Assembly (NCBI GenBank): GCA_021730635.1
Contig: JAJNNC010000004.1
Coordinates: 372,001-436,000 of the forward strand
DNA: 64,000 bases
Direction: 5' to 3'
DNA from: Catalimonadaceae bacterium JC749
GTDB taxonomy: Bacteria; Bacteroidota; Bacteroidia; Cytophagales; Cyclobacteriaceae
Shown here: piece after piece, positions 1 through 64,000 of the stretch
How positions within the stretch are numbered: position 1 is the stretch's first letter
Layout of the letters: every line of letters begins with the position of its first letter
The notes under the pieces: model-generated
Database searches by the model: none
Told to the model about the DNA's origin: nothing
The model's input: only the letters and a program-made list of their open reading frames with translations
Translations under genes and position numbers: made by a program

Positions 1-2918
1 TAGTTGAGTCCCAGCTCAGGGTCTGTTCCGGAGAAGCCGGTAAGGGTGGCTACATTGACACCCGTTAGATAGATGCGGAGGTTTTGAATATAGTTGTTGC
101 TCTGAAAAGGGAGCGTATAACCCAGCGTGATATTGTCGATTTTCAGATAATCTCCCTCTTCAATATAATAGCTTGAAAAAGTAGGCTCCGCTTGTATGCC
201 TTCCTCCAGGGCAGTGACAAAAAGGTTATTTCTGGCAAAAAAGGTCAGGTTCTCGTGAAATATCCGTTTGCCATTAACTACCTTAAAATCCAGCGCACTG
301 CGGATCAACACAGTGAGATCAAAGTTGCCGTAGTTGATGTTGTTGGTCAGACCCAGGTTGTATTGAGGGATACTGTTGCCCAGGTAGGCAAAATCATCTT
401 CTCCAATTTCACTGGCTTCCACGGCTTCTCCTTCACTGTTTCTGAACAGCCATTGGCCATCGTCTGTGAAACCTGCGAAAACTCTTCCATAAAATACTGC
501 TACCGGTTGCCCTGGTGCCAGTCTTTGAATGGTTGTTCCTTCGGTCACTTTGGTGATATCGTGGGCAGTTCCTTTGAATTGATCACTGGTGACTGACACA
601 ATTTCGTTTTTATTATAAGCCCCTGTCAAAGTGGTATTCCACTTAAATCGATTGCCTCTGGCCAGTAAGGCATTCAAAGCAAGCTCAATACCTTCATTCT
701 TCATATGTCCGGCATTGGCAAAAATATTCGGGTGAATCTGGGCAGGTAACTGGGCGCTGTAATTGCCTACCAGATTCTCGATCCGGCGGTTGTAGTAGTC
801 GATAGCACCACTGAGCCACCCATTGTCCAGTAGGGCAAAGTCAAGGCCTATGTTGACTTCTTTTTTGGTTTCCCACTGCAGTGCCGGATTCGGATTGATT
901 GTAGGGCCATAAGGCAGAATCCACCGGCCGTCGCCGGGTACACCCAAAAAGCCATTCTGGGTTCCGCCAAAATAAGGACCGATGGTTGCCAACGACTGAT
1001 AGGGAGACAAACTTTCCTGATTGCCGGTAAGGCCATAGCCGCCCCGTAATTTCAGATTATTGATGAAAGGAATGTCCTGCAGAAAGTTTTCTTTGCTGAG
1101 CACCCATCCGGCGGATATCCCGGCAAAGGTACCCCATTTGTTATCTCTTCCTAACACAGAAGCACCTTCCCGGCGAATGCTGAGGTTCAACAGATAGCGT
1201 TCTTCAAAGTCATAAATGATTCGGCCAAAGTAGGCCAGCAGGGTTCTTTCCGTTGCATAGCTTCCCACAAAGACACCACTTCTGTTAAAGTTAGGGGTCA
1301 GATTGTTGAGGGCGGTGCCGGCACCGAGGTTGTAATACAGAAATGCATCGGTACTAAAATTGTTATTACCCGCACTCAACCCTTCATTAAAAATATTCTG
1401 GTAGGAGTAGCCAGCGATTACATCAACATTATGAACGTCCCAGGTCTTGTTGTATGACAGTGTCGTTTCCAGAATATTGCTGGTCATATCATCTTCTGTT
1501 CTGGAAGCCTGTCCATGAATACCATCTCTTTGCTGAAAGAAATCTTCACGGCTGCTGTAGGAACCACTAAAAAAGTCATTCCTGATGAGTGAATAGGAAA
1601 CAGTGGCAGTCAGGGAAGGCAACAGGTGGTAACCGGCATTGAAAGTACTCAGCAGCCTCTTTTCTTTGCTGTTGTTGCTATTGTGGGACATGCTGGCTAC
1701 CGGATTCCATTGCAGTCCGAATTGTATGTCTGGTCTTTGATAGAACGTGCCATCCGGATTTCTGACAGGAAAAGTAGGGTTCATATTCAAAGATTGCGCA
1801 ATGGCTCCGTAATTGGCGAAATTTCTGTTATCATGAGAATTGGTGAGCATGAAGGAGAAGTCCAGCTTGTCGTTGAGTGCTTTGGTATTCAAACGGAAAG
1901 TGCCGTTCACGAATTCTCTTTCTGAAGCCAGGTCCATCCCCTGAAAATTACGGTAATTGAGCGAAGCGTAATACGTGGTTTTGTCACTTCCTCCCGTTAA
2001 TGACAAATTGTGAGAGTGGCTCACAGGGGTTCGGGTGACTTCGTCAAACCAATCCGTGTCGGCACCGGCATCATCCGGCGCAAGATCGTTTTCTTCAGCT
2101 ATTTGTAAGTACTGAGCTGCATTGAGAACCTCATATTTCCGGGCTACCACATCGGTGGTAACATTTCCCTCGTAATTCAGCTTGGTTCTGCCCGCTTCCC
2201 CTTTTTTGGTCGTCACGATGATCACGCCTGCCGTAGCCCGGGAGCCGTAGATAGCGGCGGCGGATCCATCTTTCAGTACATCGATAGAAGCAATATCCGC
2301 AGGGGCGATGGTTTGTAAATCGCCGCCAGGCACTCCATCAATGACAATCAAAGGTTGAGAATTTCCTTCAACGGTAGCCGGTCCTCTCAATGAAAAGTCG
2401 GTGGTGGCATTGGGGTCTGAGCCATTGGGTCGGGTAATATTCAGACCGGCTACTTTACCCGCTATCAATGTCATGGGATCGTTGATCTGACCGGCATTAA
2501 AGTCATCAGCTTTGACGGTTGCGATGGAGCCCGTGACGGTTTCCCGGCTTTGGGTACCGTACCCAATCACCACCACTTCCTCCAATTGGCGTGCATCCTG
2601 TATTAACGTGACATTGAGGGTAGACTGATTGTTAATAGGGATTTCTTGTGGTAAATAGCCCACAAAAGAGAAGATCAGGGTGCCTTGTCGGTCAGGAACA
2701 TTGATAGAATACTTGCCATCCGCATCTGTGATAGAACCCAGAGTAGTTCCTTGCAATAGTACGTTCACACCCGGCAAGCCAGTACCTTCCTCATCTATCA
2801 CAGTGCCTCTCACAGGGGTATTCTGAGCATAGACTGATGGGCGCAGGAAAAGCATCATGAGCAGCCATAACATCCAGGGAAGGAGCTTTTTGTCTTGATA
2901 GCGCAATTTCATAAGCAT
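1..2918 (-). CDS. SusC/RagA-family TonB-linked outer membrane receptor (3' end outside window)
   Basis: Outer-membrane importer of the SusC type, expected to move oligosaccharides or similar ligands into the periplasm using TonB energy. About 970 codons are present and the frame is still open at base 1. The last visible residues, GTDPELGLN, match the near-C-terminal motif of SusC barrels, so only a few dozen residues are missing. An N-terminal signal peptide ends near SVYAQ. A carboxypeptidase-regulatory-like repeat follows (GTVIDEEGTGLPGVNV), then the plug domain (EEVVVIGYGTQ, LIVIDGVPGG, IDVLKDGSAAAIYGSR) and the barrel. There is no STN domain, so unlike the receptor at 16.9 kb it should not signal through FecR. 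Two in-frame ATGs (2918 and 2912) are possible starts. No SusD partner lies inside the window; one would be expected just beyond base 1. Confidence 0.93.
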   Translation of the reverse strand, partial: MLMKLRYQDKKLLPWMLWLLMMLFLRPSVYAQNTPVRGTVIDEEGTGLPGVNVLLQGTTLGSITDADGKYSINVPDRQGTLIFSFVGYLPQEIPINNQSTLNVTLIQDARQLEEVVVIGYGTQSRETVTGSIATVKADDFNAGQINDPMTLIAGKVAGLNITRPNGSDPNATTDFSLRGPATVEGNSQPLIVIDGVPGGDLQTIAPADIASIDVLKDGSAAAIYGSRATAGVIIVTTKKGEAGRTKLNYEGNVTTDVVARKYEVLNAAQYLQIAEENDLAPDDAGADTDWFDEVTRTPVSHSHNLSLTGGSDKTTYYASLNYRNFQGMDLASEREFVNGTFRLNTKALNDKLDFSFMLTNSHDNRNFANYGAIAQSLNMNPTFPVRNPDGTFYQRPDIQFGLQWNPVASMSHNSNNSKEKRLLSTFNAGYHLLPSLTATVSYSLIRNDFFSGSYSSREDFFQQRDGIHGQASRTEDDMTSNILETTLSYNKTWDVHNVDVIAGYSYQNIFNEGLSAGNNNFSTDAFLYYNLGAGTALNNLTPNFNRSGVFVGSYATERTLLAYFGRIIYDFEERYLLNLSIRREGASVLGRDNKWGTFAGISAGWVLSKENFLQDIPFINNLKLRGGYGLTGNQESLSPYQSLATIGPYFGGTQNGFLGVPGDGRWILPYGPTINPNPALQWETKKEVNIGLDFALLDNGWLSGAIDYYNRRIENLVGNYSAQLPAQIHPNIFANAGHMKNEGIELALNALLARGNRFKWNTTLTGAYNKNEIVSVTSDQFKGTAHDITKVTEGTTIQRLAPGQPVAVFYGRVFAGFTDDGQWLFRNSEGEAVEASEIGEDDFAYLGNSIPQYNLGLTNNINYGNFDLTVLIRSALDFKVVNGKRIFHENLTFFARNNLFVTALEEGIQAEPTFSSYYIEEGDYLKIDNITLGYTLPFQSNNYIQNLRIYLTGVNVATLTGFSGTDPELGLN

Positions 2919-3032
2919 TTCAGGTTTAGTAAACAAATGATGATCAATACTTAAAGGATTGGTTACAGGTTGATGAAAAGTATTAGGATTATTATTTTGT
3001 AAAAATTTACTAAAAAATTTACTACCATATTG

Positions 3033-3061
3033 CAAAATTAGATATGGAAAAATAACTCAAT
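3033..3061 (-). promoter_or_regulatory. Bacteroidota-type promoter for the susC-like gene
   Basis: On the minus strand, TAATTTTG (3040-3033) matches the Bacteroidota -7 consensus TAnnTTTG exactly. ATTG (3061-3058) lies 17 bases upstream as a -33 element. Transcription would start about 110 bases before the receptor's ATG. The same spacing recurs in front of the SDR gene at 55.4 kb. Motif match only. Confidence 0.45.
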
Positions 3062-3197
3062 GGTTAATATTCTTTAAGTGGATTGAGGAAGTCTGAGGGA
3101 GGCGATCCAAACCCCAGCTTTCGCCTGCATTATTGGAAATGATTAGGGTTTCCTCTTACAAATTAGCAAGTAAGGAAATAACTTGTCTGTACAGCTT

Positions 3198-5207
3198 TTA
3201 AGGTTGATCCCATAACAGCCATCTGACCGCGTATCCTTTCATCGGAATCGTCAGGGTAGAAGACTTTTCTCCAAAAGTGAAATTTTCCGGGTGTAAAAGA
3301 TCTCGAAAGGTGTATTGTTGAACAGAATCCGGGAGGGATAGGGTTTTCAAGTTTAGCTGACAAGTAGTGGACATACTATCCAAATTGACCAGGACTAACA
3401 GATTGTCAGGGGCTTTGCCTCGCTGAAAGGCCATCATGGTTTCTTCAGGAGAAACCGTCAGGACCTGCAGGATGGTGTCCTGCAAAGCAGGGTGTTGCTG
3501 TCGCATCCGGATGAGTTGCCGATAATAAGGAAATAGATTTTTCTGGTCTAAAGACTGAATACTTTGCTCTGCCTGAAAAATAGGTTGGGAAGCGTATGGG
3601 TGACCCTGGATACCCACTTCCTGTCCATTATACAGCATGGGTATACCGGGTAAGGAAAAAAGCAGGGCTGCCACCATTTTTGTTCTGGGTAAACCATGTG
3701 CGGCGATAAATCGGGCAAGATCATTATTCTCCATAAATCGAAGAAGGCGGTGCGGATCACCGCCCTGATTTACCAAAGCCTGACGTAATAAGGGCCCTCT
3801 CTTCTGCATATCCGGGTGATTGAAAATAGTGAAGCTTTCCCTTTCATGATACTGATAAGCCCAGGACCATTGAGAAACCCAACTGCTGTCAGCGGTCCAG
3901 TCATAGGCGATATCATACCCTAAGCGAAACACTTCCGGAACAGTGCCTTTATCCTCTGCCAGTAACAGTACATCGGGCTTTATGCTTTTCAAAGCAATCC
4001 TTACTTTTTGAGCAAAGGCAGGATATCGTGCATTGACACCCCAGATGGCATCAAAACGATACCCATCAATATCAAAGTCGCGCAACCAGAATTGGCATAC
4101 GGCCAGCATCCATCGCTGTACTTCTTCATGCTGATAATTCAGGTTGACCAGCTCTTTCCAGAAGTAACTGATGAAACCCTGTTCGTCTTTTTGATAAAAG
4201 GAAGAATAGGGTTTACCATCATCTTTCTGTTGGTAATAATCAAAATAATGGGAACGCTGTCCATACCGGATACGATCTTTGGCATAGGGATGATGAATAG
4301 ACGTATGATTCAATACCACATCAAAGAGAACTTTCATCCCCAATTTCTTGGCTGTCTGAATCAAATGACGGAGTTCGGCTGCTGTACCCAGTGCCGGATT
4401 GACGGAGAAATAATCGATGACGTCGTAACCCTGATCCTGGTGATAAGACTGTGTGATTGGTTGCAACAAAAGGGTGTTGATGCCGAGTTGTTGTAGTTCA
4501 GGAAGTTTTGCAGTGATGTCATCAAACTTTCCATGCTTCACAAAAGTAGGTGGACTTACCTGATAGACAACAGCCTCAGGCAACCAGGAGGGTAGGTCTG
4601 TCTCTAAATGAAATGGAATTAATTGGTCATTTTCTCTTTTGACATATGTCTGATACCAACTGGAATCCTTGCCTGCGACAACCAGCAAATTAAAATAATA
4701 AGTGCCTTCGATCTGAGGCACAATGACTTCTGTGGTAGCGTTTTCTGCCTGAATGATCTGACATGGGGCAGGATTATTGGGATCTTCTCGCCAGGTATAC
4801 TGTAAGGGTAATTGATAGGGATTTTCCAGTGTGATAGCTTCCAGTAAAGCCTTGTGGTTAATAACACTTGCTATGGGTTTTATGACAGGAACGGGTTGGT
4901 AACCCAAGGTATATGTTATAGTATCCGATAGCCACAAAGAATCCTGATAGGTGGCTTCTACCCAGATCTTATTTTTGGGCTCGCGAAGTATCAGCTTAAA
5001 ACTGAATTTTCCGGAAGAAGGAACAGGCACGGTAAAAGTCATCTGGTTATGATGAACGATGAGCTTTGAAACGGCAATGCCTTTGAGTTCACCCCTAATG
5101 ACCTGTTCGTAGTGCCAGACCACCGCATCCTGATGGTGCAGAACAATCTCCGCTGCCTGGCACTTTCCAACCCATACGATCCAAAATAACGCGATATATT
5201 TTAACAT
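3198..5207 (-). CDS. secreted GH13 alpha-amylase-family glycoside hydrolase
   Basis: Predicted alpha-glucan hydrolase, exported by an N-terminal signal peptide (cleavage near KCQA, residue 18). Residues about 20-190 look like one or two beta-sandwich modules. The TIM barrel spans about 205-570 and a C-terminal beta domain follows. GH13 region I is DVVLNH (296-301). Region II is GYRFDAIWG with the nucleophile at D386. Region III is LLLAEDKG with the acid/base at E418. Region IV is FMENND with the transition-state aspartate at D496. The usual NHD of region IV reads NND here, so the histidine is replaced. At 669 residues it fits neopullulanase/cyclomaltodextrinase-like members with N-terminal modules. 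It begins 34 bases after the PIG-L gene and probably shares its transcript. The receptor downstream appears to have its own promoter. Confidence 0.92.
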   Translation of the reverse strand: MLKYIALFWIVWVGKCQAAEIVLHHQDAVVWHYEQVIRGELKGIAVSKLIVHHNQMTFTVPVPSSGKFSFKLILREPKNKIWVEATYQDSLWLSDTITYTLGYQPVPVIKPIASVINHKALLEAITLENPYQLPLQYTWREDPNNPAPCQIIQAENATTEVIVPQIEGTYYFNLLVVAGKDSSWYQTYVKRENDQLIPFHLETDLPSWLPEAVVYQVSPPTFVKHGKFDDITAKLPELQQLGINTLLLQPITQSYHQDQGYDVIDYFSVNPALGTAAELRHLIQTAKKLGMKVLFDVVLNHTSIHHPYAKDRIRYGQRSHYFDYYQQKDDGKPYSSFYQKDEQGFISYFWKELVNLNYQHEEVQRWMLAVCQFWLRDFDIDGYRFDAIWGVNARYPAFAQKVRIALKSIKPDVLLLAEDKGTVPEVFRLGYDIAYDWTADSSWVSQWSWAYQYHERESFTIFNHPDMQKRGPLLRQALVNQGGDPHRLLRFMENNDLARFIAAHGLPRTKMVAALLFSLPGIPMLYNGQEVGIQGHPYASQPIFQAEQSIQSLDQKNLFPYYRQLIRMRQQHPALQDTILQVLTVSPEETMMAFQRGKAPDNLLVLVNLDSMSTTCQLNLKTLSLPDSVQQYTFRDLLHPENFTFGEKSSTLTIPMKGYAVRWLLWDQP

Positions 5208-5240
5208 CAGTATTTTGCTTAAGTCGGTAGTAATCTTTTC

Positions 5241-6020
5241 TCAGGAAGGAACCGCGAAGGTGCCCATGCCTCGTCCGGTCATTCGGATGAAGGCTTCCGC
5301 AAAAGTAACTCCTAATTCTTTGCCTCTGAAATCTTCCATGGCAGGCTGACCGCAGGCATACATCATAGGGGTATATCGGCCATCTTTGCCAATGATGTTC
5401 TGACTGGCATGACAGGCCAGCGCTTTCATTTTCAAAGCCTGTGTTTCAGAGATGTCCACATAGTCGGTAGGATGAAACAGAAAAGACTGATAACCCGTGC
5501 AGACCTCATAAAAGTACAGCGCAAAACTTTGGGAGGCTTCCATCCAGGCTTGCATGGTTAATACACTGGCCAGTTGATGGTCTTTGTGGGAATCAAGAGG
5601 CCAATGCGTAAAAACCACATGGGGTTTTTCATTCCATAAGAGTTTTTGAAAACGGGCCATCTCCGAATTTGACACCACACTTTCGCCATCCACCTGATCG
5701 ACAAATAAAGGTTTGGCTCCCAAAATTTTACAAGCTTCGAGGCATTCCTTTTTTCTGATGGCAGCGGCTTCTTCATGCGATTTATCCGCAATGCCTTCAT
5801 CTCCATTGGTAAAATACATGAGCGTTACCTCATGACCGGCACTGACCAGAAGCAGAATGGTTCCTCCTGCCCCACATTCCGGGTCATCGGGATGTCCACC
5901 GACCACCACAATTTTCCTTTTCTCAACGGCCTGGGTAGGATGTGCCTGAAGCAAAGTAGTGAGACTTAATAAACCAGCGCCTCCCAAGGCTGATTTTACA
6001 AAGGCTCTTCGGGTATGCAT
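5241..6020 (-). CDS. PIG-L/LmbE-family deacetylase with Tat-type signal
   Basis: Zinc-dependent N-acetylglucosamine-type deacetylase family (PIG-L, MshB, LmbE). The metal motif HPDD is at residues 43-46 (GGHPDDPECGAGG) and the second histidine group is HKDH at 145-148. The first 30 residues form a twin-arginine-like signal (TRRAFVKS followed by a hydrophobic stretch and AHPTQA), suggesting the folded enzyme is exported. Length (259 aa) is normal for the family. The sugar or lipid substrate cannot be read from sequence. It is the first gene of a short minus-strand unit with the GH13 enzyme, which points to a carbohydrate substrate, by inference only. Confidence 0.9.
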   Translation of the reverse strand: MHTRRAFVKSALGGAGLLSLTTLLQAHPTQAVEKRKIVVVGGHPDDPECGAGGTILLLVSAGHEVTLMYFTNGDEGIADKSHEEAAAIRKKECLEACKILGAKPLFVDQVDGESVVSNSEMARFQKLLWNEKPHVVFTHWPLDSHKDHQLASVLTMQAWMEASQSFALYFYEVCTGYQSFLFHPTDYVDISETQALKMKALACHASQNIIGKDGRYTPMMYACGQPAMEDFRGKELGVTFAEAFIRMTGRGMGTFAVPS

Positions 6021-6074
6021 GAAATGACTCCTTACAAGGATTGACTGGAAAAAAATACCGACCTTAAACTTAAA

Positions 6075-6106
6075 GAAAAAAAAACAGGAAAGTTTAGCTT
6101 CCCTGT
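6075..6106 (-). terminator. intrinsic terminator of the LolA-like/ABC operon
   Basis: Read on the minus strand, ACAGGGAAG and CTTTCCTGT pair around a 5-base loop with one mismatch, and a run of eight or more T follows immediately. It lies 40 bases after the stop codon of the LolA-like gene and separates that operon from the PIG-L gene. Confidence 0.8.
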
Positions 6107-6146
6107 CTCAATTTGTGGAAAAGTTAATTTCTGCTGTAAGGTTGCC

Positions 6147-6878
6147 TTACCTTTTCAAGGCGGCTTTAGAAAAGATATAGTCTGGAATATCCTGATCAAA
6201 TTTGACTTCTGTGAGAGTAAATTCCGTTCCTTCTCCCTCTTTGAGCATGTCTTTATAAATAACCGTTTTAGGGAACCAGCGCCCTTCAATTTTTTCCACA
6301 TTTTTCATGGTGGTTTTTTTCAGCAATTGTCCGCTTTTGGCATAAAGCTCTTCTTTAAGAGGTACAAAGCGTTCCTGATCTATCCAGATTTTCCGGCTTT
6401 GATAAGAGACATCTTCTACCTTTGCCTCAAGGGCTAATACCCAGGTGTTTCTGCCATCCACCGTTTCTTCTCCCACTACTTCGGCATCGTAGAGCTCAGT
6501 GAGTTTGCGGTCTTCCATCATATCTTCATAAGAGAGGTCAGAACCCATCACCGACTGTCTTAGCATATGGCCGGAGATCAGAATGGTGCGGTCCGAACTT
6601 GGGGAGTAAATCCAGAGTTGATCTTCCAGTTTCAGCATCTTGGTGCCTTCTTCTCTGGCTGGCGACAGATATTCAGTCAGGGCTTTGTCGTCGCCTTCTG
6701 TCCAGCCTTTAGAGGTAATGACGCGGGCACTTCTACGTCCATGAATCACCATTTTGGATTGATAGACCTGGTTTTTCGCCGTCATATTCTGATCCACTTT
6801 TTCCAGGATCTGGTTGGCATCCGGATACTCACCCTGAAACCAAAAGGTACTGATTAAAAAGAATAAGATATATTTCAT
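6147..6878 (-). CDS. LolA-like outer membrane lipoprotein-sorting protein
   Basis: Periplasmic protein of the LolA-like family usually annotated as outer membrane lipoprotein-sorting protein. The signal peptide covers about residues 1-17. The mature part carries the repeated beta-strand pattern of LolA/LolB folds, with the segments LWIYSPSSDRTILISG, SYEDMM and KIWIDQERFVPLKEEL recognisable. At 243 residues it is longer than classical LolA. It is the last gene of the TetR/barrel/ATPase/FtsX operon and is followed by a terminator. In that position it would take a hydrophobic cargo (lipoprotein or lipid) from the two permeases across the periplasm. The family is assigned with good confidence; the cargo is unknown. 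Confidence 0.82.
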   Translation of the reverse strand: MKYILFFLISTFWFQGEYPDANQILEKVDQNMTAKNQVYQSKMVIHGRRSARVITSKGWTEGDDKALTEYLSPAREEGTKMLKLEDQLWIYSPSSDRTILISGHMLRQSVMGSDLSYEDMMEDRKLTELYDAEVVGEETVDGRNTWVLALEAKVEDVSYQSRKIWIDQERFVPLKEELYAKSGQLLKKTTMKNVEKIEGRWFPKTVIYKDMLKEGEGTEFTLTEVKFDQDIPDYIFSKAALKR

Positions 6879-6890
6879 GTCACAAACATT

Positions 6891-6989
6891 TACAATTCAC
6901 CATTCAACACTCAACATTCACCATTCAAAATTCAACATTCATCATTCAACTCTCAACATATACAATTCATCATTCAAAATTTAACACTC
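6891..6989. repeat. degenerate heptad repeat array 1 (CATTCAA units)
   Basis: About fourteen tandem 7-bp units of the pattern CATTCAA, CATTCAC, AATTCAA, CATTCAT, CTCTCAA. They fill the gap between the second permease and the LolA-like gene. On the transcribed strand each unit reads roughly TTGAATG. The same unit in the same orientation forms arrays 2 and 3. Confidence 0.85.
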
Positions 6990-6995
6990 CTCAAC

Positions 6996-8300
6996 CTACA
7001 CTTCCAGTTCTTTGAAAAGCTGTGCCGTATCTCTCTGGTAAACGCCTATCCCTGACAGGGCCTGTCCCAACACCATAGAGAACAAACCGGGAATAAAGCC
7101 AATAAAGAAAGTTTCAGGCGTGATGCGGGCGCGGTAGACCGTAGGCATCATCATAGATACATTTTGCATGAGACCGCTAAAATCAAGACCTTTTTCCTGT
7201 AGCCAGAAAGCGACCCCTATTCCGGCCAGGGTACCTACCACTGAACCCATGATACCAATGAGCACCGATTCATAAATGAGGGTGCGATAAATATGCCCTT
7301 TGGCTTCTCCTAAAGCCAGCCTGACACCAAACTCGCTGTAACGGCGCAAGCCACCCAGTAAGCCTGTGTTCCATAAAACAATGGACATGGCTACTACAAA
7401 AATACCCACAAATATGCCCGACATTCTTTCGGTGTAATCTATTAAACTGGCCAACTGATTTTGTTCTTTCAGCCGTAGCATGACAGGAGCAAATTCATCT
7501 TCAGTGGTTTCATATTGCTGATTAAAGCGCTGGGCAATACGCTGTGCGCTTTCATCGTCATACAGTCCATTGTCAAAGTAGCCTAACAATTCTCCGGCAG
7601 CATCTTCCATATCCAGTACCTGCTTGGCATCCTGCAGATCAACGATCAGACCTCCCCGGTCTAAGGCCTGGCTGCCAAAGGCGACGGTGCCTACCACGGT
7701 GAAGTTTTTAAAGGTCATACTGCCATACATGGTGGTGCCAAAAAAAGTGATAGCGTCTCCTAATTGAATGTCCAGTTTTTTGGCGAAAGCATCACTGAGG
7801 AGTACCTCTCCGGGAGCTTGGGGAATCTTTCCACTTTTCAAAGATTCTGCTATGTGGAGCCTTTGAACTTCAGGGCTGAGAAGTTGTCCTTCTGAGCCTT
7901 TGTTATCGTCTGTATCAATCAAGGCTATGCCCATAGCACTCACCGGACCCTGTGCACGGGTTTCCCCCTTTTCATCGGGCACATCCATCAGACCTCCGAA
8001 ACGTATACGTTGTACCCATTGCATGTGAGGATACTGGGTCTCTAACGCCTTTTCCAGAGAGTCCACTCCTAGAATGGCCAGGTCATTGGGCAACTGTTCT
8101 TCATTGTCGGCATAGGCACGCGTCATCACCTTGACGTGGCCCGTGCTGAAGCGTGCATTCATGTCCACCACATCACCCATCACGCCAGCCATAAAGGCAC
8201 TCATGACAATGGTCAGAAACACACCTATACTGACAATCAGGATGGGGAGACGACTACGACTGCTGTCGCGCCAGATCCCTTTGAATAAGAATTTTATCAT
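6996..8300 (-). CDS. FtsX-type ABC transporter permease (second of pair)
   Basis: Inner-membrane subunit of the MacB/LolCE-like ABC class. It has one transmembrane helix near residues 17-40, a large periplasmic domain to about residue 290, then three helices in the FtsX domain (around 292-312, 343-370 and 395-415). The conserved segment RRYSEFGVRLALGEAKG sits between helices 2 and 3, as in FtsX domains. Its start overlaps the stop of the first permease by 4 bases (ATGA), which indicates translational coupling and probable heterodimer formation. The ATPase of the same operon should energise it. These permeases act on cargo at the periplasmic face rather than forming a channel for small solutes. 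Confidence 0.9.
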   Translation of the reverse strand: MIKFLFKGIWRDSSRSRLPILIVSIGVFLTIVMSAFMAGVMGDVVDMNARFSTGHVKVMTRAYADNEEQLPNDLAILGVDSLEKALETQYPHMQWVQRIRFGGLMDVPDEKGETRAQGPVSAMGIALIDTDDNKGSEGQLLSPEVQRLHIAESLKSGKIPQAPGEVLLSDAFAKKLDIQLGDAITFFGTTMYGSMTFKNFTVVGTVAFGSQALDRGGLIVDLQDAKQVLDMEDAAGELLGYFDNGLYDDESAQRIAQRFNQQYETTEDEFAPVMLRLKEQNQLASLIDYTERMSGIFVGIFVVAMSIVLWNTGLLGGLRRYSEFGVRLALGEAKGHIYRTLIYESVLIGIMGSVVGTLAGIGVAFWLQEKGLDFSGLMQNVSMMMPTVYRARITPETFFIGFIPGLFSMVLGQALSGIGVYQRDTAQLFKELEV

Positions 8301-9454
8301 TGTACTTTTCCTTTTAAAGCCAGGGTCGGATTCATTTTGGCAATCTTTCTGGAAGGTAAAAAACTCACTAGGGTGGCAGCGATCACCACCAAGGCTATCG
8401 TTCCCAGGATGAGGCCTACACTATACACCGGGTAAATTCGCTCCGCGATGGTCAATCCGTAATTGTCGGAAGCGGCCGGCATGGCAAAGCCTGTATTCGC
8501 CAGATACAACAATAAGGGAACGCCATATAAAGAACCTACTACTGTTGCGAGCAAACTGTTGGCACCCCCTTCTAAAGTGAACAATCCTACTACCTGAAGA
8601 CGGGTCATTCCTAAAGCCATGTAGGTGCCTATTTCTTTTTGCCTACGAAAGATAGAAAGTACCTGGGTGTCAAATATGGCCAGCAAAGCAATGCCCAGCA
8701 ACAGGGTATAGATGATAAAACCGCTTGCTTTTTTGGATTGGATAACAGCATCCAGGTTAGCCAGGAGTGCATCCTGACTCTGAAATTTCCAGTGCTCCAG
8801 AGAAGTAGGTTGGTAACCTCCTCCCGCTACCCATAGCGTAGCCTGTTCCTGCAGTCCGGTCATTTCCTGTAGCCCCTGAAGCGGTAGCCACACCTGTCCA
8901 TTATCTATACTACTCACATCTGAGTCAAAGATTTCAGTGATTACTATTTCACGGGCATCAAAAGTGCCATTTTTATCCCGCCAGCGAATCAATACCTGAT
9001 CTCCCTTTCGGAGCTTCGTCGTATTGGCCATCCGCTTACCGATCAGGGCAGGCATGACATGGGTTGTATTATCCAGCGAATGTGTGGGCAAGGCCAGCAA
9101 CTGCTGATGAGGAGGGATACCTTTTAACTGTACCGACTGCATTCTGCCTTGAGGATAGATAGAACCTTGTGTGATCAGAATGGGTATCAATGCTTTTGAA
9201 TCTGCTGACTGGGGCAAGGTACCGTGTGCTTCCTGCAAGGTAAATGGATCGTAGGGATCATAACTTTGATGCCACAGCTGACCCTGACCGTATTCCCAGA
9301 GAATAGAATCATGCCGGGCTTGTTGGTTCCATCCGTCTATGAGTCCGTTATAGAAGATAATCACGATGTAGGCGAGAGAAAGCACTGCCACATTGAGCCA
9401 TGTACGCATGCCTGCACCCAACAGATTTTTTAAAGCTAGTTTGAAAGTCAACAT
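8297..9454 (-). CDS. FtsX-type ABC transporter permease (first of pair)
   Basis: MacB/LolC-like permease of 385 residues. It has an N-terminal helix (LNVAVLSLAYIVIIFYNG), a periplasmic domain to about residue 240 and three C-terminal helices. The FtsX signature RRQKEIGTYMALGMTRLQ lies between the second and third helix. The C-terminal loop SFLPSRKIAKMNPTLALKGK is typical of the family. It overlaps the next permease by 4 bases. The 119-base gap before it holds heptad array 2 and separates it from the four-helix-bundle gene, which sits between it and the ATPase gene. Lipoprotein or lipid release from the inner membrane is the likely role, inferred from the LolA-like partner. Confidence 0.9.
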   Translation of the reverse strand: MLTFKLALKNLLGAGMRTWLNVAVLSLAYIVIIFYNGLIDGWNQQARHDSILWEYGQGQLWHQSYDPYDPFTLQEAHGTLPQSADSKALIPILITQGSIYPQGRMQSVQLKGIPPHQQLLALPTHSLDNTTHVMPALIGKRMANTTKLRKGDQVLIRWRDKNGTFDAREIVITEIFDSDVSSIDNGQVWLPLQGLQEMTGLQEQATLWVAGGGYQPTSLEHWKFQSQDALLANLDAVIQSKKASGFIIYTLLLGIALLAIFDTQVLSIFRRQKEIGTYMALGMTRLQVVGLFTLEGGANSLLATVVGSLYGVPLLLYLANTGFAMPAASDNYGLTIAERIYPVYSVGLILGTIALVVIAATLVSFLPSRKIAKMNPTLALKGKVQ

Positions 9455-9499
9455 AGTATTTACAAATTTTTAAAACCTGTAAGCAAATGGAAAAACCCT

Positions 9500-9563
9500 C
9501 ATCATTCAAAATTCAACCCTCAACATTCACCATTCAACATTCACCATTCATCATTCAACATTC
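9500..9563. repeat. degenerate heptad repeat array 2
   Basis: About nine 7-bp units related to CATTCAA/CATTCAC. They lie between the four-helix-bundle gene and the first permease and stop ten bases short of the former's stop codon. Same unit and orientation as arrays 1 and 3. Confidence 0.85.
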
Positions 9564-9573
9564 TTATCATCCT

Positions 9574-9921
9574 CTATCTCCCTTGAGCAGTCTTCACGAT
9601 TTTTGTCAGAATATTAATGAGATCATTTATCTGAAGTATGTAACTGTCTGTATCCACTGCTACCAAATCTGATTCTCTGATCAATCTCAACCAGTATTTC
9701 GTTTCTCTAGCCTCCTTGGAAGCAATAGACATTTTTGCAATAAAATCTCTTTTTGTTTGTGCTGCTGAAGCTTCTGACACATTAGCGCCGATACTGGTAC
9801 CACTTCTCAACAGTTGGTTTGACAACACATATTCTTTTTCCTTGACCATCCTCTTATAGAGTTTAATAATATTCAGAGCAAACTCAAAACTCTTATCTTG
9901 TACAATATTCTCTTTATCCAC
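9574..9921 (-). CDS. four helix bundle protein (23S rRNA intervening-sequence/S23 family)
   Basis: A 115-residue, almost fully helical protein of the four-helix-bundle family first described from intervening sequences in 23S rRNA and related to the Avd proteins of diversity-generating retroelements. Recognisable segments are KSFEFALNIIKLYK, LLRSGTSIGANVSEA and ETKYWLRLIRES. The start is GTG, with no in-frame ATG upstream. It sits inside an ABC transporter operon between ATPase and permease, is unrelated to transport, and has heptad arrays on both sides, which suggests an inserted unit. No reverse transcriptase or template/variable repeat is nearby. Its molecular role is not known; nucleic-acid binding is a family-level guess. 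Confidence 0.88.
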   Translation of the reverse strand: MDKENIVQDKSFEFALNIIKLYKRMVKEKEYVLSNQLLRSGTSIGANVSEASAAQTKRDFIAKMSIASKEARETKYWLRLIRESDLVAVDTDSYILQINDLINILTKIVKTAQGR

Positions 9922-9930
9922 TTTCCAAAA

Positions 9931-9998
9931 ATTCCTAATTCAACATTTACCACTCAACATTTATCATTCAACATTCACCATTCAAAACTCAACCTTCA
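9931..9998. repeat. degenerate heptad repeat array 3
   Basis: About nine units of CATTCAA-like heptads between the ATPase and the four-helix-bundle gene. The array runs into the last codons of the ATPase gene: its C-terminal residues KVEF and stop codon are written in repeat sequence. Confidence 0.8.
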
Positions 9999-10686
9999 TC
10001 TTCTCATCCTTTACTACCTTTCCATCTTCCAGCGATATGATCCGGTCTAAATACTGCATCACCTTTTCATCGTGGGTAGAGAAAATAAAAGTGGTCTCCA
10101 GTTCCTGATTGAGCTTCTTCATAAGTTGCAATATGTTGTGTGCGTTCTTTGCATCCAGATTCGCTGAAGGCTCATCCGCCAGCAATATTTCCGGTCGCTT
10201 GACCATGGCTCGTGCAATGGCTACCCTTTGACTTTCGCCTCCTGAAAGCTTTGCCGGTTTTGAATCTACTTTATCGGTGAGGTCTACCCATTCCAGGGCT
10301 TCCATGACTGCTTTTTTGCGCTTTGAGGCTTCCATACCTTGCAGCAGCAGGGAAAATTCTACATTCTCATAGACTGTATACACGGGTAACAAATGATATT
10401 CCTGAAAAATAAAACCAATATGCCGGTTTCGTAAGGCTGCCGCCTCCTGATGGCTTAGGTCGGCAATAGACCTGCCTAACACCATAGCTTTCCCTTCTGA
10501 AGGGCTATCCAGTGAACCGATGATGTTAAGCATGGTGGTTTTACCGGAACCGCTGGGACCTACCAAGCCTGCAAATTCTCCCTTCCTGAATTCCAGGTTA
10601 ATATCTTTCAACGCTGTGAATTCTCCTTTGCCTACAGGAAAGCGTTTGGTGAGATGTTCAATGCTAATAATTTTGTTTTTTTCCAT
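9982..10686 (-). CDS. ABC transporter ATP-binding protein, LolD/MacB type
   Basis: Cytoplasmic ATPase of 234 residues for the FtsX permease pair. Walker A is GPSGSGKT (43-50), the Q-loop is GFIFQEYHLLP (about 91-101), the signature is LSGGESQ (147-153), Walker B is ILLADEP (167-173), and the switch histidine lies in FSTHDEK. The sequence places it in the LolD/MacB/FtsE group that works with FtsX-fold permeases. It starts 12 bases after the barrel gene ends. Its last codons overlap heptad array 3, so the original C-terminus may have been altered by the repeat. Confidence 0.93.
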   Translation of the reverse strand: MEKNKIISIEHLTKRFPVGKGEFTALKDINLEFRKGEFAGLVGPSGSGKTTMLNIIGSLDSPSEGKAMVLGRSIADLSHQEAAALRNRHIGFIFQEYHLLPVYTVYENVEFSLLLQGMEASKRKKAVMEALEWVDLTDKVDSKPAKLSGGESQRVAIARAMVKRPEILLADEPSANLDAKNAHNILQLMKKLNQELETTFIFSTHDEKVMQYLDRIISLEDGKVVKDEKMKVEF

Positions 10687-10698
10687 ATGTCTGGTTGG

Positions 10699-11841
10699 TC
10701 AATGATTGTACACTAACATAAGTTGAATCCCTCTTCCGGCCAGCGGGTTCACCAGATCATTCTGTTGAATAGTCCGTCCGTTGCTGGGGTTGGAGAAAGC
10801 CATCACATATAGGGTAAGTTTTTTGTAGTCGCGCTGAAAATTTACCAGGCTGTAAATGTTCTTGTTGGTCCAGTCGTAATACAAGACAGCACTGAGATTA
10901 CTAAAAAGCCCGATAGGATAGGATAAGGTAGTGCCTGTCAGGGAGTTGGCGGAAGAAAATGTAAAGACACCCTGATCATAAGAGGCCAATAGCTGTTCAA
11001 CAATGACATTGAGACCATTACCCATCCCGAAAGTATAGTCCATGCCCGCATTCAGGAGCGTTTGATTGGTATAAAGGCCAACCTCCTTACTTTTACGGGT
11101 CCAGGTACCTTCAAACCAAAAGCCAACGATAATATCCCATTTGCCATCCAGTCCAATCCTGTCTTCCGGAATTTTGGCGAAGCGCCATGATGCCTCACCT
11201 AGCCCTCTGGAATCCGCTGTCCGGTGGTGATAAGACAGGCCTATTTCTCCTTTTGGGACAGGATATTGAATACGTCCCCCAAATTCAGGATGCTGTTCGT
11301 AGGTCTGTATGCTTTCCCAACCCTTTCTGTCTTCATTACCATAGAGTACCCATAGCCAGATATTGGCATTGTTGAGAAAATAATATCTTCCTAATAGGCC
11401 CCATACCCCGTTGGTCAGTTGAAGCGGATCTCTGGGATCAATCTGGTCAAACCACATCAAAGGACGAAGCACTGAGGCCGAACCAAAACTGATCTTTTGT
11501 AAGCCCAGACGAATTTCCAGTTGTCGGGAAGCATAACGCGCCCAAGCTCTATAAGGTCTTATGTTTGCATCTGCCTGCGCTGCATCAAAAGGGTGCATAT
11601 TGATTGACCCGAACAGGTTAGGGGATACTTTGAAATCAATCAGTTTTTGCTCTTTTAGCTGGATGCTGTAGTTCAATTCCGGAATATACCTGAGACCCAG
11701 TCCAACCTCCAGGTCATTGCCACTGCTATAGTTGGTCCAGCCTTGTAGTTGGCCGCCAAACTCAATTTTTTGCTGTGCTACCGCGTTTTGTGTAGACATC
11801 AAAAGTAGTACGGTAGCATATAAGGCAATAGCTAATTTCAT
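10699..11841 (-). CDS. outer membrane beta-barrel (porin-like) protein
   Basis: 380 residues with a clear signal peptide (cleavage after NAVAQ, about residue 23). Alternating-residue amphipathic strands run through the mature part, with many aromatic residues. No named family is certain; it resembles alginate-export/DUF1302-like barrels. Its start overlaps the TetR stop by 4 bases (ATGA) and the ATPase follows 12 bases later. It is therefore probably the outer-membrane member of the export system. Whether it is a pore for cargo or a receiving platform cannot be decided from sequence. Confidence 0.75.
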   Translation of the reverse strand: MKLAIALYATVLLLMSTQNAVAQQKIEFGGQLQGWTNYSSGNDLEVGLGLRYIPELNYSIQLKEQKLIDFKVSPNLFGSINMHPFDAAQADANIRPYRAWARYASRQLEIRLGLQKISFGSASVLRPLMWFDQIDPRDPLQLTNGVWGLLGRYYFLNNANIWLWVLYGNEDRKGWESIQTYEQHPEFGGRIQYPVPKGEIGLSYHHRTADSRGLGEASWRFAKIPEDRIGLDGKWDIIVGFWFEGTWTRKSKEVGLYTNQTLLNAGMDYTFGMGNGLNVIVEQLLASYDQGVFTFSSANSLTGTTLSYPIGLFSNLSAVLYYDWTNKNIYSLVNFQRDYKKLTLYVMAFSNPSNGRTIQQNDLVNPLAGRGIQLMLVYNH

Positions 11842-12431
11842 GAGTTAGCATCATTAGGAGAAATGCCGTAAAAGAAAAAATTGGTCACTTCCATGATGAG
11901 TCCCTGTGGAGTTTGATACAAAGCCAATAGTTTCTCATCCGTCACAAAGTCAGTCATTTTGTTGAGCAGATACAGGACAAAGGCCGGTTGAATGTCTTTT
12001 CTTAACCAGCCCTTCCGTTGTGCTTCCGCCAGATCATTCAAAAACTGATTGAGCGAACGTTGTTTCCAGTTCTCGATGTAGGCCTTCAATGCAGGTTCCT
12101 GGTTTTTATAAATATCCAGCAATAGCTCCTGACTGATCTGCTGGGTGCCTTCAAACTTAAGATGAACGATTTGCCGGATCTTTTCAGTAAATGGGATATC
12201 CTGTGCCATCATTTTCCTGTATTTCTGAAAGGATTCCTCAAAAAGATGATCCAGCACCGTTTTAGCCAGTTCTATCTTATTGTCAAACATCCGGTAAAAG
12301 GTCATTTTACTTACCGCAGCTTCTGTACAGATCTCATCCACCGTGACTCTGCTGATACCATGTTTCCAGAATAAATTCCTGGCTGTCTGGAGAATCTGAT
12401 GGTACTTGGGTGATTTGGTATTTGGCTGCAT
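11838..12431 (-). CDS. TetR/AcrR-family transcriptional regulator
   Basis: 197 residues. The N-terminal helix-turn-helix covers about residues 15-60 (ARNLFWKHGISRVTVDEIC followed by AAVSKMTFYRMFDNK), and an all-helical ligand-binding domain follows. It is the first gene of the export operon and overlaps the barrel gene by 4 bases, so it should autoregulate the whole unit. A spaced inverted repeat containing GTTAC half-sites lies 50-80 bases upstream and is the probable operator. The inducer is unknown; family members often sense hydrophobic compounds. Confidence 0.9.
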   Translation of the reverse strand: MQPNTKSPKYHQILQTARNLFWKHGISRVTVDEICTEAAVSKMTFYRMFDNKIELAKTVLDHLFEESFQKYRKMMAQDIPFTEKIRQIVHLKFEGTQQISQELLLDIYKNQEPALKAYIENWKQRSLNQFLNDLAEAQRKGWLRKDIQPAFVLYLLNKMTDFVTDEKLLALYQTPQGLIMEVTNFFFYGISPNDANS

Positions 12432-12761
12432 GAAACAATCTTTTTCCGTTCCTGATACTATATACGATATATGTTACAAATATGTTACTATATTACTAAA
12501 AAAGTAACATTATTATCATTATGTATATTACATAGGACACAAAACCTGTTCAATTGCAGTTATTCAGTTTCGTGCGTCAGTGAAATGTGTTACCGATGGA
12601 CTGCGATAATTTCTCCTGCATTTGTCTTGCCCTGCCTTTTATATGTATATTCGCTCATATGGCCCGGATAAAGGGGGGTAGTGAAACCAAGCAGATGAGC
12701 CAACATTTTATGTGTAAAGAAATATTTACAAAAAAGATCTGACAACCTAACAACCCTATGA
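12432..12761. other. divergent intergenic region between the TetR operon and the sulfatase
   Basis: 330 bases holding the control regions of two divergent units. The AT-rich half next to TetR carries three GTTAC/GTAAC half-sites. In the half next to the sulfatase I see no convincing promoter, RNA or coding sequence. Confidence 0.6.
12468..12510. promoter_or_regulatory. candidate TetR operator
   Basis: ATGTTACT (12482-12489) and AGTAACAT (12503-12510) form a perfect 8-bp inverted repeat spaced by 13. An extra direct copy ATGTTAC lies at 12471-12477. It is 40-80 bases before the TetR start, where an autoregulated promoter would lie. Confidence 0.55.
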
Positions 12762-14321
12762 ATGTCTAAGCACCTTGTTTTTATGCTGATACTTCCTATT
12801 GTGTATGCTTTATCCATACCCTTTACAATGGCACAGGAAACAAGACCAAACATCGTCCTTATCTTTGCCGATGATATGGGCTACGGCGATGTATCAGCCT
12901 TAAACCCTGAGGCCAGAACGGCTACGCCTCATATCGACCAACTCGCTCACCAGGGAATAATTTTTACTCGTGCGCATGCCAGTGCCTCTGTGTGTACGCC
13001 CTCCCGTTATGGTCTGCTGACAGGCAGATATGCATTCAGATCGGAGGCGGCAGCCTATGGTATCAATGGGTTCGACCAGCCTGTCATAGAAGCCGGGAGA
13101 GAGACGCTGGCCTCCCTTTTGCAAAAGGCAGGATATACCACAGCCTGTGTGGGTAAATGGCATTTGGGATTGGGCTGGCAAACCAAAGAGGACAGTGGCA
13201 AGGCCAGGTTAGACACTGCTACAGGCTTCTCCAACATAGATTATAGAGCCCCTGTCAGGACCGGCCCCAACAATTTTGGTTTTGATGAATCCTTTATTCA
13301 TCCGGCCTCTCTGGACATGCCACCTTATGTCTTTCTCAGAAACCACCAGACGGTGGACCCGGAGGTGGTACTCACTTCAGAATTCTACCCGGAAAGGCTG
13401 GACGATACCCAATATGCCTGGGATAAAAAGCACACGGGCGCACATGACGTCTATTGGGAAAAAGGGGTCTGGTGGCGACGTGGTGAAATATCCCGTACTT
13501 TCCGGGTAGAGCACTGTCTTTCACAAATACTCGATGAAGGACTCGCTTTTATGGAAAGGCAGGTCGGTGAAAAATCGCCAGCCCCTTTTTTTTTGTATTT
13601 GCCTTTAACCGGTCCGCATACGCCCTGGGTGCCTGCAGAATCCTTTAAAGGAAAATCTCCCATAGGTACCTATGGTGATTTTATGATGCAGGTGGATGAG
13701 GTAGTAGGGCAGGTGAATGACATACTGAAACGGTTAGGCATACAGGAAAACACCATACTCATCTTTTCCAGCGATAATGGCGCTTACTGGCCGCAGCAGG
13801 AAATAGCCTTGCAACATCATGAGGCAAATTGGGGCCGGCGTGGTCAAAAAGGGGATGTTTGGGACGGAGGACACCGCGTTCCTTTGATTATTTCCTGGCC
13901 CTCACAGATCAAAGGAGCACAAAGGTATGATCATCTGGTGAGCCTGACCGATCTGTTTGCTACTCTGGCTGAACTGACCGGACAACCCCTTCAGCAAAAT
14001 AGCGGGGAAGACAGCTTTAGCTTTTTGCCTGTGCTGAAAGGAAATACCAGCCATCAAACCCGTTCTTCCATGATCCACCATTCGGCCAATGGAATGTACA
14101 GCCTGCGCATGGACGGATGGAAATGGATCGATGGCCTGGGATCCGGAGGATTCACGGCACCCAGCCAAAGAGAGGCAGTACCAGGTGGGCCTTCCGGGCA
14201 ACTGTATTTTATAGAAAATGATAGTCTGGAAACTACAAATACTTTTCTCCAACAACCTGAGGTGGTCAGAAGGCTCCAAAAAGAGTTCAACAGCCAGAAG
14301 GAAAAAGGCCAAACCCGGTAA
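12762..14321 (+). CDS. secreted type I sulfatase (arylsulfatase family)
   Basis: Formylglycine-dependent sulfatase of 519 residues. A signal peptide of about 24 residues precedes the metal motif ADDMGYGD (D37, D38). The modification motif is C78-T-P-S-R82 followed by YGLLTGR, and C78 would be converted to formylglycine by an anaerobic or FGE-type maturase not present here. The second metal region is IFSSDNGAYWP. It should remove sulfate esters from glycans or small aromatic sulfates; the position next to a SusCD locus favours a glycan or glycoside. It is not tightly linked to its neighbours (57 bases to the next gene). Confidence 0.93.
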   Translation: MSKHLVFMLILPIVYALSIPFTMAQETRPNIVLIFADDMGYGDVSALNPEARTATPHIDQLAHQGIIFTRAHASASVCTPSRYGLLTGRYAFRSEAAAYGINGFDQPVIEAGRETLASLLQKAGYTTACVGKWHLGLGWQTKEDSGKARLDTATGFSNIDYRAPVRTGPNNFGFDESFIHPASLDMPPYVFLRNHQTVDPEVVLTSEFYPERLDDTQYAWDKKHTGAHDVYWEKGVWWRRGEISRTFRVEHCLSQILDEGLAFMERQVGEKSPAPFFLYLPLTGPHTPWVPAESFKGKSPIGTYGDFMMQVDEVVGQVNDILKRLGIQENTILIFSSDNGAYWPQQEIALQHHEANWGRRGQKGDVWDGGHRVPLIISWPSQIKGAQRYDHLVSLTDLFATLAELTGQPLQQNSGEDSFSFLPVLKGNTSHQTRSSMIHHSANGMYSLRMDGWKWIDGLGSGGFTAPSQREAVPGGPSGQLYFIENDSLETTNTFLQQPEVVRRLQKEFNSQKEKGQTR

Positions 14322-14377
14322 AAAATGTTTAACTTGAATACGTACCTAAATTACTTACACTCTAATCAATAGACACT

Positions 14378-14740
14378 ATGCAAACTATGAAAATGCTGAC
14401 AGTTCTGTTATCTCTGCTACTGTGGGGCTACCAAGGTTGGGCTCAAGAAAACAATTGGGTGGGTACCTGGCAGTATGAGGCACCACAGGCAGGGGAACCT
14501 TACCAAAAAGGTAAAATAGTTTTTACGATGGAAGGAGAAACTCTGCAGGCTTATGTGGAAGTAAACCAGAGTAAAATACAAGTACAGCAACTGGAAGTCT
14601 CACAGGATCAGGCTACGTTCAGCATTACGCTGGATGGTCAGCCTATTCAGGTCAAATTGCAGAAAGAGGGAGAAGCCCTGACAGGTGCAGCTACCTACTC
14701 CAACGGAGAAGTTTCTTTTACCGCGGAGAAAGGCGTATAG
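14378..14740 (+). CDS. small secreted beta-strand protein of unknown function
   Basis: 120 residues: a signal peptide (cleavage near GWAQ, residue 22) and a roughly 95-residue all-beta domain starting NNWVGTWQYEAP. The pattern (WxGTWxY, then glycine-bounded strands ending GAATYSNGEVSFTAEK) resembles the N-terminal module of the cytochrome lipoprotein at 28.5 kb, so the two may share a lipocalin-like fold. A strong terminator follows. No enzymatic motif is visible. Confidence 0.7.
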   Translation: MQTMKMLTVLLSLLLWGYQGWAQENNWVGTWQYEAPQAGEPYQKGKIVFTMEGETLQAYVEVNQSKIQVQQLEVSQDQATFSITLDGQPIQVKLQKEGEALTGAATYSNGEVSFTAEKGV

Positions 14741-14761
14741 TTGCCCCCTCAAATTCATAAG

Positions 14762-14811
14762 AAAAGCTCAAGTCTGCTCAACATAGTGTTTTGCCGATTT
14801 GAGCTTTTTTT
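14762..14811 (+). terminator. intrinsic terminator
   Basis: AAAAGCTCAA (14762-14771) pairs perfectly with TTGAGCTTTT (14799-14808) and the stem runs into a T tract. The loop is long (27 bases). It ends the sulfatase/small-protein unit and insulates the sigma factor downstream. Confidence 0.7.
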
Positions 14812-14906
14812 ACAAATGCCTCTATTCTTCATTTTCCTTGACCCTGAGACTATTCCTTAAGAAATCTTTAATAAATAGTATCTCCCTCTTATGCTTGAAT
14901 TATTGT

Positions 14907-14914
14907 TAAATTTG
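14907..14914 (+). promoter_or_regulatory. -7 element of the ECF sigma gene promoter
   Basis: TAAATTTG matches TAnnTTTG exactly, 40 bases before the sigma start codon. I see no good -33 TTG at standard distance, so the call is tentative. Confidence 0.35.
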
Positions 14915-14953
14915 CATTAAGTCTTTAATTTAAAGTGTTCTTTTTGTGAATTT

Positions 14954-15544
14954 ATGATCTCAGAGCAGGAAATAGCATGGGTAAAAGCATTAAAATGCGG
15001 CAGTCGGCAGGCTTTCAATCATCTTTATGAGCTCTATGCCGATAAGGTATATTTTGTTTCTTGTCGGATGCACATGCAGCAGGAAGATGCCCAGGAGATC
15101 GTTCAAGAAGTATTTTTGACACTTTGGGAGCAGCGGGCAAGCCTCAATGAAAATCTCTCCCTGAACGCTTACTTACTGACCATCACCCGAAATAAAATCC
15201 TTACGTATCAGAGAAAAAAAGCGGCTCAGCTCTTCAGGGAAATTTCCTGGCAAAAAAACCAGCCAGCCTGCTCTAAAAATACAGAAGATGGGTTGCTCTT
15301 CAAGGATATGGAAAACCATACCCTCCGCTTCATTGAAAATCTCTCCCCCCGTAAGAAGGAAATTTTTTTGTTAAGTAGAAGAAAGGGTCTTAGTAATGAT
15401 GAAATTGCTGACCATTTGAACCTTTCCAAAAGGACTGTTGAAAATAATCTCTACCAGGCCGAGAAAGCCATTTACCAGTTTTTACAACATAGTAAATTTA
15501 TTATACAATCCTTGGTACTGCTGCTGAGTAAATGGCTTTTTTAA
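14954..15544 (+). CDS. ECF RNA polymerase sigma factor (FecI-like)
   Basis: 196 residues with sigma region 2 (about 20-85; QEDAQEIVQEVFLTLWEQR) and region 4 (about 125-180; LSPRKKEIFLLSRRKGLSNDEIADHLNLS). The order sigma, FecR, SusC with STN domain, SusD is the standard trans-envelope signalling set of Bacteroidota. The sigma should be freed when the receptor binds its ligand, and it should then transcribe the receptor and the catabolic genes behind it. The C-terminus has an unusual hydrophobic tail (IIQSLVLLLSKWLF). Confidence 0.93.
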   Translation: MISEQEIAWVKALKCGSRQAFNHLYELYADKVYFVSCRMHMQQEDAQEIVQEVFLTLWEQRASLNENLSLNAYLLTITRNKILTYQRKKAAQLFREISWQKNQPACSKNTEDGLLFKDMENHTLRFIENLSPRKKEIFLLSRRKGLSNDEIADHLNLSKRTVENNLYQAEKAIYQFLQHSKFIIQSLVLLLSKWLF

Positions 15545-15733
15545 GAAACTCTCTTCAATATGCATCCTGGAATGGCACCATCCGATGATTCCCCATCGAA
15601 ATAGGCAGGAGTCGCTAGAAGGACTCTGGATCGTGTGGGGCTCTGCCGTTGAAAAAAATAAATAAAAAAATTGAGCGATCAACAGAGTAAATCAGGCATC
15701 GACTGAGTATATCATAATAAAAGGGCTCAAACT

Positions 15734-16735
15734 ATGGATGAACGTCTCCTGGACAAATTTTTCAATGGGCAATGCAACGAGGAGGAAAAGCGGCAGGTGA
15801 TGCTATGGTATTTATCGGGTCATGCCGATAATGCCATGGCCTCTAAAATTGAGTCCCTTTGGAACGAAGACCCGGCTATCCATCCAAAGTGGGAAAAAGC
15901 ATCTGTCTTACAAGCCATCCATGAAGATATTGATGCCGGGGAAAGAAGAAAGAGCAGGAAGGCGCAACCCTGGCCACAGTTGTGGAATTGGCGTTATGCA
16001 GCAGCGGCAGTCCTTTTCCTGCTCATGGTAGGAGGATGGTGGTTGGTGGAAAGAAGTATACCATCCCAGAAAGAAATTGTAGCCACTCCTGCTGAATTTG
16101 TAGAAAGCTATACCAACAAAGGTGAAAAAAGAATGATAACCCTGGCTGATGGCACCCTGGTCAAATTAAATGCTGATAGCCGCCTCCGATACGCTCAGGA
16201 TTATGGACAAGGAGAGAAGCGATCGGTATTTTTAGAAGGAGAGGCTTTTTTCGAAGTCACCCGGGATACCTTGCGTCCCTTTCAGGTATTCACAGGCCCG
16301 GTTGAGACTACCGTCTTAGGTACTTCCTTCAATATCAACGCCTATGATCCGAAAGAATCGGTGACGGTATCTGTGGTGACCGGCAAAGTGCAGGTGCAAC
16401 AAACACAAGCCCCGCCCTCATCTGTCTATCTTGTGCCGGATGAACAGGTGGTATTTACCAGGACTGACGGTGGCTTGTATAAAAGTTCTTTCAACCACCA
16501 GAAGGTGCTGTCCTGGAAAGAGGGGACGCTCTATTTTGAGAATGCTACTTTTGAAGAGATCGTCACTTTACTGGAACGATGGTATGGCGTTAACATAGAC
16601 GTGCGGCGACAAAAGATTGAAGATGGATTCAGTGGAAGCTATACCAATCGTTCGCTGGAAAGTGTGCTCAACGGAATCGGGTTTGTCCTCCATTTTGACT
16701 ATGAGATACAAGGAAATCAGGTAACCATTAAATAA
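15734..16735 (+). CDS. FecR-family anti-sigma regulator
   Basis: 333 residues. A cytoplasmic N-terminal anti-sigma segment covers about residues 1-80 (LDKFFNGQCNEEEKRQV). One membrane helix follows near 88-106 (AAAAVLFLLMVGGWWLV). The periplasmic FecR domain (LADGTLVKLNADSRLRY; GEAFFEV; PFQVFTGPVETTVLGTSFNI) and a C-terminal domain (FSGSYTNRSLESVLNGI) complete it. It should relay the state of the STN domain of the neighbouring receptor to the sigma factor. It is separated from the sigma gene by 189 bases. Confidence 0.94.
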   Translation: MDERLLDKFFNGQCNEEEKRQVMLWYLSGHADNAMASKIESLWNEDPAIHPKWEKASVLQAIHEDIDAGERRKSRKAQPWPQLWNWRYAAAAVLFLLMVGGWWLVERSIPSQKEIVATPAEFVESYTNKGEKRMITLADGTLVKLNADSRLRYAQDYGQGEKRSVFLEGEAFFEVTRDTLRPFQVFTGPVETTVLGTSFNINAYDPKESVTVSVVTGKVQVQQTQAPPSSVYLVPDEQVVFTRTDGGLYKSSFNHQKVLSWKEGTLYFENATFEEIVTLLERWYGVNIDVRRQKIEDGFSGSYTNRSLESVLNGIGFVLHFDYEIQGNQVTIK

Positions 16736-16767
16736 ACGATAAAATGATACCACTCAACAGCAGTTAA

Positions 16768-16800
16768 AAGCCAGTATTCCAAATCTCGGAATACTGGCTT
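16768..16800 (+). promoter_or_regulatory. strong stem-loop between fecR and susC
   Basis: A perfect 13-bp stem, AAGCCAGTATTCC/GGAATACTGGCTT, with a 7-base loop. No T run follows directly, so it may be a processing site, attenuator or 3'-end stabiliser rather than a plain terminator. Confidence 0.65.
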
Positions 16801-16811
16801 GGAGAAAATTT

Positions 16812-16846
16812 TTCAGATGCTACGGTTGGCGCTGTCAACATCTGAA
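16812..16846 (+). promoter_or_regulatory. second inverted repeat in the susC leader
   Basis: TTCAGATG (16812-16819) pairs with CATCTGAA (16839-16846) around 19 bases, 43 bases before the SusC start. Together with the first stem-loop it gives the receptor mRNA a structured leader. Confidence 0.4.
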
Positions 16847-16889
16847 GCGGTATAGATTAAGCTACAAAATCTAAAAACCATTCCAATAT

Positions 16890-19800
16890 ATGAAAAAAAT
16901 AATACAACAACTCATCATCATGTCCAGGTATGCGCTATGGGGAATCACACTTCAATGTATTGGCTGCAGTATGCTGCTGGCTGCCGGCAGTCATGCGCAG
17001 AGTGTCAGCATAGAAGATGTATTCATCCAGGTACATGTCCGTGAGGGAAGCTTGCGGGAAGTGCTTACGGTATTGGAAGAAGAAAGCGGGTTTCATTTTG
17101 TCTACAATGAAAAAGTGTTGGATAAGTACCACGGGATCAGCATACAGGACCGGAAACAGTCACTGGCAGATATTTTAAGACAGATTTCCAGAAAGACACA
17201 GCTGGCCTTCAAACGGATTCACGACAATATCCATATAAGTGAAATGAAATCCGGCGACAAGGTCATTGAAGAAATTTTGAGCCAGGTTCCTCCTGTCGAT
17301 GTGACCGGAATAGTGACGAATCTGGAAGACGGTGCTCCTTTGCCCGGGGTCAATATTATAGAAAAAGGAACCAATAATGGCACTGTGACCAATGTAGAGG
17401 GCAATTACAGAATCAGGGTGAGCGATGAATCGGCCGTGCTGATCTTCTCTTCCATTGGCTACACTTCCGAAGAAATTCCAGTCAATGGGCAGTCGCAAAT
17501 AGACGTAGCCCTGGCGGAGAGTATCGAAAGTCTGAGTGAAGTGGTAGTGGTGGGCTATACTACCCAGCAGCGAAAAGATGTGACTTCCGCTGTAGCTTCC
17601 GTAGACGTGAAAAGTATGCAAAAAAGAGCGGTCACGGATGTGACCCAGGCCATGCAAGGCAATGTGGCAGGGGTCAACATCGTAGCCGGTAATGGTAATC
17701 CGGGTTCTCCCATCAATATCAATATCCGAGGGGTCTCCTCCTTTTCAGGGGATAACACGCCCCTGGTGTTGGTTGATGGGGTACAGGTGGAAGGAGGGCT
17801 GCGCGAAATCAATCCCAATGATATCATGTCTATCGAAGTGCTGAAAGATGCCTCCTCAGCGGCTATCTATGGTTCCAGGGCCGCCAACGGCGTCATCTTG
17901 GTCACTACTAAAAGGGGAGAGCGGAAAGAGGCACAGGTGACCTACCAAAACTACCTGGGCTTGCAGGTGCCCTATGCGGGCATTGACGTAGCCAACGCCA
18001 GAGAATATGTGACTATCCTGCAACGCATGTATGGAGAAGATCTCAGTGGCGGTGATCTGATTCCTCAGGCAGCCATAGACTACCTGGCCAATCCTGGTAA
18101 CTTTCAGGATTACGACTGGCAGGATCTCATCTATGACACTGCGCCTATGCAAAGCCATGACCTGTCGGTGTCAGGGGGCGGTGAATTTGGTACTTACCGC
18201 ATCTCAGCCGGATACATAGACCAGGATGGCATTACCATGGGGACAGAATACAAAAGGGCGAATATCAGGGCCAATGCTGAATTTAATGTCAATGAGAACC
18301 TGACCTTTGGGCAGAGTTTGTCATTGGCCACTTCTGCCACGGAAACTGAACCTTATGCTTTCAGCAGATCCACTTTTTATCAGGCCATTGCCATGTATCC
18401 CTATTTTTCTCCTACGCTTCCGAATGGAGATTGGCAAACTTCTTCCTTTTACTATGGAGGGGGTGATAATCCTGAAGCCCTCATCCGTAATCCTTTTCAT
18501 TACCAAAGTGTCTGGGATGGCGATGAGAACGAAAGCGATATTTCTCTGAATATGTATGGAGAACTTAAAATAACAGATCATCTGGAATACAATCTGAGTG
18601 GTTCTTACTCACAAGGCATTAGCCGGTTCAGAAATTATTTTGGGGATAAAGGCGAATTTCAGGATGAGTACTTTGATGATAACCTGGCGCTGACAGAATC
18701 GGAAGCCACATCTTATAATTATAGCATCGACAATACGGTCAGATATCAGAACCAGTTCAATATACATTCTGTAGACGTTACCGTCGGATTCATCTCTCAA
18801 AAATTCGGTGACCGCTACATTGCGGGCAGTAAGACTGGTTTTCTTTCCGATGTGACCTCTACCCTGGATGGTCCGGGAGGTAAGAATCCTAATGTGAATG
18901 GAGGAAAACAGGAAAGTTCCTTGCTTTCCCTGATCGCACAGGCATTTTACTCCTTTGATGACCGCTATCTGGTGACCTTGAATTTCAGGAGGGATGGTTC
19001 CTCCCGATTCGGTCCTGACTACCGCTGGGGCAACTTTCCGGGTGTCTCCGTCGGCTGGCGTTTATCCGGAGAAGAATTCTGGAAAAACAGTGCTTTGACT
19101 GATGTGTTCACCGATCTGAAAATAAGAGCAGGGTATGGGGAACTGGGGCGTCAAAATCTGGGCAACTATGATTACCTGCCAGTATTGCAATACGTGCCTG
19201 TCGTCTTTGGAGAATCTATTGTAGATGGACTGATTACGGGAACACCTATCAACGAGGCCATTTCCTGGGAACGTCTGATCTCTAAAACTATCGGGATAGA
19301 TTATGAGCTGTGGGAGGGAAAAGTAAGTGGCTCTTTCGATTATTATAACAACGACACCAAAGACATGATCATTGGGGTGGCTATCGCTCCTTCTGTCGGG
19401 GGCGGTGAACTACAGTCCAATGTAGGAGAGATCAATAATACAGGGTTTGAAATGAGCCTGAATCATAGAAACAATGTAGGCAATTTCAGTTATGAGGTAG
19501 GGTTTAATCTAGGCACTACCAAAACAAAACTGATCAATATCGGCCGGGAACTCATCGAGGGGGATGGCCCTGAATGGGATGTGCCACACTCCATCGAAAT
19601 CAGAAGAGGCGGCGGATTGGCAGAATACTGGCTGATTGAAACCGATGGGCTGTTCAGGTCTCAGGAAGAAATAGATAATCATACCAATTCGGAGGGGGTT
19701 GTCATACAGCCCAATGCCCAGCCGGGTGATATCCGTTTTGTAGATGCCAACGACGATGGTGAGATTACGCCGGAAGGCGATCGGCAATATCAGGGTACTG

Positions 19801-20333
19801 GCATGCCTAAAGTCAACATGGGGTTCAATCTGTATGGTGCCTATCAGAATTTTGATTTATATGTTGGCCTCACCGGCGCTTTTGGTCAGGTCATTTATAA
19901 CGGTCCCCGCTACCTGATAGAGCAAAACTACGGCTATGATAACTTTAGCACCAGCTTACTGGATGCCTATGATCCGGTGACCAATCCGAATTCTGATTTT
20001 CCGCGACTCAACCCCAACGATGTGGACGATAACTGGAACTCACGCCCAACCTCTGACCGCTACATTGAAAATGGCAGTTATGTGAAAGTCAGGAACATAG
20101 AAGTAGGTTATAATATCCCTGTTACAAGCTTGGCGAAGGTAAAGATGAATTCTGCCCGACTGTTTGCCAGGGTTCAGAACCTGGTGAATATTACAGGTTA
20201 TACTGGCTCGGATCCGGAAGTGGGCTCTTCTCCTATAGTAAATTCAGATCCCATTTTCACAGCGGGTCTTGATCGGGATACTGCCCCTCAGGCCAGGTCA
20301 TTTCAGATTGGTGTGAATGTTACTTTTCAATAA
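16890..20333 (+). CDS. SusC-family TonB receptor with N-terminal STN signalling domain
   Basis: 1147-residue outer-membrane importer. A signal peptide ends near SHAQ. The STN (secretin/TonB) domain lies at about 45-120 (LREVLTVLEEESGFHFVYNEKVL) and contacts FecR. A carboxypeptidase-regulatory-like domain follows at about 135-215 (DVTGIVTNLEDGAPLPGVNI). The plug spans about 220-345 (EVVVVGYTTQ, LVLVDGVQVEGG, IEVLKDASSAAIYGSRAANG), and the barrel runs to the C-terminus. It pairs with the SusD protein 14 bases downstream. Ligand binding would both import the substrate and activate the sigma factor upstream. The enzymes downstream suggest a modified disaccharide or glycoside rather than starch. 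Confidence 0.95.
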   Translation: MKKIIQQLIIMSRYALWGITLQCIGCSMLLAAGSHAQSVSIEDVFIQVHVREGSLREVLTVLEEESGFHFVYNEKVLDKYHGISIQDRKQSLADILRQISRKTQLAFKRIHDNIHISEMKSGDKVIEEILSQVPPVDVTGIVTNLEDGAPLPGVNIIEKGTNNGTVTNVEGNYRIRVSDESAVLIFSSIGYTSEEIPVNGQSQIDVALAESIESLSEVVVVGYTTQQRKDVTSAVASVDVKSMQKRAVTDVTQAMQGNVAGVNIVAGNGNPGSPININIRGVSSFSGDNTPLVLVDGVQVEGGLREINPNDIMSIEVLKDASSAAIYGSRAANGVILVTTKRGERKEAQVTYQNYLGLQVPYAGIDVANAREYVTILQRMYGEDLSGGDLIPQAAIDYLANPGNFQDYDWQDLIYDTAPMQSHDLSVSGGGEFGTYRISAGYIDQDGITMGTEYKRANIRANAEFNVNENLTFGQSLSLATSATETEPYAFSRSTFYQAIAMYPYFSPTLPNGDWQTSSFYYGGGDNPEALIRNPFHYQSVWDGDENESDISLNMYGELKITDHLEYNLSGSYSQGISRFRNYFGDKGEFQDEYFDDNLALTESEATSYNYSIDNTVRYQNQFNIHSVDVTVGFISQKFGDRYIAGSKTGFLSDVTSTLDGPGGKNPNVNGGKQESSLLSLIAQAFYSFDDRYLVTLNFRRDGSSRFGPDYRWGNFPGVSVGWRLSGEEFWKNSALTDVFTDLKIRAGYGELGRQNLGNYDYLPVLQYVPVVFGESIVDGLITGTPINEAISWERLISKTIGIDYELWEGKVSGSFDYYNNDTKDMIIGVAIAPSVGGGELQSNVGEINNTGFEMSLNHRNNVGNFSYEVGFNLGTTKTKLINIGRELIEGDGPEWDVPHSIEIRRGGGLAEYWLIETDGLFRSQEEIDNHTNSEGVVIQPNAQPGDIRFVDANDDGEITPEGDRQYQGTGMPKVNMGFNLYGAYQNFDLYVGLTGAFGQVIYNGPRYLIEQNYGYDNFSTSLLDAYDPVTNPNSDFPRLNPNDVDDNWNSRPTSDRYIENGSYVKVRNIEVGYNIPVTSLAKVKMNSARLFARVQNLVNITGYTGSDPEVGSSPIVNSDPIFTAGLDRDTAPQARSFQIGVNVTFQ

Positions 20334-20347
20334 CAACGAGCAAGATC

Positions 20348-21922
20348 ATGAAAACTTTGATACATCATTTTATCGCAAAAATCATCACGCCTGTCCTGCT
20401 CCTGGTCATCGCTTCCTGTGGTGATGATTTTTTAGACCTTCAGAATCCCAATCAGATTACGGCTGCCACTTTTTTTGAGACGCCCGAGCAGGTACAGCAG
20501 GCTGTCAATACCTTGTATCCGGCGATGATAGGGGTAAGACTGGCTGAAAATGGAGGATTCTTTCAGCAAAATGCTAGAAGCGGAGAAGCCGAGATCACCT
20601 CAGGAGCTTTCGATATTCAGGTCTCTTACTACAACTTTCAGAACACCCCGGAAAGTGGTAGTACCGATGCCTTATGGGAGTCACTCTATACGGTGATTTA
20701 TAGAGCTAATACCATCTTAGCCAACCTGGACCGGGTCGATTGGTCTGAAAACGAAGAACTAAGGACTAGCTTAATTGCAGAGACTCACTTTTTCAGAGGA
20801 TTAGGGTATTTTCATCTGGCTTATCTCTATGGACAGGTCCCGATTGTGACCAAACCTGCGGAGACTGAAGAGGAATTTAATCCTGACAAAGCGGAGAGTA
20901 TTGGGGCGGTGTATGATCAGGCCATCGCCGATCTTCAGATAGCCAAAGCCGGACTGCCAGAAGAACAAGACGATTCGGGGAGAGCCACCAAAGGAGCAGC
21001 CACCGGGTTTTTGGGAAAAACCTATTTGTACAGAGCCAGCTTTCTGGGTGAGGATAATTATTATGCCCAGGCAGCTACAGAATTCAGAGAAGTGATCGAC
21101 ATGGGCCTGTATGACCTGGTAGAAAATTATGAGGATAACTTCACTGCCGCCAATGAAAACAATGAAGAATCCCTGTTCGAACTACAACTAAAATTTGATT
21201 CCGGATTGGAAACGCCTACCCAGGACAGACCTTTCAACAGTGTGCCGGGCATAGGCTTTGAGATATTTCTTCGTCCTTCAGCCTGGCTGATGAACACCAT
21301 GGCCCAGGAAAGAACAGTAGACGGAGAATATGATCCCAGATACCTTCAAACAGTATATTTTGATGGGGGTTTGCCTTTGTTTGGCGTACCTTATGATCAG
21401 TTGGGAGACGGAATCGGTTGTGAAGGCGGAAGAGGCGTAGGAGGGGCGCCTGATGGTTCCAGTTCCAAAGAAGGAGGGTGGTGGCGTAAATACCTGAATG
21501 TGAATTTAAGCTGTGAGCCTGTTTTGGTGGGCAGTGAACCGGAGAACAATGAACGTGTGTTGCGATATGCCGATATACTGCTCATGTATGCAGAAGCAGT
21601 ACTGATGTCGGGAGGCAACCTGACAGTAGCGGCGGAAGCTGTCAACCAGGTGAGAGATCGGGCCAACCTGGTGGAAAAGACCTATGCCAGCAGTGAGGCA
21701 TTGATGGAGGAAATCAGGCATCAGCGGATTATGGAGTTTGCCTATGAAAATGTGCACTACTTCGATCTGATCCGCTGGGATTTGTTAGGAGAAGCTTTGC
21801 AGGACCACGGAACAGCCACACAGGTCGCTTCTTATGATCCGGTAAAGCACAAATATTTTCCAATTCCAACGGGTGAGATCAACAACAATACCAACCTGGA
21901 GCAAAATGAACCCTGGCAGTAG
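20348..21922 (+). CDS. SusD/RagB-family nutrient-binding lipoprotein
   Basis: 524 residues with a lipoprotein signal (VIASC, lipid anchor on C24) and the SusD tetratricopeptide scaffold. The N-terminal motif DDFLDLQNPNQIT and the C-terminal motif IRHQRIMEFAYENVHYFDLIRW are characteristic. It forms the surface lid over the SusC barrel encoded just before it. It ends one base before the likely start of the next gene, so the receptor pair and the catabolic genes are probably one transcript. Confidence 0.95.
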   Translation: MKTLIHHFIAKIITPVLLLVIASCGDDFLDLQNPNQITAATFFETPEQVQQAVNTLYPAMIGVRLAENGGFFQQNARSGEAEITSGAFDIQVSYYNFQNTPESGSTDALWESLYTVIYRANTILANLDRVDWSENEELRTSLIAETHFFRGLGYFHLAYLYGQVPIVTKPAETEEEFNPDKAESIGAVYDQAIADLQIAKAGLPEEQDDSGRATKGAATGFLGKTYLYRASFLGEDNYYAQAATEFREVIDMGLYDLVENYEDNFTAANENNEESLFELQLKFDSGLETPTQDRPFNSVPGIGFEIFLRPSAWLMNTMAQERTVDGEYDPRYLQTVYFDGGLPLFGVPYDQLGDGIGCEGGRGVGGAPDGSSSKEGGWWRKYLNVNLSCEPVLVGSEPENNERVLRYADILLMYAEAVLMSGGNLTVAAEAVNQVRDRANLVEKTYASSEALMEEIRHQRIMEFAYENVHYFDLIRWDLLGEALQDHGTATQVASYDPVKHKYFPIPTGEINNNTNLEQNEPWQ

Positions 21923-21923
21923 G

Positions 21924-23486
21924 ATGAGGAAGTTACTGTGCTTAGGAATGCTGTTGTTGCCTGTGCTGCTGTGGGCACAGCCACAAACGGAATCATCTGC
22001 TGACTCCCTGACCATCGTGTTTGTAACGGGTGACGATGAGTACCATTCCCGGGAAGTGATGGTTCCTTATGCCCAAAAACTGAAGGAAGACTATGGATTC
22101 AGGGTCATCTATATCAAAGATGAAGCGCCCGGTGCTGACTTGGCACCCAACCATGATCCGCAACCCAGTGTATTACCGGATGCTGACAAAATCAAAGAAG
22201 CGGATTTGATGGTAGTGTTCATGCGTTTTCGCCGATGGGAGCCCAAATCTTTGAAAATGTTTATGGATCATTTTGAAAAAGGGAAACCAGCGGTTGGGAT
22301 CCGTACCACGACCCATGCCTTTTGGAAAGACCGCACTTTCTCCCCCCGTTACTTTGGGGGGCACTATAAAACGCACTACCATGAGCGTATTGTAGGGCAG
22401 GTTAACCCCCATTATGCAGACCATCCGATGGTACGAGGGGTGCAAAAAAAGTTTGGTCAGGGAGAAGGGCCTTATGTTTCCACGCCACTATCAGAAGGGG
22501 CCATTCCTGTCGTGTTTTCTTATGGACATGATCGGGAAACCCCCGGCATAGGAAACGATCATTTTGATTCTCCTCAATATCCGGTCGCCTGGACCTTCCA
22601 TGACAAGGGTGCACGCAGGGCCATGATTACCCTGGGTAGTGATAGGGTGAATGACCATGAATTTGATGTGATGCTCAACCTGTTCTACAACGCTGTCTTC
22701 TGGTCGCTGGGTTTTCAGGTACCCGAAGGGGGCGTGCTGGCTGCAGGAGATGATTTCAAAAGAGTCAAAGAAAATGAGCCATATGAACCTGTAGAACATA
22801 AGGTGCCAGCACCCCCTGCTTTTACCGCTGGAGATGGATGGGAAATGCTTTTCGATGGAAAAGACCTGTCCAAGTGGAGGCACTGGGATGTGTCCTTGCC
22901 ACCCTATGGTGTCCCGCTGGACACCCGGGCCAACTCGGAAGGCCCCATTGATTATGCCTTATCGCCTGCACGTTGGGAGATCAAAGACGGAACGGTAGTA
23001 GCCCGGGTGGGCTATGGGGATATCATCACCAAAGCCGAATATACCGACTACCAGTTGCGCCTTGATTTCAATATTCCTCCACAGCCCGAATGGGTGGAAG
23101 GAGAATGGCGGGGGAACAGCGGTGTTTTTCTGAATGGGTCCTATGAGATTGCTATCCTTGATTCCTTTGGTCAAGCACCTTCCGACAGAACCAATGGGGC
23201 CCTATACCGGCGAAAGGCACCCGATCAGGAAGCCTCTAAACCTGCAGGAGAGTGGCAGACGCTGGAAGTGACCATGGAAGGGGGAAAGGCTACGGTGAAA
23301 CTGAATGGAAAAGTAATTCACAACAAGGTGACTTTAGAAGAACCTACCCTGCATGGATTTCCTTCCAGAAATTTTCCGGAAGGAAGCTGGCAGAAAGAAG
23401 ATAACATTTTTTCGCAGGGGCCCATACGTCTACAGGCAGAGACATCCTATGTCCGGTTTGCCAATATTGCCATCAAACCGCTTTGA
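21924..23486 (+). CDS. ThuA-like domain fused to DUF1080 (3-keto-disaccharide hydrolase domain)
   Basis: 520-residue exported two-domain protein. The chosen ATG follows the SusD stop by one base and begins a good signal peptide (RKLLCLGMLLLPVLLWAQ); a start 18 bases earlier is also open. Residues about 30-270 are a ThuA glutamine-amidotransferase-like domain (VFVTGDDEYHSREVM, VGIRTTTHAF). Residues about 290-520 are a DUF1080 concanavalin-like domain (GWEMLFDGKDLSKW, GNSGVFLNGSYEIAILDSFG). DUF1080 is the Pfam 3-keto-disaccharide hydrolase family, and ThuA acts in the 3-keto-trehalose pathway of rhizobia. The natural reading is periplasmic cleavage of a 3-keto-glycoside. The substrate is not known. 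Confidence 0.88.
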   Translation: MRKLLCLGMLLLPVLLWAQPQTESSADSLTIVFVTGDDEYHSREVMVPYAQKLKEDYGFRVIYIKDEAPGADLAPNHDPQPSVLPDADKIKEADLMVVFMRFRRWEPKSLKMFMDHFEKGKPAVGIRTTTHAFWKDRTFSPRYFGGHYKTHYHERIVGQVNPHYADHPMVRGVQKKFGQGEGPYVSTPLSEGAIPVVFSYGHDRETPGIGNDHFDSPQYPVAWTFHDKGARRAMITLGSDRVNDHEFDVMLNLFYNAVFWSLGFQVPEGGVLAAGDDFKRVKENEPYEPVEHKVPAPPAFTAGDGWEMLFDGKDLSKWRHWDVSLPPYGVPLDTRANSEGPIDYALSPARWEIKDGTVVARVGYGDIITKAEYTDYQLRLDFNIPPQPEWVEGEWRGNSGVFLNGSYEIAILDSFGQAPSDRTNGALYRRKAPDQEASKPAGEWQTLEVTMEGGKATVKLNGKVIHNKVTLEEPTLHGFPSRNFPEGSWQKEDNIFSQGPIRLQAETSYVRFANIAIKPL

Positions 23487-23604
23487 AAGCTTACGGGATA
23501 TTTACAAGGAATGGGTGAATGACAAATAATAAATGAAGGATGGCTGTATAAAATCCAATGACATTTACTTTATTCACAGAAAGTAATTAAACATTGATAA
23601 CCTT

Positions 23605-24645
23605 ATGAAGAAAATGACAGGCACAACCTTAAAATTACTAGTTCTGATAGGCATGATCACCCTCTTGCAGGAAAAAGAAACACAGGCACAAAACAGCCCC
23701 AGCGACCCATGGGTCGTTTACCAGGGTGGGGAAGGAGCCGGGAAAGGTAAGCATATTGTACTGGTCAGTGGCGATGAGGAGTATCGTTCGGAAGAAGCCT
23801 TGCCCATGCTGGCCCGCATCCTTTCTACCCATCATGGCTTTAAGTGTACAGTGCTTTTTGCCGTAGATCCACAAAGCGGTGAGATAGATCCTGAATTCCA
23901 GACCAATATTCCTGGATTAGAGCAGCTGGAGACAGCAGATCTGATGGTCTTGTTTACCCGTTTCAGGGAATTGCCCGATGAGCAGATGAAATATATAGAT
24001 GCCTATACCAAAGCCGGCAAGCCGGTGGTGGCTATGCGTACCGCTACCCATGCCTTTCAGTATACCCGCAATAAGAAAAGCCCCTATGCTAAATATAGCT
24101 ACGACAGCAAAGTGAAAGGCTGGCAGGAGGGCTATGGCCGGCAAGTGTTGGGAGAAACCTGGGTGGCGCATCATGGTGCTCATGGAGACGAAGGGACTCG
24201 TGGATTGATCAACGGACTGTATGAAGATCATCCAGTCTTACAGGGAGTACAGGACATCTGGGGGGCTACCGATGTGTATACCATTCGTGACCTGACAGCA
24301 GATGCCCAGGTGTTGGTCTTCGGTCAGTCTACCCATGGCATGACGCCGGATTCTCCCATGAGTTTTGAAAAATCTATCATGCCGGTAGCCTGGACCAAAG
24401 AATATGAAAGTGAAAGCGGTAAAAAAGCCAGGGTGTTTAATACCACTATGGGAGCCTCCGTGGATCTGGAAAGCGAAGACCTTCGAAGGCTGCTGGTCAA
24501 TGCCTGCTATTGGGCAGTGGGGATAGAAAACAAAATTCCACAAGAAAGCAAGGTAGACATCGTAGGCGAATATGATCCTACCATGTTTGGTTTTGGAGAT
24601 CATCAGAAAGGATTGCGCCCCTCAGATTTTGCCGTGAAACAATAA
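23605..24645 (+). CDS. secreted ThuA domain protein
   Basis: 346 residues: a signal peptide (to about residue 28) followed by a single ThuA-like domain. Segments such as [34 protein letters not shown] and [11 protein letters not shown] parallel those in the upstream fusion protein, so the two are paralogues. No DUF1080 domain is attached. It probably works on a related intermediate, or on the same one after cleavage. ThuA proteins lack a proven general catalytic mechanism, so the exact reaction is open. Confidence 0.87.
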
Positions 24646-24653
24646 CAATAAAA

Positions 24654-25712
24654 ATGAACCAACCAACAACCTTACAGCTACACAATGCTATGTGGCCCGG
24701 TATCGTCGGTAAAGGAGAGGGGGCTGACGAACCGGCGATAACATTGGAAAAGATGCTCGATCTCACTGGGCAGGCCCATGTACAAGGTCAGCACTTTGAC
24801 GGCATAGACCTTAACCTGATGGAGCCTCATCTCAACATAGCTGCTTCTAAAGATGAAATACTGAGATTTGCCGATCAGGTGGCTGCACGGGGGCTACATA
24901 TCGGCTCGGTAGGGGCACCCATCTGGCCTCCCGCTGGAGGAGGCTCCGCCATGGGTAGCCAGGCAGAAAGAAAGCGCTTCGTGGAAATGGTGAGAAAATC
25001 CTGTGAGTATGCGGCAGTGCTGAATCAGCATGGTGTTCGCACTTATGGCAATATTCGTATAGACTCTGCCGATTCTCCGGCCAATTGGGCTAAGAATCCT
25101 CAGGAAAATACCAGACTGATTGCCCAAACTTTTCGGGAAGCGGGCCGTATCGCTGCTGACTTTGGAGAGCGGTTGGCAGCCGAAGGGGAGATATGCTGGG
25201 CAGGTATGCATTCCTGGCAACATATGCTCAACCTGCTGGAAGCAGTAGGTATGCCCGGACAGGTAGGATTCCAGGCTGACCTGGCTCATACATACCTTTT
25301 CTTATTAGGATACAATGCCTCTGAACACGCCTTGTTGGAAAAAGGCTATACGGAAGAACAGTTCTGGGAGGCATATCAGCGATTAACGAATGCACTAGGT
25401 CCCTGGACAATAGATTTCCATGTAGCCCAGAGTGATGGCAGTGTCTATGGGAGTGGAACCCATGATAAAACCGGACGCCATTGCAGAGCCGATGATCCGA
25501 ATGGTAAACTGGATGTGGTACGTTGTGCCCGTTACTGGCTGTTAGATGAAGAAGGCAGGATACGCAACGCCATCCGTCATATTTGTTGGGATGGTTGTAT
25601 GTTCCCTAATGCCGTGCTGGAAGCGCCTCAAACCTGGCAGCAGGTGCTGGCCCTGATGCTGGAGGTCCGTGACGATATTGAAAACCACGAAAAAGAAGCA
25701 CATAAGCCGTGA
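24654..25712 (+). CDS. TIM-barrel sugar isomerase/epimerase-like protein
   Basis: 352 residues without a signal peptide, of the AP-endonuclease-family-2/xylose-isomerase-like TIM-barrel class. Visible elements are [40 protein letters not shown] and [15 protein letters not shown], with acidic and histidine metal ligands at strand ends. It starts 8 bases after the ThuA gene, in the same transcript. Expected reaction: keto/aldose isomerisation, epimerisation or lyase chemistry on a sugar intermediate. It is longer and more divergent than the two other TIM barrels in this operon. Confidence 0.82.
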
Positions 25713-25808
25713 GGGGAAGAGACTAAATAGTCTGCTCTTATCTTCATTGGTTTTTTTGTTTTTTGCCACCCTTCGTGTCAGAATTTATCAACTTAAACGA
25801 AAGATTCC

Positions 25809-26663
25809 ATGAATAATAAAATAGGATACAATATGTTAACCTGGTCGGCCGTGGTTTCCGATGCATTGTTACCGGTGGTAGACAGGTTACAACAGATAGG
25901 TTATGATGGGGTGGAAGCCGCCATGGCCTCCAGAGACATTTCAGCTTTCCAGCGTTTTGGCAAACATGCTCATGACCTGGGGCTGGAGGTTACCTGTGTG
26001 TTGGCTGTAGGGCCCGAGGAAAACCCTATCAGCGATTCCAAAGCGGTCAGACAACTGGGACTGGATCGCATCAAGTGGGCCATAGACAGAGCCCATGATA
26101 TGGAGGCTAAAGTGATCTGTGGTCCTTTCCATTCCGCTTTTGCCACTTTTGCCCGTCGGCCACCCAATGAACAGGAATATGCCTGGAGTGCCGAGGTGCT
26201 GCAACAGGCAGGAGACTATGCAGCCCAGGCCAACGTGCTGCTGACATTGGAAGCCATCAACCGTTTTGAATGTTATCTGTGTAATACCATGGAACAGCTC
26301 ACCAGCCTGGTGCACCGGGTATCGCATCCGCAGGTCAAAGCCATGTACGATACCCACCATGCCAATATTGAGGAAAAAAAGTTTAAGGAAGCCATTGAGC
26401 AGGTAGCCCCGGTGTTGGGGCATGTCCATATCAGTGAAAACGACAGAGGGGCTCCCGGGGAGGGCCATGTGCCCTGGGACGACACCTTTCAAACCCTGGC
26501 TCAAAACCAATATCATGGGTGGCTGACCGTTGAAGCTTTTACCCGCAACGATCCGGAATTTGCCAATGGCATCAACGTGTGGCGGCAGTTTTCGGAACCC
26601 TGGCATATTGCAGAAAAAGGGTATGCGTTCATCAGGGAAATGTGCCAGAAATACCAACTGTAA
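25809..26663 (+). CDS. ketose 3-epimerase/hydroxypyruvate isomerase-like TIM-barrel enzyme
   Basis: 284-residue cytoplasmic TIM barrel close to D-tagatose/D-psicose 3-epimerases. The four expected metal ligands are E148 (TLEAINRFE), D181 (MYDTHH), H207 (GHVHISENDRG) and E242 (LTVEAF). R213 in ENDRG fits the substrate arginine of that group. It should use a divalent metal to epimerise or isomerise a free ketose at C3, which suits a locus handling 3-keto sugars. It is the second of three TIM-barrel enzymes in the operon. Confidence 0.87.
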   Translation: MNNKIGYNMLTWSAVVSDALLPVVDRLQQIGYDGVEAAMASRDISAFQRFGKHAHDLGLEVTCVLAVGPEENPISDSKAVRQLGLDRIKWAIDRAHDMEAKVICGPFHSAFATFARRPPNEQEYAWSAEVLQQAGDYAAQANVLLTLEAINRFECYLCNTMEQLTSLVHRVSHPQVKAMYDTHHANIEEKKFKEAIEQVAPVLGHVHISENDRGAPGEGHVPWDDTFQTLAQNQYHGWLTVEAFTRNDPEFANGINVWRQFSEPWHIAEKGYAFIREMCQKYQL

Positions 26664-26696
26664 AATTTTTTTATCACGCTCTAACACAGAAGAACA

Positions 26697-27500
26697 ATGC
26701 CCTATGCTAATGTGAATGGAATCCGATTGTTTTACGAGGAAAGAGGAACAGGCGAACCTTTACTGCTCATCATGGGCATCACAGCTCCAGGGGCTGTCTG
26801 GGAAAAACATGCCGCCTACTGGGAACCGCATTTTCGTTGTATCCTGGTGGATAACCGGGGGGTAGGTTTCTCCGATAAACCCCAAGGTCCTTATACGACA
26901 TCCCAGATGGCCGACGATTATGCCGGTCTGCTGGAAGTCCTGCACATTTCCCAAACCAGGGTGGTAGGTGTTTCTATGGGAGGCACTATCGCCCAGCAAC
27001 TGGCTTTGCGCCATCCGGAAAAAGTGACAGCCCTGGTGCTGATGTGTCCCTGGGCTCGCTGTGACCGTAAAACAGAGGCAGTATTCCGGCATATGATGCA
27101 CGCCAAACGCCTGCGGCCGGAAGAGTTTGCTAACTTTGTGCAACAGCTGATCTATCACAAATCCAGCTGGGATGATGATGAGATTTTTGAAGATCTGATG
27201 CAGTCTCAGCAGGAGGCTATGATTGCACCTTTCCCACAGCCTCTGCATGGGCTGGAAGGTCAGGCACATGCCTGCATCAACCACAATGTGCTCTCCGAGT
27301 TACCCAACATCCAGCACCCTTGTCTGGTCATTGGCGGGGAGGAAGATATGTTTGTACCAGCATGGATGGTGCGTGAAGTGGCCCAGGCTATTCCTAACAG
27401 CGAATTGCATTTGTACCCTGAGGCTGGCCATGCTTTTCACTGGGAGAAAATAGAGGATTTCAATCCCAGGGTATTGCATTGGTTACAGGAGAAAGGTTGA
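26697..27500 (+). CDS. alpha/beta hydrolase (enol-lactonase-like)
   Basis: 267 residues without a signal peptide. The nucleophile elbow is GVSMGG with S93, the acid is probably D217 (IGGEEDMFVP) and the base is H245 (EAGHAFHWE). The oxyanion region is IMGITAPGAVW and the conserved DNRGVGFSD follows. It resembles 3-oxoadipate enol-lactonase and related esterases. In this operon it could open a sugar lactone formed by oxidation, or remove an ester from the imported compound. It starts 33 bases after the epimerase gene. Confidence 0.88.
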   Translation: MPYANVNGIRLFYEERGTGEPLLLIMGITAPGAVWEKHAAYWEPHFRCILVDNRGVGFSDKPQGPYTTSQMADDYAGLLEVLHISQTRVVGVSMGGTIAQQLALRHPEKVTALVLMCPWARCDRKTEAVFRHMMHAKRLRPEEFANFVQQLIYHKSSWDDDEIFEDLMQSQQEAMIAPFPQPLHGLEGQAHACINHNVLSELPNIQHPCLVIGGEEDMFVPAWMVREVAQAIPNSELHLYPEAGHAFHWEKIEDFNPRVLHWLQEKG

Positions 27501-27569
27501 GTCTGTTGATGGGTCAGCTATACTATTACTGAGAGAAACTGTTTGATATATATTCTAATTCCATAAACC

Positions 27570-28391
27570 ATGAATCAAATCAAAATAGGTTGCGAGACCT
27601 ATACCTGGCAAATGCCGGGAGAACAATACAAAGGACAGCTGGACCACATCATGAACATCACGGCGAAAGCTGGATTCCAGGGTATAGAACCGGAAACCAG
27701 CTTTATCAGGCATTTGTCAGATCCTGTGCGCATGCAGGAGACCTTAGAAAAAAACAAGTTAGCCCTAGCCGTTCTTTGTTTGGTAGAAGATTGGCGATTG
27801 CCCCAGGAGACACAGGAGGAAAGAGCCCATGCTGACCAGTGGATCGCCTTTTTGCAGCACTTTCCGGATACCCTTTTGCTGTTGGTGCAGATGCCGGGTA
27901 AAGACCGTGCTGAACTACAGATCCGTCAGCAAAATCTGCTCAAGTGTGTGAACCAGATTGCGCAAAGGGCGGCAGACAAAGGGATTATTTGTTCTTACCA
28001 TCCAAATTCTCCAGCAGGTTCTATCTACAGAACGGAGGAAGATTACAAAATTCTATTGAATGGCTTGGATAGTTCGGTGATCCGGTATACCCCGGATGTA
28101 GGGCACATCGCCAAAGGAGGGATGGACCCGCTGAGTATTATTCGTCAATATAGGGAGTTGGTCAACTGTGTGCATTACAAGGATATGTTTGAAAATGGCA
28201 AATGGGCCCGCATGGGCAAAGGCATCATTGATTTTGAAGGCATTACTCAGGAATTAGTCGACACAGGATTTGAAGGATGGATCATCGTAGAAGATGAATG
28301 TGATGAAGCGATCACCGATCCGGATGGTGTTACCCTTACCGATGGTATCTATGTGAAAGAGGTGTTGAAACCTTTGTTGCCGGGAGGGTAA
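27570..28391 (+). CDS. TIM-barrel sugar isomerase/epimerase-like protein
   Basis: 273 residues, cytoplasmic, of the xylose-isomerase-like TIM-barrel superfamily. Motifs at the metal site include GIEPETSF, ICSYHPNSP, YTPDVGHIAKGG, NCVHYKDMF and GWIIVEDECDEA, the last carrying the C-terminal glutamate ligand. It is related to inosose dehydratase/IolE-type enzymes. Dehydration of a 2-keto-inositol-like or keto-sugar intermediate is possible but not proven. It is the third TIM barrel of the set and follows the alpha/beta hydrolase by 69 bases. Confidence 0.85.
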   Translation: MNQIKIGCETYTWQMPGEQYKGQLDHIMNITAKAGFQGIEPETSFIRHLSDPVRMQETLEKNKLALAVLCLVEDWRLPQETQEERAHADQWIAFLQHFPDTLLLLVQMPGKDRAELQIRQQNLLKCVNQIAQRAADKGIICSYHPNSPAGSIYRTEEDYKILLNGLDSSVIRYTPDVGHIAKGGMDPLSIIRQYRELVNCVHYKDMFENGKWARMGKGIIDFEGITQELVDTGFEGWIIVEDECDEAITDPDGVTLTDGIYVKEVLKPLLPGG

Positions 28392-28521
28392 CAATGGATG
28401 TAAAGTAAAAACCTTTTAAAGAATATATCCTGCAACTTACAGGTGATGGCAGTTTCCTGGATAGTATGCTATTGTTTTCAACCTGCCAGAAGAACGTATT
28501 GATTACAAAAAACAACCTGCG

Positions 28522-31500
28522 ATGAAAAAGAAACATTTTTTGATGATACTGCTGCTGGGGCTTTCAGGACTTTTCTGGCATTGTTCTTCAGAGAGCCATG
28601 AAGGTTCCTGGGACTATGAGCTTGATTTCTTTGATGAGAAGTCTTACGGTACGATGATCCTTGATCGGCAGGGTGGTTCCTATACCGGCAGTCTGATGTC
28701 TTATGAGATGGGCACGATGAAGCTGAACAGCATTGAAATAGAAGGTAACAAAATGACCAGTGAAGTAGCCTTTTATGAAGAGATTTTTACGCTGGAGGGT
28801 GTTTTTGCCGGTGACTCTTTTGCTGGAAATATCATTATGGAAGAAGAAAAATTTCCGGTGACCGCTACTAAAATCTCAACGGAATTTTCTCCCGACAGTC
28901 TGCCGGACGTGGAGTATATTCTGCCCGAGTCCGATTTGGCTGACTATGAAAAAAACCTGGATCATGCCGAACTCATCACTTCTCGGGAGGAAGGGAGAAT
29001 GGAGAGGGGGGAGAGAGTGTATAACAACAACTGTATCAACTGTCATGGGACGCCCGACATTGAAGGGTCTATTCCTTTGTCACGAAAGTTCTGGTCAGAA
29101 CCTTTCAAAGCGGGCAAGGATCCTTATTCCATGTATCAAACCCTGACTCGAGGACAAGGTTCTATGCCTCCCCAGGTCACCCTTACCCCTCAGGAGAAAT
29201 ATGATGTGATCCTCTACATTCGTGAGCACTTTATCCGAAGCGATAACAAGCAGGCGTATTTTCATGTGAATGAAGCTTATCTGTCTCATTTGCCCGAAGG
29301 GTCAACGACCGGCCCGGCAGCCAAACCCTATCATCCCTGGTCGGATATGGACTATGATAATTTTTATATCAATACCTATGAACTGGCTGATGCCGAAACA
29401 GGTCCCGAACGATATCATTCCCCTGGACCGCCTCCATTTTCGGATGAAAACTATCTGAAAAATAATTTTGCTTACAAAGGTATTGCGGTCAGACTGGATG
29501 AAGGTACTGGCGGGGTATCGGCTGGCAATACCTGGATGATCTTTGACCATGATCTGATGCGCATAGCGGGTGGATGGACCGGAGAAGGTTTTATCGATTG
29601 GGAGGGCATTCTGCTCAACGACCGGCACGAGACATATCCCCGTACCGTTGGCAAATTACACTTTGAAACACCGGTAGGGCCTGCCTGGGCCAATCCTGCC
29701 ACGGGCACCTATGAAGATCCCCGATACAAAGCACGGGATGGCCGTCGTTTTGGCCCTCTTCCAAAAGCATGGGCGAACTTTAAAGGTATCTACCATCACG
29801 ATGATAAGATTATCATTGCTTATTCGGTAGGCAACGCCAATATACTGGAGCGACTGGGTATGGAAGAACATGGACAGGAAACTGTCTTTACCAGAACCCT
29901 GAACATCAGTCCTTCTTCCAGGCCCTTACAAATGCGGGTAGCGCCGGATAGCATCCCGGTGGCACTCACAGGCCAGGGGGCAACGCTGGAAAAAGCAGAG
30001 GGCTTTACGGTTTTGAAGGTTCCACAGGGAAGACAAGCCCAGATTAAAGTATACATTGCCAAAACGGGTGTGGAAAACCTGGAAGCTTTTGCTAAAAGTG
30101 CGGCAGCACCGGAATCCTTAGCCCAATATACCAAGGGTGGCAAAACCCGCTATCCACAGCAGCTCACCACGACGATTACGCCAGGCAAGGAAGAGGGGCC
30201 TATTGCGGTAGATCAGCTAACCCCTCCCTTCGACAACCCCTGGAAAAGCAGGATGCGTCTCAGTGGCATTGATTTTATGAAAGATGCCAACAAAGCGGTG
30301 GTTTGCACGGTGGATGGAGATATCTGGACCATTACCGGCCTGACAGACAACACCGGCCAGTTGACTTGGAAAAAAATAGGCACTGGTCTGTTTCAGCCCC
30401 TGGGTATCAAAGTGGTGAATGAAAAAATATTTGTCACCTGCCGCGACCAGCTCGTATTACTCCGTGATTTCAATGGAGATGGAGAAACGGATTTTTACGA
30501 AAGTTATAACCATGATCATCAGGTGACAGATCACTTCCACGAGTTTGCCATGGGTCTACAGACCGATCAGCAGGGGAATTTGTATTATGCCAAAAGTGGC
30601 AGGCATGCCCGGGAAGCACTGGTTCCACAGCATGGTACGCTGATTAAAGTGAGTAAAGATGGTTCTACCTCTGAAATTATTGCCACCGGTTTCAGGGCTG
30701 CCAACGGAGTCTGTATCAACCCTGATGGAAGCTTTATTGTCACGGACCAGCAGGGTTTCTGGAATCCGATGAACCGCATCAATTGGGTAGAAGGGAAAGG
30801 TAAGTTTTATGGAAATATGTGGGGGTATGATCCTCCCCAGGATACTTCCCGTGCTGCGATGGAACAGCCCATGGTCTGGGTGGATATGGAATTTGATCGC
30901 TCTCCTTCAGAACTGATTTGGGTAGACAGCAAAGAATGGGGGCCTCTGAACGGAAGTCTGTTGAGTTTATCTTATGGCTATGGTAAAGTCCAATTGGTAT
31001 TGCCTGAGGAAGTGGGTCAGCAAAAGCAGGGTGGCGTGATCGATCTGCCGGGTATCAAATTTATGACCGGCGTGATGAGAGGGCGTTTTAACCCGGAGGA
31101 TGGCCAGCTGTATGCCTGTGGGATGTCGGCCTGGGGTACCAACCAGATGATGAAAGGAGGAGGGCTTTATCGACTGCGTTATACGGGCAAACCCTTACCA
31201 GTACCCATACAGTTCAGTACGGAAGAAGCTGGCGTGAAGCTGGCCTTCGCCACGTCGCTGAATCCGGAAAAAGTAAGTAATCCCGCAAATTACGAAGTGA
31301 AAACCTGGGAACTGAAAAGAAGTAGTGAATATGGCTCCGAACGGTACAACGTTCGTACCTTGTCGGTGGCAAAAGCGGATATCAGTGAAGATGGTAAAAC
31401 AGTGATGCTGAATCTACCGGATATTGCCCCTGTCGATGTGATGACCATCCGGTATAAGCTGGCTGATACAGAGGGTAACCCTATGGAAGGTACGCTTCAG

Positions 31501-31548
31501 AATACTATCCATGCTTTGAAGCCCGCCTCTATGGCAGCCTTACCGTAG
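28522..31548 (+). CDS. large exported multidomain protein: beta module, cytochrome c, DUF6797-like, propeller-like
   Basis: 1008 residues. The N-terminal hydrophobic stretch ends in a cysteine (C21), but the lipobox LFWHC is not canonical. Residues about 25-120 form a small beta module resembling the secreted protein at 14.4 kb. A single c-type heme motif, CINCH, lies near residue 171, with downstream methionines suited as axial ligand (GSMPPQVTLTP). Residues about 310-470 match DUF6797 (AYKGIAVRLDEGTGGVSAG, WTGEGFIDWEG). The region about 570-880 looks like a PQQ-dehydrogenase/NHL-type propeller (FNGDGETDFYE, GFRAANGVCINPDGSF, YGNMWGYDPP). Planctomycete and Verrucomicrobia proteins share this style. 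It could oxidise a sugar and pass electrons to the heme; that is inference. Confidence 0.8.
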   Translation: MKKKHFLMILLLGLSGLFWHCSSESHEGSWDYELDFFDEKSYGTMILDRQGGSYTGSLMSYEMGTMKLNSIEIEGNKMTSEVAFYEEIFTLEGVFAGDSFAGNIIMEEEKFPVTATKISTEFSPDSLPDVEYILPESDLADYEKNLDHAELITSREEGRMERGERVYNNNCINCHGTPDIEGSIPLSRKFWSEPFKAGKDPYSMYQTLTRGQGSMPPQVTLTPQEKYDVILYIREHFIRSDNKQAYFHVNEAYLSHLPEGSTTGPAAKPYHPWSDMDYDNFYINTYELADAETGPERYHSPGPPPFSDENYLKNNFAYKGIAVRLDEGTGGVSAGNTWMIFDHDLMRIAGGWTGEGFIDWEGILLNDRHETYPRTVGKLHFETPVGPAWANPATGTYEDPRYKARDGRRFGPLPKAWANFKGIYHHDDKIIIAYSVGNANILERLGMEEHGQETVFTRTLNISPSSRPLQMRVAPDSIPVALTGQGATLEKAEGFTVLKVPQGRQAQIKVYIAKTGVENLEAFAKSAAAPESLAQYTKGGKTRYPQQLTTTITPGKEEGPIAVDQLTPPFDNPWKSRMRLSGIDFMKDANKAVVCTVDGDIWTITGLTDNTGQLTWKKIGTGLFQPLGIKVVNEKIFVTCRDQLVLLRDFNGDGETDFYESYNHDHQVTDHFHEFAMGLQTDQQGNLYYAKSGRHAREALVPQHGTLIKVSKDGSTSEIIATGFRAANGVCINPDGSFIVTDQQGFWNPMNRINWVEGKGKFYGNMWGYDPPQDTSRAAMEQPMVWVDMEFDRSPSELIWVDSKEWGPLNGSLLSLSYGYGKVQLVLPEEVGQQKQGGVIDLPGIKFMTGVMRGRFNPEDGQLYACGMSAWGTNQMMKGGGLYRLRYTGKPLPVPIQFSTEEAGVKLAFATSLNPEKVSNPANYEVKTWELKRSSEYGSERYNVRTLSVAKADISEDGKTVMLNLPDIAPVDVMTIRYKLADTEGNPMEGTLQNTIHALKPASMAALP

Positions 31549-31678
31549 TGTCTTTTGTTTGTATCAATTATCCGATCAACTAAGGCGTAAAAATGAAAGA
31601 ATCCTGAACAGTTCTGCTAATAATTTCATAGCTTGTACCCAAGGAAAAGTTTTCAAAACCTGAAAGACAAACCAGAAG

Positions 31679-32542
31679 ATGAAGACCAGTGTGCAGCAGG
31701 CGACCATTATTAAAGTGAATGGGGCCGTGACAGAACAGGCCGATTTGCTGGCGGTGGAAGAACCCCTGGAAATCCGCTTGGGCTACGGACCTCCTCAGGA
31801 TAGGCAACAGCGGACTATCTCCGTGACGATGCGTACCCCGGGCCAGGATTTTGAACTGGCACTGGGCTTTCTCTTCACCGAAGGTGTTATTCGCTCTTAT
31901 CAGGAAGTGGAAAGCATCCATTATTGCCACGACAAGGGGCAGCCACATCAGGAGAATGTGGTAAGGGTAGAGCTAAGTGCTGGTGTAACAGTGGATTGGC
32001 ATCGTCTCCAAAGAAACTTCTATACATCGTCCAGTTGCGGGGTGTGTGGTAAAACTTCCCTGGAAGCTGTCCGTATGATCTGTCCTACTCCTTCCCTCAA
32101 CCATTTCACCATAGACGAAAAAGTCATTCACCAAGCGCCTGACTTCCTGCGCCAAGCCCAGCTGGTCTTTGCCTATACCGGTGGCTTACATGCGGCAGGG
32201 CTGTTTGATACGCAAGGTCATCTCTTGTTATGGCGGGAGGATGTAGGTAGGCATAATGCTTTGGACAAACTCATTGGAGCCTGTCTGATACAGCATCGTT
32301 TGCCATTAGCACATACTTTTGTCTTACTGAGCGGCAGGGTCAGTTTTGAACTGGTGCAAAAAGCATTGATGGGAGGGATTGGTATGATCGCTGCTGTGGG
32401 AGCACCATCTAATCTGGCGGTTCAACTGGCGCAACAATATCATATAACCCTGCTGGGGTTTGTGAGGGATCAACGATTCAACATTTACAGTGGGCATGAC
32501 AGAGTGTTGTACCATCAAAGGTTAGAGAATTATGAGTACTAA
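31679..32542 (+). CDS. fdhD: FdhD: formate dehydrogenase accessory sulfurtransferase
   Basis: 287 residues. The sulfur-carrying motif SSCGVCGK (C120, C123) is intact, as is the FdhD core (FELALGFLFTEGVI; FAYTGGLHAAGLFD; REDVGRHNALDKLIGACL; LLSGRVSFELVQKAL). FdhD transfers sulfur from the cysteine desulfurase IscS to the molybdenum bis-MGD cofactor and is required for formate-dehydrogenase-type enzymes. It overlaps the molybdoenzyme gene downstream by 11 bases, so translation is coupled and the client is clear. Confidence 0.95.
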   Translation: MKTSVQQATIIKVNGAVTEQADLLAVEEPLEIRLGYGPPQDRQQRTISVTMRTPGQDFELALGFLFTEGVIRSYQEVESIHYCHDKGQPHQENVVRVELSAGVTVDWHRLQRNFYTSSSCGVCGKTSLEAVRMICPTPSLNHFTIDEKVIHQAPDFLRQAQLVFAYTGGLHAAGLFDTQGHLLLWREDVGRHNALDKLIGACLIQHRLPLAHTFVLLSGRVSFELVQKALMGGIGMIAAVGAPSNLAVQLAQQYHITLLGFVRDQRFNIYSGHDRVLYHQRLENYEY

Positions 32543-34826
32543 GAAGGAGAAAACAGAACGGCCCACCGACCAACAACCATTGAAAGTGACTGCTCCGGAA
32601 CAGGTGGCCGGTGGCCTTTCAGCCATCACCCAATCTGCCAGGCATGTGTATAGTGAAGTGGGGATAGTAGAAGGGACTCGGTTGCTGAGCCGTATCAATC
32701 AGTTTGAAGGATTTGACTGTCCAGGCTGTGCCTGGCCCGATCCGGATAATCATCGTTCTGCGGTGGAATTCTGTGAGAACGGAGCCAAAGCCGTGGCGGA
32801 AGAGGCAACCACTGCGAAAGCGGATGCTGCTTTTTTCCGTAAACATGCTGTTGAAGAACTTTCCGGCTGGACAGACTATGAAATTGGGAAAAGTGGCAGA
32901 ATCACAGAGCCAATGATATGCAGGAAAGGTAAAACCCATTATGAACCTATCGGTTGGGCTGAGGCCTTTCAGATTATAGGACAACAACTGCGGCAACTGG
33001 GATCGCCCGATGAGGCCGTATTTTATACTTCCGGACGTACCAGCAATGAAGCGGCCTTTTTGTACCAGCTTTTTGTCCGGCAATATGGTACCAACAACCT
33101 GCCCGACTGTTCTAATATGTGCCATGAATCCAGTGGTACAGGACTGAGCGAAACCCTGGGAATTGGGAAAGGATCGGTGAAGTTAGAAGATTTTTATCAG
33201 GCAGAGGTCATTATGATTATGGGGCAGAATCCGGGGACGAACCACCCTCGCATGCTCACTGCCCTGGAAATGGCCAAAAAAAATGGCGCTAAAATAGTCT
33301 CCGTCAATCCGCTGCCCGAGGCAGGACTGATCCGCTTCAAACATCCTCAGCAACCCCTGAGCCTGCTGGGAAAAGGGACGGTGCTGACCGATATTTTTCT
33401 TCAGATACGACTCAACGCGGATGTGCCGCTGCTGAAAGCGCTGATGAAAATGCTCCTGGAAAAAGAAAACCAACAGCCGGGTACCGTGCTGGATCATGCT
33501 TTTATTCAAAGCCAAACCAGCGGATATGAAGCCCTGGTTGCTGATCTGAATCAGTATGATTTAGAGGCGCTGATCAGTCAGACCGGCATCACTAAAGAGC
33601 AATTGGAAGAAACAGCAGCCTTGCTGGCTACCCGGCAAAAGATCATCGTCTGCTGGGCGATGGGGCTTACGCAGCATGAAAATGGTGTAGACAATGTAAG
33701 GGAAATTGTCAATCTACTCCTACTGAAAGGCAGCATCGGCAAACCTGGTGCAGGCACTTGTCCGGTCAGAGGCCATAGCAATGTGCAGGGTGATCGGACG
33801 ATGGGCATCTGGGAAAAACTCAAACCTGCTTTCGCGCAGCGGTTGCAAGAAGTTTTTCAGTTTGAACCTCCTCAAAAGGATGGTTATGATGTTTTGCATG
33901 CCATACAGGCAATGGCTGAGGGAAAAGTCAAATTTTTTATGGGCCTGGGAGGCAATTTCCTTTCCGCTACCCCGGATACCAACCATACAGCTAAAGCGTT
34001 AGAGCAATGCCTGATGACAGTACAGGTTTCCACGAAACTGAACAGAAGTCATCTGGTGCATGGGAAAACAGCCCTTATCCTTCCTTGTTTGGGACGTACG
34101 GAATGGGACTTACAAAACAGTGGTTTTCAGTTTTTATCGGTAGAAAACTCTACCGGGGTGGTACATCAGACCCAGGGCAACAAACAGCCGGCTTCCCCTT
34201 ATCTATTGAGTGAACCCAAGATTGTGGCTGAACTGGCCAAAGCCACATTAGGGAGCAACACCACTGTGGACTGGGAGCTGATGGTCAGCAACTATGATCA
34301 TATCCGGGTGGCTATTGAAAAGACCATTCCAGGTTTTGAACATTATAATGAAAGGGTGAGACAACCCGGCGGATTTTACCTGCCCAATAGCGCCAGGGTA
34401 GGAAATTTCCAGACAGAGACAGGAAAGGCCCTGTTTACGTTGAACAAAAATCCGGATCATATACTGGCTGACGATGATTTTCTGATGATGACCATCCGTA
34501 GCCACGACCAGTATAATACCACCATCTATGGTTTACACGATCGTTACCGGGGTGTTCACTATCAGAGAAGGGTGGTGCTCATGAATGAATCAGATATGAC
34601 AGACATGCATGTTAAAAATGAGGATTTCGTCCATTTGTATAGCTATTATGATGGGGTGGAAAGAGTAGCCAGAGACTTTCAGGTAGTGGCTTACCAGATC
34701 CCACGGCAATGTGTAGCCACTTATTTTCCGGAAGCCAATGTGTTGATCCCCGCTAACCGCTCAGCACGAAAGAGTAACCAACCCATTTCTAAATCAGTGG
34801 TGGTCAAGATCAGAAGAACTGAATGA
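32532..34826 (+). CDS. FdhF/YdeP-family molybdopterin oxidoreductase
   Basis: 764-residue cytoplasmic bis-MGD oxidoreductase. The N-terminal motif GFDCPGCAWPDP is diagnostic of the YdeP group, which differs from true formate dehydrogenase by lacking the usual N-terminal CxxCxxxC cluster motif. Cofactor-binding regions include FYTSGRTSNEAAFLYQ, MIMGQNPGTNHPRML, PVRGHSNVQGDRTMG and, near the end, SHDQYNTTIYG. The physiological reaction of YdeP proteins is poorly defined; E. coli ydeP is associated with acid resistance. Lying behind a carbohydrate operon and fused translationally to fdhD, it may dispose of formate or reduce another small substrate. The gap before fdhD (130 bases) leaves room for a separate promoter. 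Confidence 0.92.
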   Translation: MSTKKEKTERPTDQQPLKVTAPEQVAGGLSAITQSARHVYSEVGIVEGTRLLSRINQFEGFDCPGCAWPDPDNHRSAVEFCENGAKAVAEEATTAKADAAFFRKHAVEELSGWTDYEIGKSGRITEPMICRKGKTHYEPIGWAEAFQIIGQQLRQLGSPDEAVFYTSGRTSNEAAFLYQLFVRQYGTNNLPDCSNMCHESSGTGLSETLGIGKGSVKLEDFYQAEVIMIMGQNPGTNHPRMLTALEMAKKNGAKIVSVNPLPEAGLIRFKHPQQPLSLLGKGTVLTDIFLQIRLNADVPLLKALMKMLLEKENQQPGTVLDHAFIQSQTSGYEALVADLNQYDLEALISQTGITKEQLEETAALLATRQKIIVCWAMGLTQHENGVDNVREIVNLLLLKGSIGKPGAGTCPVRGHSNVQGDRTMGIWEKLKPAFAQRLQEVFQFEPPQKDGYDVLHAIQAMAEGKVKFFMGLGGNFLSATPDTNHTAKALEQCLMTVQVSTKLNRSHLVHGKTALILPCLGRTEWDLQNSGFQFLSVENSTGVVHQTQGNKQPASPYLLSEPKIVAELAKATLGSNTTVDWELMVSNYDHIRVAIEKTIPGFEHYNERVRQPGGFYLPNSARVGNFQTETGKALFTLNKNPDHILADDDFLMMTIRSHDQYNTTIYGLHDRYRGVHYQRRVVLMNESDMTDMHVKNEDFVHLYSYYDGVERVARDFQVVAYQIPRQCVATYFPEANVLIPANRSARKSNQPISKSVVVKIRRTE

Positions 34827-35239
34827 AAACTACATAACGTTAAGCATACTTGATTGCTCCCAATGTATTAATGTTTAATTGTTTGTCAGTAGGAATAATA
34901 CCAGATAGGTTAAACAGTAGTGCATAACCTAGTTTATAGAAAATTGCTGATTTTATGACGTATCAAAAACTATAAAAGAGCCTGTTCTATGATTGTTTTG
35001 AGACTTTTCCAATCGATGAAAAGTCTCCAAAAATCTTGAGCAAAATATCAATCCTCCCACATAGCCATCACACCCTCCGCGATTTTGCTCGGGCCTTCGT
35101 TCTTTTATTTATGCTCTTTATTAAAACTTATGTGGTATAATGCATTTGACAGTGCAATGGCTATTGCTGTTCTATACATCTAGCAAAGAACCATATTAAA
35201 AAGCCACTTTTGTCAAACCTTCCTATTTTGAAAAATCCT
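34827..35239. other. intergenic region containing a possible MITE
   Basis: 413 bases with no convincing coding sequence between two converging genes. The middle holds a compact block with nested inverted repeats, listed separately. The outer parts show nothing I can assign. Confidence 0.5.
34975..35119. repeat. candidate MITE-like element with nested inverted repeats
   Basis: The ends AAAGAGC (34975-34981) and GCTCTTT (35113-35119) are inverted. Inside, AGACTTTTC/GAAAAGTCT (35001-35026) is a perfect 9-bp hairpin with an 8-base loop. GAGCAAAAT/ATTTTGCTC (35038-35100) is a second perfect 9-bp pair spaced by 45. No ORF is present. It could equally be a structured RNA. Confidence 0.4.
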
Positions 35240-35893
35240 CTAACCGGTATGGAGTAACTTTCTTAATTTAATCAGGGCTGATCTTAACCTGGTTTTCACT
35301 GTTCCCAGGGGTATGTGATATTCCTTTGCTATTTCAGTATGACTATATCCTTCGAAAAAGATAAGCTGAACGATCAGATGCTCTTTTTTATTGAGATGCT
35401 GCAATAGATCAAAAACAGTGGTATTCACAATATTTTCTTCAGCATAGGTGTTAAAAAGTTTAACAGCCAATCCATCCTCCCAATATTGTAGCTTTTTTCT
35501 ATGAGAAAACTCCTTGGATCGTAGCTGATCAATAGACAGATTTCTTGCAATGTTGAGCATCCAGGTGAACAATCTTCCTTTGTGCGGATCATAACTATGG
35601 ATCTTATCCCAGATTTTAAAGAAACAGTCTTGCAGTACCTCTTCAGATATTTCTTCTATTTTGATGATATTATGAATAACCCCATAGAGAGCAGCTGCAT
35701 ACCGGTCATAAAGAAGAACCAAGGCACTATGATTTTTTTGTTGCAGCTTCAAGATTAGTTCCGACTCATCAATTGGCGCCAGGCTCTCGTGAGGGTAAAG
35801 TTTAGTCAATGCTGATGGTAGTAAAGTCAGTAGTTTACATATACCAACATACCAGGGTACTTTATTGTTATAATTATAGAAGATTTCTATCAA
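35240..35893 (-). CDS. ECF RNA polymerase sigma factor
   Basis: Up to 217 residues. Region 2 (about 55-125; SALVLLYDRYAAALYGVIHN, ISEEVLQDCFFKIWDKI, FTWMLNIARNLSIDQLRS) and region 4 (about 160-215; LIVQLIFFEGYSHTEIAKEYHIPLGTV) are both complete. The longest frame begins with TTG and no ATG lies before region 2, so the true start is uncertain; a start near LTKLYPHES would give a standard length. It is the last of four minus-strand genes with two ferritin-like proteins and a spondin lipoprotein. The family resembles SigK-like factors with membrane anti-sigma partners, but no anti-sigma gene is seen next to it. Confidence 0.9.
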   Translation of the reverse strand: MIEIFYNYNNKVPWYVGICKLLTLLPSALTKLYPHESLAPIDESELILKLQQKNHSALVLLYDRYAAALYGVIHNIIKIEEISEEVLQDCFFKIWDKIHSYDPHKGRLFTWMLNIARNLSIDQLRSKEFSHRKKLQYWEDGLAVKLFNTYAEENIVNTTVFDLLQHLNKKEHLIVQLIFFEGYSHTEIAKEYHIPLGTVKTRLRSALIKLRKLLHTG

Positions 35894-36062
35894 TAAATCG
35901 TGAATGTATAATTCATGTTAATCATTTATAAAGAAAAATGAATAAGTGGTTATGCTTCTGATTCAACTGCACTTCATGATTTTCATATATCGCCTGAAAA
36001 ACAGAATACACCTGCATAAAATTTTGCCGGTGTATCTGCTTGCCAGTCAACAGAAATGGATG

Positions 36063-36878
36063 CTATGGCTGTTGTGGCGTAATCGTAACTCTAATGACCG
36101 AAGAAACCGGTGGAATATCAAAATCTGGGTGTCGCTCACTGGCTTTCTCTACCCCCTTGGCAGTGCCGCCTGCCCCATAATTGGTAGCCATAGGATCTTG
36201 TACTGGTTTCTGCGTTGGACCTGTTCCCGGCGCTGTGTCGTTTTCTGTGCCAGCATCGTACAACTCCAAAGCTGAGGTCACATCGCCACTGATAGGCGCT
36301 GTATGCTCAAACAAGGCAAGCCCTCTGTCTTTAAAAGCATAAAACCAGTCATTAGATTGGACAAACATGGTAGCCAGCTGTAGGTGGTCTCCAGGTTTGG
36401 CTGAAATGGTAAACATTGCCGATTCACCTGAGAAAATAGCAGGACCACTATCAGGCCCGCCTGGAGATTCAAATATGCCGCTCAAGTTGACATGTGGGTC
36501 ACCTTCTAACAGCTTCACTTTCTTCATAGGAAAACCATCTTCTGCAATGCGAGCAATTCCTTTATCGGCAGGTAATCCTATGGTGAACATGGGATTTGCC
36601 CCTGCATAGACCGCATAAGCGCCTGGTGAGAGCGGTACGGTTCCGTCAATGCGTGTAGAGTTAAGGGTATTGGGTGTGGAAACAGCCTCAATACGGACTT
36701 CAAAAGTGACAGGCTTATCATTTTTCTGATCCTCTAATAAATCTTCCAGACTAGCAACGTATTGACAGCCTGAAACAAGTATGAAGATGAATAAAACAGT
36801 GGTAAACCGTTTGGCACTGGCTACAAATAGAGAGAATAAAATGATAGGGGTATTCTTTTTAGGGAAGGTATTTTTCAT
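36063..36878 (-). CDS. spondin-domain lipoprotein
   Basis: 271 residues. A long N-region and hydrophobic stretch end in a lipobox (LVSGC, C38), so the protein should be lipid-anchored. The mature part matches the Spondin_N-like beta-sandwich: FEVRIEAVSTPNTLNST, LSPGAYAVYAGANPMF, AEDGFPMKKVKLLEG, FTISAKPGDHLQLATMFVQSNDWFYAF. The tail is rich in glycine and proline (PGTGPTQKP, GAGGTAKGVE). Function in bacteria is unknown; the domain is often exported. It sits between the ferritin-like pair and the sigma factor, all on one strand. Confidence 0.83.
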   Translation of the reverse strand: MKNTFPKKNTPIILFSLFVASAKRFTTVLFIFILVSGCQYVASLEDLLEDQKNDKPVTFEVRIEAVSTPNTLNSTRIDGTVPLSPGAYAVYAGANPMFTIGLPADKGIARIAEDGFPMKKVKLLEGDPHVNLSGIFESPGGPDSGPAIFSGESAMFTISAKPGDHLQLATMFVQSNDWFYAFKDRGLALFEHTAPISGDVTSALELYDAGTENDTAPGTGPTQKPVQDPMATNYGAGGTAKGVEKASERHPDFDIPPVSSVIRVTITPQQP

Positions 36879-37110
36879 CGTTGTGTTAGTTTACAAATGG
36901 CAAAGAATAACAACATGAGCGTAGTTGTTGGAATGCACCACCCCACTATTCCATCAATAAAGCTGACCCGGACCGCGCTTATGTCATTTATCGCATAATA
37001 TCCTAAGGGAGAAGTTTCCCTTGCCGCACATGCTTGATGTAAAAGAAAACTTACCCTAATGATAGGAAAACAGTGCCCTGATACCTTAAGGCACTGTAGC
37101 ACATTTTTGG

Positions 37111-37932
37111 TTATTGCGCAACAAAAGGAGTAGCAATCTCCAAGACAGTTTCTTTTGATAAGAACTCGTCCCAGGCTTCCTGCACAGCATCTTGTTCTAC
37201 ATCCGTTACCGTCAACACATCTAAGCCAGCGTGTGTGGTGTTATTTTCATTGGCATAGATAGGGTTAGTAGCCATTTTAAAGGTTCCTCCAAAACCTTCA
37301 ATACCCTCTGCTTCTGTAATCCATCCTTTTCTGTTACGAAGACGCCTGATCCTGGCGGCATGCCGAGCTTCTACGGAATGAATCTGCAAAGCAACCGTTA
37401 AAAGGGTATCATTGTCTTTCAGATTGGGGGCCTGTCCTTTGTACGCTTTTACCCCGGTATCTTCAAAAGCCTGTGATAAGGCTAGAAATAAATGGTAATT
37501 TTCAAAGGGACTGGGAAAGGCCCCACCAGCCGTAAAGTCAAACTGGGAAGCAACGCCATCGAGATTACCGCCCAACGCATTGATCGTTTCTTCCAATAAT
37601 TTGACATGGGCCATTTCATGATCTCTGATAGCCATAAAAAGACCAGTATCCTCACCCATGATCACGCCAGCATCCAGACCTTTCTGGTAGTAATCATACT
37701 CCAGGCGTTCCAGTGTTAAGGCAAATTTAAGAACATCTAGGACCTCATGTCCGGAGGCAAAAGCCATTTTAGGCATGGCTGTAAAAGCAGCTAAGGGCAG
37801 AGAGGCCAGTGTCATCTTTTTGGCCAGACTTCCAATCTTCCGGAAAGCTTCTTTTCTGGACATGTAAACATCCACTTCTTCTTCTGACTTGTGCTCTATA
37901 TTAAAAGAATCAAAAAGTTTTATGATATTCAT
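37111..37932 (-). CDS. exported ferritin-like domain protein
   Basis: 273 residues with an N-terminal export-type sequence (SRKEAFRKIGSLAKK plus a hydrophobic segment ending MAFA). A four-helix ferritin-like domain follows. Potential metal ligands are in ALTLERLEYDYYQ, RDHEMAHVKLLEE, LALSQAFEDTGVKAY and IHSVEARHAARIRRL, the usual E/ExxH pattern of this exported family. Family members are common in Bacteroidota but biochemically uncharacterised; iron binding or oxidative-stress protection is an inference. It lies 12 bases behind a homologous gene, so the two are translated from one mRNA and may form a hetero-oligomer. Confidence 0.88.
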   Translation of the reverse strand: MNIIKLFDSFNIEHKSEEEVDVYMSRKEAFRKIGSLAKKMTLASLPLAAFTAMPKMAFASGHEVLDVLKFALTLERLEYDYYQKGLDAGVIMGEDTGLFMAIRDHEMAHVKLLEETINALGGNLDGVASQFDFTAGGAFPSPFENYHLFLALSQAFEDTGVKAYKGQAPNLKDNDTLLTVALQIHSVEARHAARIRRLRNRKGWITEAEGIEGFGGTFKMATNPIYANENNTTHAGLDVLTVTDVEQDAVQEAWDEFLSKETVLEIATPFVAQ

Positions 37933-37944
37933 GATAGTGTCATT

Positions 37945-38649
37945 TTAGGCGGTTGGTAAATCACTGGCATCAATTTTATTGATAATAAAGGGTTGTGCTG
38001 CCTCCAGTACTTCTGCAGGGGATAAAGCCCAATCCAACCCATCGCTGATAAACTCTACAAAGGTTGAATCCGGATCCATCAGCTCCAGAATGACAGCGGC
38101 ATGCCTTGCCTCAACAGAAACAATTTTACCGGCAACTACCAGCAAATCGGCGCTTTCCAAAAGTTTTCCGGCCCCATTGTAAGCACCCACGCCTAAGTTC
38201 TCGAAAGTCTTGGCTGTTGCCAATACACTTTCTTTATCCAAGAAATTAACGTCGCTAAAGTCAAAGGTTAAGTCTTCAATGGCTTTGTTGCCCAAAGCAG
38301 CTTTAAAAAAATCGCGGTGTGCCACCTCATGTTGTTGCAGATCTTCCATCACACGGTATTCGTGGTCGGTAAAGCCACAATCGGTAGCGATCACCAAGGT
38401 ATAAAAGGCAGCTTCCAGTTGTTCCAAGGCATAGGCATAATTTAAAATGCCTGTATCCCCACTGCCTAGCTTCACTTTATCAGGCTGTAATTGTTTGGGC
38501 AAGAAATCATAAATTTCTTTACAGCCTGACATGACCAAACCTGCTGTGGCCAGGGTAGCGCCTCCAAATTTAAGAAACGATCGGCGTGGGTTGTTAAGCC
38601 GATCCTGAGGCCTGGAACCCTTCACTTTGAAATTGACGGTTTTCGACAT
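37945..38649 (-). CDS. exported ferritin-like lipoprotein with Tat-type signal
   Basis: 234 residues. The N-terminus has a twin-arginine-like motif (PRRSFLKFGG), a hydrophobic stretch and a lipobox (LVMSGC), so it may be a Tat-exported lipoprotein. The ferritin-like domain carries YALEQLEAAFYTLV, LQQHEVAHRDFFKAAL, FENLGVGAYNGAG and VSVEARHAAVILEL. It is homologous to the gene 12 bases downstream. It appears to be the first gene of the four-gene minus-strand group. Confidence 0.88.
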   Translation of the reverse strand: MSKTVNFKVKGSRPQDRLNNPRRSFLKFGGATLATAGLVMSGCKEIYDFLPKQLQPDKVKLGSGDTGILNYAYALEQLEAAFYTLVIATDCGFTDHEYRVMEDLQQHEVAHRDFFKAALGNKAIEDLTFDFSDVNFLDKESVLATAKTFENLGVGAYNGAGKLLESADLLVVAGKIVSVEARHAAVILELMDPDSTFVEFISDGLDWALSPAEVLEAAQPFIINKIDASDLPTA

Positions 38650-39293
38650 AATGCGTCTCCGGTTTAAGGTTAGAAAAAGAACAATTATAAAAATGTAGTG
38701 TATTTTCTATGGGAGGATGGGAGAGAATTGACGCTACGTCTATTCCGAAGAAATAAAAACGGAAGAAAATGAAAAGGCCCGTCGCTTGGGAAAAAGACAT
38801 AGTTGTATAGAGTGTAAAGAATACAAATGGTTTACCTTTAGAACATCGATAAACTGCTTACACTATGACTTTTATCAACTTATAGGAAGTATATCCATTG
38901 CTCTTTCTCTAACCAAGCTTGCCTGATACTTTGGAGATACAAAAAATTTGAAAATAACCGAATAAGTGTAACAATGGCTTAAAAATGTTTTATAAGTGAA
39001 ATACCTACGAAATCAAGTAGCTGATTGGATTTGTCTTACTAAAATTTTTTATTGTTTTTTTTAAAGTTCGTTTGCTCATCATCCAGTCCTGTTGCTCAAT
39101 GGTGGATCATTGAAACACGATGCTGTTTTTGTAATAAAAAACTATCCTGCAAGTAAGTATTGTTGATTGTATTTATTGATATTGTTTTTTCTTTCCTCAG
39201 GATTCAAATCAAGCAACCTCCTTATCTGATTTTTAAAGGATTGTAAGCACAAAGCACCCGCTTTTTCGCACATTCAGAGGATGACATATCTGG
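38650..39293. other. long AT-rich divergent intergenic region
   Basis: 644 bases between the ferritin-like operon and the MFS gene. It must contain two outward promoters, but I find no exact TAnnTTTG element at the right place on either strand, and no ORF, tRNA, hairpin or repeat that stands out. A promoter read by the ECF sigma of this cluster is possible. Confidence 0.5.
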
Positions 39294-40877
39294 GTGTATT
39301 TTTCCACTTTTAATTTCAGAACCTTTTCTATTTTAGGGTCATGTGTCAAATTGTTAACTGTTGCATTGAATTTTAAAACCAAACCACATCTCTCAGATCA
39401 TGAATTGGCGAATGGCTTGCGGCTGGTCATCTATGATGGCTTAGCTTCACAGGCCATGACGACCCTGACCGGAGGGGCTTTCCTGGTAGCTTTTGCCTTG
39501 TTGTTAGGAGCTACCAATTTTCAGATAGGATTGTTGGCGGCCTTGCCAACCTTATCCAATGTATTTCAGATGGTATCCATCTATCTGGTGAGCAAATGGG
39601 CCAACCGTCGTAAAATCGTGGTACTTGCTTCTTTGGTGGCACGTATCATGTTTTTTCTCATTGTATTGCTGCCTTTCTTCAATTTGTCGGGCCATGCCAT
39701 TGCCTTTCTTATTGTAGCGTTGGCAATCCATCACACTTTTGCCTCCATATCAGCGGGTGGATGGGCATCCTGGATGCGTGACCTGATTCCCAAAGAAAAG
39801 CTGGGTTGTTTTTTTTCAAACCGTCTCCGTTTGGCGCACACCGTGGGGGTCGTCTTTAGTATTGCCTCTGCTCTTTTCATAGATTATGTAAGGAAAAACC
39901 ATCCGGAGCAGGAATTAAAAAGTTATGCCTTGCTCTTCATGTTGGGCGGTATCGCAGGGTTGGTTGGGGTGTGTTTACTGTATAAAACCCCGGAGCCTGC
40001 CATGCAACCCATGCAGGATAAACTTTTCACCCTTTTGAAGGTGCCTTTTAAAAATACCAACTTCCGGCGTTTGATCATGTACAATGCCTCCTGGAATTTT
40101 GCCACCAATCTGGCGGCTCCCTTCTTCACGGTTTATCTGCTCAATTGGATAGGTCTGGATCTGATACTGGTCGTAGGTTTTACCATCTTAAGCCAACTGA
40201 CCAACATCATTTTCCTGAAACTATGGGGCAGGTATGCGGATACCTACAGCTATAAGTCGATATTGGGCATCTGTGCGCCTTTGTACCTGTTATGCATTTT
40301 AGGGTGGACCTTCACGACTTTACCGGATCGTTATATACTGACCCTTCCCTTGTTGGTTATCTTACACATTGTCAGCGGCATCGCCACGGCAGGTACCGGT
40401 TTGGCTTCCAGCAGTATAGGATTAAAACTTTCCCCAAAGCAGGATGCTGTCGCTTTTCTATCGGTGATCAGTTTTACCAATTCTATTTCTTCCGGACTGG
40501 CGCCTATTTTAGGAGGGTGGATGGCAGATTTCTTTTTCTCCAAAGAATTTGCTTTAACGGTAGTATGGAAAGGAAGTGCCCAATCTATTTCTTTTCAGGC
40601 CCTGAATCTGCAACAGTGGGATTTCTTTTTTGTGATATCCTTTGTCATTGGCTTGTATGCCTTGCATCATCTGGCTTTTATACAGGAAGAAGGCCATGTA
40701 AAACAGAAAGTCATTCTCAAGGAAATCAGCCTGGAAATACGCAGGGAAATGAAAAACCTCTCAACCATTACCGGATTAAGGCCTATGATGTATTTGCCCC
40801 TGTCATTGTATCAGCTACTTACTCGAAAAAACAAGCCTGAAGGGTATAATCTTGAAAACAAGAGTGCTGCCCCTTAA
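39294..40877 (+). CDS. MFS transporter
   Basis: Up to 527 residues with about eleven or twelve membrane helices and the cytoplasmic loop VSKWANRRKIVVLASLV between helices 2 and 3, typical of MFS proteins. The long C-terminal tail after the last helix is hydrophilic. The longest frame opens with GTG, and no ATG occurs before helix 1; a TTG start giving NFKTKPHLSDHE is a reasonable alternative. The substrate is not recognisable. It converges on the DUF3179 gene with only 4 bases between the stop codons. Confidence 0.88.
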   Translation: MYFSTFNFRTFSILGSCVKLLTVALNFKTKPHLSDHELANGLRLVIYDGLASQAMTTLTGGAFLVAFALLLGATNFQIGLLAALPTLSNVFQMVSIYLVSKWANRRKIVVLASLVARIMFFLIVLLPFFNLSGHAIAFLIVALAIHHTFASISAGGWASWMRDLIPKEKLGCFFSNRLRLAHTVGVVFSIASALFIDYVRKNHPEQELKSYALLFMLGGIAGLVGVCLLYKTPEPAMQPMQDKLFTLLKVPFKNTNFRRLIMYNASWNFATNLAAPFFTVYLLNWIGLDLILVVGFTILSQLTNIIFLKLWGRYADTYSYKSILGICAPLYLLCILGWTFTTLPDRYILTLPLLVILHIVSGIATAGTGLASSSIGLKLSPKQDAVAFLSVISFTNSISSGLAPILGGWMADFFFSKEFALTVVWKGSAQSISFQALNLQQWDFFFVISFVIGLYALHHLAFIQEEGHVKQKVILKEISLEIRREMKNLSTITGLRPMMYLPLSLYQLLTRKNKPEGYNLENKSAAP

Positions 40878-40881
40878 AATC

Positions 40882-42003
40882 TCATTCCGCTTTGTAAAGG
40901 TCGAGTCCTGGATAAAAGGCACCCCAGGCAAACCAGTATCCTATGAAGGAAGTCGTCGGGGTGAGTTTTTGTCCGCTCCTGGGGCCATCAATGGCATGGC
41001 CAAAGAGATCCCAATGGTTTCCTTCGTTATCTGCCAGCAGGGCTTTTTCCTGAAGTGTTTCTCCCTCCTGGACGGTCGTGAAAGAGAGTAAAGTTCCGTC
41101 CGGTAAGGTCCGCTCAAACGATACGATGAAATTATGTTTCTGACTACCCGCCAGGACCATAGCGGTTCCATTAAAATCATCTTCCAAAGCGGTTCCATTA
41201 AAATCATCTTCCAACACGACGACATCACTATCAGCAAAGTCATGGAAGCGGTAAGCTTTGGCTTTTCCATCCAGGATGATGCCGTGAACACGCTCTTTGG
41301 CTGGTAAGCGCTGATCGTTTTGGGAGATGGGAAAAATAATGTTTTGATGGTTGGTACGGTAATCTCCATAAGGATACTGGAAGTAGTTGCGGCTAAACCC
41401 AGTTTGTACAGATACCACCTGGGTATTGGGATATAATGTTTTCCAGGTTTGCCAGGAAGTTTCCACCACGGCAACCGTTTCTGCCTTTTCTCCTTTCAGG
41501 CTTCCGTTGACACTTTCTAGCAGCATTTGTGACCAATGGCTGTCGGTACTTCTGTCATACAATATCAGATTTGAATTGTAAAGCAATCCTGAAACACCAA
41601 AGGTGGTGACCGCTCCGTTGAGGGTTCTTTCCCAGCCGATCCCTGTGCCTGTCAGGGGGCAATAATTGATGGATACTGCTTTGTTTTCCAGATCATCATT
41701 GATGATTTCATGCCAGTCGAGGATGGGGTGGGGGTAGGCCTTTACCGTGTTCCCATATTTGACTCCTATCACCAGATCGTCATCTGACAGATAGCTGGCA
41801 GCCTCTGTACTTACAAAAGTAGGGAGGGTGAGGGCAGGGATGCCATCTTTACCCGGACCACCGTCGTAAATCTGATGCCTGGGAATGCTCCAGCTAGCGT
41901 CTCCCTGGGCTCCCTGGTTAACAGGAGTTTGAGGGTTAGTTCGCTCTTTCTCACAGGAACCAATCATGAAGCTAGCAACCAATAGAATATTAATTATCTT
42001 CAT
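40882..42003 (-). CDS. DUF3179-family lipoprotein
   Basis: 373 residues with a lipoprotein signal (MIGSC, C17). The DUF3179 core is clear: GIPALTLPTFVS, DDLVIGVKYGNTVKAYPHPIL, INYCPLTGTGIGWER, GLLYNSNLILYDR and SHWSQ. The function of DUF3179 is unknown; members are exported. An exact tandem duplication of 27 bases inserts a second copy of LEDDFNGTA, keeping the frame. The gene overlaps the upstream barrel gene by 14 bases, so the two form one unit. Confidence 0.88.
   Translation of the reverse strand: MKIINILLVASFMIGSCEKERTNPQTPVNQGAQGDASWSIPRHQIYDGGPGKDGIPALTLPTFVSTEAASYLSDDDLVIGVKYGNTVKAYPHPILDWHEIINDDLENKAVSINYCPLTGTGIGWERTLNGAVTTFGVSGLLYNSNLILYDRSTDSHWSQMLLESVNGSLKGEKAETVAVVETSWQTWKTLYPNTQVVSVQTGFSRNYFQYPYGDYRTNHQNIIFPISQNDQRLPAKERVHGIILDGKAKAYRFHDFADSDVVVLEDDFNGTALEDDFNGTAMVLAGSQKHNFIVSFERTLPDGTLLSFTTVQEGETLQEKALLADNEGNHWDLFGHAIDGPRSGQKLTPTTSFIGYWFAWGAFYPGLDLYKAE
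41161..41214. repeat. exact 27-bp tandem duplication inside the DUF3179 gene
   Basis: Bases 41161-41187 and 41188-41214 are identical. The unit is nine codons, so the protein gains LEDDFNGTA twice without a frameshift. Perfect identity implies a recent event or an assembly artefact. Confidence 0.95.
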
Positions 42004-43079
42004 GGTATTGAAAATTAAAATTTTTGTCCTCTTTTTTATTCAGTAGATAATACACTCCAACGTTAAAACGATAATTCGGAGTAAGTTGGGTACCCACCAC
42101 CCGGCTATACAGGGGTAGCTCACTCATCAGAGAAATGGTGATATTGGGGGTCGGTAACCATCCTAAGGCTGGCAGGATAAATAGCCAGCTTCCTCCGGTA
42201 TTGGGCAACCATTCTTGGTTATTCTTATCCATTTCTACCTGTCTGAACCGGGTATTGATAGAAATATTAAACAACTGTTTTGCTAACAGCCACTGATCTG
42301 CAATCCCAGTAATCAGTTGTATTTCATTGCCAAACTGATAAGACTGACTGCCCAGATAATCGTCGTTCGTACCGGTAGTCCTGACAATGATGTTGTTGGA
42401 TAATATCAGGGAAGGACGACCAAAACCTGAAAAAAGGATTCTATGGTTAAAAATCCCATCCCATGCTCCGGAACCGGGTTGCAAATCAGCGTTGAGGGTG
42501 ATACCGAGGTCAGAAGCTACATCAGAAGCTCCTAGGGGTATTTTAGGACCCAATCCTGCCGTCAAATGCCATTGGCCGGTAGTAAGATAACTGTAACGAA
42601 ATAACAGGATAGCGTCGCCTATACCACTGGTGGCGGTAAAATCCTGAAAGCCTCCATTTTGTCTGATGCGTCGCTCCTGTCTTACCCATGAAAATAAGCC
42701 TTCTACCGATAATTTTTTAGTAAGGGTGTAGGCAGTCGTCATGATTAATGAATAGGTGACTCTTTGTCTGGAGTCATCCTCCAATAAGTGGGTTTCATTT
42801 TTAAGGGTGTTGAGCATGTTTGCATCAAAATTGATGGCAAATTGCCAACTTTTCTCCTGTTCTAAGGGTAACCCCCCCTACATTGTTGGTGAGGGGCACA
42901 CCTCCGGAACAACAGGTCTGTGCATTGGTTTGAATGATCGGTATAGAACATGCAAGGTTCAGCAGGAGGACAAAGGCATTCCTTCCCACCACGCCAGAAA
43001 AAATAAAAGATATCAACGGCTTTCCAAAGCGTGTCAGGGCAACAATTATTCTATTGTCATGCAACGGCCTAGGTTTCAT
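41990..43079 (-). pseudogene. outer membrane beta-barrel protein gene broken by a frameshift in a C7 run
   Basis: The gene is split over two frames. The first frame starts at 43079 and encodes a signal peptide and the start of the mature protein (QTCCSGGVPLTNNVGG). It then leaves frame at seven C (42872-42878; seven G on the coding strand). With six bases the frame joins perfectly into PLEQEKSWQFAINFDAN and the second frame, which runs to 41990 with NETHLLEDDSRQR, barrel strands and a C-terminal NVGVYYLLNK. The corrected product would be 362 residues. It resembles Bacteroidota barrel proteins annotated as putative transporters. It could be a sequencing error, a recent pseudogene or phase variation. 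Confidence 0.85.
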
Positions 43080-43290
43080 AGATCGATTACAGTCATTAGT
43101 ATTCTTATCAATTAGTCGCCGAAAAGAGAAGAACCTGACATTTTATTGATTCCTTTCGTATGATGGCTGCAAAGATCAGGAAGTGCCGAATGACGTGTCA
43201 GATGAATCCTCAGCAGGCAAAAAATAGCTTTTTCATCTTGCATGATAGCAAGGATAATGATAACCTGCTAGAGATAATGGGTATCAAAAA

Positions 43291-43968
43291 TTACCTTTGT
43301 GTTAATCGTTCAGCTACTTTGATAAGGTTTGCTTCTGTTATCTGAGGTGTAGGCGCGAGGGGGTAAAGTGCTTTTCCTTTTCTTGCAAGGAAGGCCGCCT
43401 GTAGGCCTGCCCGTAAAGCCCCTGCCACATCCCATCCATGGGCCGCTATCATCAGGGCTTCCTGTGGTTGAATCTGATATTTCTTCAGGCAGAATTGATA
43501 GGTTTCAGGCGCTGGCTTATATTTTTGGATGTCGTCAATACTGAACAAAGCTTCGAAATAGGGCGTAAGTTTTGCAAATTCCATTTGCTGTTGGAGTACT
43601 TCCGGGGCAGAATGGGTGAGGGTAACCATGGGGAAGCCTGCTGACTGCAGCATTTCCAACCCTGGCTTTACGTCCGGATGAGGAGGTAGTTGCCGGATCA
43701 TGCCAAGAATATCTACCTTTTCATTTTCGGGAATTTGGGTTTCCAGCGCCTGCTCAGTCATCTGTAAAGCTGCTTTACCTATTTCACCGAAGTTGTGATA
43801 TTGATGGGTAACCGTTTCTACCCAGGCATATTGTAGCAGGAGAGAAAACCACTTTTCAAAGGCGAAGGAATGACGAAAGGCTTCATTCATCCGGTCTTTC
43901 ATAAGACTCAGATCCAACAGTGTTTCGTTGACATCAAAGATGAGTAACTTGAGGGGACGGGTATGCAT
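43291..43968 (-). CDS. HAD-superfamily hydrolase, haloacid dehalogenase type II-like
   Basis: 225 residues. Motif I is FDVNETLLD with the nucleophile D12. Motif II is in VTLTHSAPE, and a conserved lysine/aspartate region follows (IDDIQKYKPAPETYQF; MIAAHGWDVAGALRAG). The layout matches L-2-haloacid dehalogenase-like HAD enzymes with a helical cap at about 20-100. Substrate specificity cannot be told from sequence; phosphatase activity is also possible. It stands alone, 200 bases from the barrel gene and on the same strand. Confidence 0.88.
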   Translation of the reverse strand: MHTRPLKLLIFDVNETLLDLSLMKDRMNEAFRHSFAFEKWFSLLLQYAWVETVTHQYHNFGEIGKAALQMTEQALETQIPENEKVDILGMIRQLPPHPDVKPGLEMLQSAGFPMVTLTHSAPEVLQQQMEFAKLTPYFEALFSIDDIQKYKPAPETYQFCLKKYQIQPQEALMIAAHGWDVAGALRAGLQAAFLARKGKALYPLAPTPQITEANLIKVAERLTQR

Positions 43969-44298
43969 ATTAGTGTTTGTAAATATGGCTGAAGGTATTT
44001 GCTAAAAGGAGTTTCATCATATAAAGCAGGCCTTAAAACTAGTTTGCAGATTCTCTATCCTTTTAACAGCACAATGCTTAGACTGATCAATGTGATAGTT
44101 ACCAGGTCTTGGGTTAACCTGCCCTATGCTTCAGCATAACACTTGCTGCTTGGCATTTGTTATGAAAGGTCGTATTGCCCGGATTTTTGTCGGGTACAAT
44201 TTTGTCAGGTTTTAAGGAATAAGCCGACTATACAGTAGAAAATATGTGCTGCGCATAGACACCAACCGAGGGTTTTTGTGCATAAAGATATTGGCCTC
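43969..44298. other. intergenic region before the short sigma-like ORF
   Basis: About 330 bases between divergent genes. There is an imperfect hairpin around 44170-44205 (CCCG/CGGG with flanking ATTG/CAAT) but no T run, no clear promoter and no coding signal. Confidence 0.4.
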
Positions 44299-44586
44299 AT
44301 GGAAAAATATACAGTGAGTGATAAAACGCTAATAACCTTATACAGCGAAGGCAATGAAGAAGCTTTCGAACAGCTTTTGACAAGACACAAGTCAACTATC
44401 TATACATTTATCTATCTGATGGTAAATGATACCCCTGAAGCAGAAGAGTTACTGCTGGAAACCTTTATCAGGGTGGTACAAGAAATTAAGTCAGGAAACT
44501 ACAGGGAAGAGGATCAGTTTGTACCCTGGGTTTTGCGTATAGCGTGTCAACTTTCTATGAACCATCTCAACAAGCGTTTTGAATAA
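44299..44586 (+). CDS. region-2-only sigma-70-like protein (truncated)
   Basis: 95 residues from the first ATG (a GTG 21 bases upstream would extend it). The sequence covers sigma region 2 only: EEAFEQLLTRHKSTIYTFIYLMV, EAEELLLETFIRVVQEI and PWVLRIACQLSMNHLNKRF. It then stops exactly where the linker to region 4 should begin. The 200 bases that follow encode no region 4 in any frame I checked. It may be a decayed ECF sigma or a naturally short core-polymerase binder. A complete sigma gene follows on the same strand. Confidence 0.65.
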   Translation: MEKYTVSDKTLITLYSEGNEEAFEQLLTRHKSTIYTFIYLMVNDTPEAEELLLETFIRVVQEIKSGNYREEDQFVPWVLRIACQLSMNHLNKRFE

Positions 44587-44638
44587 AAGAAAATCTGTTC
44601 CAACCACTTAATCACCAGGTATTGTTCAAAGGAAGTAA

Positions 44639-44666
44639 CACTCAGAGGGTATTACCCTGAAAAGTG
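44639..44666 (+). promoter_or_regulatory. palindromic element upstream of the sigma factor
   Basis: AGGGT-ATT-ACCCT (44646-44658) is flanked by CACT (44639) and AGTG (44663), giving a two-part inverted repeat. It is about 130 bases before the sigma gene, so it may be an operator or a hairpin after the truncated sigma. Confidence 0.35.
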
Positions 44667-44790
44667 ACCCAGGTTATACATTGCTGTATTTGTCGGGAAA
44701 AAGACGAAAAAAAAACTAAAGTTTTGTTACCTAAGTTGTTGATCTTCACTGTGTATAGTGATGAATGTCTAATTCATTCTGTCTACCTAT

Positions 44791-45387
44791 ATGAAAGGGC
44801 ATCAAATTGGTAACAATGACATGCAGACCGTCCTGTCGTCATGGGTGCAAGCGTTTGGAGATGCACTGTATAGCAGAGCCTTGTATCAAACCTCTCAGCC
44901 ATCGGTGGCTGAAGATCTGGTACAGGAAACATTTCTGGCAGCTTCCCAGGCTTTTGAATCGTTTCAAGGCAAAAGTTCTCCCAAGACCTGGTTGTTTTCA
45001 ATCTTAAATCATAAGATTGTGGATTACTATAGAAAACAGTTGAAAAATCCTGTCATGACAGAGTCGGTGGTGAGTCATGGAGAGAAGGGCAATATTTTGG
45101 ATATCTTGTTTGATCAGCATGGAAACTGGAAAAAAAAATACAGACCCCAACCCTGGCCTCAGGAGCAGGAATTATTAGATGATCCGGATTTTGTCAAAAG
45201 ATTACGGTATTGTATAAAAAAACTGCCTGCACCTTGGTTTGCAGTGGTTCAACTGAAACATGTAGAGGGTAAAGCTGGAAAAGAAATCAGTCAGGAACTG
45301 GGCATAACACCGTCTAACTATTGGCAGATACTGCACAGGGCCAAGCTGCAATTAAGACACTGTCTTGAAACATGGATGATTCATTAA
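44791..45387 (+). CDS. sigma-70-family RNA polymerase sigma factor (TIGR02943-like)
   Basis: 198 residues. Region 2 (DALYSRALYQTSQPSVAEDLVQ, ETFLAASQAFESFQG, PKTWLFSILNHKIVDYYR) is followed by an insertion of about 45 residues (NWKKKYRPQPWPQEQELLDD). Region 4 then reads CIKKLPAPWFAVVQLKHV and EISQELGITPSNYWQILHRAK. This architecture matches the TIGR02943 subgroup. A start at the internal ATG 30 bases later is also possible. The gene 4 bases downstream encodes the small cysteine protein that usually accompanies this sigma and is its presumed anti-sigma. Confidence 0.92.
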   Translation: MKGHQIGNNDMQTVLSSWVQAFGDALYSRALYQTSQPSVAEDLVQETFLAASQAFESFQGKSSPKTWLFSILNHKIVDYYRKQLKNPVMTESVVSHGEKGNILDILFDQHGNWKKKYRPQPWPQEQELLDDPDFVKRLRYCIKKLPAPWFAVVQLKHVEGKAGKEISQELGITPSNYWQILHRAKLQLRHCLETWMIH

Positions 45388-45391
45388 AACG

Positions 45392-45667
45392 ATGAGTACA
45401 CTGATGAATAGTTTGATGCTTTCCTGTAGGAAAGCTACTTTTCTGATTGAAAAAAAATCTGAAGAAGATTTGAAATGGCTCGAGAAAATGCAGCTTTTTT
45501 TCCATACCCGGATGTGTGATGCCTGTTTGCGTTATGCACACCAAAGCCATCTCCTGGATGAAGCTTTTACAAGGCATTCTAATGGGAATGCGGAAATTCT
45601 TACCCCGCTGAAACCTCTGTCCAATGAGGTTAAAGAAAAGATCATCAGAAAAATACAGGAACAATAG
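45392..45667 (+). CDS. small zinc-finger-type anti-sigma partner
   Basis: 91 residues. LSCRKATFLIEKKSEE at the N-terminus and HTRMCDACLRYAHQS in the middle give the Cys/His-x3-Cys-x2-Cys spacing of ZAS-type anti-sigma factors. It has no membrane helix, so it would act in the cytoplasm as a soluble, possibly redox-sensing, anti-sigma. It starts 4 bases after the sigma stop. The partner role is inferred from position and motif. Confidence 0.8.
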   Translation: MSTLMNSLMLSCRKATFLIEKKSEEDLKWLEKMQLFFHTRMCDACLRYAHQSHLLDEAFTRHSNGNAEILTPLKPLSNEVKEKIIRKIQEQ

Positions 45668-45682
45668 TCTCACACTATTTTT
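45663..45682 (+). terminator. short terminator overlapping the anti-sigma stop codon
   Basis: AATAGT/ACTATT form a 6-bp stem with a 5-base loop, followed by TTTTTCCTTTT. It lies between two convergent genes whose stops are 7 bases apart. Confidence 0.45.
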
Positions 45683-47396
45683 CCTTTTCAAAAGCGTTTT
45701 TATAATCTATGATAGCTCCAATCAGAGAAGCATGCACAAATGTCTGGGGTATATTGCCCAAGCATTCTCCGGTTTCCGGATCACCCTCTTCAGGCAGTAG
45801 ACCCACATCATTACAAAAGGACAAAGTTGCCTCCATAATCTGATGAAATTTTTTCCAGTTACGTCGCATGACCCAGTATTGAGCCACCCAGAGCGAACCG
45901 GCCAGAAAAACACCCTCTTTTCTTGAATCAAAATCCACAAGATAACGGCGGAACAAATGATGTTGGCAGTAGTCTCGCTCTAATATTTCAATTGTTTTCA
46001 GCATCTTCAGCGTATCCGCCTCTGTATAAGCCCAGGTTGGAAATAGTATGGCACTGATGTCTACCGCTTCCGAGCCAGCGAAAGCGGCATAAGCTCCCTC
46101 TGAAGTCAGGCAGTTCTCCTCTACATACTCACGGATCTCAGCGGCGGCATCAGACCACCTTTCTTTTTGTTGCTGATCTTGGCAGTGCTCTGCCATAAAC
46201 TTCAGACTGACAGCCGCCACCACCTTGCTGGAAGTATATTGTTTGCGTTGTGATTCTTCCCACAATCCGTGATCAGGCTCATGCCAATGTTTTACCAGAT
46301 ATTCTGCGAGCTGACTTACCGTATCCCAATGTTCTCGGGTAGCATAACGGTTGTAAATCAGTTTTGCAGCCAATAGAACGTTACTGATCGCATCCAGCTG
46401 TAACTGATCATTGGCGCTGTTGCCAATACGTACAGGGAGGCTATGGGCATATCCTGCCCAATGTACAAGCTCTTTTTCTTCTGGTGCAGGCTGGAAGTCA
46501 AGAGTGAAAAAGGGGACTACTGGCTCTTCCACTTCATGCATAGCGCCACAGATAAATTCTAGAAATTTACGTTCTTCCACCCCATCACTACCCGCACGGG
46601 TTAGTGCACTGACAATCATGGCTGCATCGCGCAACCATACAAAACGATAATCATAATTTCTTTCACCCCCGGGTACTTCAGGCAAGGAAGTGGTTCCAGC
46701 CGCAATGATGCCACCATTCTCAGCATAAGTCATCAAACGCAGCATACGCAAGGAGTTATGTACTTCCCGTTCATAGGGGCCTTTGTAATGAACATGAGCC
46801 ATTACCTTCTCCCACCTTGTCAGGGTTTCATGTTTTGTTTGTTGAAGTAGATGAAGGTCAATGTTCAGAGCTTTGTCACTAAGGAAAAACCAGGCCTTTT
46901 CTCCTGCAGATATGCTACAAACAATACTTTCCCCTTCGATCACGAGAGCGTGAGAGGCATAACAATACAGTTGATAGTTGATACAAATGGCTTTACCATA
47001 ATAAGACAAGTCTACCTTTTTCCTGCCGTAATCCGGTTTAGGACTGAGTTGTGATACTATCTTTTCAGGGGTAGGAGAAAGCATACGACAGAGGCCATGA
47101 ACATCGCCAGACATTGGCATCCAATCTTCGAGCAACAAGGTGCCGGCATCACTAGTAAACTGGGTCATCAATAGAGCGCTGTTGTTCACATAGGCACGAT
47201 GATGAAAATTAAGGGTAGGCATATGCCATTGCCAGCATCCCCCTCGAGGCACATCAAGCAGGGAGCCAAAGACTGAGGGTTGGTCAAACCGATCAGGACA
47301 ATACCATACAACACTTCCGTTTTTAGTGATATAGGCACAGGTACGGCGATCTCCAATCACTGCCAGATCACGAATATTGGCTGATGATTCTTGCAT
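45675..47396 (-). CDS. glycoside hydrolase family 15 protein (glucoamylase/trehalase-like)
   Basis: 573 residues without a signal peptide, so cytoplasmic. The N-terminal beta domain (about 1-200) begins NIRDLAVIGDRRTCAYI and GSVVWYCPDRFDQPS. The (alpha/alpha)6 catalytic domain follows, with NYDYRFVWLRDAAMIVSAL, NDQLQLDAISNVLLAA and GLWEESQRKQYTSSK. The C-terminal motif GLLPEEGDPETGECLGNIPQTFVHA holds the expected catalytic glutamate region. Bacterial GH15 proteins of this type hydrolyse maltooligosaccharides or trehalose; which one cannot be decided here. It stands alone between the sigma pair and the insertion sequence. Confidence 0.93.
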   Translation of the reverse strand: MQESSANIRDLAVIGDRRTCAYITKNGSVVWYCPDRFDQPSVFGSLLDVPRGGCWQWHMPTLNFHHRAYVNNSALLMTQFTSDAGTLLLEDWMPMSGDVHGLCRMLSPTPEKIVSQLSPKPDYGRKKVDLSYYGKAICINYQLYCYASHALVIEGESIVCSISAGEKAWFFLSDKALNIDLHLLQQTKHETLTRWEKVMAHVHYKGPYEREVHNSLRMLRLMTYAENGGIIAAGTTSLPEVPGGERNYDYRFVWLRDAAMIVSALTRAGSDGVEERKFLEFICGAMHEVEEPVVPFFTLDFQPAPEEKELVHWAGYAHSLPVRIGNSANDQLQLDAISNVLLAAKLIYNRYATREHWDTVSQLAEYLVKHWHEPDHGLWEESQRKQYTSSKVVAAVSLKFMAEHCQDQQQKERWSDAAAEIREYVEENCLTSEGAYAAFAGSEAVDISAILFPTWAYTEADTLKMLKTIEILERDYCQHHLFRRYLVDFDSRKEGVFLAGSLWVAQYWVMRRNWKKFHQIMEATLSFCNDVGLLPEEGDPETGECLGNIPQTFVHASLIGAIIDYKNAFEKEK

Positions 47397-47797
47397 AAAG
47401 GACTCTGTAAAAATGGTTTAGGAGGTAACTTTGGCAAGAAACTTCCTGGGTAATACATATAGATCTGGTAATAAGGCACTTTGTTTGTAAAATGTCAGTC
47501 AGACTGTAGTTTGTTTTGCCGTTATCATAAGTATAGTATTGGGAAGGCATAGGAGTGATCCTCTCTGCAAAGGTCAAATAACGCAAAAGTGGTATTAAGA
47601 AAGAACCCAGTGTTCAGAGAGGGGGCGGTTCACACATTATTTTTTATGAGTTACAAGTACTGATGAGTTTTTTTAAAGGCTCCACCATACAGCAACATAT
47701 ACGAAGCAGAGAGATCATAACACATTCCCTAAGTGCCTTTGTATTGTAGCAGGAAGCAGGGGTAAAAAGTTTGTAAAGGATTGGAAGATCGAATTAA
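47397..47797. other. intergenic region between GH15 gene and IS element
   Basis: 400 bases containing the upstream region of the GH15 gene and the flank of the IS. I find no coding sequence, RNA gene or transposon remnant and no exact promoter motif. Confidence 0.5.
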
Positions 47798-47825
47798 GGT
47801 CATTCCCTAAAACTACTCTACAGAT

Positions 47826-48806
47826 TTATACATTAATCACTGTTATTTTTTTCTTTTCAGCCGTTGCATTTTTTTCAGATTTAGCTTTGTCTCTATACTT
47901 GTTCTTTTTCCATCGTTTGGGTATGGGACCAGTCATGGTATGAGCTTCTACAGGCTTCATCATGTTCAAGCTCCGATGAGGTCTTTTTTCGTTGTAGATG
48001 TTGATCGCTTTTTGAATATCAGCTTTAGCTAGTTCATGAGTAGGATAACCTGGTCTAAGCAGTTCTTCTTTGAGAATGCCATTGACTCTCTCGGCAATCG
48101 GATTTTCATAGGATTCGGTAGCCATACTTATTTGGATCTGGTTTTTCTCCAGCAGACTTACATATTCTCTGCAACAATACTGAATCCCTTTATCTGAATG
48201 ATGAATCAATGGGAGAGGGGATAGGCCATCTTTTTTCTCCCAGCAGTGGCGGCCCCTCTTGTGAATAGTTTTCAGCGCCATTTGAAGAGCTTCTATAGGG
48301 CCTTCAGCACGCAGGCTAGGCTGCAAAGACCAACCTATGATCTTTCTGGAATAAGCGTCGGTAGTTAGGCTAAGATAATTAAACCCATTCCCACAGCGGA
48401 TATAGGTGATGTCGTTCTTCCAGGCATGATTGGGGCGCAATATTTCCAGATCCTTCACTATGTTAGGATATTTGAAGTACTTATGTCTGGACTGGGTAGT
48501 ACCGGGCCTTCTCCTTTTTCTTTTCGGTAGCAATTGATGAGCTCGCAAGAGATCATAAAGCTTATCTCGGCCCATCTTGATTCCATGCTCAGAGAGAAAG
48601 GGTTTTATGATACTATAGATTTTCTCAGTACCCAGTTTAGGTTGTTCTTCTTTTATTTTACAGACTTCTCCCAAAACTAAAGCCTCTTGCAGGCACTGCA
48701 TATTAGCCCGTTTCTCTACTTTGTAGAAAGCATCCCTTGTGAGCCCAAACAGTCGGCAGGATTTTTCCACACCCGCTAGTGGAAACTCCTTGAGTAGTCT
48801 AGTCAC
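47826..48806 (-). CDS. IS3-family transposase OrfB (DDE integrase domain)
   Basis: 326 residues. An N-terminal HTH_21-like segment (SCRLFGLTRDAFYKVE; IYSIIKPFLSEHGIKMGRDKLYDLL) precedes an rve-type catalytic core with the DDE triad: D in WKNDITYIRCG, D in HHSDKGIQYC, and E in NPIAERVNGILKEEL. The independent start would be GTG, overlapping the OrfA stop by 4 bases. The usual product is an OrfAB fusion made by -1 frameshifting upstream. All catalytic residues are present, so the element looks active. Confidence 0.93.
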   Translation of the reverse strand: MTRLLKEFPLAGVEKSCRLFGLTRDAFYKVEKRANMQCLQEALVLGEVCKIKEEQPKLGTEKIYSIIKPFLSEHGIKMGRDKLYDLLRAHQLLPKRKRRRPGTTQSRHKYFKYPNIVKDLEILRPNHAWKNDITYIRCGNGFNYLSLTTDAYSRKIIGWSLQPSLRAEGPIEALQMALKTIHKRGRHCWEKKDGLSPLPLIHHSDKGIQYCCREYVSLLEKNQIQISMATESYENPIAERVNGILKEELLRPGYPTHELAKADIQKAINIYNEKRPHRSLNMMKPVEAHTMTGPIPKRWKKNKYRDKAKSEKNATAEKKKITVINV

Positions 48807-49183
48807 TGTTTGGGCCCAGACTTTTTTCTTACCGGAATATTTAGCTCCTTCTCAGCCACCTCGATCATGATCTCATAAGCCCGACTCTTCAACTTTTCCT
48901 CCTCCAAGGCTTTCTGAGTTTCTTTCAGTTGTTTTTCTAGCGCTTTGATCTTTTCAGCCTGACTTTGTTTGCGCTTCATAGGTTGAGAGGTTACATAAGT
49001 TTGTAGATGTCTTTTATAATGCTGCCTGCGCCATTTTCTAATCAAGATAAGGCTTATTCCATATTTTTCACAAGCGGTATGATCATTTAAAATACCTATT
49101 TCTATTTGCTGCAAGATTTTCCAACGCAGCTTCACAGGATAATAGCATTTTGCTAGGTTTTCGGCTTTTTCTTTCTGTTTCAT
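48803..49183 (-). CDS. IS3-family transposase OrfA (HTH and leucine zipper)
   Basis: 126 residues. The helix-turn-helix covers about residues 15-60 (YYPVKLRWKILQQIEIGIL, CEKYGISLILIRKWRRQHY). A coiled coil at about 70-115 (KIKALEKQLKETQKALEEEK) gives multimerisation. Near the 3' end, the heptamer A AAA AAG (48827-48821) is in the correct phase for -1 slippage and places the ribosome in the OrfB frame. Confidence 0.92.
   Translation of the reverse strand: MKQKEKAENLAKCYYPVKLRWKILQQIEIGILNDHTACEKYGISLILIRKWRRQHYKRHLQTYVTSQPMKRKQSQAEKIKALEKQLKETQKALEEEKLKSRAYEIMIEVAEKELNIPVRKKSGPKQ
48821..48827 (-). promoter_or_regulatory. programmed -1 frameshift site of the IS3 element
   Basis: AAAAAAG is positioned as A AAA AAG in the OrfA frame. 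A -1 slip gives codons for VWAQTVTRLL and continues in OrfB. This is the classic IS3-family slippery heptamer. Confidence 0.75.
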
Positions 49184-49312
49184 ACGTTTACTCTCTTTGT
49201 GTAGACGTATTTCAGAGTATTACCAATTGTCATGTAACTATAATTATGTTAAATAAAAATTTTTAACTTTTAGAAAATAGTAATAAGTTGCACTATCAAA
49301 AACAGACCGCCT

Positions 49313-50440
49313 ATGTTAGATAAGATTGAAGAAGCCATACAGGACATTGCTGATGGAAAAGTGATCATTGTCGTGGACGATGAGAGCCGGGAAAACGAAG
49401 GGGATTTTATTTGCGCAGCAGAATATATTACCCCCGAAATTATCAATTTCATGGCTACGCATGGCAGGGGGTTAATCTGCACGCCCCTGAGTGAAGAAAG
49501 ATGCGAGGAACTTGGGTTGGAACTGATGGTTGGCAAAAATACCTCCACCTATGAAACTCCTTTTACCGTATCCGTTGACCTGATCGGACATGGCTGTACG
49601 ACTGGCATTTCCGCGGCCGACAGGGCTAAAACCATTCGTGCCCTGGTAGACCCTGAAACCAGGCCGGAAGAGCTGGGAAAACCTGGCCATATCTTTCCCC
49701 TGAAAGCCAAGAAAGGAGGTGTACTCCGCCGGTCAGGCCATACAGAAGCCGCTATCGATTTTCCAAGACTGGCTGGATTGAGACCCGCCGGCGTATTGGT
49801 AGAGATTATGAACGAGGATGGTTCCATGGCTCGATTAGCCGATTTGCGTAAAGTAGCAGATCGTTTTCAGCTCAAACTGGTATCGATTCAGGATTTGATT
49901 CAGTACCGGCTGGCACATGAAAGTCTTATCGTAAAGGAGTTTTCTTTACCGCTGAATACCCTGTTTGGAAGTTTTACTCTGCATGTGTACAAACAAACCA
50001 ACTCCGAAGAGTTTCATCTGGCACTGGTCAAAGGGGAATGGTCAGCAGAGGAACCCGTGGCAGTGCGAGTCCATGCCTCCAACCTGTTTGAGGATATCTT
50101 TGGAACGGTTGTGCACCAGGGAGGCAATAATATTCTGCAAACTTCTATGGAAATTATTGAAAAGGAAGGGAAGGGCATCCTATTGTATATGAATCAGGAA
50201 AGTATGGGGATGGGGTTACTCTACAGAATTAAGCAGTATCAGGATCAGACGGGAGGCGATTTTTATACCGCTCAACCCATGCCCAACCCAAAAATGGATC
50301 AGCGAGATTTTGGTATCGGTGCTCAGATTCTGAGAGACCTAGGAGCCAGACAGTTGAAACTCATCACCAATAATCCGAAAAAGCGGGTAGGGTTGCTCGG
50401 ATATGGATTGGAAATAACGGAATATATCCCCATTGCTTGA
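49313..50440 (+). CDS. ribB: RibBA-like protein: active DHBP synthase with degenerate GTP cyclohydrolase II domain
   Basis: 375 residues. The first domain (1-205) is a complete 3,4-dihydroxy-2-butanone-4-phosphate synthase: the acidic motif DDESRENEGDF (22-32), HGRGLICTPL, TTGISAADRA and RRSGHTEAAID are intact. It should make the four-carbon precursor of riboflavin from ribulose 5-phosphate. The second domain (about 210-375) is clearly related to GTP cyclohydrolase II (FEDIFGTVVHQGGNNIL; RDFGIGAQILRDLGAR; ITNNPKKRVGLLGYGLEI). It has lost all three zinc cysteines of the HSEC...RCDCG motif and the arginine of GRGIG. The cell must therefore make the pyrimidine precursor with another RibA. The pseudo-domain may be regulatory. 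Confidence 0.9.
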   Translation: MLDKIEEAIQDIADGKVIIVVDDESRENEGDFICAAEYITPEIINFMATHGRGLICTPLSEERCEELGLELMVGKNTSTYETPFTVSVDLIGHGCTTGISAADRAKTIRALVDPETRPEELGKPGHIFPLKAKKGGVLRRSGHTEAAIDFPRLAGLRPAGVLVEIMNEDGSMARLADLRKVADRFQLKLVSIQDLIQYRLAHESLIVKEFSLPLNTLFGSFTLHVYKQTNSEEFHLALVKGEWSAEEPVAVRVHASNLFEDIFGTVVHQGGNNILQTSMEIIEKEGKGILLYMNQESMGMGLLYRIKQYQDQTGGDFYTAQPMPNPKMDQRDFGIGAQILRDLGARQLKLITNNPKKRVGLLGYGLEITEYIPIA

Positions 50441-50498
50441 AATAAAAAGCAGTTTTGGATACTAACACAGGTTGATTTTTGTTATAATAATTGAGAAA

Positions 50499-51146
50499 AT
50501 GGCCTCTTTATTTATGAAACAAATTACCGTCTTATTTTTATTCTTTCTGTGTTTGATGGTTTCTCCTGTGATTGGCCAGTATTTCCCTTCAGAAGTGTGG
50601 CACGAAGGTAAATTGACTTTGCTTTCGGGTGATGAAGTGAAAGGGAAGATTAAATATAATCTGGAAGGGGATCTGGTACAGGTTAACCTGAACAATACGA
50701 TTCAGACATACAGTGCCAGAAAAATTCTCTTCTTCGAGATATTTGATGAGACTACCTCCCGTTACCGACAGTTTTATGCTTTACCCTATGATATTCGTCC
50801 GGGATATCAGGTACCCATGCTCTTTGAGGTACTGTACGAAAATACAGTCACTCTTTTATGCCGGGAAGCGGTAGTGCAGGAAAATATACCCCAGTACAGC
50901 TATTATAGTTATTATTACTACGGAAACCGTTTTGCTACGCGTTATCGCCTCGATTTTGATTATTATTTTCTGGATCAGGAGGGAGGGATTGTGAAATATA
51001 GCCAGAAAAAAGATGATCTGTATGAAATCCTGAAAAGCCAGCAATCTGCCCTGGAACGTTATATCAAAGAGAACAAATTGAAACATGACCGGCAGAGGGA
51101 CCTGGTGCGCATTACGGCCTATTATAATTCACTCATCAATTCCTGA
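50499..51146 (+). CDS. secreted protein of unknown function
   Basis: About 215 residues from the ATG at 50499 (a second ATG at 50514 is equally good). The signal peptide ends near VIGQ. The mature part begins PSEVWHEGKLTLLSGDEVKGKIKYN, a beta-rich pattern often seen in secreted Bacteroidota proteins. It contains a tyrosine-rich stretch (YSYYSYYYYGN) and a basic, helical C-terminus (SALERYIKENKLKHDRQRD). It lies between ribB and surE on the same strand, 9 bases before surE, so co-transcription with surE is likely. Confidence 0.75.
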   Translation: MASLFMKQITVLFLFFLCLMVSPVIGQYFPSEVWHEGKLTLLSGDEVKGKIKYNLEGDLVQVNLNNTIQTYSARKILFFEIFDETTSRYRQFYALPYDIRPGYQVPMLFEVLYENTVTLLCREAVVQENIPQYSYYSYYYYGNRFATRYRLDFDYYFLDQEGGIVKYSQKKDDLYEILKSQQSALERYIKENKLKHDRQRDLVRITAYYNSLINS

Positions 51147-51155
51147 TTTTCCTGC

Positions 51156-51923
51156 ATGCAAAGACCCTTAATCCTAGTCTCCAATGATGATGGCATCACG
51201 GCACCCGGCATCCGTTTGCTGATTCAATTGATGAAAGAAATCGGGGAGGTGGTGGTTGTGGCACCGGACAGCCCTCAATCAGGCATGGGTCATGCCATTA
51301 CCATCGGCAATACCCTGCGCTTATATGAAACAGAGATTTATGAAGGGGTAAAGGCTTACAAATGTTCAGGCACCCCTGCCGATTGTGTGAAACTGGGCAA
51401 GCATTATGTGCTGAAAAGTAAGACACCGGACCTGGTTGTGAGTGGCATCAATCATGGCAGCAATACCTCTATTAGTGTCTTGTATTCAGGCACCATGTCT
51501 GCGGCTGTAGAAGGCGCTATCGAAGGCTATCCGGCCATCGGTTTTTCTTTGTGCGATTATGATCCAGAGGCCGATTTCTCCCATGTGGAGGAATATGTCA
51601 TCAAGATTGCCAGGAATGTACTGGATATGGGGCTTCCCAAAGGCATTGCCCTCAATGTGAATTTTCCTCCGAAACAGAACGAAAAAATAAAAGGAGTGAA
51701 AATTTGCCGTCAGGCCCATGCCAAATGGCAGGAAGAGTTTGACCAGCGATTTGATCCTAACGGTCGCCGTTATTTTTGGTTAGCGGGCAACTTTGTCAAT
51801 TACGACAGGGGAGAAGACAATGATGAATGGGCTATTGCTAACAATTATGTCTCGGTTGTTCCTATCCAATACGATCTGACAGCCCATCATGCGATCAGCC
51901 TGCTCAACGAATGGTCGTTTTAG
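51156..51923 (+). CDS. surE: SurE 5'/3'-nucleotidase
   Basis: 255 residues. Metal ligands of the SurE family are at the N-terminus (VSNDDGITAPGI), in APDSPQSGMGHAITIG and in VSGINHGSNTSISVLYSGTMSAAVEGAIEG, all intact. The enzyme dephosphorylates nucleoside monophosphates and is associated with stationary-phase survival. Length is normal. It follows the unknown secreted gene by 9 bases and converges on the HxlR gene. Confidence 0.96.
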   Translation: MQRPLILVSNDDGITAPGIRLLIQLMKEIGEVVVVAPDSPQSGMGHAITIGNTLRLYETEIYEGVKAYKCSGTPADCVKLGKHYVLKSKTPDLVVSGINHGSNTSISVLYSGTMSAAVEGAIEGYPAIGFSLCDYDPEADFSHVEEYVIKIARNVLDMGLPKGIALNVNFPPKQNEKIKGVKICRQAHAKWQEEFDQRFDPNGRRYFWLAGNFVNYDRGEDNDEWAIANNYVSVVPIQYDLTAHHAISLLNEWSF

Positions 51924-51939
51924 CAAAGTCATGTCAATA

Positions 51940-52287
51940 TTATTGCATAATCCTTTTCCTGTGCAGGGTGCCCCATTTTCGCAAAGATTCTATCACTTCT
52001 CCCAGCGATTGGCTGTGGGGGGTTAAAGCATAAGTCACTTTGACAGGATAGGTATTATGGACCGTTCTCCTGACGAGCTCGTTGATTTCCAAATCCCTCA
52101 ATTCTTTGGACAGCATTCTGTCAGTGATGCCCTGCACTTCCCTGGCAATCTCACTAAAACGTTTTTCTCCAAAAGTAAGCGCTACAATGATGGGAAGCTT
52201 CCATTTTCCACTCAGGATATCCAAAGCATCTCGAACAGGCTGTAGAATGGTCAAACATTCAGAGTGTTCTTTTGGGTGTGTGTTCAT
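51940..52287 (-). CDS. HxlR-family transcriptional regulator
   Basis: 115-residue winged-helix protein. The HxlR core is evident: CLTILQPVRDALDILSGKWKL, ALTFGEKRFSEIAREV, ITDRMLSKELRDLEINELV and VKVTYALTPHSQSLGEVI. The conserved N-terminal cysteine (SEC) can be redox- or electrophile-responsive in some members. It is transcribed away from the pirin gene, with a perfect palindrome between them that is the likely operator for both. Confidence 0.93.
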   Translation of the reverse strand: MNTHPKEHSECLTILQPVRDALDILSGKWKLPIIVALTFGEKRFSEIAREVQGITDRMLSKELRDLEINELVRRTVHNTYPVKVTYALTPHSQSLGEVIESLRKWGTLHRKRIMQ

Positions 52288-52322
52288 TGTTTAGATCTGG
52301 TTGATTGAGACGACACTTACCT

Positions 52323-52342
52323 AAAGTATAGCACTATACTTT
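52323..52342. promoter_or_regulatory. HxlR-type operator palindrome
   Basis: AAAGTATAG-CA-CTATACTTT is a perfect 9-bp inverted repeat with a 2-base centre, 36 bases before the HxlR start and 68 before the pirin start. A weaker repeat, TACTAT/ATAGTA (52350-52368), lies beside it. Both fit dimeric winged-helix sites. Confidence 0.65.
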
Positions 52343-52409
52343 GTGTAAGTACTATATCATTGATAGTAAATATACGTAAATAAAAGAAGAAACATAATAG
52401 CAAAATAGT

Positions 52410-53282
52410 ATGACCATCAGCAGAAAACTAATCACTATACAAACACCGCCCGCTCAACCGGGATTTCTGGGCTCCGGCCATGTGGCACGTCCCGTCATCC
52501 AAGTCAATTTTTCCGAAAGCGATCCCTTCATATTACTCATGGACGATCAGCTTGACAAAAAAGATAACGTGCCGGTAGGGGGGCCGCATCCGCATGCCGG
52601 TTTTGAAACGGTTTCCTTGTTGCTCGAAGGAGAAATAGGTGATTCGTCGCACAAAATGAAAGGGGGCGATTTTCAGATAATGACCGCAGGGAGTGGCATT
52701 ATTCACACAGAAACCATACAGGAAAAAACCAGGTTGCGACTCTTACAACTTTGGCTGAATCTACCTAAAAAAGAGAGATGGACAAAACCCAGATTACAGG
52801 ATCTGACCTCAGAAAAAGTTCCCTCTTTATCAGAAAACGGCATGATGTTGAAGGTATACAGTGGTACGCTGGGTGGCCTGACTTCTCCTGTCAAAAACCA
52901 TGTGCCATTGATCATAGCGGATATTCAGCTTCAACCAGAGAGCAACACTACCTTGCATCTTCCCGCATTTTATACGGCATTTTTGTATGCCATTGAAGGC
53001 AGTATGGCGGTGGGAGAGGAAGCCATGCTTTTAGCACAAGACCAGGTGGGTTGGCTCGACAGGTATCCGGATCAAACACAGAGTGCCTTACCACTGAAAG
53101 GGGGAGTAGCAGGCGGGCGAGTGGTCCTTTATGCGGGTGCGCCGCAACATGATCCTATTGTTTCCCATGGCCCTTTCATAGGCGATACACAGGATGATAT
53201 TCGACGCCTTTATCGAGCGTATAGAGCGGGTGAGATGAGCCACATAGCAACAGTGCCCGAAACGCAAAGATTGATATGGTAA
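52410..53282 (+). CDS. pirin family protein
   Basis: 290-residue bicupin. The metal motif of the N-terminal cupin is present (GGPHPHAGFETVSLLLEGE and SGIIHTE), giving three histidines and a glutamate. The C-terminal cupin spans about 160-285. Pirins bind iron and some have quercetinase activity; others act as redox-sensitive cofactors. The divergent HxlR gene suggests induction by a quinone-like or aldehyde compound, by inference. Confidence 0.93.
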   Translation: MTISRKLITIQTPPAQPGFLGSGHVARPVIQVNFSESDPFILLMDDQLDKKDNVPVGGPHPHAGFETVSLLLEGEIGDSSHKMKGGDFQIMTAGSGIIHTETIQEKTRLRLLQLWLNLPKKERWTKPRLQDLTSEKVPSLSENGMMLKVYSGTLGGLTSPVKNHVPLIIADIQLQPESNTTLHLPAFYTAFLYAIEGSMAVGEEAMLLAQDQVGWLDRYPDQTQSALPLKGGVAGGRVVLYAGAPQHDPIVSHGPFIGDTQDDIRRLYRAYRAGEMSHIATVPETQRLIW

Positions 53283-53405
53283 CAAAGGCAAGCTGTCTTC
53301 GTAGGCGTGCCTGCGGTTTTATGACCTATGAATCTAACAGGGGCACGCTACTATGAAGCGCAATGTCTTCTTTCCCAAAAAGAAGCTGATTGCTGTGAAC
53401 TAATG

Positions 53406-54239
53406 TTATTCTGTGATGGTATTTAATTGAATTTTTCCCTCAACCAAATAAGAAGGTGGGTAACCAAAACGCTTTTTGAAAGCATATGAAAAGTGTGATA
53501 AATTCTCAAATCCAACCTCATAACATACGTCAATTGGTTTCTTTTTCTTTTCAACAAACTGGTAGTGGGCCAATTCTAAACGCTTTTGCGTAAGCCACTT
53601 TTGCGGTGTTGTATCAAACGCCTTTTTAAAGTCTCTTTTAAAAGTTGTCAGGCTGCGACCTGTCAGATAGCCAAACTTATCCAGGGGTAAATTGAACATA
53701 AAGTTCTTTTCCATATAGTCGGCCAAATCAATTTTCCCGGGCTCTTCAAAGTTTGCCAACACATTGTCAATTTCCCTGTCAAGAGTCCTGAGAATACTAA
53801 TGGCTTCGGTTATCTTGAGCGAAGCAATTTCTTCAGGGAGGTCTTTCATCTCAAAGTAAGGGATCAGGGACGAAAGGCAACTTTCCAATAAAGGATGATG
53901 GTTATAATAATAGATTTTTTGCGATGCCGAAGCTTTTGGCTTCACAGATAATTTCGCATAATACTCTCTCAACCTTGTAGTGGTCAGATGCATGACCACT
54001 GTTTGATGTGGCTGCCCCTCTTTGGGATAATTGATTATCGTTGCCAGCTGATTTCTGGGAATTAAAAAAATATCCCCTTTTTTAAATACGTAAGTGGCAT
54101 CAGCCTGTACAATCCTGGTTTCACCAGAAATGAACCATACCAGCATATGATGCTCGAACATGATATCCGATTTGAAAAATTTGTCCTCATAACAGGAAAG
54201 TTTTATATCTTCTGTTATGTATTTTGCCTTATACTCCAT
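53406..54239 (-). CDS. AraC-family transcriptional regulator
   Basis: 277 residues from the ATG giving MEYKAKYITED; the frame is open 60 bases further but that extension looks unnatural. The N-terminal cupin-like sensor domain lies at about 1-140 (HHMLVWFISGETRIVQADATYVF, GDIFLIPRNQLATI). The C-terminal double helix-turn-helix lies at about 180-270 (RSLTTFKRDFKKAFDTTPQKWLTQKRLELA; VCYEVGFENLSHFSYAFKKRFGYPPS). It is on the same strand as, and downstream of, the SDR gene and probably controls it. Confidence 0.93.
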   Translation of the reverse strand: MEYKAKYITEDIKLSCYEDKFFKSDIMFEHHMLVWFISGETRIVQADATYVFKKGDIFLIPRNQLATIINYPKEGQPHQTVVMHLTTTRLREYYAKLSVKPKASASQKIYYYNHHPLLESCLSSLIPYFEMKDLPEEIASLKITEAISILRTLDREIDNVLANFEEPGKIDLADYMEKNFMFNLPLDKFGYLTGRSLTTFKRDFKKAFDTTPQKWLTQKRLELAHYQFVEKKKKPIDVCYEVGFENLSHFSYAFKKRFGYPPSYLVEGKIQLNTITE

Positions 54240-54411
54240 CGCTTTGCTTTTTATATCAAAAAAGAAATCACTCCTACAAAAATAGAAAACATCATACATA
54301 TTGGTTATGATAATGATGTTCTCATTCCTTCTTCAAGTACCTCAATGGTTGTGGCCTATCCGATCCCCCTGCTGCTGTCCGTATTGAAGGCAACATTGTC
54401 ATACTGGTTAG

Positions 54412-55413
54412 TCATTCCTCATGAATAGAGAATGAGATACCTGTCATTTCTTCGCTTAAGGCCCACAATCGTTTTGCATTGATTTCATCCAGTGAATAGG
54501 GTTTTACACCTGTAGCCAGTGCAGTATCAGGTGACAACTCAGCAATATCTACATCTTCACAATACACGCCCCCTATAGCCTGAAGCATAGGGCTGGTAGC
54601 ACACCAAACGGTAGTCGCTGCACCCTGTGGAACCGTTTTTAATGAGGCTGCGACTTCGGGTAGGAGATTGCCATCGGCATCGCAGAAACCCATTTGCTGA
54701 AACAGGCTTAAAGGAGCTTCTCTGCCTAATTCTGTTCCGCCAATTGACCCCGGGTGCAATGAATATGCGCTCACCTTAAATTTTTTGGCACGATTGTCTA
54801 ATTCAAGGGCAAATAAATTGCTGGCGGTTTTCGATTGACCATAACCTTGCAAGGTTTCATATGCCCTGTTCAGAAAATTAGGATCTTCAAAATGAAAGGG
54901 CGCAAATTGATGGCCTGCTGATGAAACGTTGATGACCCTGGCACCCTTCGCTTTTTTGAGTGCAGGCCATAACCTTGCGGTAAGCTGAAACTGTGCTAAA
55001 TAATTGGTGGCTAATTGCGATTCAATACCCCGACAGTCTCTGCGCAATGGTACCCACATGATGCCTGCATTGTTGATCAACAGATGGAGTGGCCTGCCGG
55101 ATGCCAGAAATTTTTCTGCAAAGGCATCAATAGAGTCTGGATTCATTAGATCCATGAATTCTATCTCTACAAAGGCTATGTCTCGCAGATTTCTCTTTGC
55201 TTTTTCGATGTCTCTGGCCGGCACGATGACAGTGGCTCCAGCGGAGGCAAGTGTCTTGGTAGTTTCCAAACCGATCCCAGTGTTGCCTCCTGTGACGATG
55301 GCTATTTTCCCTGTCAGGTCAATCCCTTTGATCACATCACTGGCAGTTGATGTTGCGTTGAACCCAGAACCTATCGGTTTCTGTAATGCCCCCTGATAAT
55401 TATTTTGTCCCAT
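54412..55413 (-). CDS. short-chain dehydrogenase/reductase
   Basis: 333 residues. The NAD(P) motif is TGGNTGIG (41-48), the structural motif is NNAG, the catalytic serine is around 164-165 (INVSSAG), and YxxxK is Y191-GQS-K195. The C-terminal extension and overall shape resemble retinol-dehydrogenase-like SDRs acting on small carbonyls. The 5' leader is short (about 27 bases) behind a good promoter. An AraC gene lies downstream. Confidence 0.93.
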   Translation of the reverse strand: MGQNNYQGALQKPIGSGFNATSTASDVIKGIDLTGKIAIVTGGNTGIGLETTKTLASAGATVIVPARDIEKAKRNLRDIAFVEIEFMDLMNPDSIDAFAEKFLASGRPLHLLINNAGIMWVPLRRDCRGIESQLATNYLAQFQLTARLWPALKKAKGARVINVSSAGHQFAPFHFEDPNFLNRAYETLQGYGQSKTASNLFALELDNRAKKFKVSAYSLHPGSIGGTELGREAPLSLFQQMGFCDADGNLLPEVAASLKTVPQGAATTVWCATSPMLQAIGGVYCEDVDIAELSPDTALATGVKPYSLDEINAKRLWALSEEMTGISFSIHEE

Positions 55414-55825
55414 TGTTTTGAAAGAATATTGTTAATGTTGGGACAAAATTAGAGGGAAAATAAAGGCACAACTTTGTTCAGACGTCCGAATGCACTTTGT
55501 TTAAAAGGTCAGTTCAACATTTCACTCTTTCCTGAATTAGTACTCACAAAGTGCGGGAGCTACCGACTGCTTAGAAAAAGTGGCATCAGACTTTGGTTCT
55601 GTTTGTCGGCAAACAGAGGAATTGCCTCATTGCGCTTGGTTTACTTTTTTTGTCCGAAATAACTTCATTCCGATCTTCTTTATCTTTCAGTTTCGTACGT
55701 TTGTGGAAGCTTAAGAAACTCACTGAGTACCGATTTCAACAGAGCTTTTCGTCTCTCTGTGGCGACTGCCGGTTTGGAAGACCCTTTAGGTAGAAATACC
55801 CTTACGCTCAGTAAACTTGTTTTCG
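55414..55825. other. intergenic region between the SDR gene and a small ORF
   Basis: About 410 bases. The SDR promoter lies at its left edge (listed separately). Short open frames exist but show no codon signal or motif, and I see no RNA gene or repeat. Confidence 0.5.
55444..55472 (-). promoter_or_regulatory. promoter of the SDR gene
   Basis: On the minus strand TAATTTTG (55451-55444) is an exact TAnnTTTG element, with GTTG (55472-55469) 17 bases upstream. The implied transcription start is about 27 bases before the ATG. Confidence 0.6.
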
Positions 55826-56146
55826 ATGATGGAAATAATTGATCAGATTAAACTAGCACTTGAAGAACCTGAAAAGCTCTACCGGTTATATAAACACCCG
55901 CTTTATTTCAGGCATGCCACGGCATTTCTGGAAAAATGCAGGACAACTGGCTGTCGTTTAGCGTATGAATCAGACACACGTTATGCCAAAGTTTTCATGA
56001 AAAAATGGGCAAACGAAAGCTCCAGTTATTACAAGACACTCAGTGAAGGCTATTCCAAACGCTCTTTTGATCTTTACGCACAAGAAATTGTACATAGTAT
56101 GTTGCAGGATGTACTATATCTTATAGAGCAACATCGAACCAGCTGA
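55826..56146 (+). CDS. small helical protein, unknown
   Basis: About 106 residues starting at either of two adjacent ATGs. The sequence is mostly helical and lacks a signal peptide, membrane helix or known motif; it begins MEIIDQIKLALEEPEKLYRLYKH. Composition is protein-like (balanced charges, internal hydrophobic spacing), which supports a real gene. I do not recognise a family. It has no operon partner. Confidence 0.5.
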   Translation: MMEIIDQIKLALEEPEKLYRLYKHPLYFRHATAFLEKCRTTGCRLAYESDTRYAKVFMKKWANESSSYYKTLSEGYSKRSFDLYAQEIVHSMLQDVLYLIEQHRTS

Positions 56147-56298
56147 GGAAAGAGAAAACCTCCTTGTGCCCATCAGCCATAGAGAACCTGATTTACAGAA
56201 TCCATCACCAACCGGCTTTCGCTGAAGGATAAAATGGTGAAGAACAACTATCTCGTACTTCTTCACCTCATAAAGCGCATTAAACAGAAAAGCTAAGC

Positions 56299-57486
56299 TC
56301 AGGATTTGGTTGCCGGGGTTTCCATCCAGTGTATACTGACCAGGTCAACCGCTTGGGTTTTCCCTTTTAGCAGAATTCTTCCGAGTTCTTGTATCTGCAT
56401 GTTGGGATGTATACCCACTTTCTCAAGTAAAGTTTTGGAAGCGAGCAAACTCTTCCCATGATCATTGCAAACACTCTGAATTCTGGAAGCAGTATTCAGG
56501 GTGTCGCCGTGGTAAGCAAGTTCTCGTTTCACTTCTCCTATTTCCACAATGGTGACTTTTCCTATATGAACCCCGGCTTTGAAGTCAGGTAAGAACCCAT
56601 AATTTGCCCTGTAATATTCGGCTCTTTGTTGAAACTGCTTTATACAGGCAAAGAAAAACTCTATGCAAAAATGATGTTTGATTCCCTCAAGTTCCGGCCA
56701 GGTGACAACGATCTCGTCTCCTACATACTGATAAACCTGGGCACGAAAAGGATACAGCACCTCATTGATATCCGAAAAACAGTCACGGATGAAAGCACTG
56801 TATTGTAAATGGCCTAATGCTTCGGCAGTGGCAGTCGACGATTTAAGGTCCATGAACATAAAAATTCTCTGCTCTTCCTTCGGATCACGGTAACGACCCA
56901 ACAGCAAAGGTAACAGGATGCCAGGACCATATTTCTTGTTGATCTGATTGATGAAACTGATGATGAGCGTCATGAATAAATAATAAACGAATAGCAGCAG
57001 GACCAACAATTTCCATGATTCTTTGGTCAGGGTAAGTCCTCCCACGAAGGGCGTAAAGGGATCATAGAAGACATATTTCATCAAAGCAATTTCTAACGTA
57101 AGCACTGCCAGAGAAATCAATGTTTTTAACAGTATTACTTTTCCAAGGGGTTGTCTACGGAAGAAATTCCTATCCAGATAATAACTGGTCAGTCCAAGGC
57201 TTATTCCATAAAAAATACCCAATAGTACAGCGATGAACAACATGGATCCCAATCTTCCCGCCAAGGGTATCTGAAACGCCTGACTGATCACCTGCCTTTG
57301 CAGATAGAAAATGGTGACGAGTAAAAGATTAGCAATGATCCAGAAGTTTACCTGCGTGCCCACAAAGGTAAGCAGCGGAAAGCGAGCAGTGTATCGGTAC
57401 GCTAAAGTGGTGTAGTCAAACGTCTTCTTCATTCCAGGATAAGACTGATAGGTTATATTTCCTTTTCCGTTTATTTCTCTGGTCAT
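56299..57486 (-). CDS. membrane-bound class III adenylate/guanylate cyclase
   Basis: Up to 395 residues; a start at the second methionine (57432; KKTFDYTTLAYRY) is also plausible. Four membrane helices cover about residues 40-185. The C-terminal class III cyclase domain spans about 205-385. Metal aspartates are in MFMDLKSSTA and YQYVGDEIVVTW. The LAYHGDTLNTASRIQS segment is the conserved dimer/substrate region. It should make cAMP or cGMP at the inner membrane. The gene is isolated. Confidence 0.9.
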   Translation of the reverse strand: MTREINGKGNITYQSYPGMKKTFDYTTLAYRYTARFPLLTFVGTQVNFWIIANLLLVTIFYLQRQVISQAFQIPLAGRLGSMLFIAVLLGIFYGISLGLTSYYLDRNFFRRQPLGKVILLKTLISLAVLTLEIALMKYVFYDPFTPFVGGLTLTKESWKLLVLLLFVYYLFMTLIISFINQINKKYGPGILLPLLLGRYRDPKEEQRIFMFMDLKSSTATAEALGHLQYSAFIRDCFSDINEVLYPFRAQVYQYVGDEIVVTWPELEGIKHHFCIEFFFACIKQFQQRAEYYRANYGFLPDFKAGVHIGKVTIVEIGEVKRELAYHGDTLNTASRIQSVCNDHGKSLLASKTLLEKVGIHPNMQIQELGRILLKGKTQAVDLVSIHWMETPATKS

Positions 57487-57986
57487 AGGACAGTCTGAAA
57501 TTAGACAAAATCTATCAATTAAACCGTTTGGAGATCACTTTAAAAAAGATTAGCAAAACACCAGGGTGGTGTTGCAGGGCCTGTAGGGTTAAAGAGCTTC
57601 ACCGGTCGGTCTGGAAAGCATTTATGTCGGAAACAGATCATTACCTGTCAGGAGGAAGGCATGGTAAAGAATTGCAATAAAAGGTTTTCAAAAGCTGAGG
57701 GGTGAAATCAAGGAAGGTTGAATAAAAACAATCGACATACATTTCATAGCCATAATAAAGATTTTGTTAAGGTTTCTTACATTCCATATCCCACACAATC
57801 TCATTGATGACAAGTACTACAACCTTTCTATATAAAATACTTCTATTTCTATAAGATATGGGTCAGTTTTTGAAAAAAAACTACATAGCGGTATTTGAAC
57901 TAAAATGGATCTTAAAAACATGGTCACGAATGATAATTTTGGCGGGTCTTTAAACCAAAATTTAATTCCATTAATTCTGGCCAAGA
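57487..57986. other. divergent intergenic region between cyclase and TonB receptor
   Basis: 500 AT-rich bases. I find only near-matches to promoter elements on either strand and no ORF, hairpin or repeat of note. Confidence 0.5.
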
Positions 57987-60005
57987 ATGAGAAAATATAT
58001 ACCATTGATCATAGCGCTCCAAATTTTATGTATATCAGGTTCAGTGGAGGCACAACAAAATGCTGACACACTCAGCACCGAAACTTTGTATGACATGAGT
58101 CTGGAAGACCTGATGAATATCAAAGTGGTGACAGCTTCCAAAAATAGTGAAAACTTACAGCAGGCCCCTGCCATCATCAACGTGATCACTGCCAAAGAAA
58201 TAGCCTCTTATGGTGCAGTCAACCTGATTGACGTCCTCAACCGAGCTACTGCCTTGTATATGACAGGCTCATATTACTTTCCAAACAATTTACCTGCCAT
58301 CAGAGGTGACATTCAAACCCATACAACCAGCCATGTACTGATTCTCATAGATGGACGTCCCTGCCGGGAGAGTTTTTATGGAGGTGTTGACTTAGCCGTT
58401 TTTCATGGTTTTCCAGTAGCTTCTATTGAAAAAATTGAAATTGTGCGTGGTCCTGGATCTGTCTTGTATGGTACCAATGCTTTCACCGGTGTCATCAATA
58501 TCATCACGAAAAGAGCTCGGGAAACCCATACGCAAATACAGGCGAAAGCAGGTTCATTCGGCACCTTTGAAGGAGCATTACAACAATCTGCCGTGTATGA
58601 CCACGGTAGCATGAATGTGGGTTTACAGTACCTGGGTCAGCAGGGATGGGATTTTAAGGCAGTAGACCAGGCTGGTGTGGAAAAGACGCAAACCTATGGT
58701 CAGCAAAATATTGCTTTTACCATGAACGGCAAATACAAAAATTTCACTTTAACCTCCTTTTATGGGAATACCCTCCGGGATGTCTTTGGAGAGCGGCCTT
58801 TATATCCTTCTGATGGTACTTTTAATACTTTGAATACCTACCGAGGTTTTACTGACCTGGGATATGAACATACTTTTACCGATCGCTGGCATACGACTTT
58901 CAACACCACTTACAATGCTTTTAGCCAGCGTTCTATCCGGGATGAGCGTCCGGTACATTTTTATGCCAATGACTGGCTCGCAGAGATGACACATTACCTG
59001 GAACCCTTAGAAAATCTGCATGTGGTTACCGGTGTACTTGCTAATTTTGTTACTGGTGAGGGAGAAGGAGTGGACAGAATAAATAACGTACCCACCAGTT
59101 TTGTTCAGCATTATGCCGAACTGCGTTGGGCAGGATATATACAGACTGACTATCAGATAGCCAATAAGCTGAAACTGATTGCCGGTGGGCAATATAACAA
59201 AACCCCTTCTACAGCCGGTAACTTTGTACCCAGGCTGGGAGCGATTCTGAATGTGACACCTACCTTTGGTATCAAGGGGCTGTATGGACAGGCTTTCAAA
59301 TCTGCTGCACAGTCAGAGAAATTTACCCTTATTCCTGGGTTGAACTATGGAAATCCTGCCTTGAAGCCAGAAACCATCACTACTACGGATATTCAGGTCT
59401 TTTACCAGAAACCGACGTATCAGCTTAATCTGGGTTATTTCCATAGTAAACAAGAGAATACGGTGGTAAGGGTTCCCTATCTGAACAGTGCGGTGACTTA
59501 TGTCAATCAGGGTAATCTGATGATGCAGGGTGGTGAGGCTGAAATTAAGATCATTCCTGTTAAAGCCCTGAGTATCATTTCCTCCATTGCCTATCAGACG
59601 AATGAAAATGATGAGGGAGAACAAGATGTGACAGCAATTTCTAATGTAATGGCGAAAGGAGGTATCTCTTATGAAGGAAAACAAGGGTTGAGCATAGGCC
59701 TGTTTAATTCATTCTTTTCAAAACCTGCAGATGTTATCAATTCACAGAGTGATCTGGAGCCTGACAGGCAAAGGCAGGTCGTTAATCCCATTCCTGAGGC
59801 ATTTCATCTTCTTTCGCTCAATATCAGTGCTGATGTTACAAAGATGCTAGGCAGTCGCCAAGGCCCTTCTCTGCTTTTGAACCTGTATGGAGAGAACCTG
59901 TTGAATGAAAAGGTGTACAATCCTGAGTTTTCCAGAAGGGTCATCAACGCTATACCAGCCAATGGAGGAAGAGGAATCTACGGAGGGGTAGTGGTTAAGT
60001 TTTAA
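57987..60005 (+). CDS. TonB-dependent outer membrane receptor (siderophore/cobalamin type)
   Basis: 672 residues. A signal peptide ends near VEAQ. A short TonB-box-like stretch (LEDLMNIKVVTASK) is followed by a plug domain (AIINVITAKEI, LILIDGRPC, IEKIEIVRGPGSVLYGTNAFTGVINIITKR) and a barrel ending GGVVVKF with the C-terminal phenylalanine. The FecA/BtuB-like length and absence of the SusC N-terminal repeat point to a metal-chelate or vitamin receptor rather than a polysaccharide importer. No siderophore or partner gene is adjacent. Confidence 0.93.
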   Translation: MRKYIPLIIALQILCISGSVEAQQNADTLSTETLYDMSLEDLMNIKVVTASKNSENLQQAPAIINVITAKEIASYGAVNLIDVLNRATALYMTGSYYFPNNLPAIRGDIQTHTTSHVLILIDGRPCRESFYGGVDLAVFHGFPVASIEKIEIVRGPGSVLYGTNAFTGVINIITKRARETHTQIQAKAGSFGTFEGALQQSAVYDHGSMNVGLQYLGQQGWDFKAVDQAGVEKTQTYGQQNIAFTMNGKYKNFTLTSFYGNTLRDVFGERPLYPSDGTFNTLNTYRGFTDLGYEHTFTDRWHTTFNTTYNAFSQRSIRDERPVHFYANDWLAEMTHYLEPLENLHVVTGVLANFVTGEGEGVDRINNVPTSFVQHYAELRWAGYIQTDYQIANKLKLIAGGQYNKTPSTAGNFVPRLGAILNVTPTFGIKGLYGQAFKSAAQSEKFTLIPGLNYGNPALKPETITTTDIQVFYQKPTYQLNLGYFHSKQENTVVRVPYLNSAVTYVNQGNLMMQGGEAEIKIIPVKALSIISSIAYQTNENDEGEQDVTAISNVMAKGGISYEGKQGLSIGLFNSFFSKPADVINSQSDLEPDRQRQVVNPIPEAFHLLSLNISADVTKMLGSRQGPSLLLNLYGENLLNEKVYNPEFSRRVINAIPANGGRGIYGGVVVKF

Positions 60006-60447
60006 CAGCACCATTGAACTACCTTCTTCATCATCTTCTACTAGGAGTATTCGTAGCACAGGGGTAATCAATTGATATGCTCAAATCGGGCCTGGAACAG
60101 ATGCTGAGTATCTTCCTCCGTTGGGCTTTTCCCCTGTTTCCGTAATCGCTCTTTAATTTTTTGCTGGTATACTGTATTCCATCATACAACGATGTTGGTG
60201 AGAAGATTAAGACTACCTACCACTTCCTGCAAGTCTTCTTCCTGTTTACATTAGATCACACCCCGTCACGGCGACCATTCCCCCCGAACCATAGCCAGGT
60301 ACGTAGGGCGTGCAATGGCTCTCCTTTCAATTGAGTCTGCTAAAATGTTTAATTCTTCTACCAAAATGTATACGTGATAAACACCTTGTTTGCCCGTACT
60401 TTGTATCAGTTAATAATTCAAACAATAACAGAATTAAATCTGATACC
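60006..60447. other. intergenic region with transposase remnant
   Basis: 440 bases between the TonB receptor and the alpha/beta hydrolase. Its left half carries a decayed Tn3-family transposase tail on the minus strand. The rest shows no gene. Confidence 0.6.
60068..60255 (-). pseudogene. C-terminal remnant of a Tn3-family transposase (tnpA)
   Basis: The minus strand reads QEEDLQEVVGSLNLLTNIVV, then a stop, then WNTVYQQKIKERLRKQGKSP, TEEDTQHLFQARFEHIN and another stop. LLTNxxVxWNTxY and the terminal FEHIN are hallmarks of Tn3-family TnpA C-termini. The in-frame TGA and the missing upstream part show it is dead. GGGG at 60061 next to it could be a relic of a Tn3-type terminal repeat, which I cannot confirm. 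Confidence 0.75.
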
Positions 60448-61380
60448 ATGGAAAATTTCAAAGCAGGAAAAAATGAAGTGACTTTTAAAAGTCAAGGTGT
60501 AAACTTGGCAGGTAATCTTTATCTACCTGAGAATTTTGATACCTCTAACCAATACCCGACTATTGTATTTTCTGGACCTTTCAATCAGGTCAAAGAGCAG
60601 ATGGGGGCAAAGTACGGAGAAAAATTTGCCGCTAAAGGATATGTCTTTTTAGCGTTTGACCATTTAGGATACGGTGACAGTGAAGGCGAGATCAGAGACA
60701 ATGAAAATGCCTTCATCAAAATGGAAAGCATTCGAGAGGCAATCTCTTATCTGGGTACTTTGTCTTTCGTCAACCGAGAAAAACTATACGGATATGGTGG
60801 CTGTGCCAGTGGGGGCTATTTGCCTATTGTTGCGACCACTGATAAGCGACTAAAAGCAATCGCTACCGTAAGCGGAATGATGAATAATACGATGAACTAC
60901 TTCGGCGTAATGACCAAGGAGCAATTGATGCCCTTGTTTGCTATGGCCAATGAGGCTAGACAAAAAGCCTATGAAACAGGAGAAGTAGAGTATTATGATG
61001 CATTGAATATGGGAGCCATTGACCCTGCTAATTTACCGGAAGGAGCTGTTGGCGAAGGGTATGACTACTACATGACCGAAAGAGCCGGTGCGGCTACCTA
61101 TCCTAATTATTCACACTTAGCACCCAAAACATTAATGGAAAATGTTCCATTAACCAGTGCTGTGGCACTTGCTCCTTATTTATACACTCCATATCTGGGC
61201 ATTTATGGTGAGGAAGCAATGATTGATACTGCACCATTAACAACGATGTTTTACGAGGCTGCAAGTGAGCCAAAAGAATTGTTTGAAGTACCCGGTGCCT
61301 CGCATGTGAGTTTGTACGACATTGACGAGCATGTGGATCAGGCCGTGGATAAAATGGATGAGTTCTTTAAGAAGTATTAA
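60448..61380 (+). CDS. alpha/beta hydrolase (dienelactone-hydrolase-like)
   Basis: 310 residues from the ATG giving MENFKAGKNEV; upstream extension is not supported. The nucleophile elbow reads GYGGCASGG, with C119 or S121 as candidate nucleophile, an arrangement found in a branch of the YcjY/DLH-like hydrolases. The oxyanion region is VFSGPFNQVKEQMG, and FDHLGYGDSEG precedes the elbow. The C-terminal histidine is in PGASHVSLYD. It starts a plus-strand series with DUF2255, an MBL-fold hydrolase and AraC, which looks like a small inducible detoxification unit. Confidence 0.87.
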   Translation: MENFKAGKNEVTFKSQGVNLAGNLYLPENFDTSNQYPTIVFSGPFNQVKEQMGAKYGEKFAAKGYVFLAFDHLGYGDSEGEIRDNENAFIKMESIREAISYLGTLSFVNREKLYGYGGCASGGYLPIVATTDKRLKAIATVSGMMNNTMNYFGVMTKEQLMPLFAMANEARQKAYETGEVEYYDALNMGAIDPANLPEGAVGEGYDYYMTERAGAATYPNYSHLAPKTLMENVPLTSAVALAPYLYTPYLGIYGEEAMIDTAPLTTMFYEAASEPKELFEVPGASHVSLYDIDEHVDQAVDKMDEFFKKY

Positions 61381-61395
61381 TTGTAATGAAATAAA

Positions 61396-61413
61396 GGGGC
61401 TGTTCGCAGCTTC
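61396..61413 (+). terminator. UUCG stem-loop after the alpha/beta hydrolase
   Basis: GGGGCTG-TTCG-CAGCTTC folds into a 7-bp stem (two G-U pairs) closed by a stable UUCG tetraloop, 15 bases after the stop codon. A pyrimidine-rich stretch follows. It may end transcription or mark an mRNA processing point within the series. Confidence 0.4.
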
Positions 61414-61455
61414 TCTATTTCTTAAGAGTCTTTGTTTCAATTGGCCCAATATATT

Positions 61456-61821
61456 ATGAACATTCAAGAGATTATCAAACTGGTAAATGCTAAGTGGACA
61501 CACCAGATAAGAGCGGGAGAAAAGCATCGCTTCGTGGACATCTCCATTGTAGAAACTGAGAGCAGATTCTTTGTGCGCCAGTACAAATTTGGGAAACATA
61601 GTTGGTATGACGCCTTTTTGGAAAACCCGGCCGGAGCCATGAAATTGGGAGACGTAATTGTACCGATTGATGGGGTAGTCCCTTCCGATTTGGATCAAAT
61701 CAATCCGAAAGTCAATAAAGCCTACTTCAAGAAAATGAACATTCTCTACCCATTAATGCGTTTGACCTATGACCGAAAAAAGCACGAAGCTTCAACCCTA
61801 GAACTCATCCCAAAACTTTAA
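61456..61821 (+). CDS. DUF2255 family protein
   Basis: 121 residues from the ATG giving MNIQEIIKLVNAKW. The pattern FVDISIVETESRFFVRQYKFGKHSWY and SDLDQINPKVNKAYFKKMN fits DUF2255, small cytoplasmic proteins of unknown function. It lies between an alpha/beta hydrolase and an MBL-fold hydrolase, 20 bases before the latter, so it is likely cotranscribed with it. Confidence 0.75.
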   Translation: MNIQEIIKLVNAKWTHQIRAGEKHRFVDISIVETESRFFVRQYKFGKHSWYDAFLENPAGAMKLGDVIVPIDGVVPSDLDQINPKVNKAYFKKMNILYPLMRLTYDRKKHEASTLELIPKL

Positions 61822-61841
61822 ATAGCCTGAACAGAACTAAC

Positions 61842-62996
61842 ATGAGAAACGCTGGAATTTGGGTTGCTAAAATACTAAAATGGTTTTTCATCACGCTGGG
61901 TGCTTTGTTTCTTTTCCTACTGATTGTCGGCCTTGCTTTTTTGAACTTCAGTCCGCAGTTTGGTGGAACTGTGAGCGATGAACAGAAAGAAATTTATGCA
62001 GCAACCGGACATTACGAAGAGGACATATTCATCAATAATGAAGAGATAGTGATGGAGATGAATTGCCATAGCATCACCGCCATGGTGAAGGAGACCATGA
62101 ACCCCGATCCCAATGTAGCGCCTGATCACAACATTGAAGTAGTGAAAATTAATCCTCAGAGCCTTTTAAACCTTCCCGATTCTCTAACCAGAATCACTTG
62201 GTTAGGGCATTCCTCTTTTCTGATCGAAATGGAAGAGAAAAAGATATTGCTAGATCCTGTTTTTGGACAATATGCCGCTCCCCATCCCTGGTTGGGCCGA
62301 AAGCGTTTCAATCGTGAAATGCCTATCATGATCGCAGACTTATCAAACATAGATGCCGTGATCATCTCGCACGACCATTATGATCACCTGGATTACCCCT
62401 CCATTAAGGAGCTGAAGGATAAAACAAATCACTTTTTTGTCCCACTGGGGGTAGGTAATCATCTGAAAAGATGGGACATCAGCGAAGAGAAAATCTCTGA
62501 ATTAGACTGGTGGCAAGAAGCACAGTATGAAGACTTGAAGATCATCTTTACCCCATCCAGACATATGTCGGGAAGGGGTTTGACCGATCAGTCGGCTACG
62601 CTTTGGGGCTCATGGATCATACAAAGTAAAGACCGGAACATCTACTTCAGTGGCGATGGTGGTTATGGTAAGCACTTTAGGGAAATTGGGCAGAAATACG
62701 GACCTTTCGATATTGGGTTGATGGAGTGCGGTCAGTATAATGAACTTTGGAGAGATGTTCATATGATGCCGGAAGAATCCGTCATGGCCGCTATCGATGT
62801 AAAAGCTAAATTGATTGTCCCTATTCACTGGGGTGCGTTTGCCCTGGCAACCCATAGCTGGACCGACCCCATAGAAAGAATAACGCAAGCAGCCCGGAAA
62901 ATGAATGTTCCTATTGCCACTCCTCAAATGGGTGAACCGGTTCAGTTACCGAATTCTCTGAGTACCCATTATGATGAATGGTGGGAGAGCGAATGA
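61842..62996 (+). CDS. membrane-anchored MBL-fold metallohydrolase (UlaG/NAPE-PLD-like)
   Basis: 384 residues. An N-terminal helix (about 14-36) anchors or exports the protein. The metallo-beta-lactamase fold has WLGHSSFLIEM, the zinc motif H177-D-H179-Y-D181-H182, a later GDGGYGKHF aspartate site and the C-terminal histidine in VPIHWGAF. The arrangement is that of UlaG-like lactonases and NAPE-phospholipase D relatives. The substrate is unknown. It overlaps the AraC gene by 4 bases, so regulator and enzyme are translationally coupled. Confidence 0.9.
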   Translation: MRNAGIWVAKILKWFFITLGALFLFLLIVGLAFLNFSPQFGGTVSDEQKEIYAATGHYEEDIFINNEEIVMEMNCHSITAMVKETMNPDPNVAPDHNIEVVKINPQSLLNLPDSLTRITWLGHSSFLIEMEEKKILLDPVFGQYAAPHPWLGRKRFNREMPIMIADLSNIDAVIISHDHYDHLDYPSIKELKDKTNHFFVPLGVGNHLKRWDISEEKISELDWWQEAQYEDLKIIFTPSRHMSGRGLTDQSATLWGSWIIQSKDRNIYFSGDGGYGKHFREIGQKYGPFDIGLMECGQYNELWRDVHMMPEESVMAAIDVKAKLIVPIHWGAFALATHSWTDPIERITQAARKMNVPIATPQMGEPVQLPNSLSTHYDEWWESE

Positions 62997-63940
62997 TGAA
63001 CCTTACAATCAATAAAAAAATGAAAGAACTGGTCTTTAAAAATATTACCGACTTCCATGCTTACAGTGGGCTGCCCGAACCCGAAAACCCATTGTTTAGT
63101 GCTACGCATAAAGCTGAAAAAGTGGCCAGTAACCAACAGTGTGATGAAACCAATGAGGCTATCAGTCTTACTTGTGATTTTTACAACATTAGCCTCAAAA
63201 ACATTGTTGCAGGAGAACTAGTATATGGCAGAACTAAATACGATTGCAGCAACGGCACCATGCTATTTACTGCTCCCAATCAGAAACTGATTTTTAAGGG
63301 ACTGGCTTTCAGTTCCGAAGCTTATCACATTGCCTTCCATAAGGACTTCATCCGTGGTACAGAACTCTATCATCAGATGAAGAAATATAACTTCTTTGAG
63401 TATAGGGTCAATGAAGCATTACATTTATCTCCCAAAGAAGAAACTCTCATCAAATCCATTTTTCGCAACATAGCGTTGGAGTACAACAATAATCAGGATG
63501 AGTTCTCTAAGGAGATTATTATTTCTCACTTGCAAACTTTACTTAGATATTCTGATCGGTTTTATAAAAGACAATTTCTCCATCGAAAGACGATCAATCA
63601 GACCATGCTCTCAAGATTTACAGAAGTGTTAAACGAGTATTTTGAAGAAGGTCAACTACAGGACAAAGGCATCCCTACCGTCGATTGGTTGGCTGGCAAG
63701 CTAGAAGTTAGTCACCGGTACATGAGTGATATGATCAAGGCGGAGACGGGTAAGACAGCTATTGATCAAATTAACCTGTTTCTTATTGAAGAAGCGAAGA
63801 ATCTGTTGCTTGAACCCAATGCATCGATTTCAGAAACAGCTTATCAACTTGGATTTGAGTATCCTCAGTACTTTTCGCGTCTCTTCAAGAAAAAAACGGG
63901 GATGAGTCCCAAGGCCTATATTGAAGCAAATTCGAATTAA
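62993..63940 (+). CDS. AraC-family transcriptional regulator
   Basis: 315 residues from the first of two adjacent ATGs inside ATGATGA, overlapping the upstream stop by 4 bases. The N-terminal sensor domain covers about 1-190 (ELVFKNITDFHAYSGLPEPENPLFS). The C-terminal AraC domain spans about 215-312 (VDWLAGKLEVSHRYMSDMIKAETG; SISETAYQLGFEYPQYFSRLFKKKTGMSP). Its coupling to the MBL-fold gene suggests it controls the four-gene series beginning at 60.4 kb. Nothing is seen in the last 60 bases of the window. Confidence 0.93.
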   Translation: MMNLTINKKMKELVFKNITDFHAYSGLPEPENPLFSATHKAEKVASNQQCDETNEAISLTCDFYNISLKNIVAGELVYGRTKYDCSNGTMLFTAPNQKLIFKGLAFSSEAYHIAFHKDFIRGTELYHQMKKYNFFEYRVNEALHLSPKEETLIKSIFRNIALEYNNNQDEFSKEIIISHLQTLLRYSDRFYKRQFLHRKTINQTMLSRFTEVLNEYFEEGQLQDKGIPTVDWLAGKLEVSHRYMSDMIKAETGKTAIDQINLFLIEEAKNLLLEPNASISETAYQLGFEYPQYFSRLFKKKTGMSPKAYIEANSN

Positions 63941-64000
63941 AAATTCCTTCCGTCAAATATATAATACATAGCCTACGACGCGCACCATAATCAGGATGAT

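Follow-up and report, generated by a model that had tools for sequence, protein, structure and literature searches.

A SusCD-linked locus of a Catalimonadaceae bacterium with a propeller-cytochrome lipoprotein as a possible extracytoplasmic sugar oxidant

Among the described systems closest to the locus considered here, one is the Gfo/Idh-based 3-keto-glycoside pathway that Nasseri et al. reportedly set out in Nature in 2024, and another is the lactose 3-dehydrogenase LacABC, in which LacA is a GMC protein. LacABC is membrane-bound and periplasmic, occurs with DUF1080 in Caulobacter, and has also been connected with Bacteroidetes, Pedobacter and Indibacter among them (Price et al. 2022, PMC9007349), which makes the premise of a sequence-only reading of our locus, that 3-keto pathways usually start with a Gfo/Idh/MocA oxidoreductase, too narrow. 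The locus lies in a 64,000-nt stretch of the genome of Catalimonadaceae bacterium JC749 (C34:372001-436000; the window, from whose first letter gene positions are counted). We tentatively read it as a SusCD operon in which CYT, a propeller-cytochrome lipoprotein, is the extracytoplasmic sugar oxidant of a recurrent redox module, and give this reading somewhat less than an even chance.

Layout of the locus

An ORF reading of the window finds the open reading frames where the sequence-only reading had placed them. The features are as follows, with export signals judged by inspection.

12762..14321, + strand: exported sulfatase (PF00884, E 1.4e-54; C-T-P-S-R formylglycine-type motif and export signal, both from inspection of the translation)
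14954..15544, + strand: ECF sigma factor (Sigma70_r2, Sigma70_r4_2)
15734..16735, + strand: FecR-type anti-sigma factor (FecR, FecR_C)
16890..20333, + strand: SusC-like TonB-dependent transporter (Plug and CarbopepD_reg_2 above cut-off)
20348..21922, + strand: SusD-like protein (SusD_RagB, E 3.7e-37)
21924..23486, + strand: exported fusion of a ThuA-like domain and a 3-keto-disaccharide hydrolase domain (DUF1080; PF06439, E 9e-37; ThuA-like half, hhalign probability 94.6, E 6.5e-8)
23605..24645, + strand: exported ThuA-like protein, ThuA2 (hhalign against ThuA proteins, probability 98.1, E 1.3e-13)
24654..25712, + strand: TIM-barrel protein 1 (TIM1), xylose isomerase-like (PF01261, E 8e-13; signal peptide not seen)
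25809..26663, + strand: TIM-barrel protein 2 (TIM2), ketose 3-epimerase-like (PF01261; PDB D-tagatose 3-epimerase, E 4.8e-34)
26697..27500, + strand: alpha/beta hydrolase, PcaD/lactonase-like (PF00561, E 2.6e-31; signal peptide not seen)
27570..28391, + strand: TIM-barrel protein 3 (TIM3), IolE-like (PF01261, E 6e-24; IolE 3cny, E 2e-10)
28522..31548, + strand: CYT, propeller-cytochrome lipoprotein (Pfam, alignment, AlphaFold2 model, VIA-align, hhalign)
31679..34826, + strand: FdhD and an FdhF/YdeP molybdo-oxidoreductase

The gene content described earlier, SusCD followed by two ThuA genes of which one is fused to a 3-keto-disaccharide hydrolase, is borne out, while the ThuA assignment is so by remote homology in hhalign profile comparisons only: neither ThuA2 nor the fusion matches the Pfam ThuA family (PF06283), and none of its 13 matches falls in the window. 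The fusion likely starts at the ATG at 21924, directly after the SusD stop, rather than at the GTG at 21873. Three different TIM-barrel genes do follow SusCD; TIM1 matches no PDB sequence at E 0.01 or better, and TIM2 matches 6wn6 (named 3-keto-D-glucoside 4-epimerase; E 1.5e-15) and is also similar to IolO. The supposed lactonase-like hydrolase is an alpha/beta hydrolase, with the lactonase label resting on a PcaD-type similarity below the equivalog cut-off (TIGR02427, 126.6 versus 255.85 bits).

The IolE likeness of TIM3, the IolO similarity of TIM2 and the PcaD-like hydrolase would also suit a route without any 3-keto-glycoside, which would start from a cyclitol, an aldonate or a lactone and give other functions to the DUF1080 and ThuA-like domains. 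An endo-xanthanase/lichenase is among the members of DUF1080 (PMC9007349), and a separate DUF1080 gene is labelled near CYT at only 2 of 38 relative loci, a count that leaves out L065, whose ORF labelled ThuA has a 34% match to the ThuA-DUF1080 fusion of the window. The window, however, has a DUF1080 domain of its own and TIM2 resembles a 3-keto-D-glucoside 4-epimerase, and we consider such a route very unlikely.

The sulfatase gene lies 2.6 kb upstream of SusC, with the ECF sigma and FecR genes in between, and may be part of the locus. A sulfated substrate, suggested earlier, gains some comparative support: a sulfatase is found at 8 of 19 relative loci (1.9 expected), an excess that is overstated because related genomes are not independent, and because L045 contributes a fragment cut at the edge and L055 a weakly scoring fragment of 168 aa; the P value of the test is therefore optimistic. 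The SusC-like protein scores 22.4 bits with FecR_C and 22.1 bits with STN, each below its own cut-off, and likely carries an N-terminal signalling domain; the locus is probably controlled by its own ECF sigma/FecR pair.

Downstream, the Fdh genes start 130 bp after CYT, so that CYT, which the sequence-only reading named as the only candidate oxidant, is not the sole redox gene nearby. They may belong to the locus; Fdh genes adjoin CYT in L067 too. Promoter and terminator scans are near chance (32 promoter-like signals versus 23.6 expected; 16 terminator-like versus 17.3) and yield no operon boundary. A weak stem at 31529-31548 coincides with the end of CYT.

Recurrence of the module and sources of the keto sugar

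We count as module families the ThuA-like, TIM1, TIM2, TIM3, alpha/beta hydrolase and MFS genes within 10 kb of CYT. At least two of them accompany CYT at 18 of 39 distinct loci, the window included, and fewer than two at the other 21. A chance gene cluster is rejected because the module recurs at other loci: it is real and recurrent in several Bacteroidota, and CYT is its recurring redox gene. Of the 18 module loci, 14, the window among them, have a ThuA-like gene. MFS transporters are neighbours of CYT at 10 of the 39 loci, with none recognised at the window locus, and three loci (L068, L069 and L076) have the order SusC-SusD-CYT-MFS-TIM2-hydrolase-ThuA. ThuA domains also occur fused to propellers and electron carriers, as ThuA-GSDH-PKD-cyt c in L153 and as ThuA-DUF7133-cupredoxin, and ThuA and GSDH share a single ORF twice in this genome; these fusions support a shared pathway.

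As the sequence-only reading had it, no Gfo/Idh/MocA gene is encoded here. A search of the genome gives 41 matches (40 over the cut-off), all outside the window, the nearest downstream being at C34:449126, about 46 kb past CYT; absence from the locus thus need not mean absence from the pathway. The genome also has six matches to GMC oxidoreductases, all with weak scores (E 1e-15 to 1e-8), and three to Gluconate_2-dh3 (LacC-type), each beside a GMC gene; none of either kind lies in the window. The keto sugar could then be made by a dehydrogenase encoded elsewhere, whether a Gfo/Idh protein or a periplasmic LacA/LacC-type GMC enzyme, leaving CYT another role, for example as an electron shuttle or in a lactone-handling step. 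LacABC with DUF1080 is such a periplasmic route (PMC9007349).

Two Maribacter genomes bear on the same point. The C8 set of our genome consists of a ThuA-DUF7133-cupredoxin protein, a TIM barrel, a Gfo/Idh and a divergent gene, whose counterparts in Maribacter L062 are 58, 65, 82 and 61% identical, respectively; there CYT follows the Gfo/Idh gene by about 125 bp on the same strand. In Maribacter L064 the Gfo/Idh gene (82%) is kept near CYT, with a sulfatase between. Gfo/Idh genes occur within 10 kb of CYT at 5 of the 39 loci. At the 18 module loci, however, that distance holds Gfo/Idh in three cases (15 without), GMC in none and SDR in three, several contigs ending early. Four small module-bearing genomes (G128, G129, G136 and G139; 1.8-2.8 Mb, completeness not given) have GMC matches only at E 1e-51 or better, and so none of the weakly scoring kind seen in our genome. 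Each of the nine module-bearing genomes searched holds 6 to 33 Gfo/Idh matches, so that a dehydrogenase acting in trans is possible in every one of them. The missing Gfo/Idh gene is not decisive, and we regard a dehydrogenase encoded elsewhere as a realistic possibility, if well short of an even chance.

Structure and possible chemistry of CYT

CYT comprises, in this order, an N-terminal beta domain, a cytochrome c domain (CxxCH, residues 171-175), DUF6797 (339-443) and a six-bladed propeller (about 557-889). Its AlphaFold2 model, built from a 22-row alignment, has a pLDDT of 70.7, with low confidence (under 50) at 665-674 and 745-748; a single-sequence fold was discarded (pLDDT 31.4). VIA-align was applied to Foldseek's list because the top 50 matches in Foldseek's own ranking consist mainly of long propeller proteins that are unrelated and have TM-scores below 0.6. 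Among the families on that list (absent families may match too), PQQ sugar dehydrogenases are the best matches to the propeller (3a9g, Z 22.6; sGDH, Z 22.1), which identifies the fold class only, since the non-enzymatic HHIP (Z 20.8) and gluconolactonases (Z 20.3) are within 2-3 Z units.

PDB sequence searches with CYT and with A1 match mainly the cytochrome c domain, and a profile of 10 GSDH proteins (three from this genome, the others from relatives) matches CYT with an hhalign probability of 94.4 (E 9e-8). The isolated propeller scores 14.8 bits with GSDH (PF07995; cut-off 25) and better, at 21.9 bits, with the SGL lactonase family, also under the cut-off. CYT itself scores 27.2 with TIGR02604 (cut-off 122.2) and its propeller 15.5 with DUF7133 (cut-off 27), while L031, a relative 38% identical to CYT, just passes the latter (27.2); because of these scores we place CYT as related to, yet outside, the TIGR02604/DUF7133 PVC-type heme-binding family.

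That family includes Lac161_ORF7 (TIGR02604-HEAT-cyt c), which, when purified, is reported to release glucose from lactose with a Km of 1.8 mM, and whose cosmid complemented S. meliloti and not E. coli (PMC5342196). CYT might by analogy be a glycoside-cleaving enzyme, perhaps acting by transient internal oxidation with its heme, rather than a net dehydrogenase, and the SGL score of its propeller fits a hydrolase as well. Lac161_ORF7 is, however, a remote relative with a different domain order, and its assay read glucose only, with heme loading unmentioned in the accessible part of the paper; a cleaving role for CYT seems distinctly improbable.

For CYT as an oxidant, the PQQ site may be only partly kept. 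Residues H144, R228, N229, K377, R406 and R408 of sGDH are its PQQ and catalytic residues. In CYT, R725 aligns with R228, and R853 and R855 form an RxR motif where sGDH has R406/R408; Glu674 occupies the position of His144, with His673 beside it, Asn229 is replaced by Ala726, and Lys377 has no clear equivalent. L164, a cyt c-GSDH fusion encoded in this genome too and above the GSDH cut-off, likewise lacks His144 and Lys377. The best PqqE match in the genome has 64.6 bits (cut-off 381.35), and none of 14 controls passes the cut-off either; PQQ may be taken up from outside.

In the reading we prefer, the locus would be a SusCD uptake and catabolism operon for a glycoside, possibly a sulfated one. 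The CYT propeller would oxidise the sugar at the envelope, presumably at C3, and pass electrons through its own cytochrome c to the respiratory chain. The exported ThuA-like and DUF1080 domains would then process or cleave the keto-glycoside, the keto sugar set free would move across the inner membrane, and the cytoplasmic TIM barrels and alpha/beta hydrolase would epimerise, isomerise and hydrolyse it. The earlier idea of oxidation outside the cytoplasm is strengthened because CYT recurs as the redox gene of the module and has a sugar-dehydrogenase-like propeller; such oxidation is plausible, with CYT as a candidate enzyme for it. A bolder version, which we think unlikely, makes CYT the first of a new class of sugar dehydrogenase, a heme-propeller type anchored in the envelope, with a site formed by Glu674/His673, Arg725, Asn728 and Arg853/Arg855, that would take the place of both Gfo/Idh and GMC enzymes as the first enzyme of the 3-keto-glycoside pathway and pass electrons from a sulfated glycoside straight to the respiratory chain, exported ThuA-like partners finishing cleavage outside the cytoplasm.

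Comparison with described systems

The locus may represent a route of extracytoplasmic sugar oxidation that has received little study, a step that enzymes encoded elsewhere in the genome could perform instead. In the open-licence literature we found no paper on DUF6797 or DUF7133 and none on this combination of genes, and little tested function for ThuA-like, DUF1080, DUF6797 and propeller-cytochrome genes. These genes recur in the Bacteroidota studied here, and the module links them in a compact, testable set. Should CYT be the oxidant, respiration-linked oxidation outside the cytoplasm would be how some Bacteroidota open glycosidic bonds; the enzyme class used would be one so far unrecognised as a carbohydrate dehydrogenase, and some annotated "cytochromes" would turn out to be catabolic enzymes.

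With LacABC and DUF1080 the locus shares an exported DUF1080 domain, a transporter, sugar epimerases nearby and oxidation outside the cytoplasm, the last being a proposal here; it differs in that the window lacks GMC and LacC-type genes and has a propeller-cytochrome lipoprotein as the redox protein. The Gfo/Idh-based pathway has a DUF1080 hydrolase and TIM-barrel proteins in common with the locus, which lacks Gfo/Idh and adds CYT and exported ThuA-like proteins. TIGR02604/DUF7133 proteins, Lac161_ORF7 among them, have a related propeller and a c-type heme, but in CYT the cytochrome c precedes the propeller, no HEAT match is found and the TIGR02604 score is below the cut-off. Finally, PQQ sugar dehydrogenases (GSDH, AA12 and soluble glucose dehydrogenase) have the six-bladed propeller of CYT and provide its best structural matches, whereas CYT is below the PF07995 cut-off, appears to keep the PQQ site in part, and adds DUF6797 and the N-terminal beta domain.

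The locus and the dehydrogenase genes of the genome

The window covers C34:372001-436000 of the genome (8.0 Mb, 86 contigs), which carries the SusCD-linked keto-sugar genes in a single run that ends with the cytochrome protein (CYT), and the intergenic gaps from SusC to CYT measure 1-130 bp.

Gene order of the locus
14954-31548, + strand: ECF sigma factor, FecR, SusC, SusD, ThuA-like/DUF1080 fusion, second ThuA-like protein, TIM barrels TIM1 and TIM2, alpha/beta hydrolase, third TIM barrel (TIM3), CYT

Read by eye, the translated sequences show signal peptides on the ThuA-like and DUF1080 proteins, a lipoprotein-type signal on CYT and no signal peptide on the TIM barrels or the alpha/beta hydrolase. 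TIM2 matches PDB 6wn6, named 3-keto-D-glucoside 4-epimerase (E 1.5e-15).

A Pfam profile search of the genome gave 41 Gfo/Idh/MocA matches (40 above the cut-off), none of them in the window, which bears out the claim of the sequence-only reading that this locus encodes no such dehydrogenase; its observation of the locus stands. The genome also holds 23 DUF1080, six GMC and three Gluconate_2-dh3 matches, and neither of the latter two families has a match in the window. All three Gluconate_2-dh3 genes adjoin a GMC gene, as in the LacA/LacC arrangement. Because 41 Gfo/Idh and six GMC matches lie elsewhere in the genome, the local lack of Gfo/Idh is uninformative for the cell as a whole and proves little.

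Elsewhere, the window contains an alpha-amylase-family enzyme (3198-5207), a GH15/trehalase-like enzyme (45675-47396) and two adjoining Ferritin_2-domain proteins (37111-38649), one with a weak Tat-signal match below the cut-off. FdhD and a formate-dehydrogenase-like molybdo-enzyme (31679-34826) follow CYT after 130 bp, and in the relative's locus L067 (4288-9706) FdhD, a 551-aa putative NuoF-like gene and FdhA stand directly before CYT on the same strand. These are the two of 39 CYT loci with Fdh genes beside CYT, an arrangement suggestive of formate as a by-product.

The propeller of the cytochrome protein

Pfam recognizes cytochrome c and DUF6797 domains in CYT, and an AlphaFold2 model (22-row alignment, mean pLDDT 70.7) places a six-bladed propeller at roughly residues 557-889; its loops of pLDDT <50 include 665-674 and 745-748. 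PQQ-dependent sugar dehydrogenases rank highest in VIA-align (3a9g, Z 22.6; sGDH, 22.1; AA12, 21.7), followed by the receptor HHIP (20.8), SMP30/gluconolactonase (20.3) and DFPase (19.7). The CYT family also aligns by hhalign with ten GSDH proteins, three from this genome and seven from relatives (probability 94.4, E 9.2e-8, 277 columns); in Pfam, the isolated propeller scores higher against SGL (21.9 bits) than GSDH (14.8 bits), both below the cut-off.

Residues were mapped onto sGDH through an alignment of sGDH with one GSDH protein, L164 of this genome, which itself lacks H144 and K377. The PQQ-site and catalytic residues of sGDH are H144, R228, N229, K377, R406 and R408. CYT has R725 at the R228 position and R853-x-R855 at R406-x-R408, with E674 at H144 (H673 is adjacent) and A726 at N229. 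H673, E674, R725, N728 and R853 are invariant across the 22 alignment rows. This pattern fits a diverged dehydrogenase and, equally, a propeller of altered function.

Recurrence of the gene set in relatives

Orthologs of CYT came from genomes of the family, of which 68 of 118 had a match of some kind, though often to a more distant propeller protein, and 19 places were taken; a further 21 loci came from named genomes, including Maribacter, Flagellimonas, Allomuricauda, Seonamhaeicola, Eudoraea and assemblies of Flammeovirgaceae and Saprospiraceae. Removal of two duplicate contigs left 39 loci, the window among them; their genes were labelled by local HMMs, which counted the window's DUF1080 fusion as ThuA. 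Two or more of the families ThuA-like, TIM1-3, hydrolase and MFS lie within 10 kb of CYT at 18 loci, and three (L068, L069, L076) have the order SusC-SusD-CYT-MFS-TIM2-hydrolase-ThuA. The other 21, which include 12 of the 15 loci with a CYT ORF of 891-928 aa, have fewer than two, and CYT is therefore not confined to a single context. Within the same 10 kb, Gfo/Idh is found at five of the 39 loci (three of the 18) and GMC at none; SDR occurs at three of the 18. Such absences are soft because several contigs are short.

Sulfatase genes accompany CYT at eight of the 19 family loci (window left out), where genome densities predict 1.9 (P about 1.4e-4 if the loci are independent), a strength that is overstated because genera repeat among the loci. 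The shorter CYT form is present at six of these eight. At seven loci (L064, which is not one of the 19, and L046, L047, L050, L051, L054 and L055) the sulfatase overlaps CYT or lies no more than 200 bp away; the window's own is 14 kb distant.

Fused counterparts and comparison with known systems

One protein of L153 (670-3795) joins ThuA, GSDH, PKD and cytochrome c; in JC749, ThuA and GSDH matches share an open frame at C56:21812-23479 and C56:372410-373741. ThuA, DUF7133 and cupredoxin domains are combined in proteins of contigs C8 and C56 (1173 and 1209 aa) and of Maribacter (1164 aa), each with HEAT below the cut-off. A link between ThuA, a dehydrogenase-like propeller and an electron carrier thus recurs; these are fused elsewhere and are separate genes in the window. 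Cytochrome c-GSDH fusions are seen by Pfam in JC749 (L164, 1468-2874) and, from CxxCH in the first residues, probably in relatives L151 and L157; despite L164, no PqqE above the cut-off was found in the JC749 genome.

A TIM barrel and Gfo/Idh lie near the C8 and C56 proteins.

The C8 gene set
8817-14413 of L104 (JC749 contig C8): ThuA-DUF7133-cupredoxin protein, TIM barrel, Gfo/Idh

In Maribacter L062 its counterpart (58, 65 and 82% identity) immediately precedes CYT in the same orientation, and the divergent gene of the set is also kept (61%). L064 retains Gfo/Idh (82%), with a sulfatase between it and CYT. The two systems may cooperate; Gfo/Idh could, for instance, be the oxidant or act as a reductase in the cytoplasm.

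The proposal that CYT is the oxidant stands in part: the dehydrogenase-like propeller and the recurrent module favor it, but the missing local Gfo/Idh adds little, and some relatives have Gfo/Idh beside CYT. For comparison, Price et al. 2022 (PMC9007349) describe periplasmic oxidation of lactose by membrane-bound LacABC, suggest that a DUF1080 protein hydrolyzes 3'-ketolactose and note a putative lactose dehydrogenase in Pedobacter, and Cheng et al. 2017 (PMC5342196) report lactose hydrolysis, with a glucose-oxidase read-out, by a TIGR02604-HEAT-cytochrome c protein.
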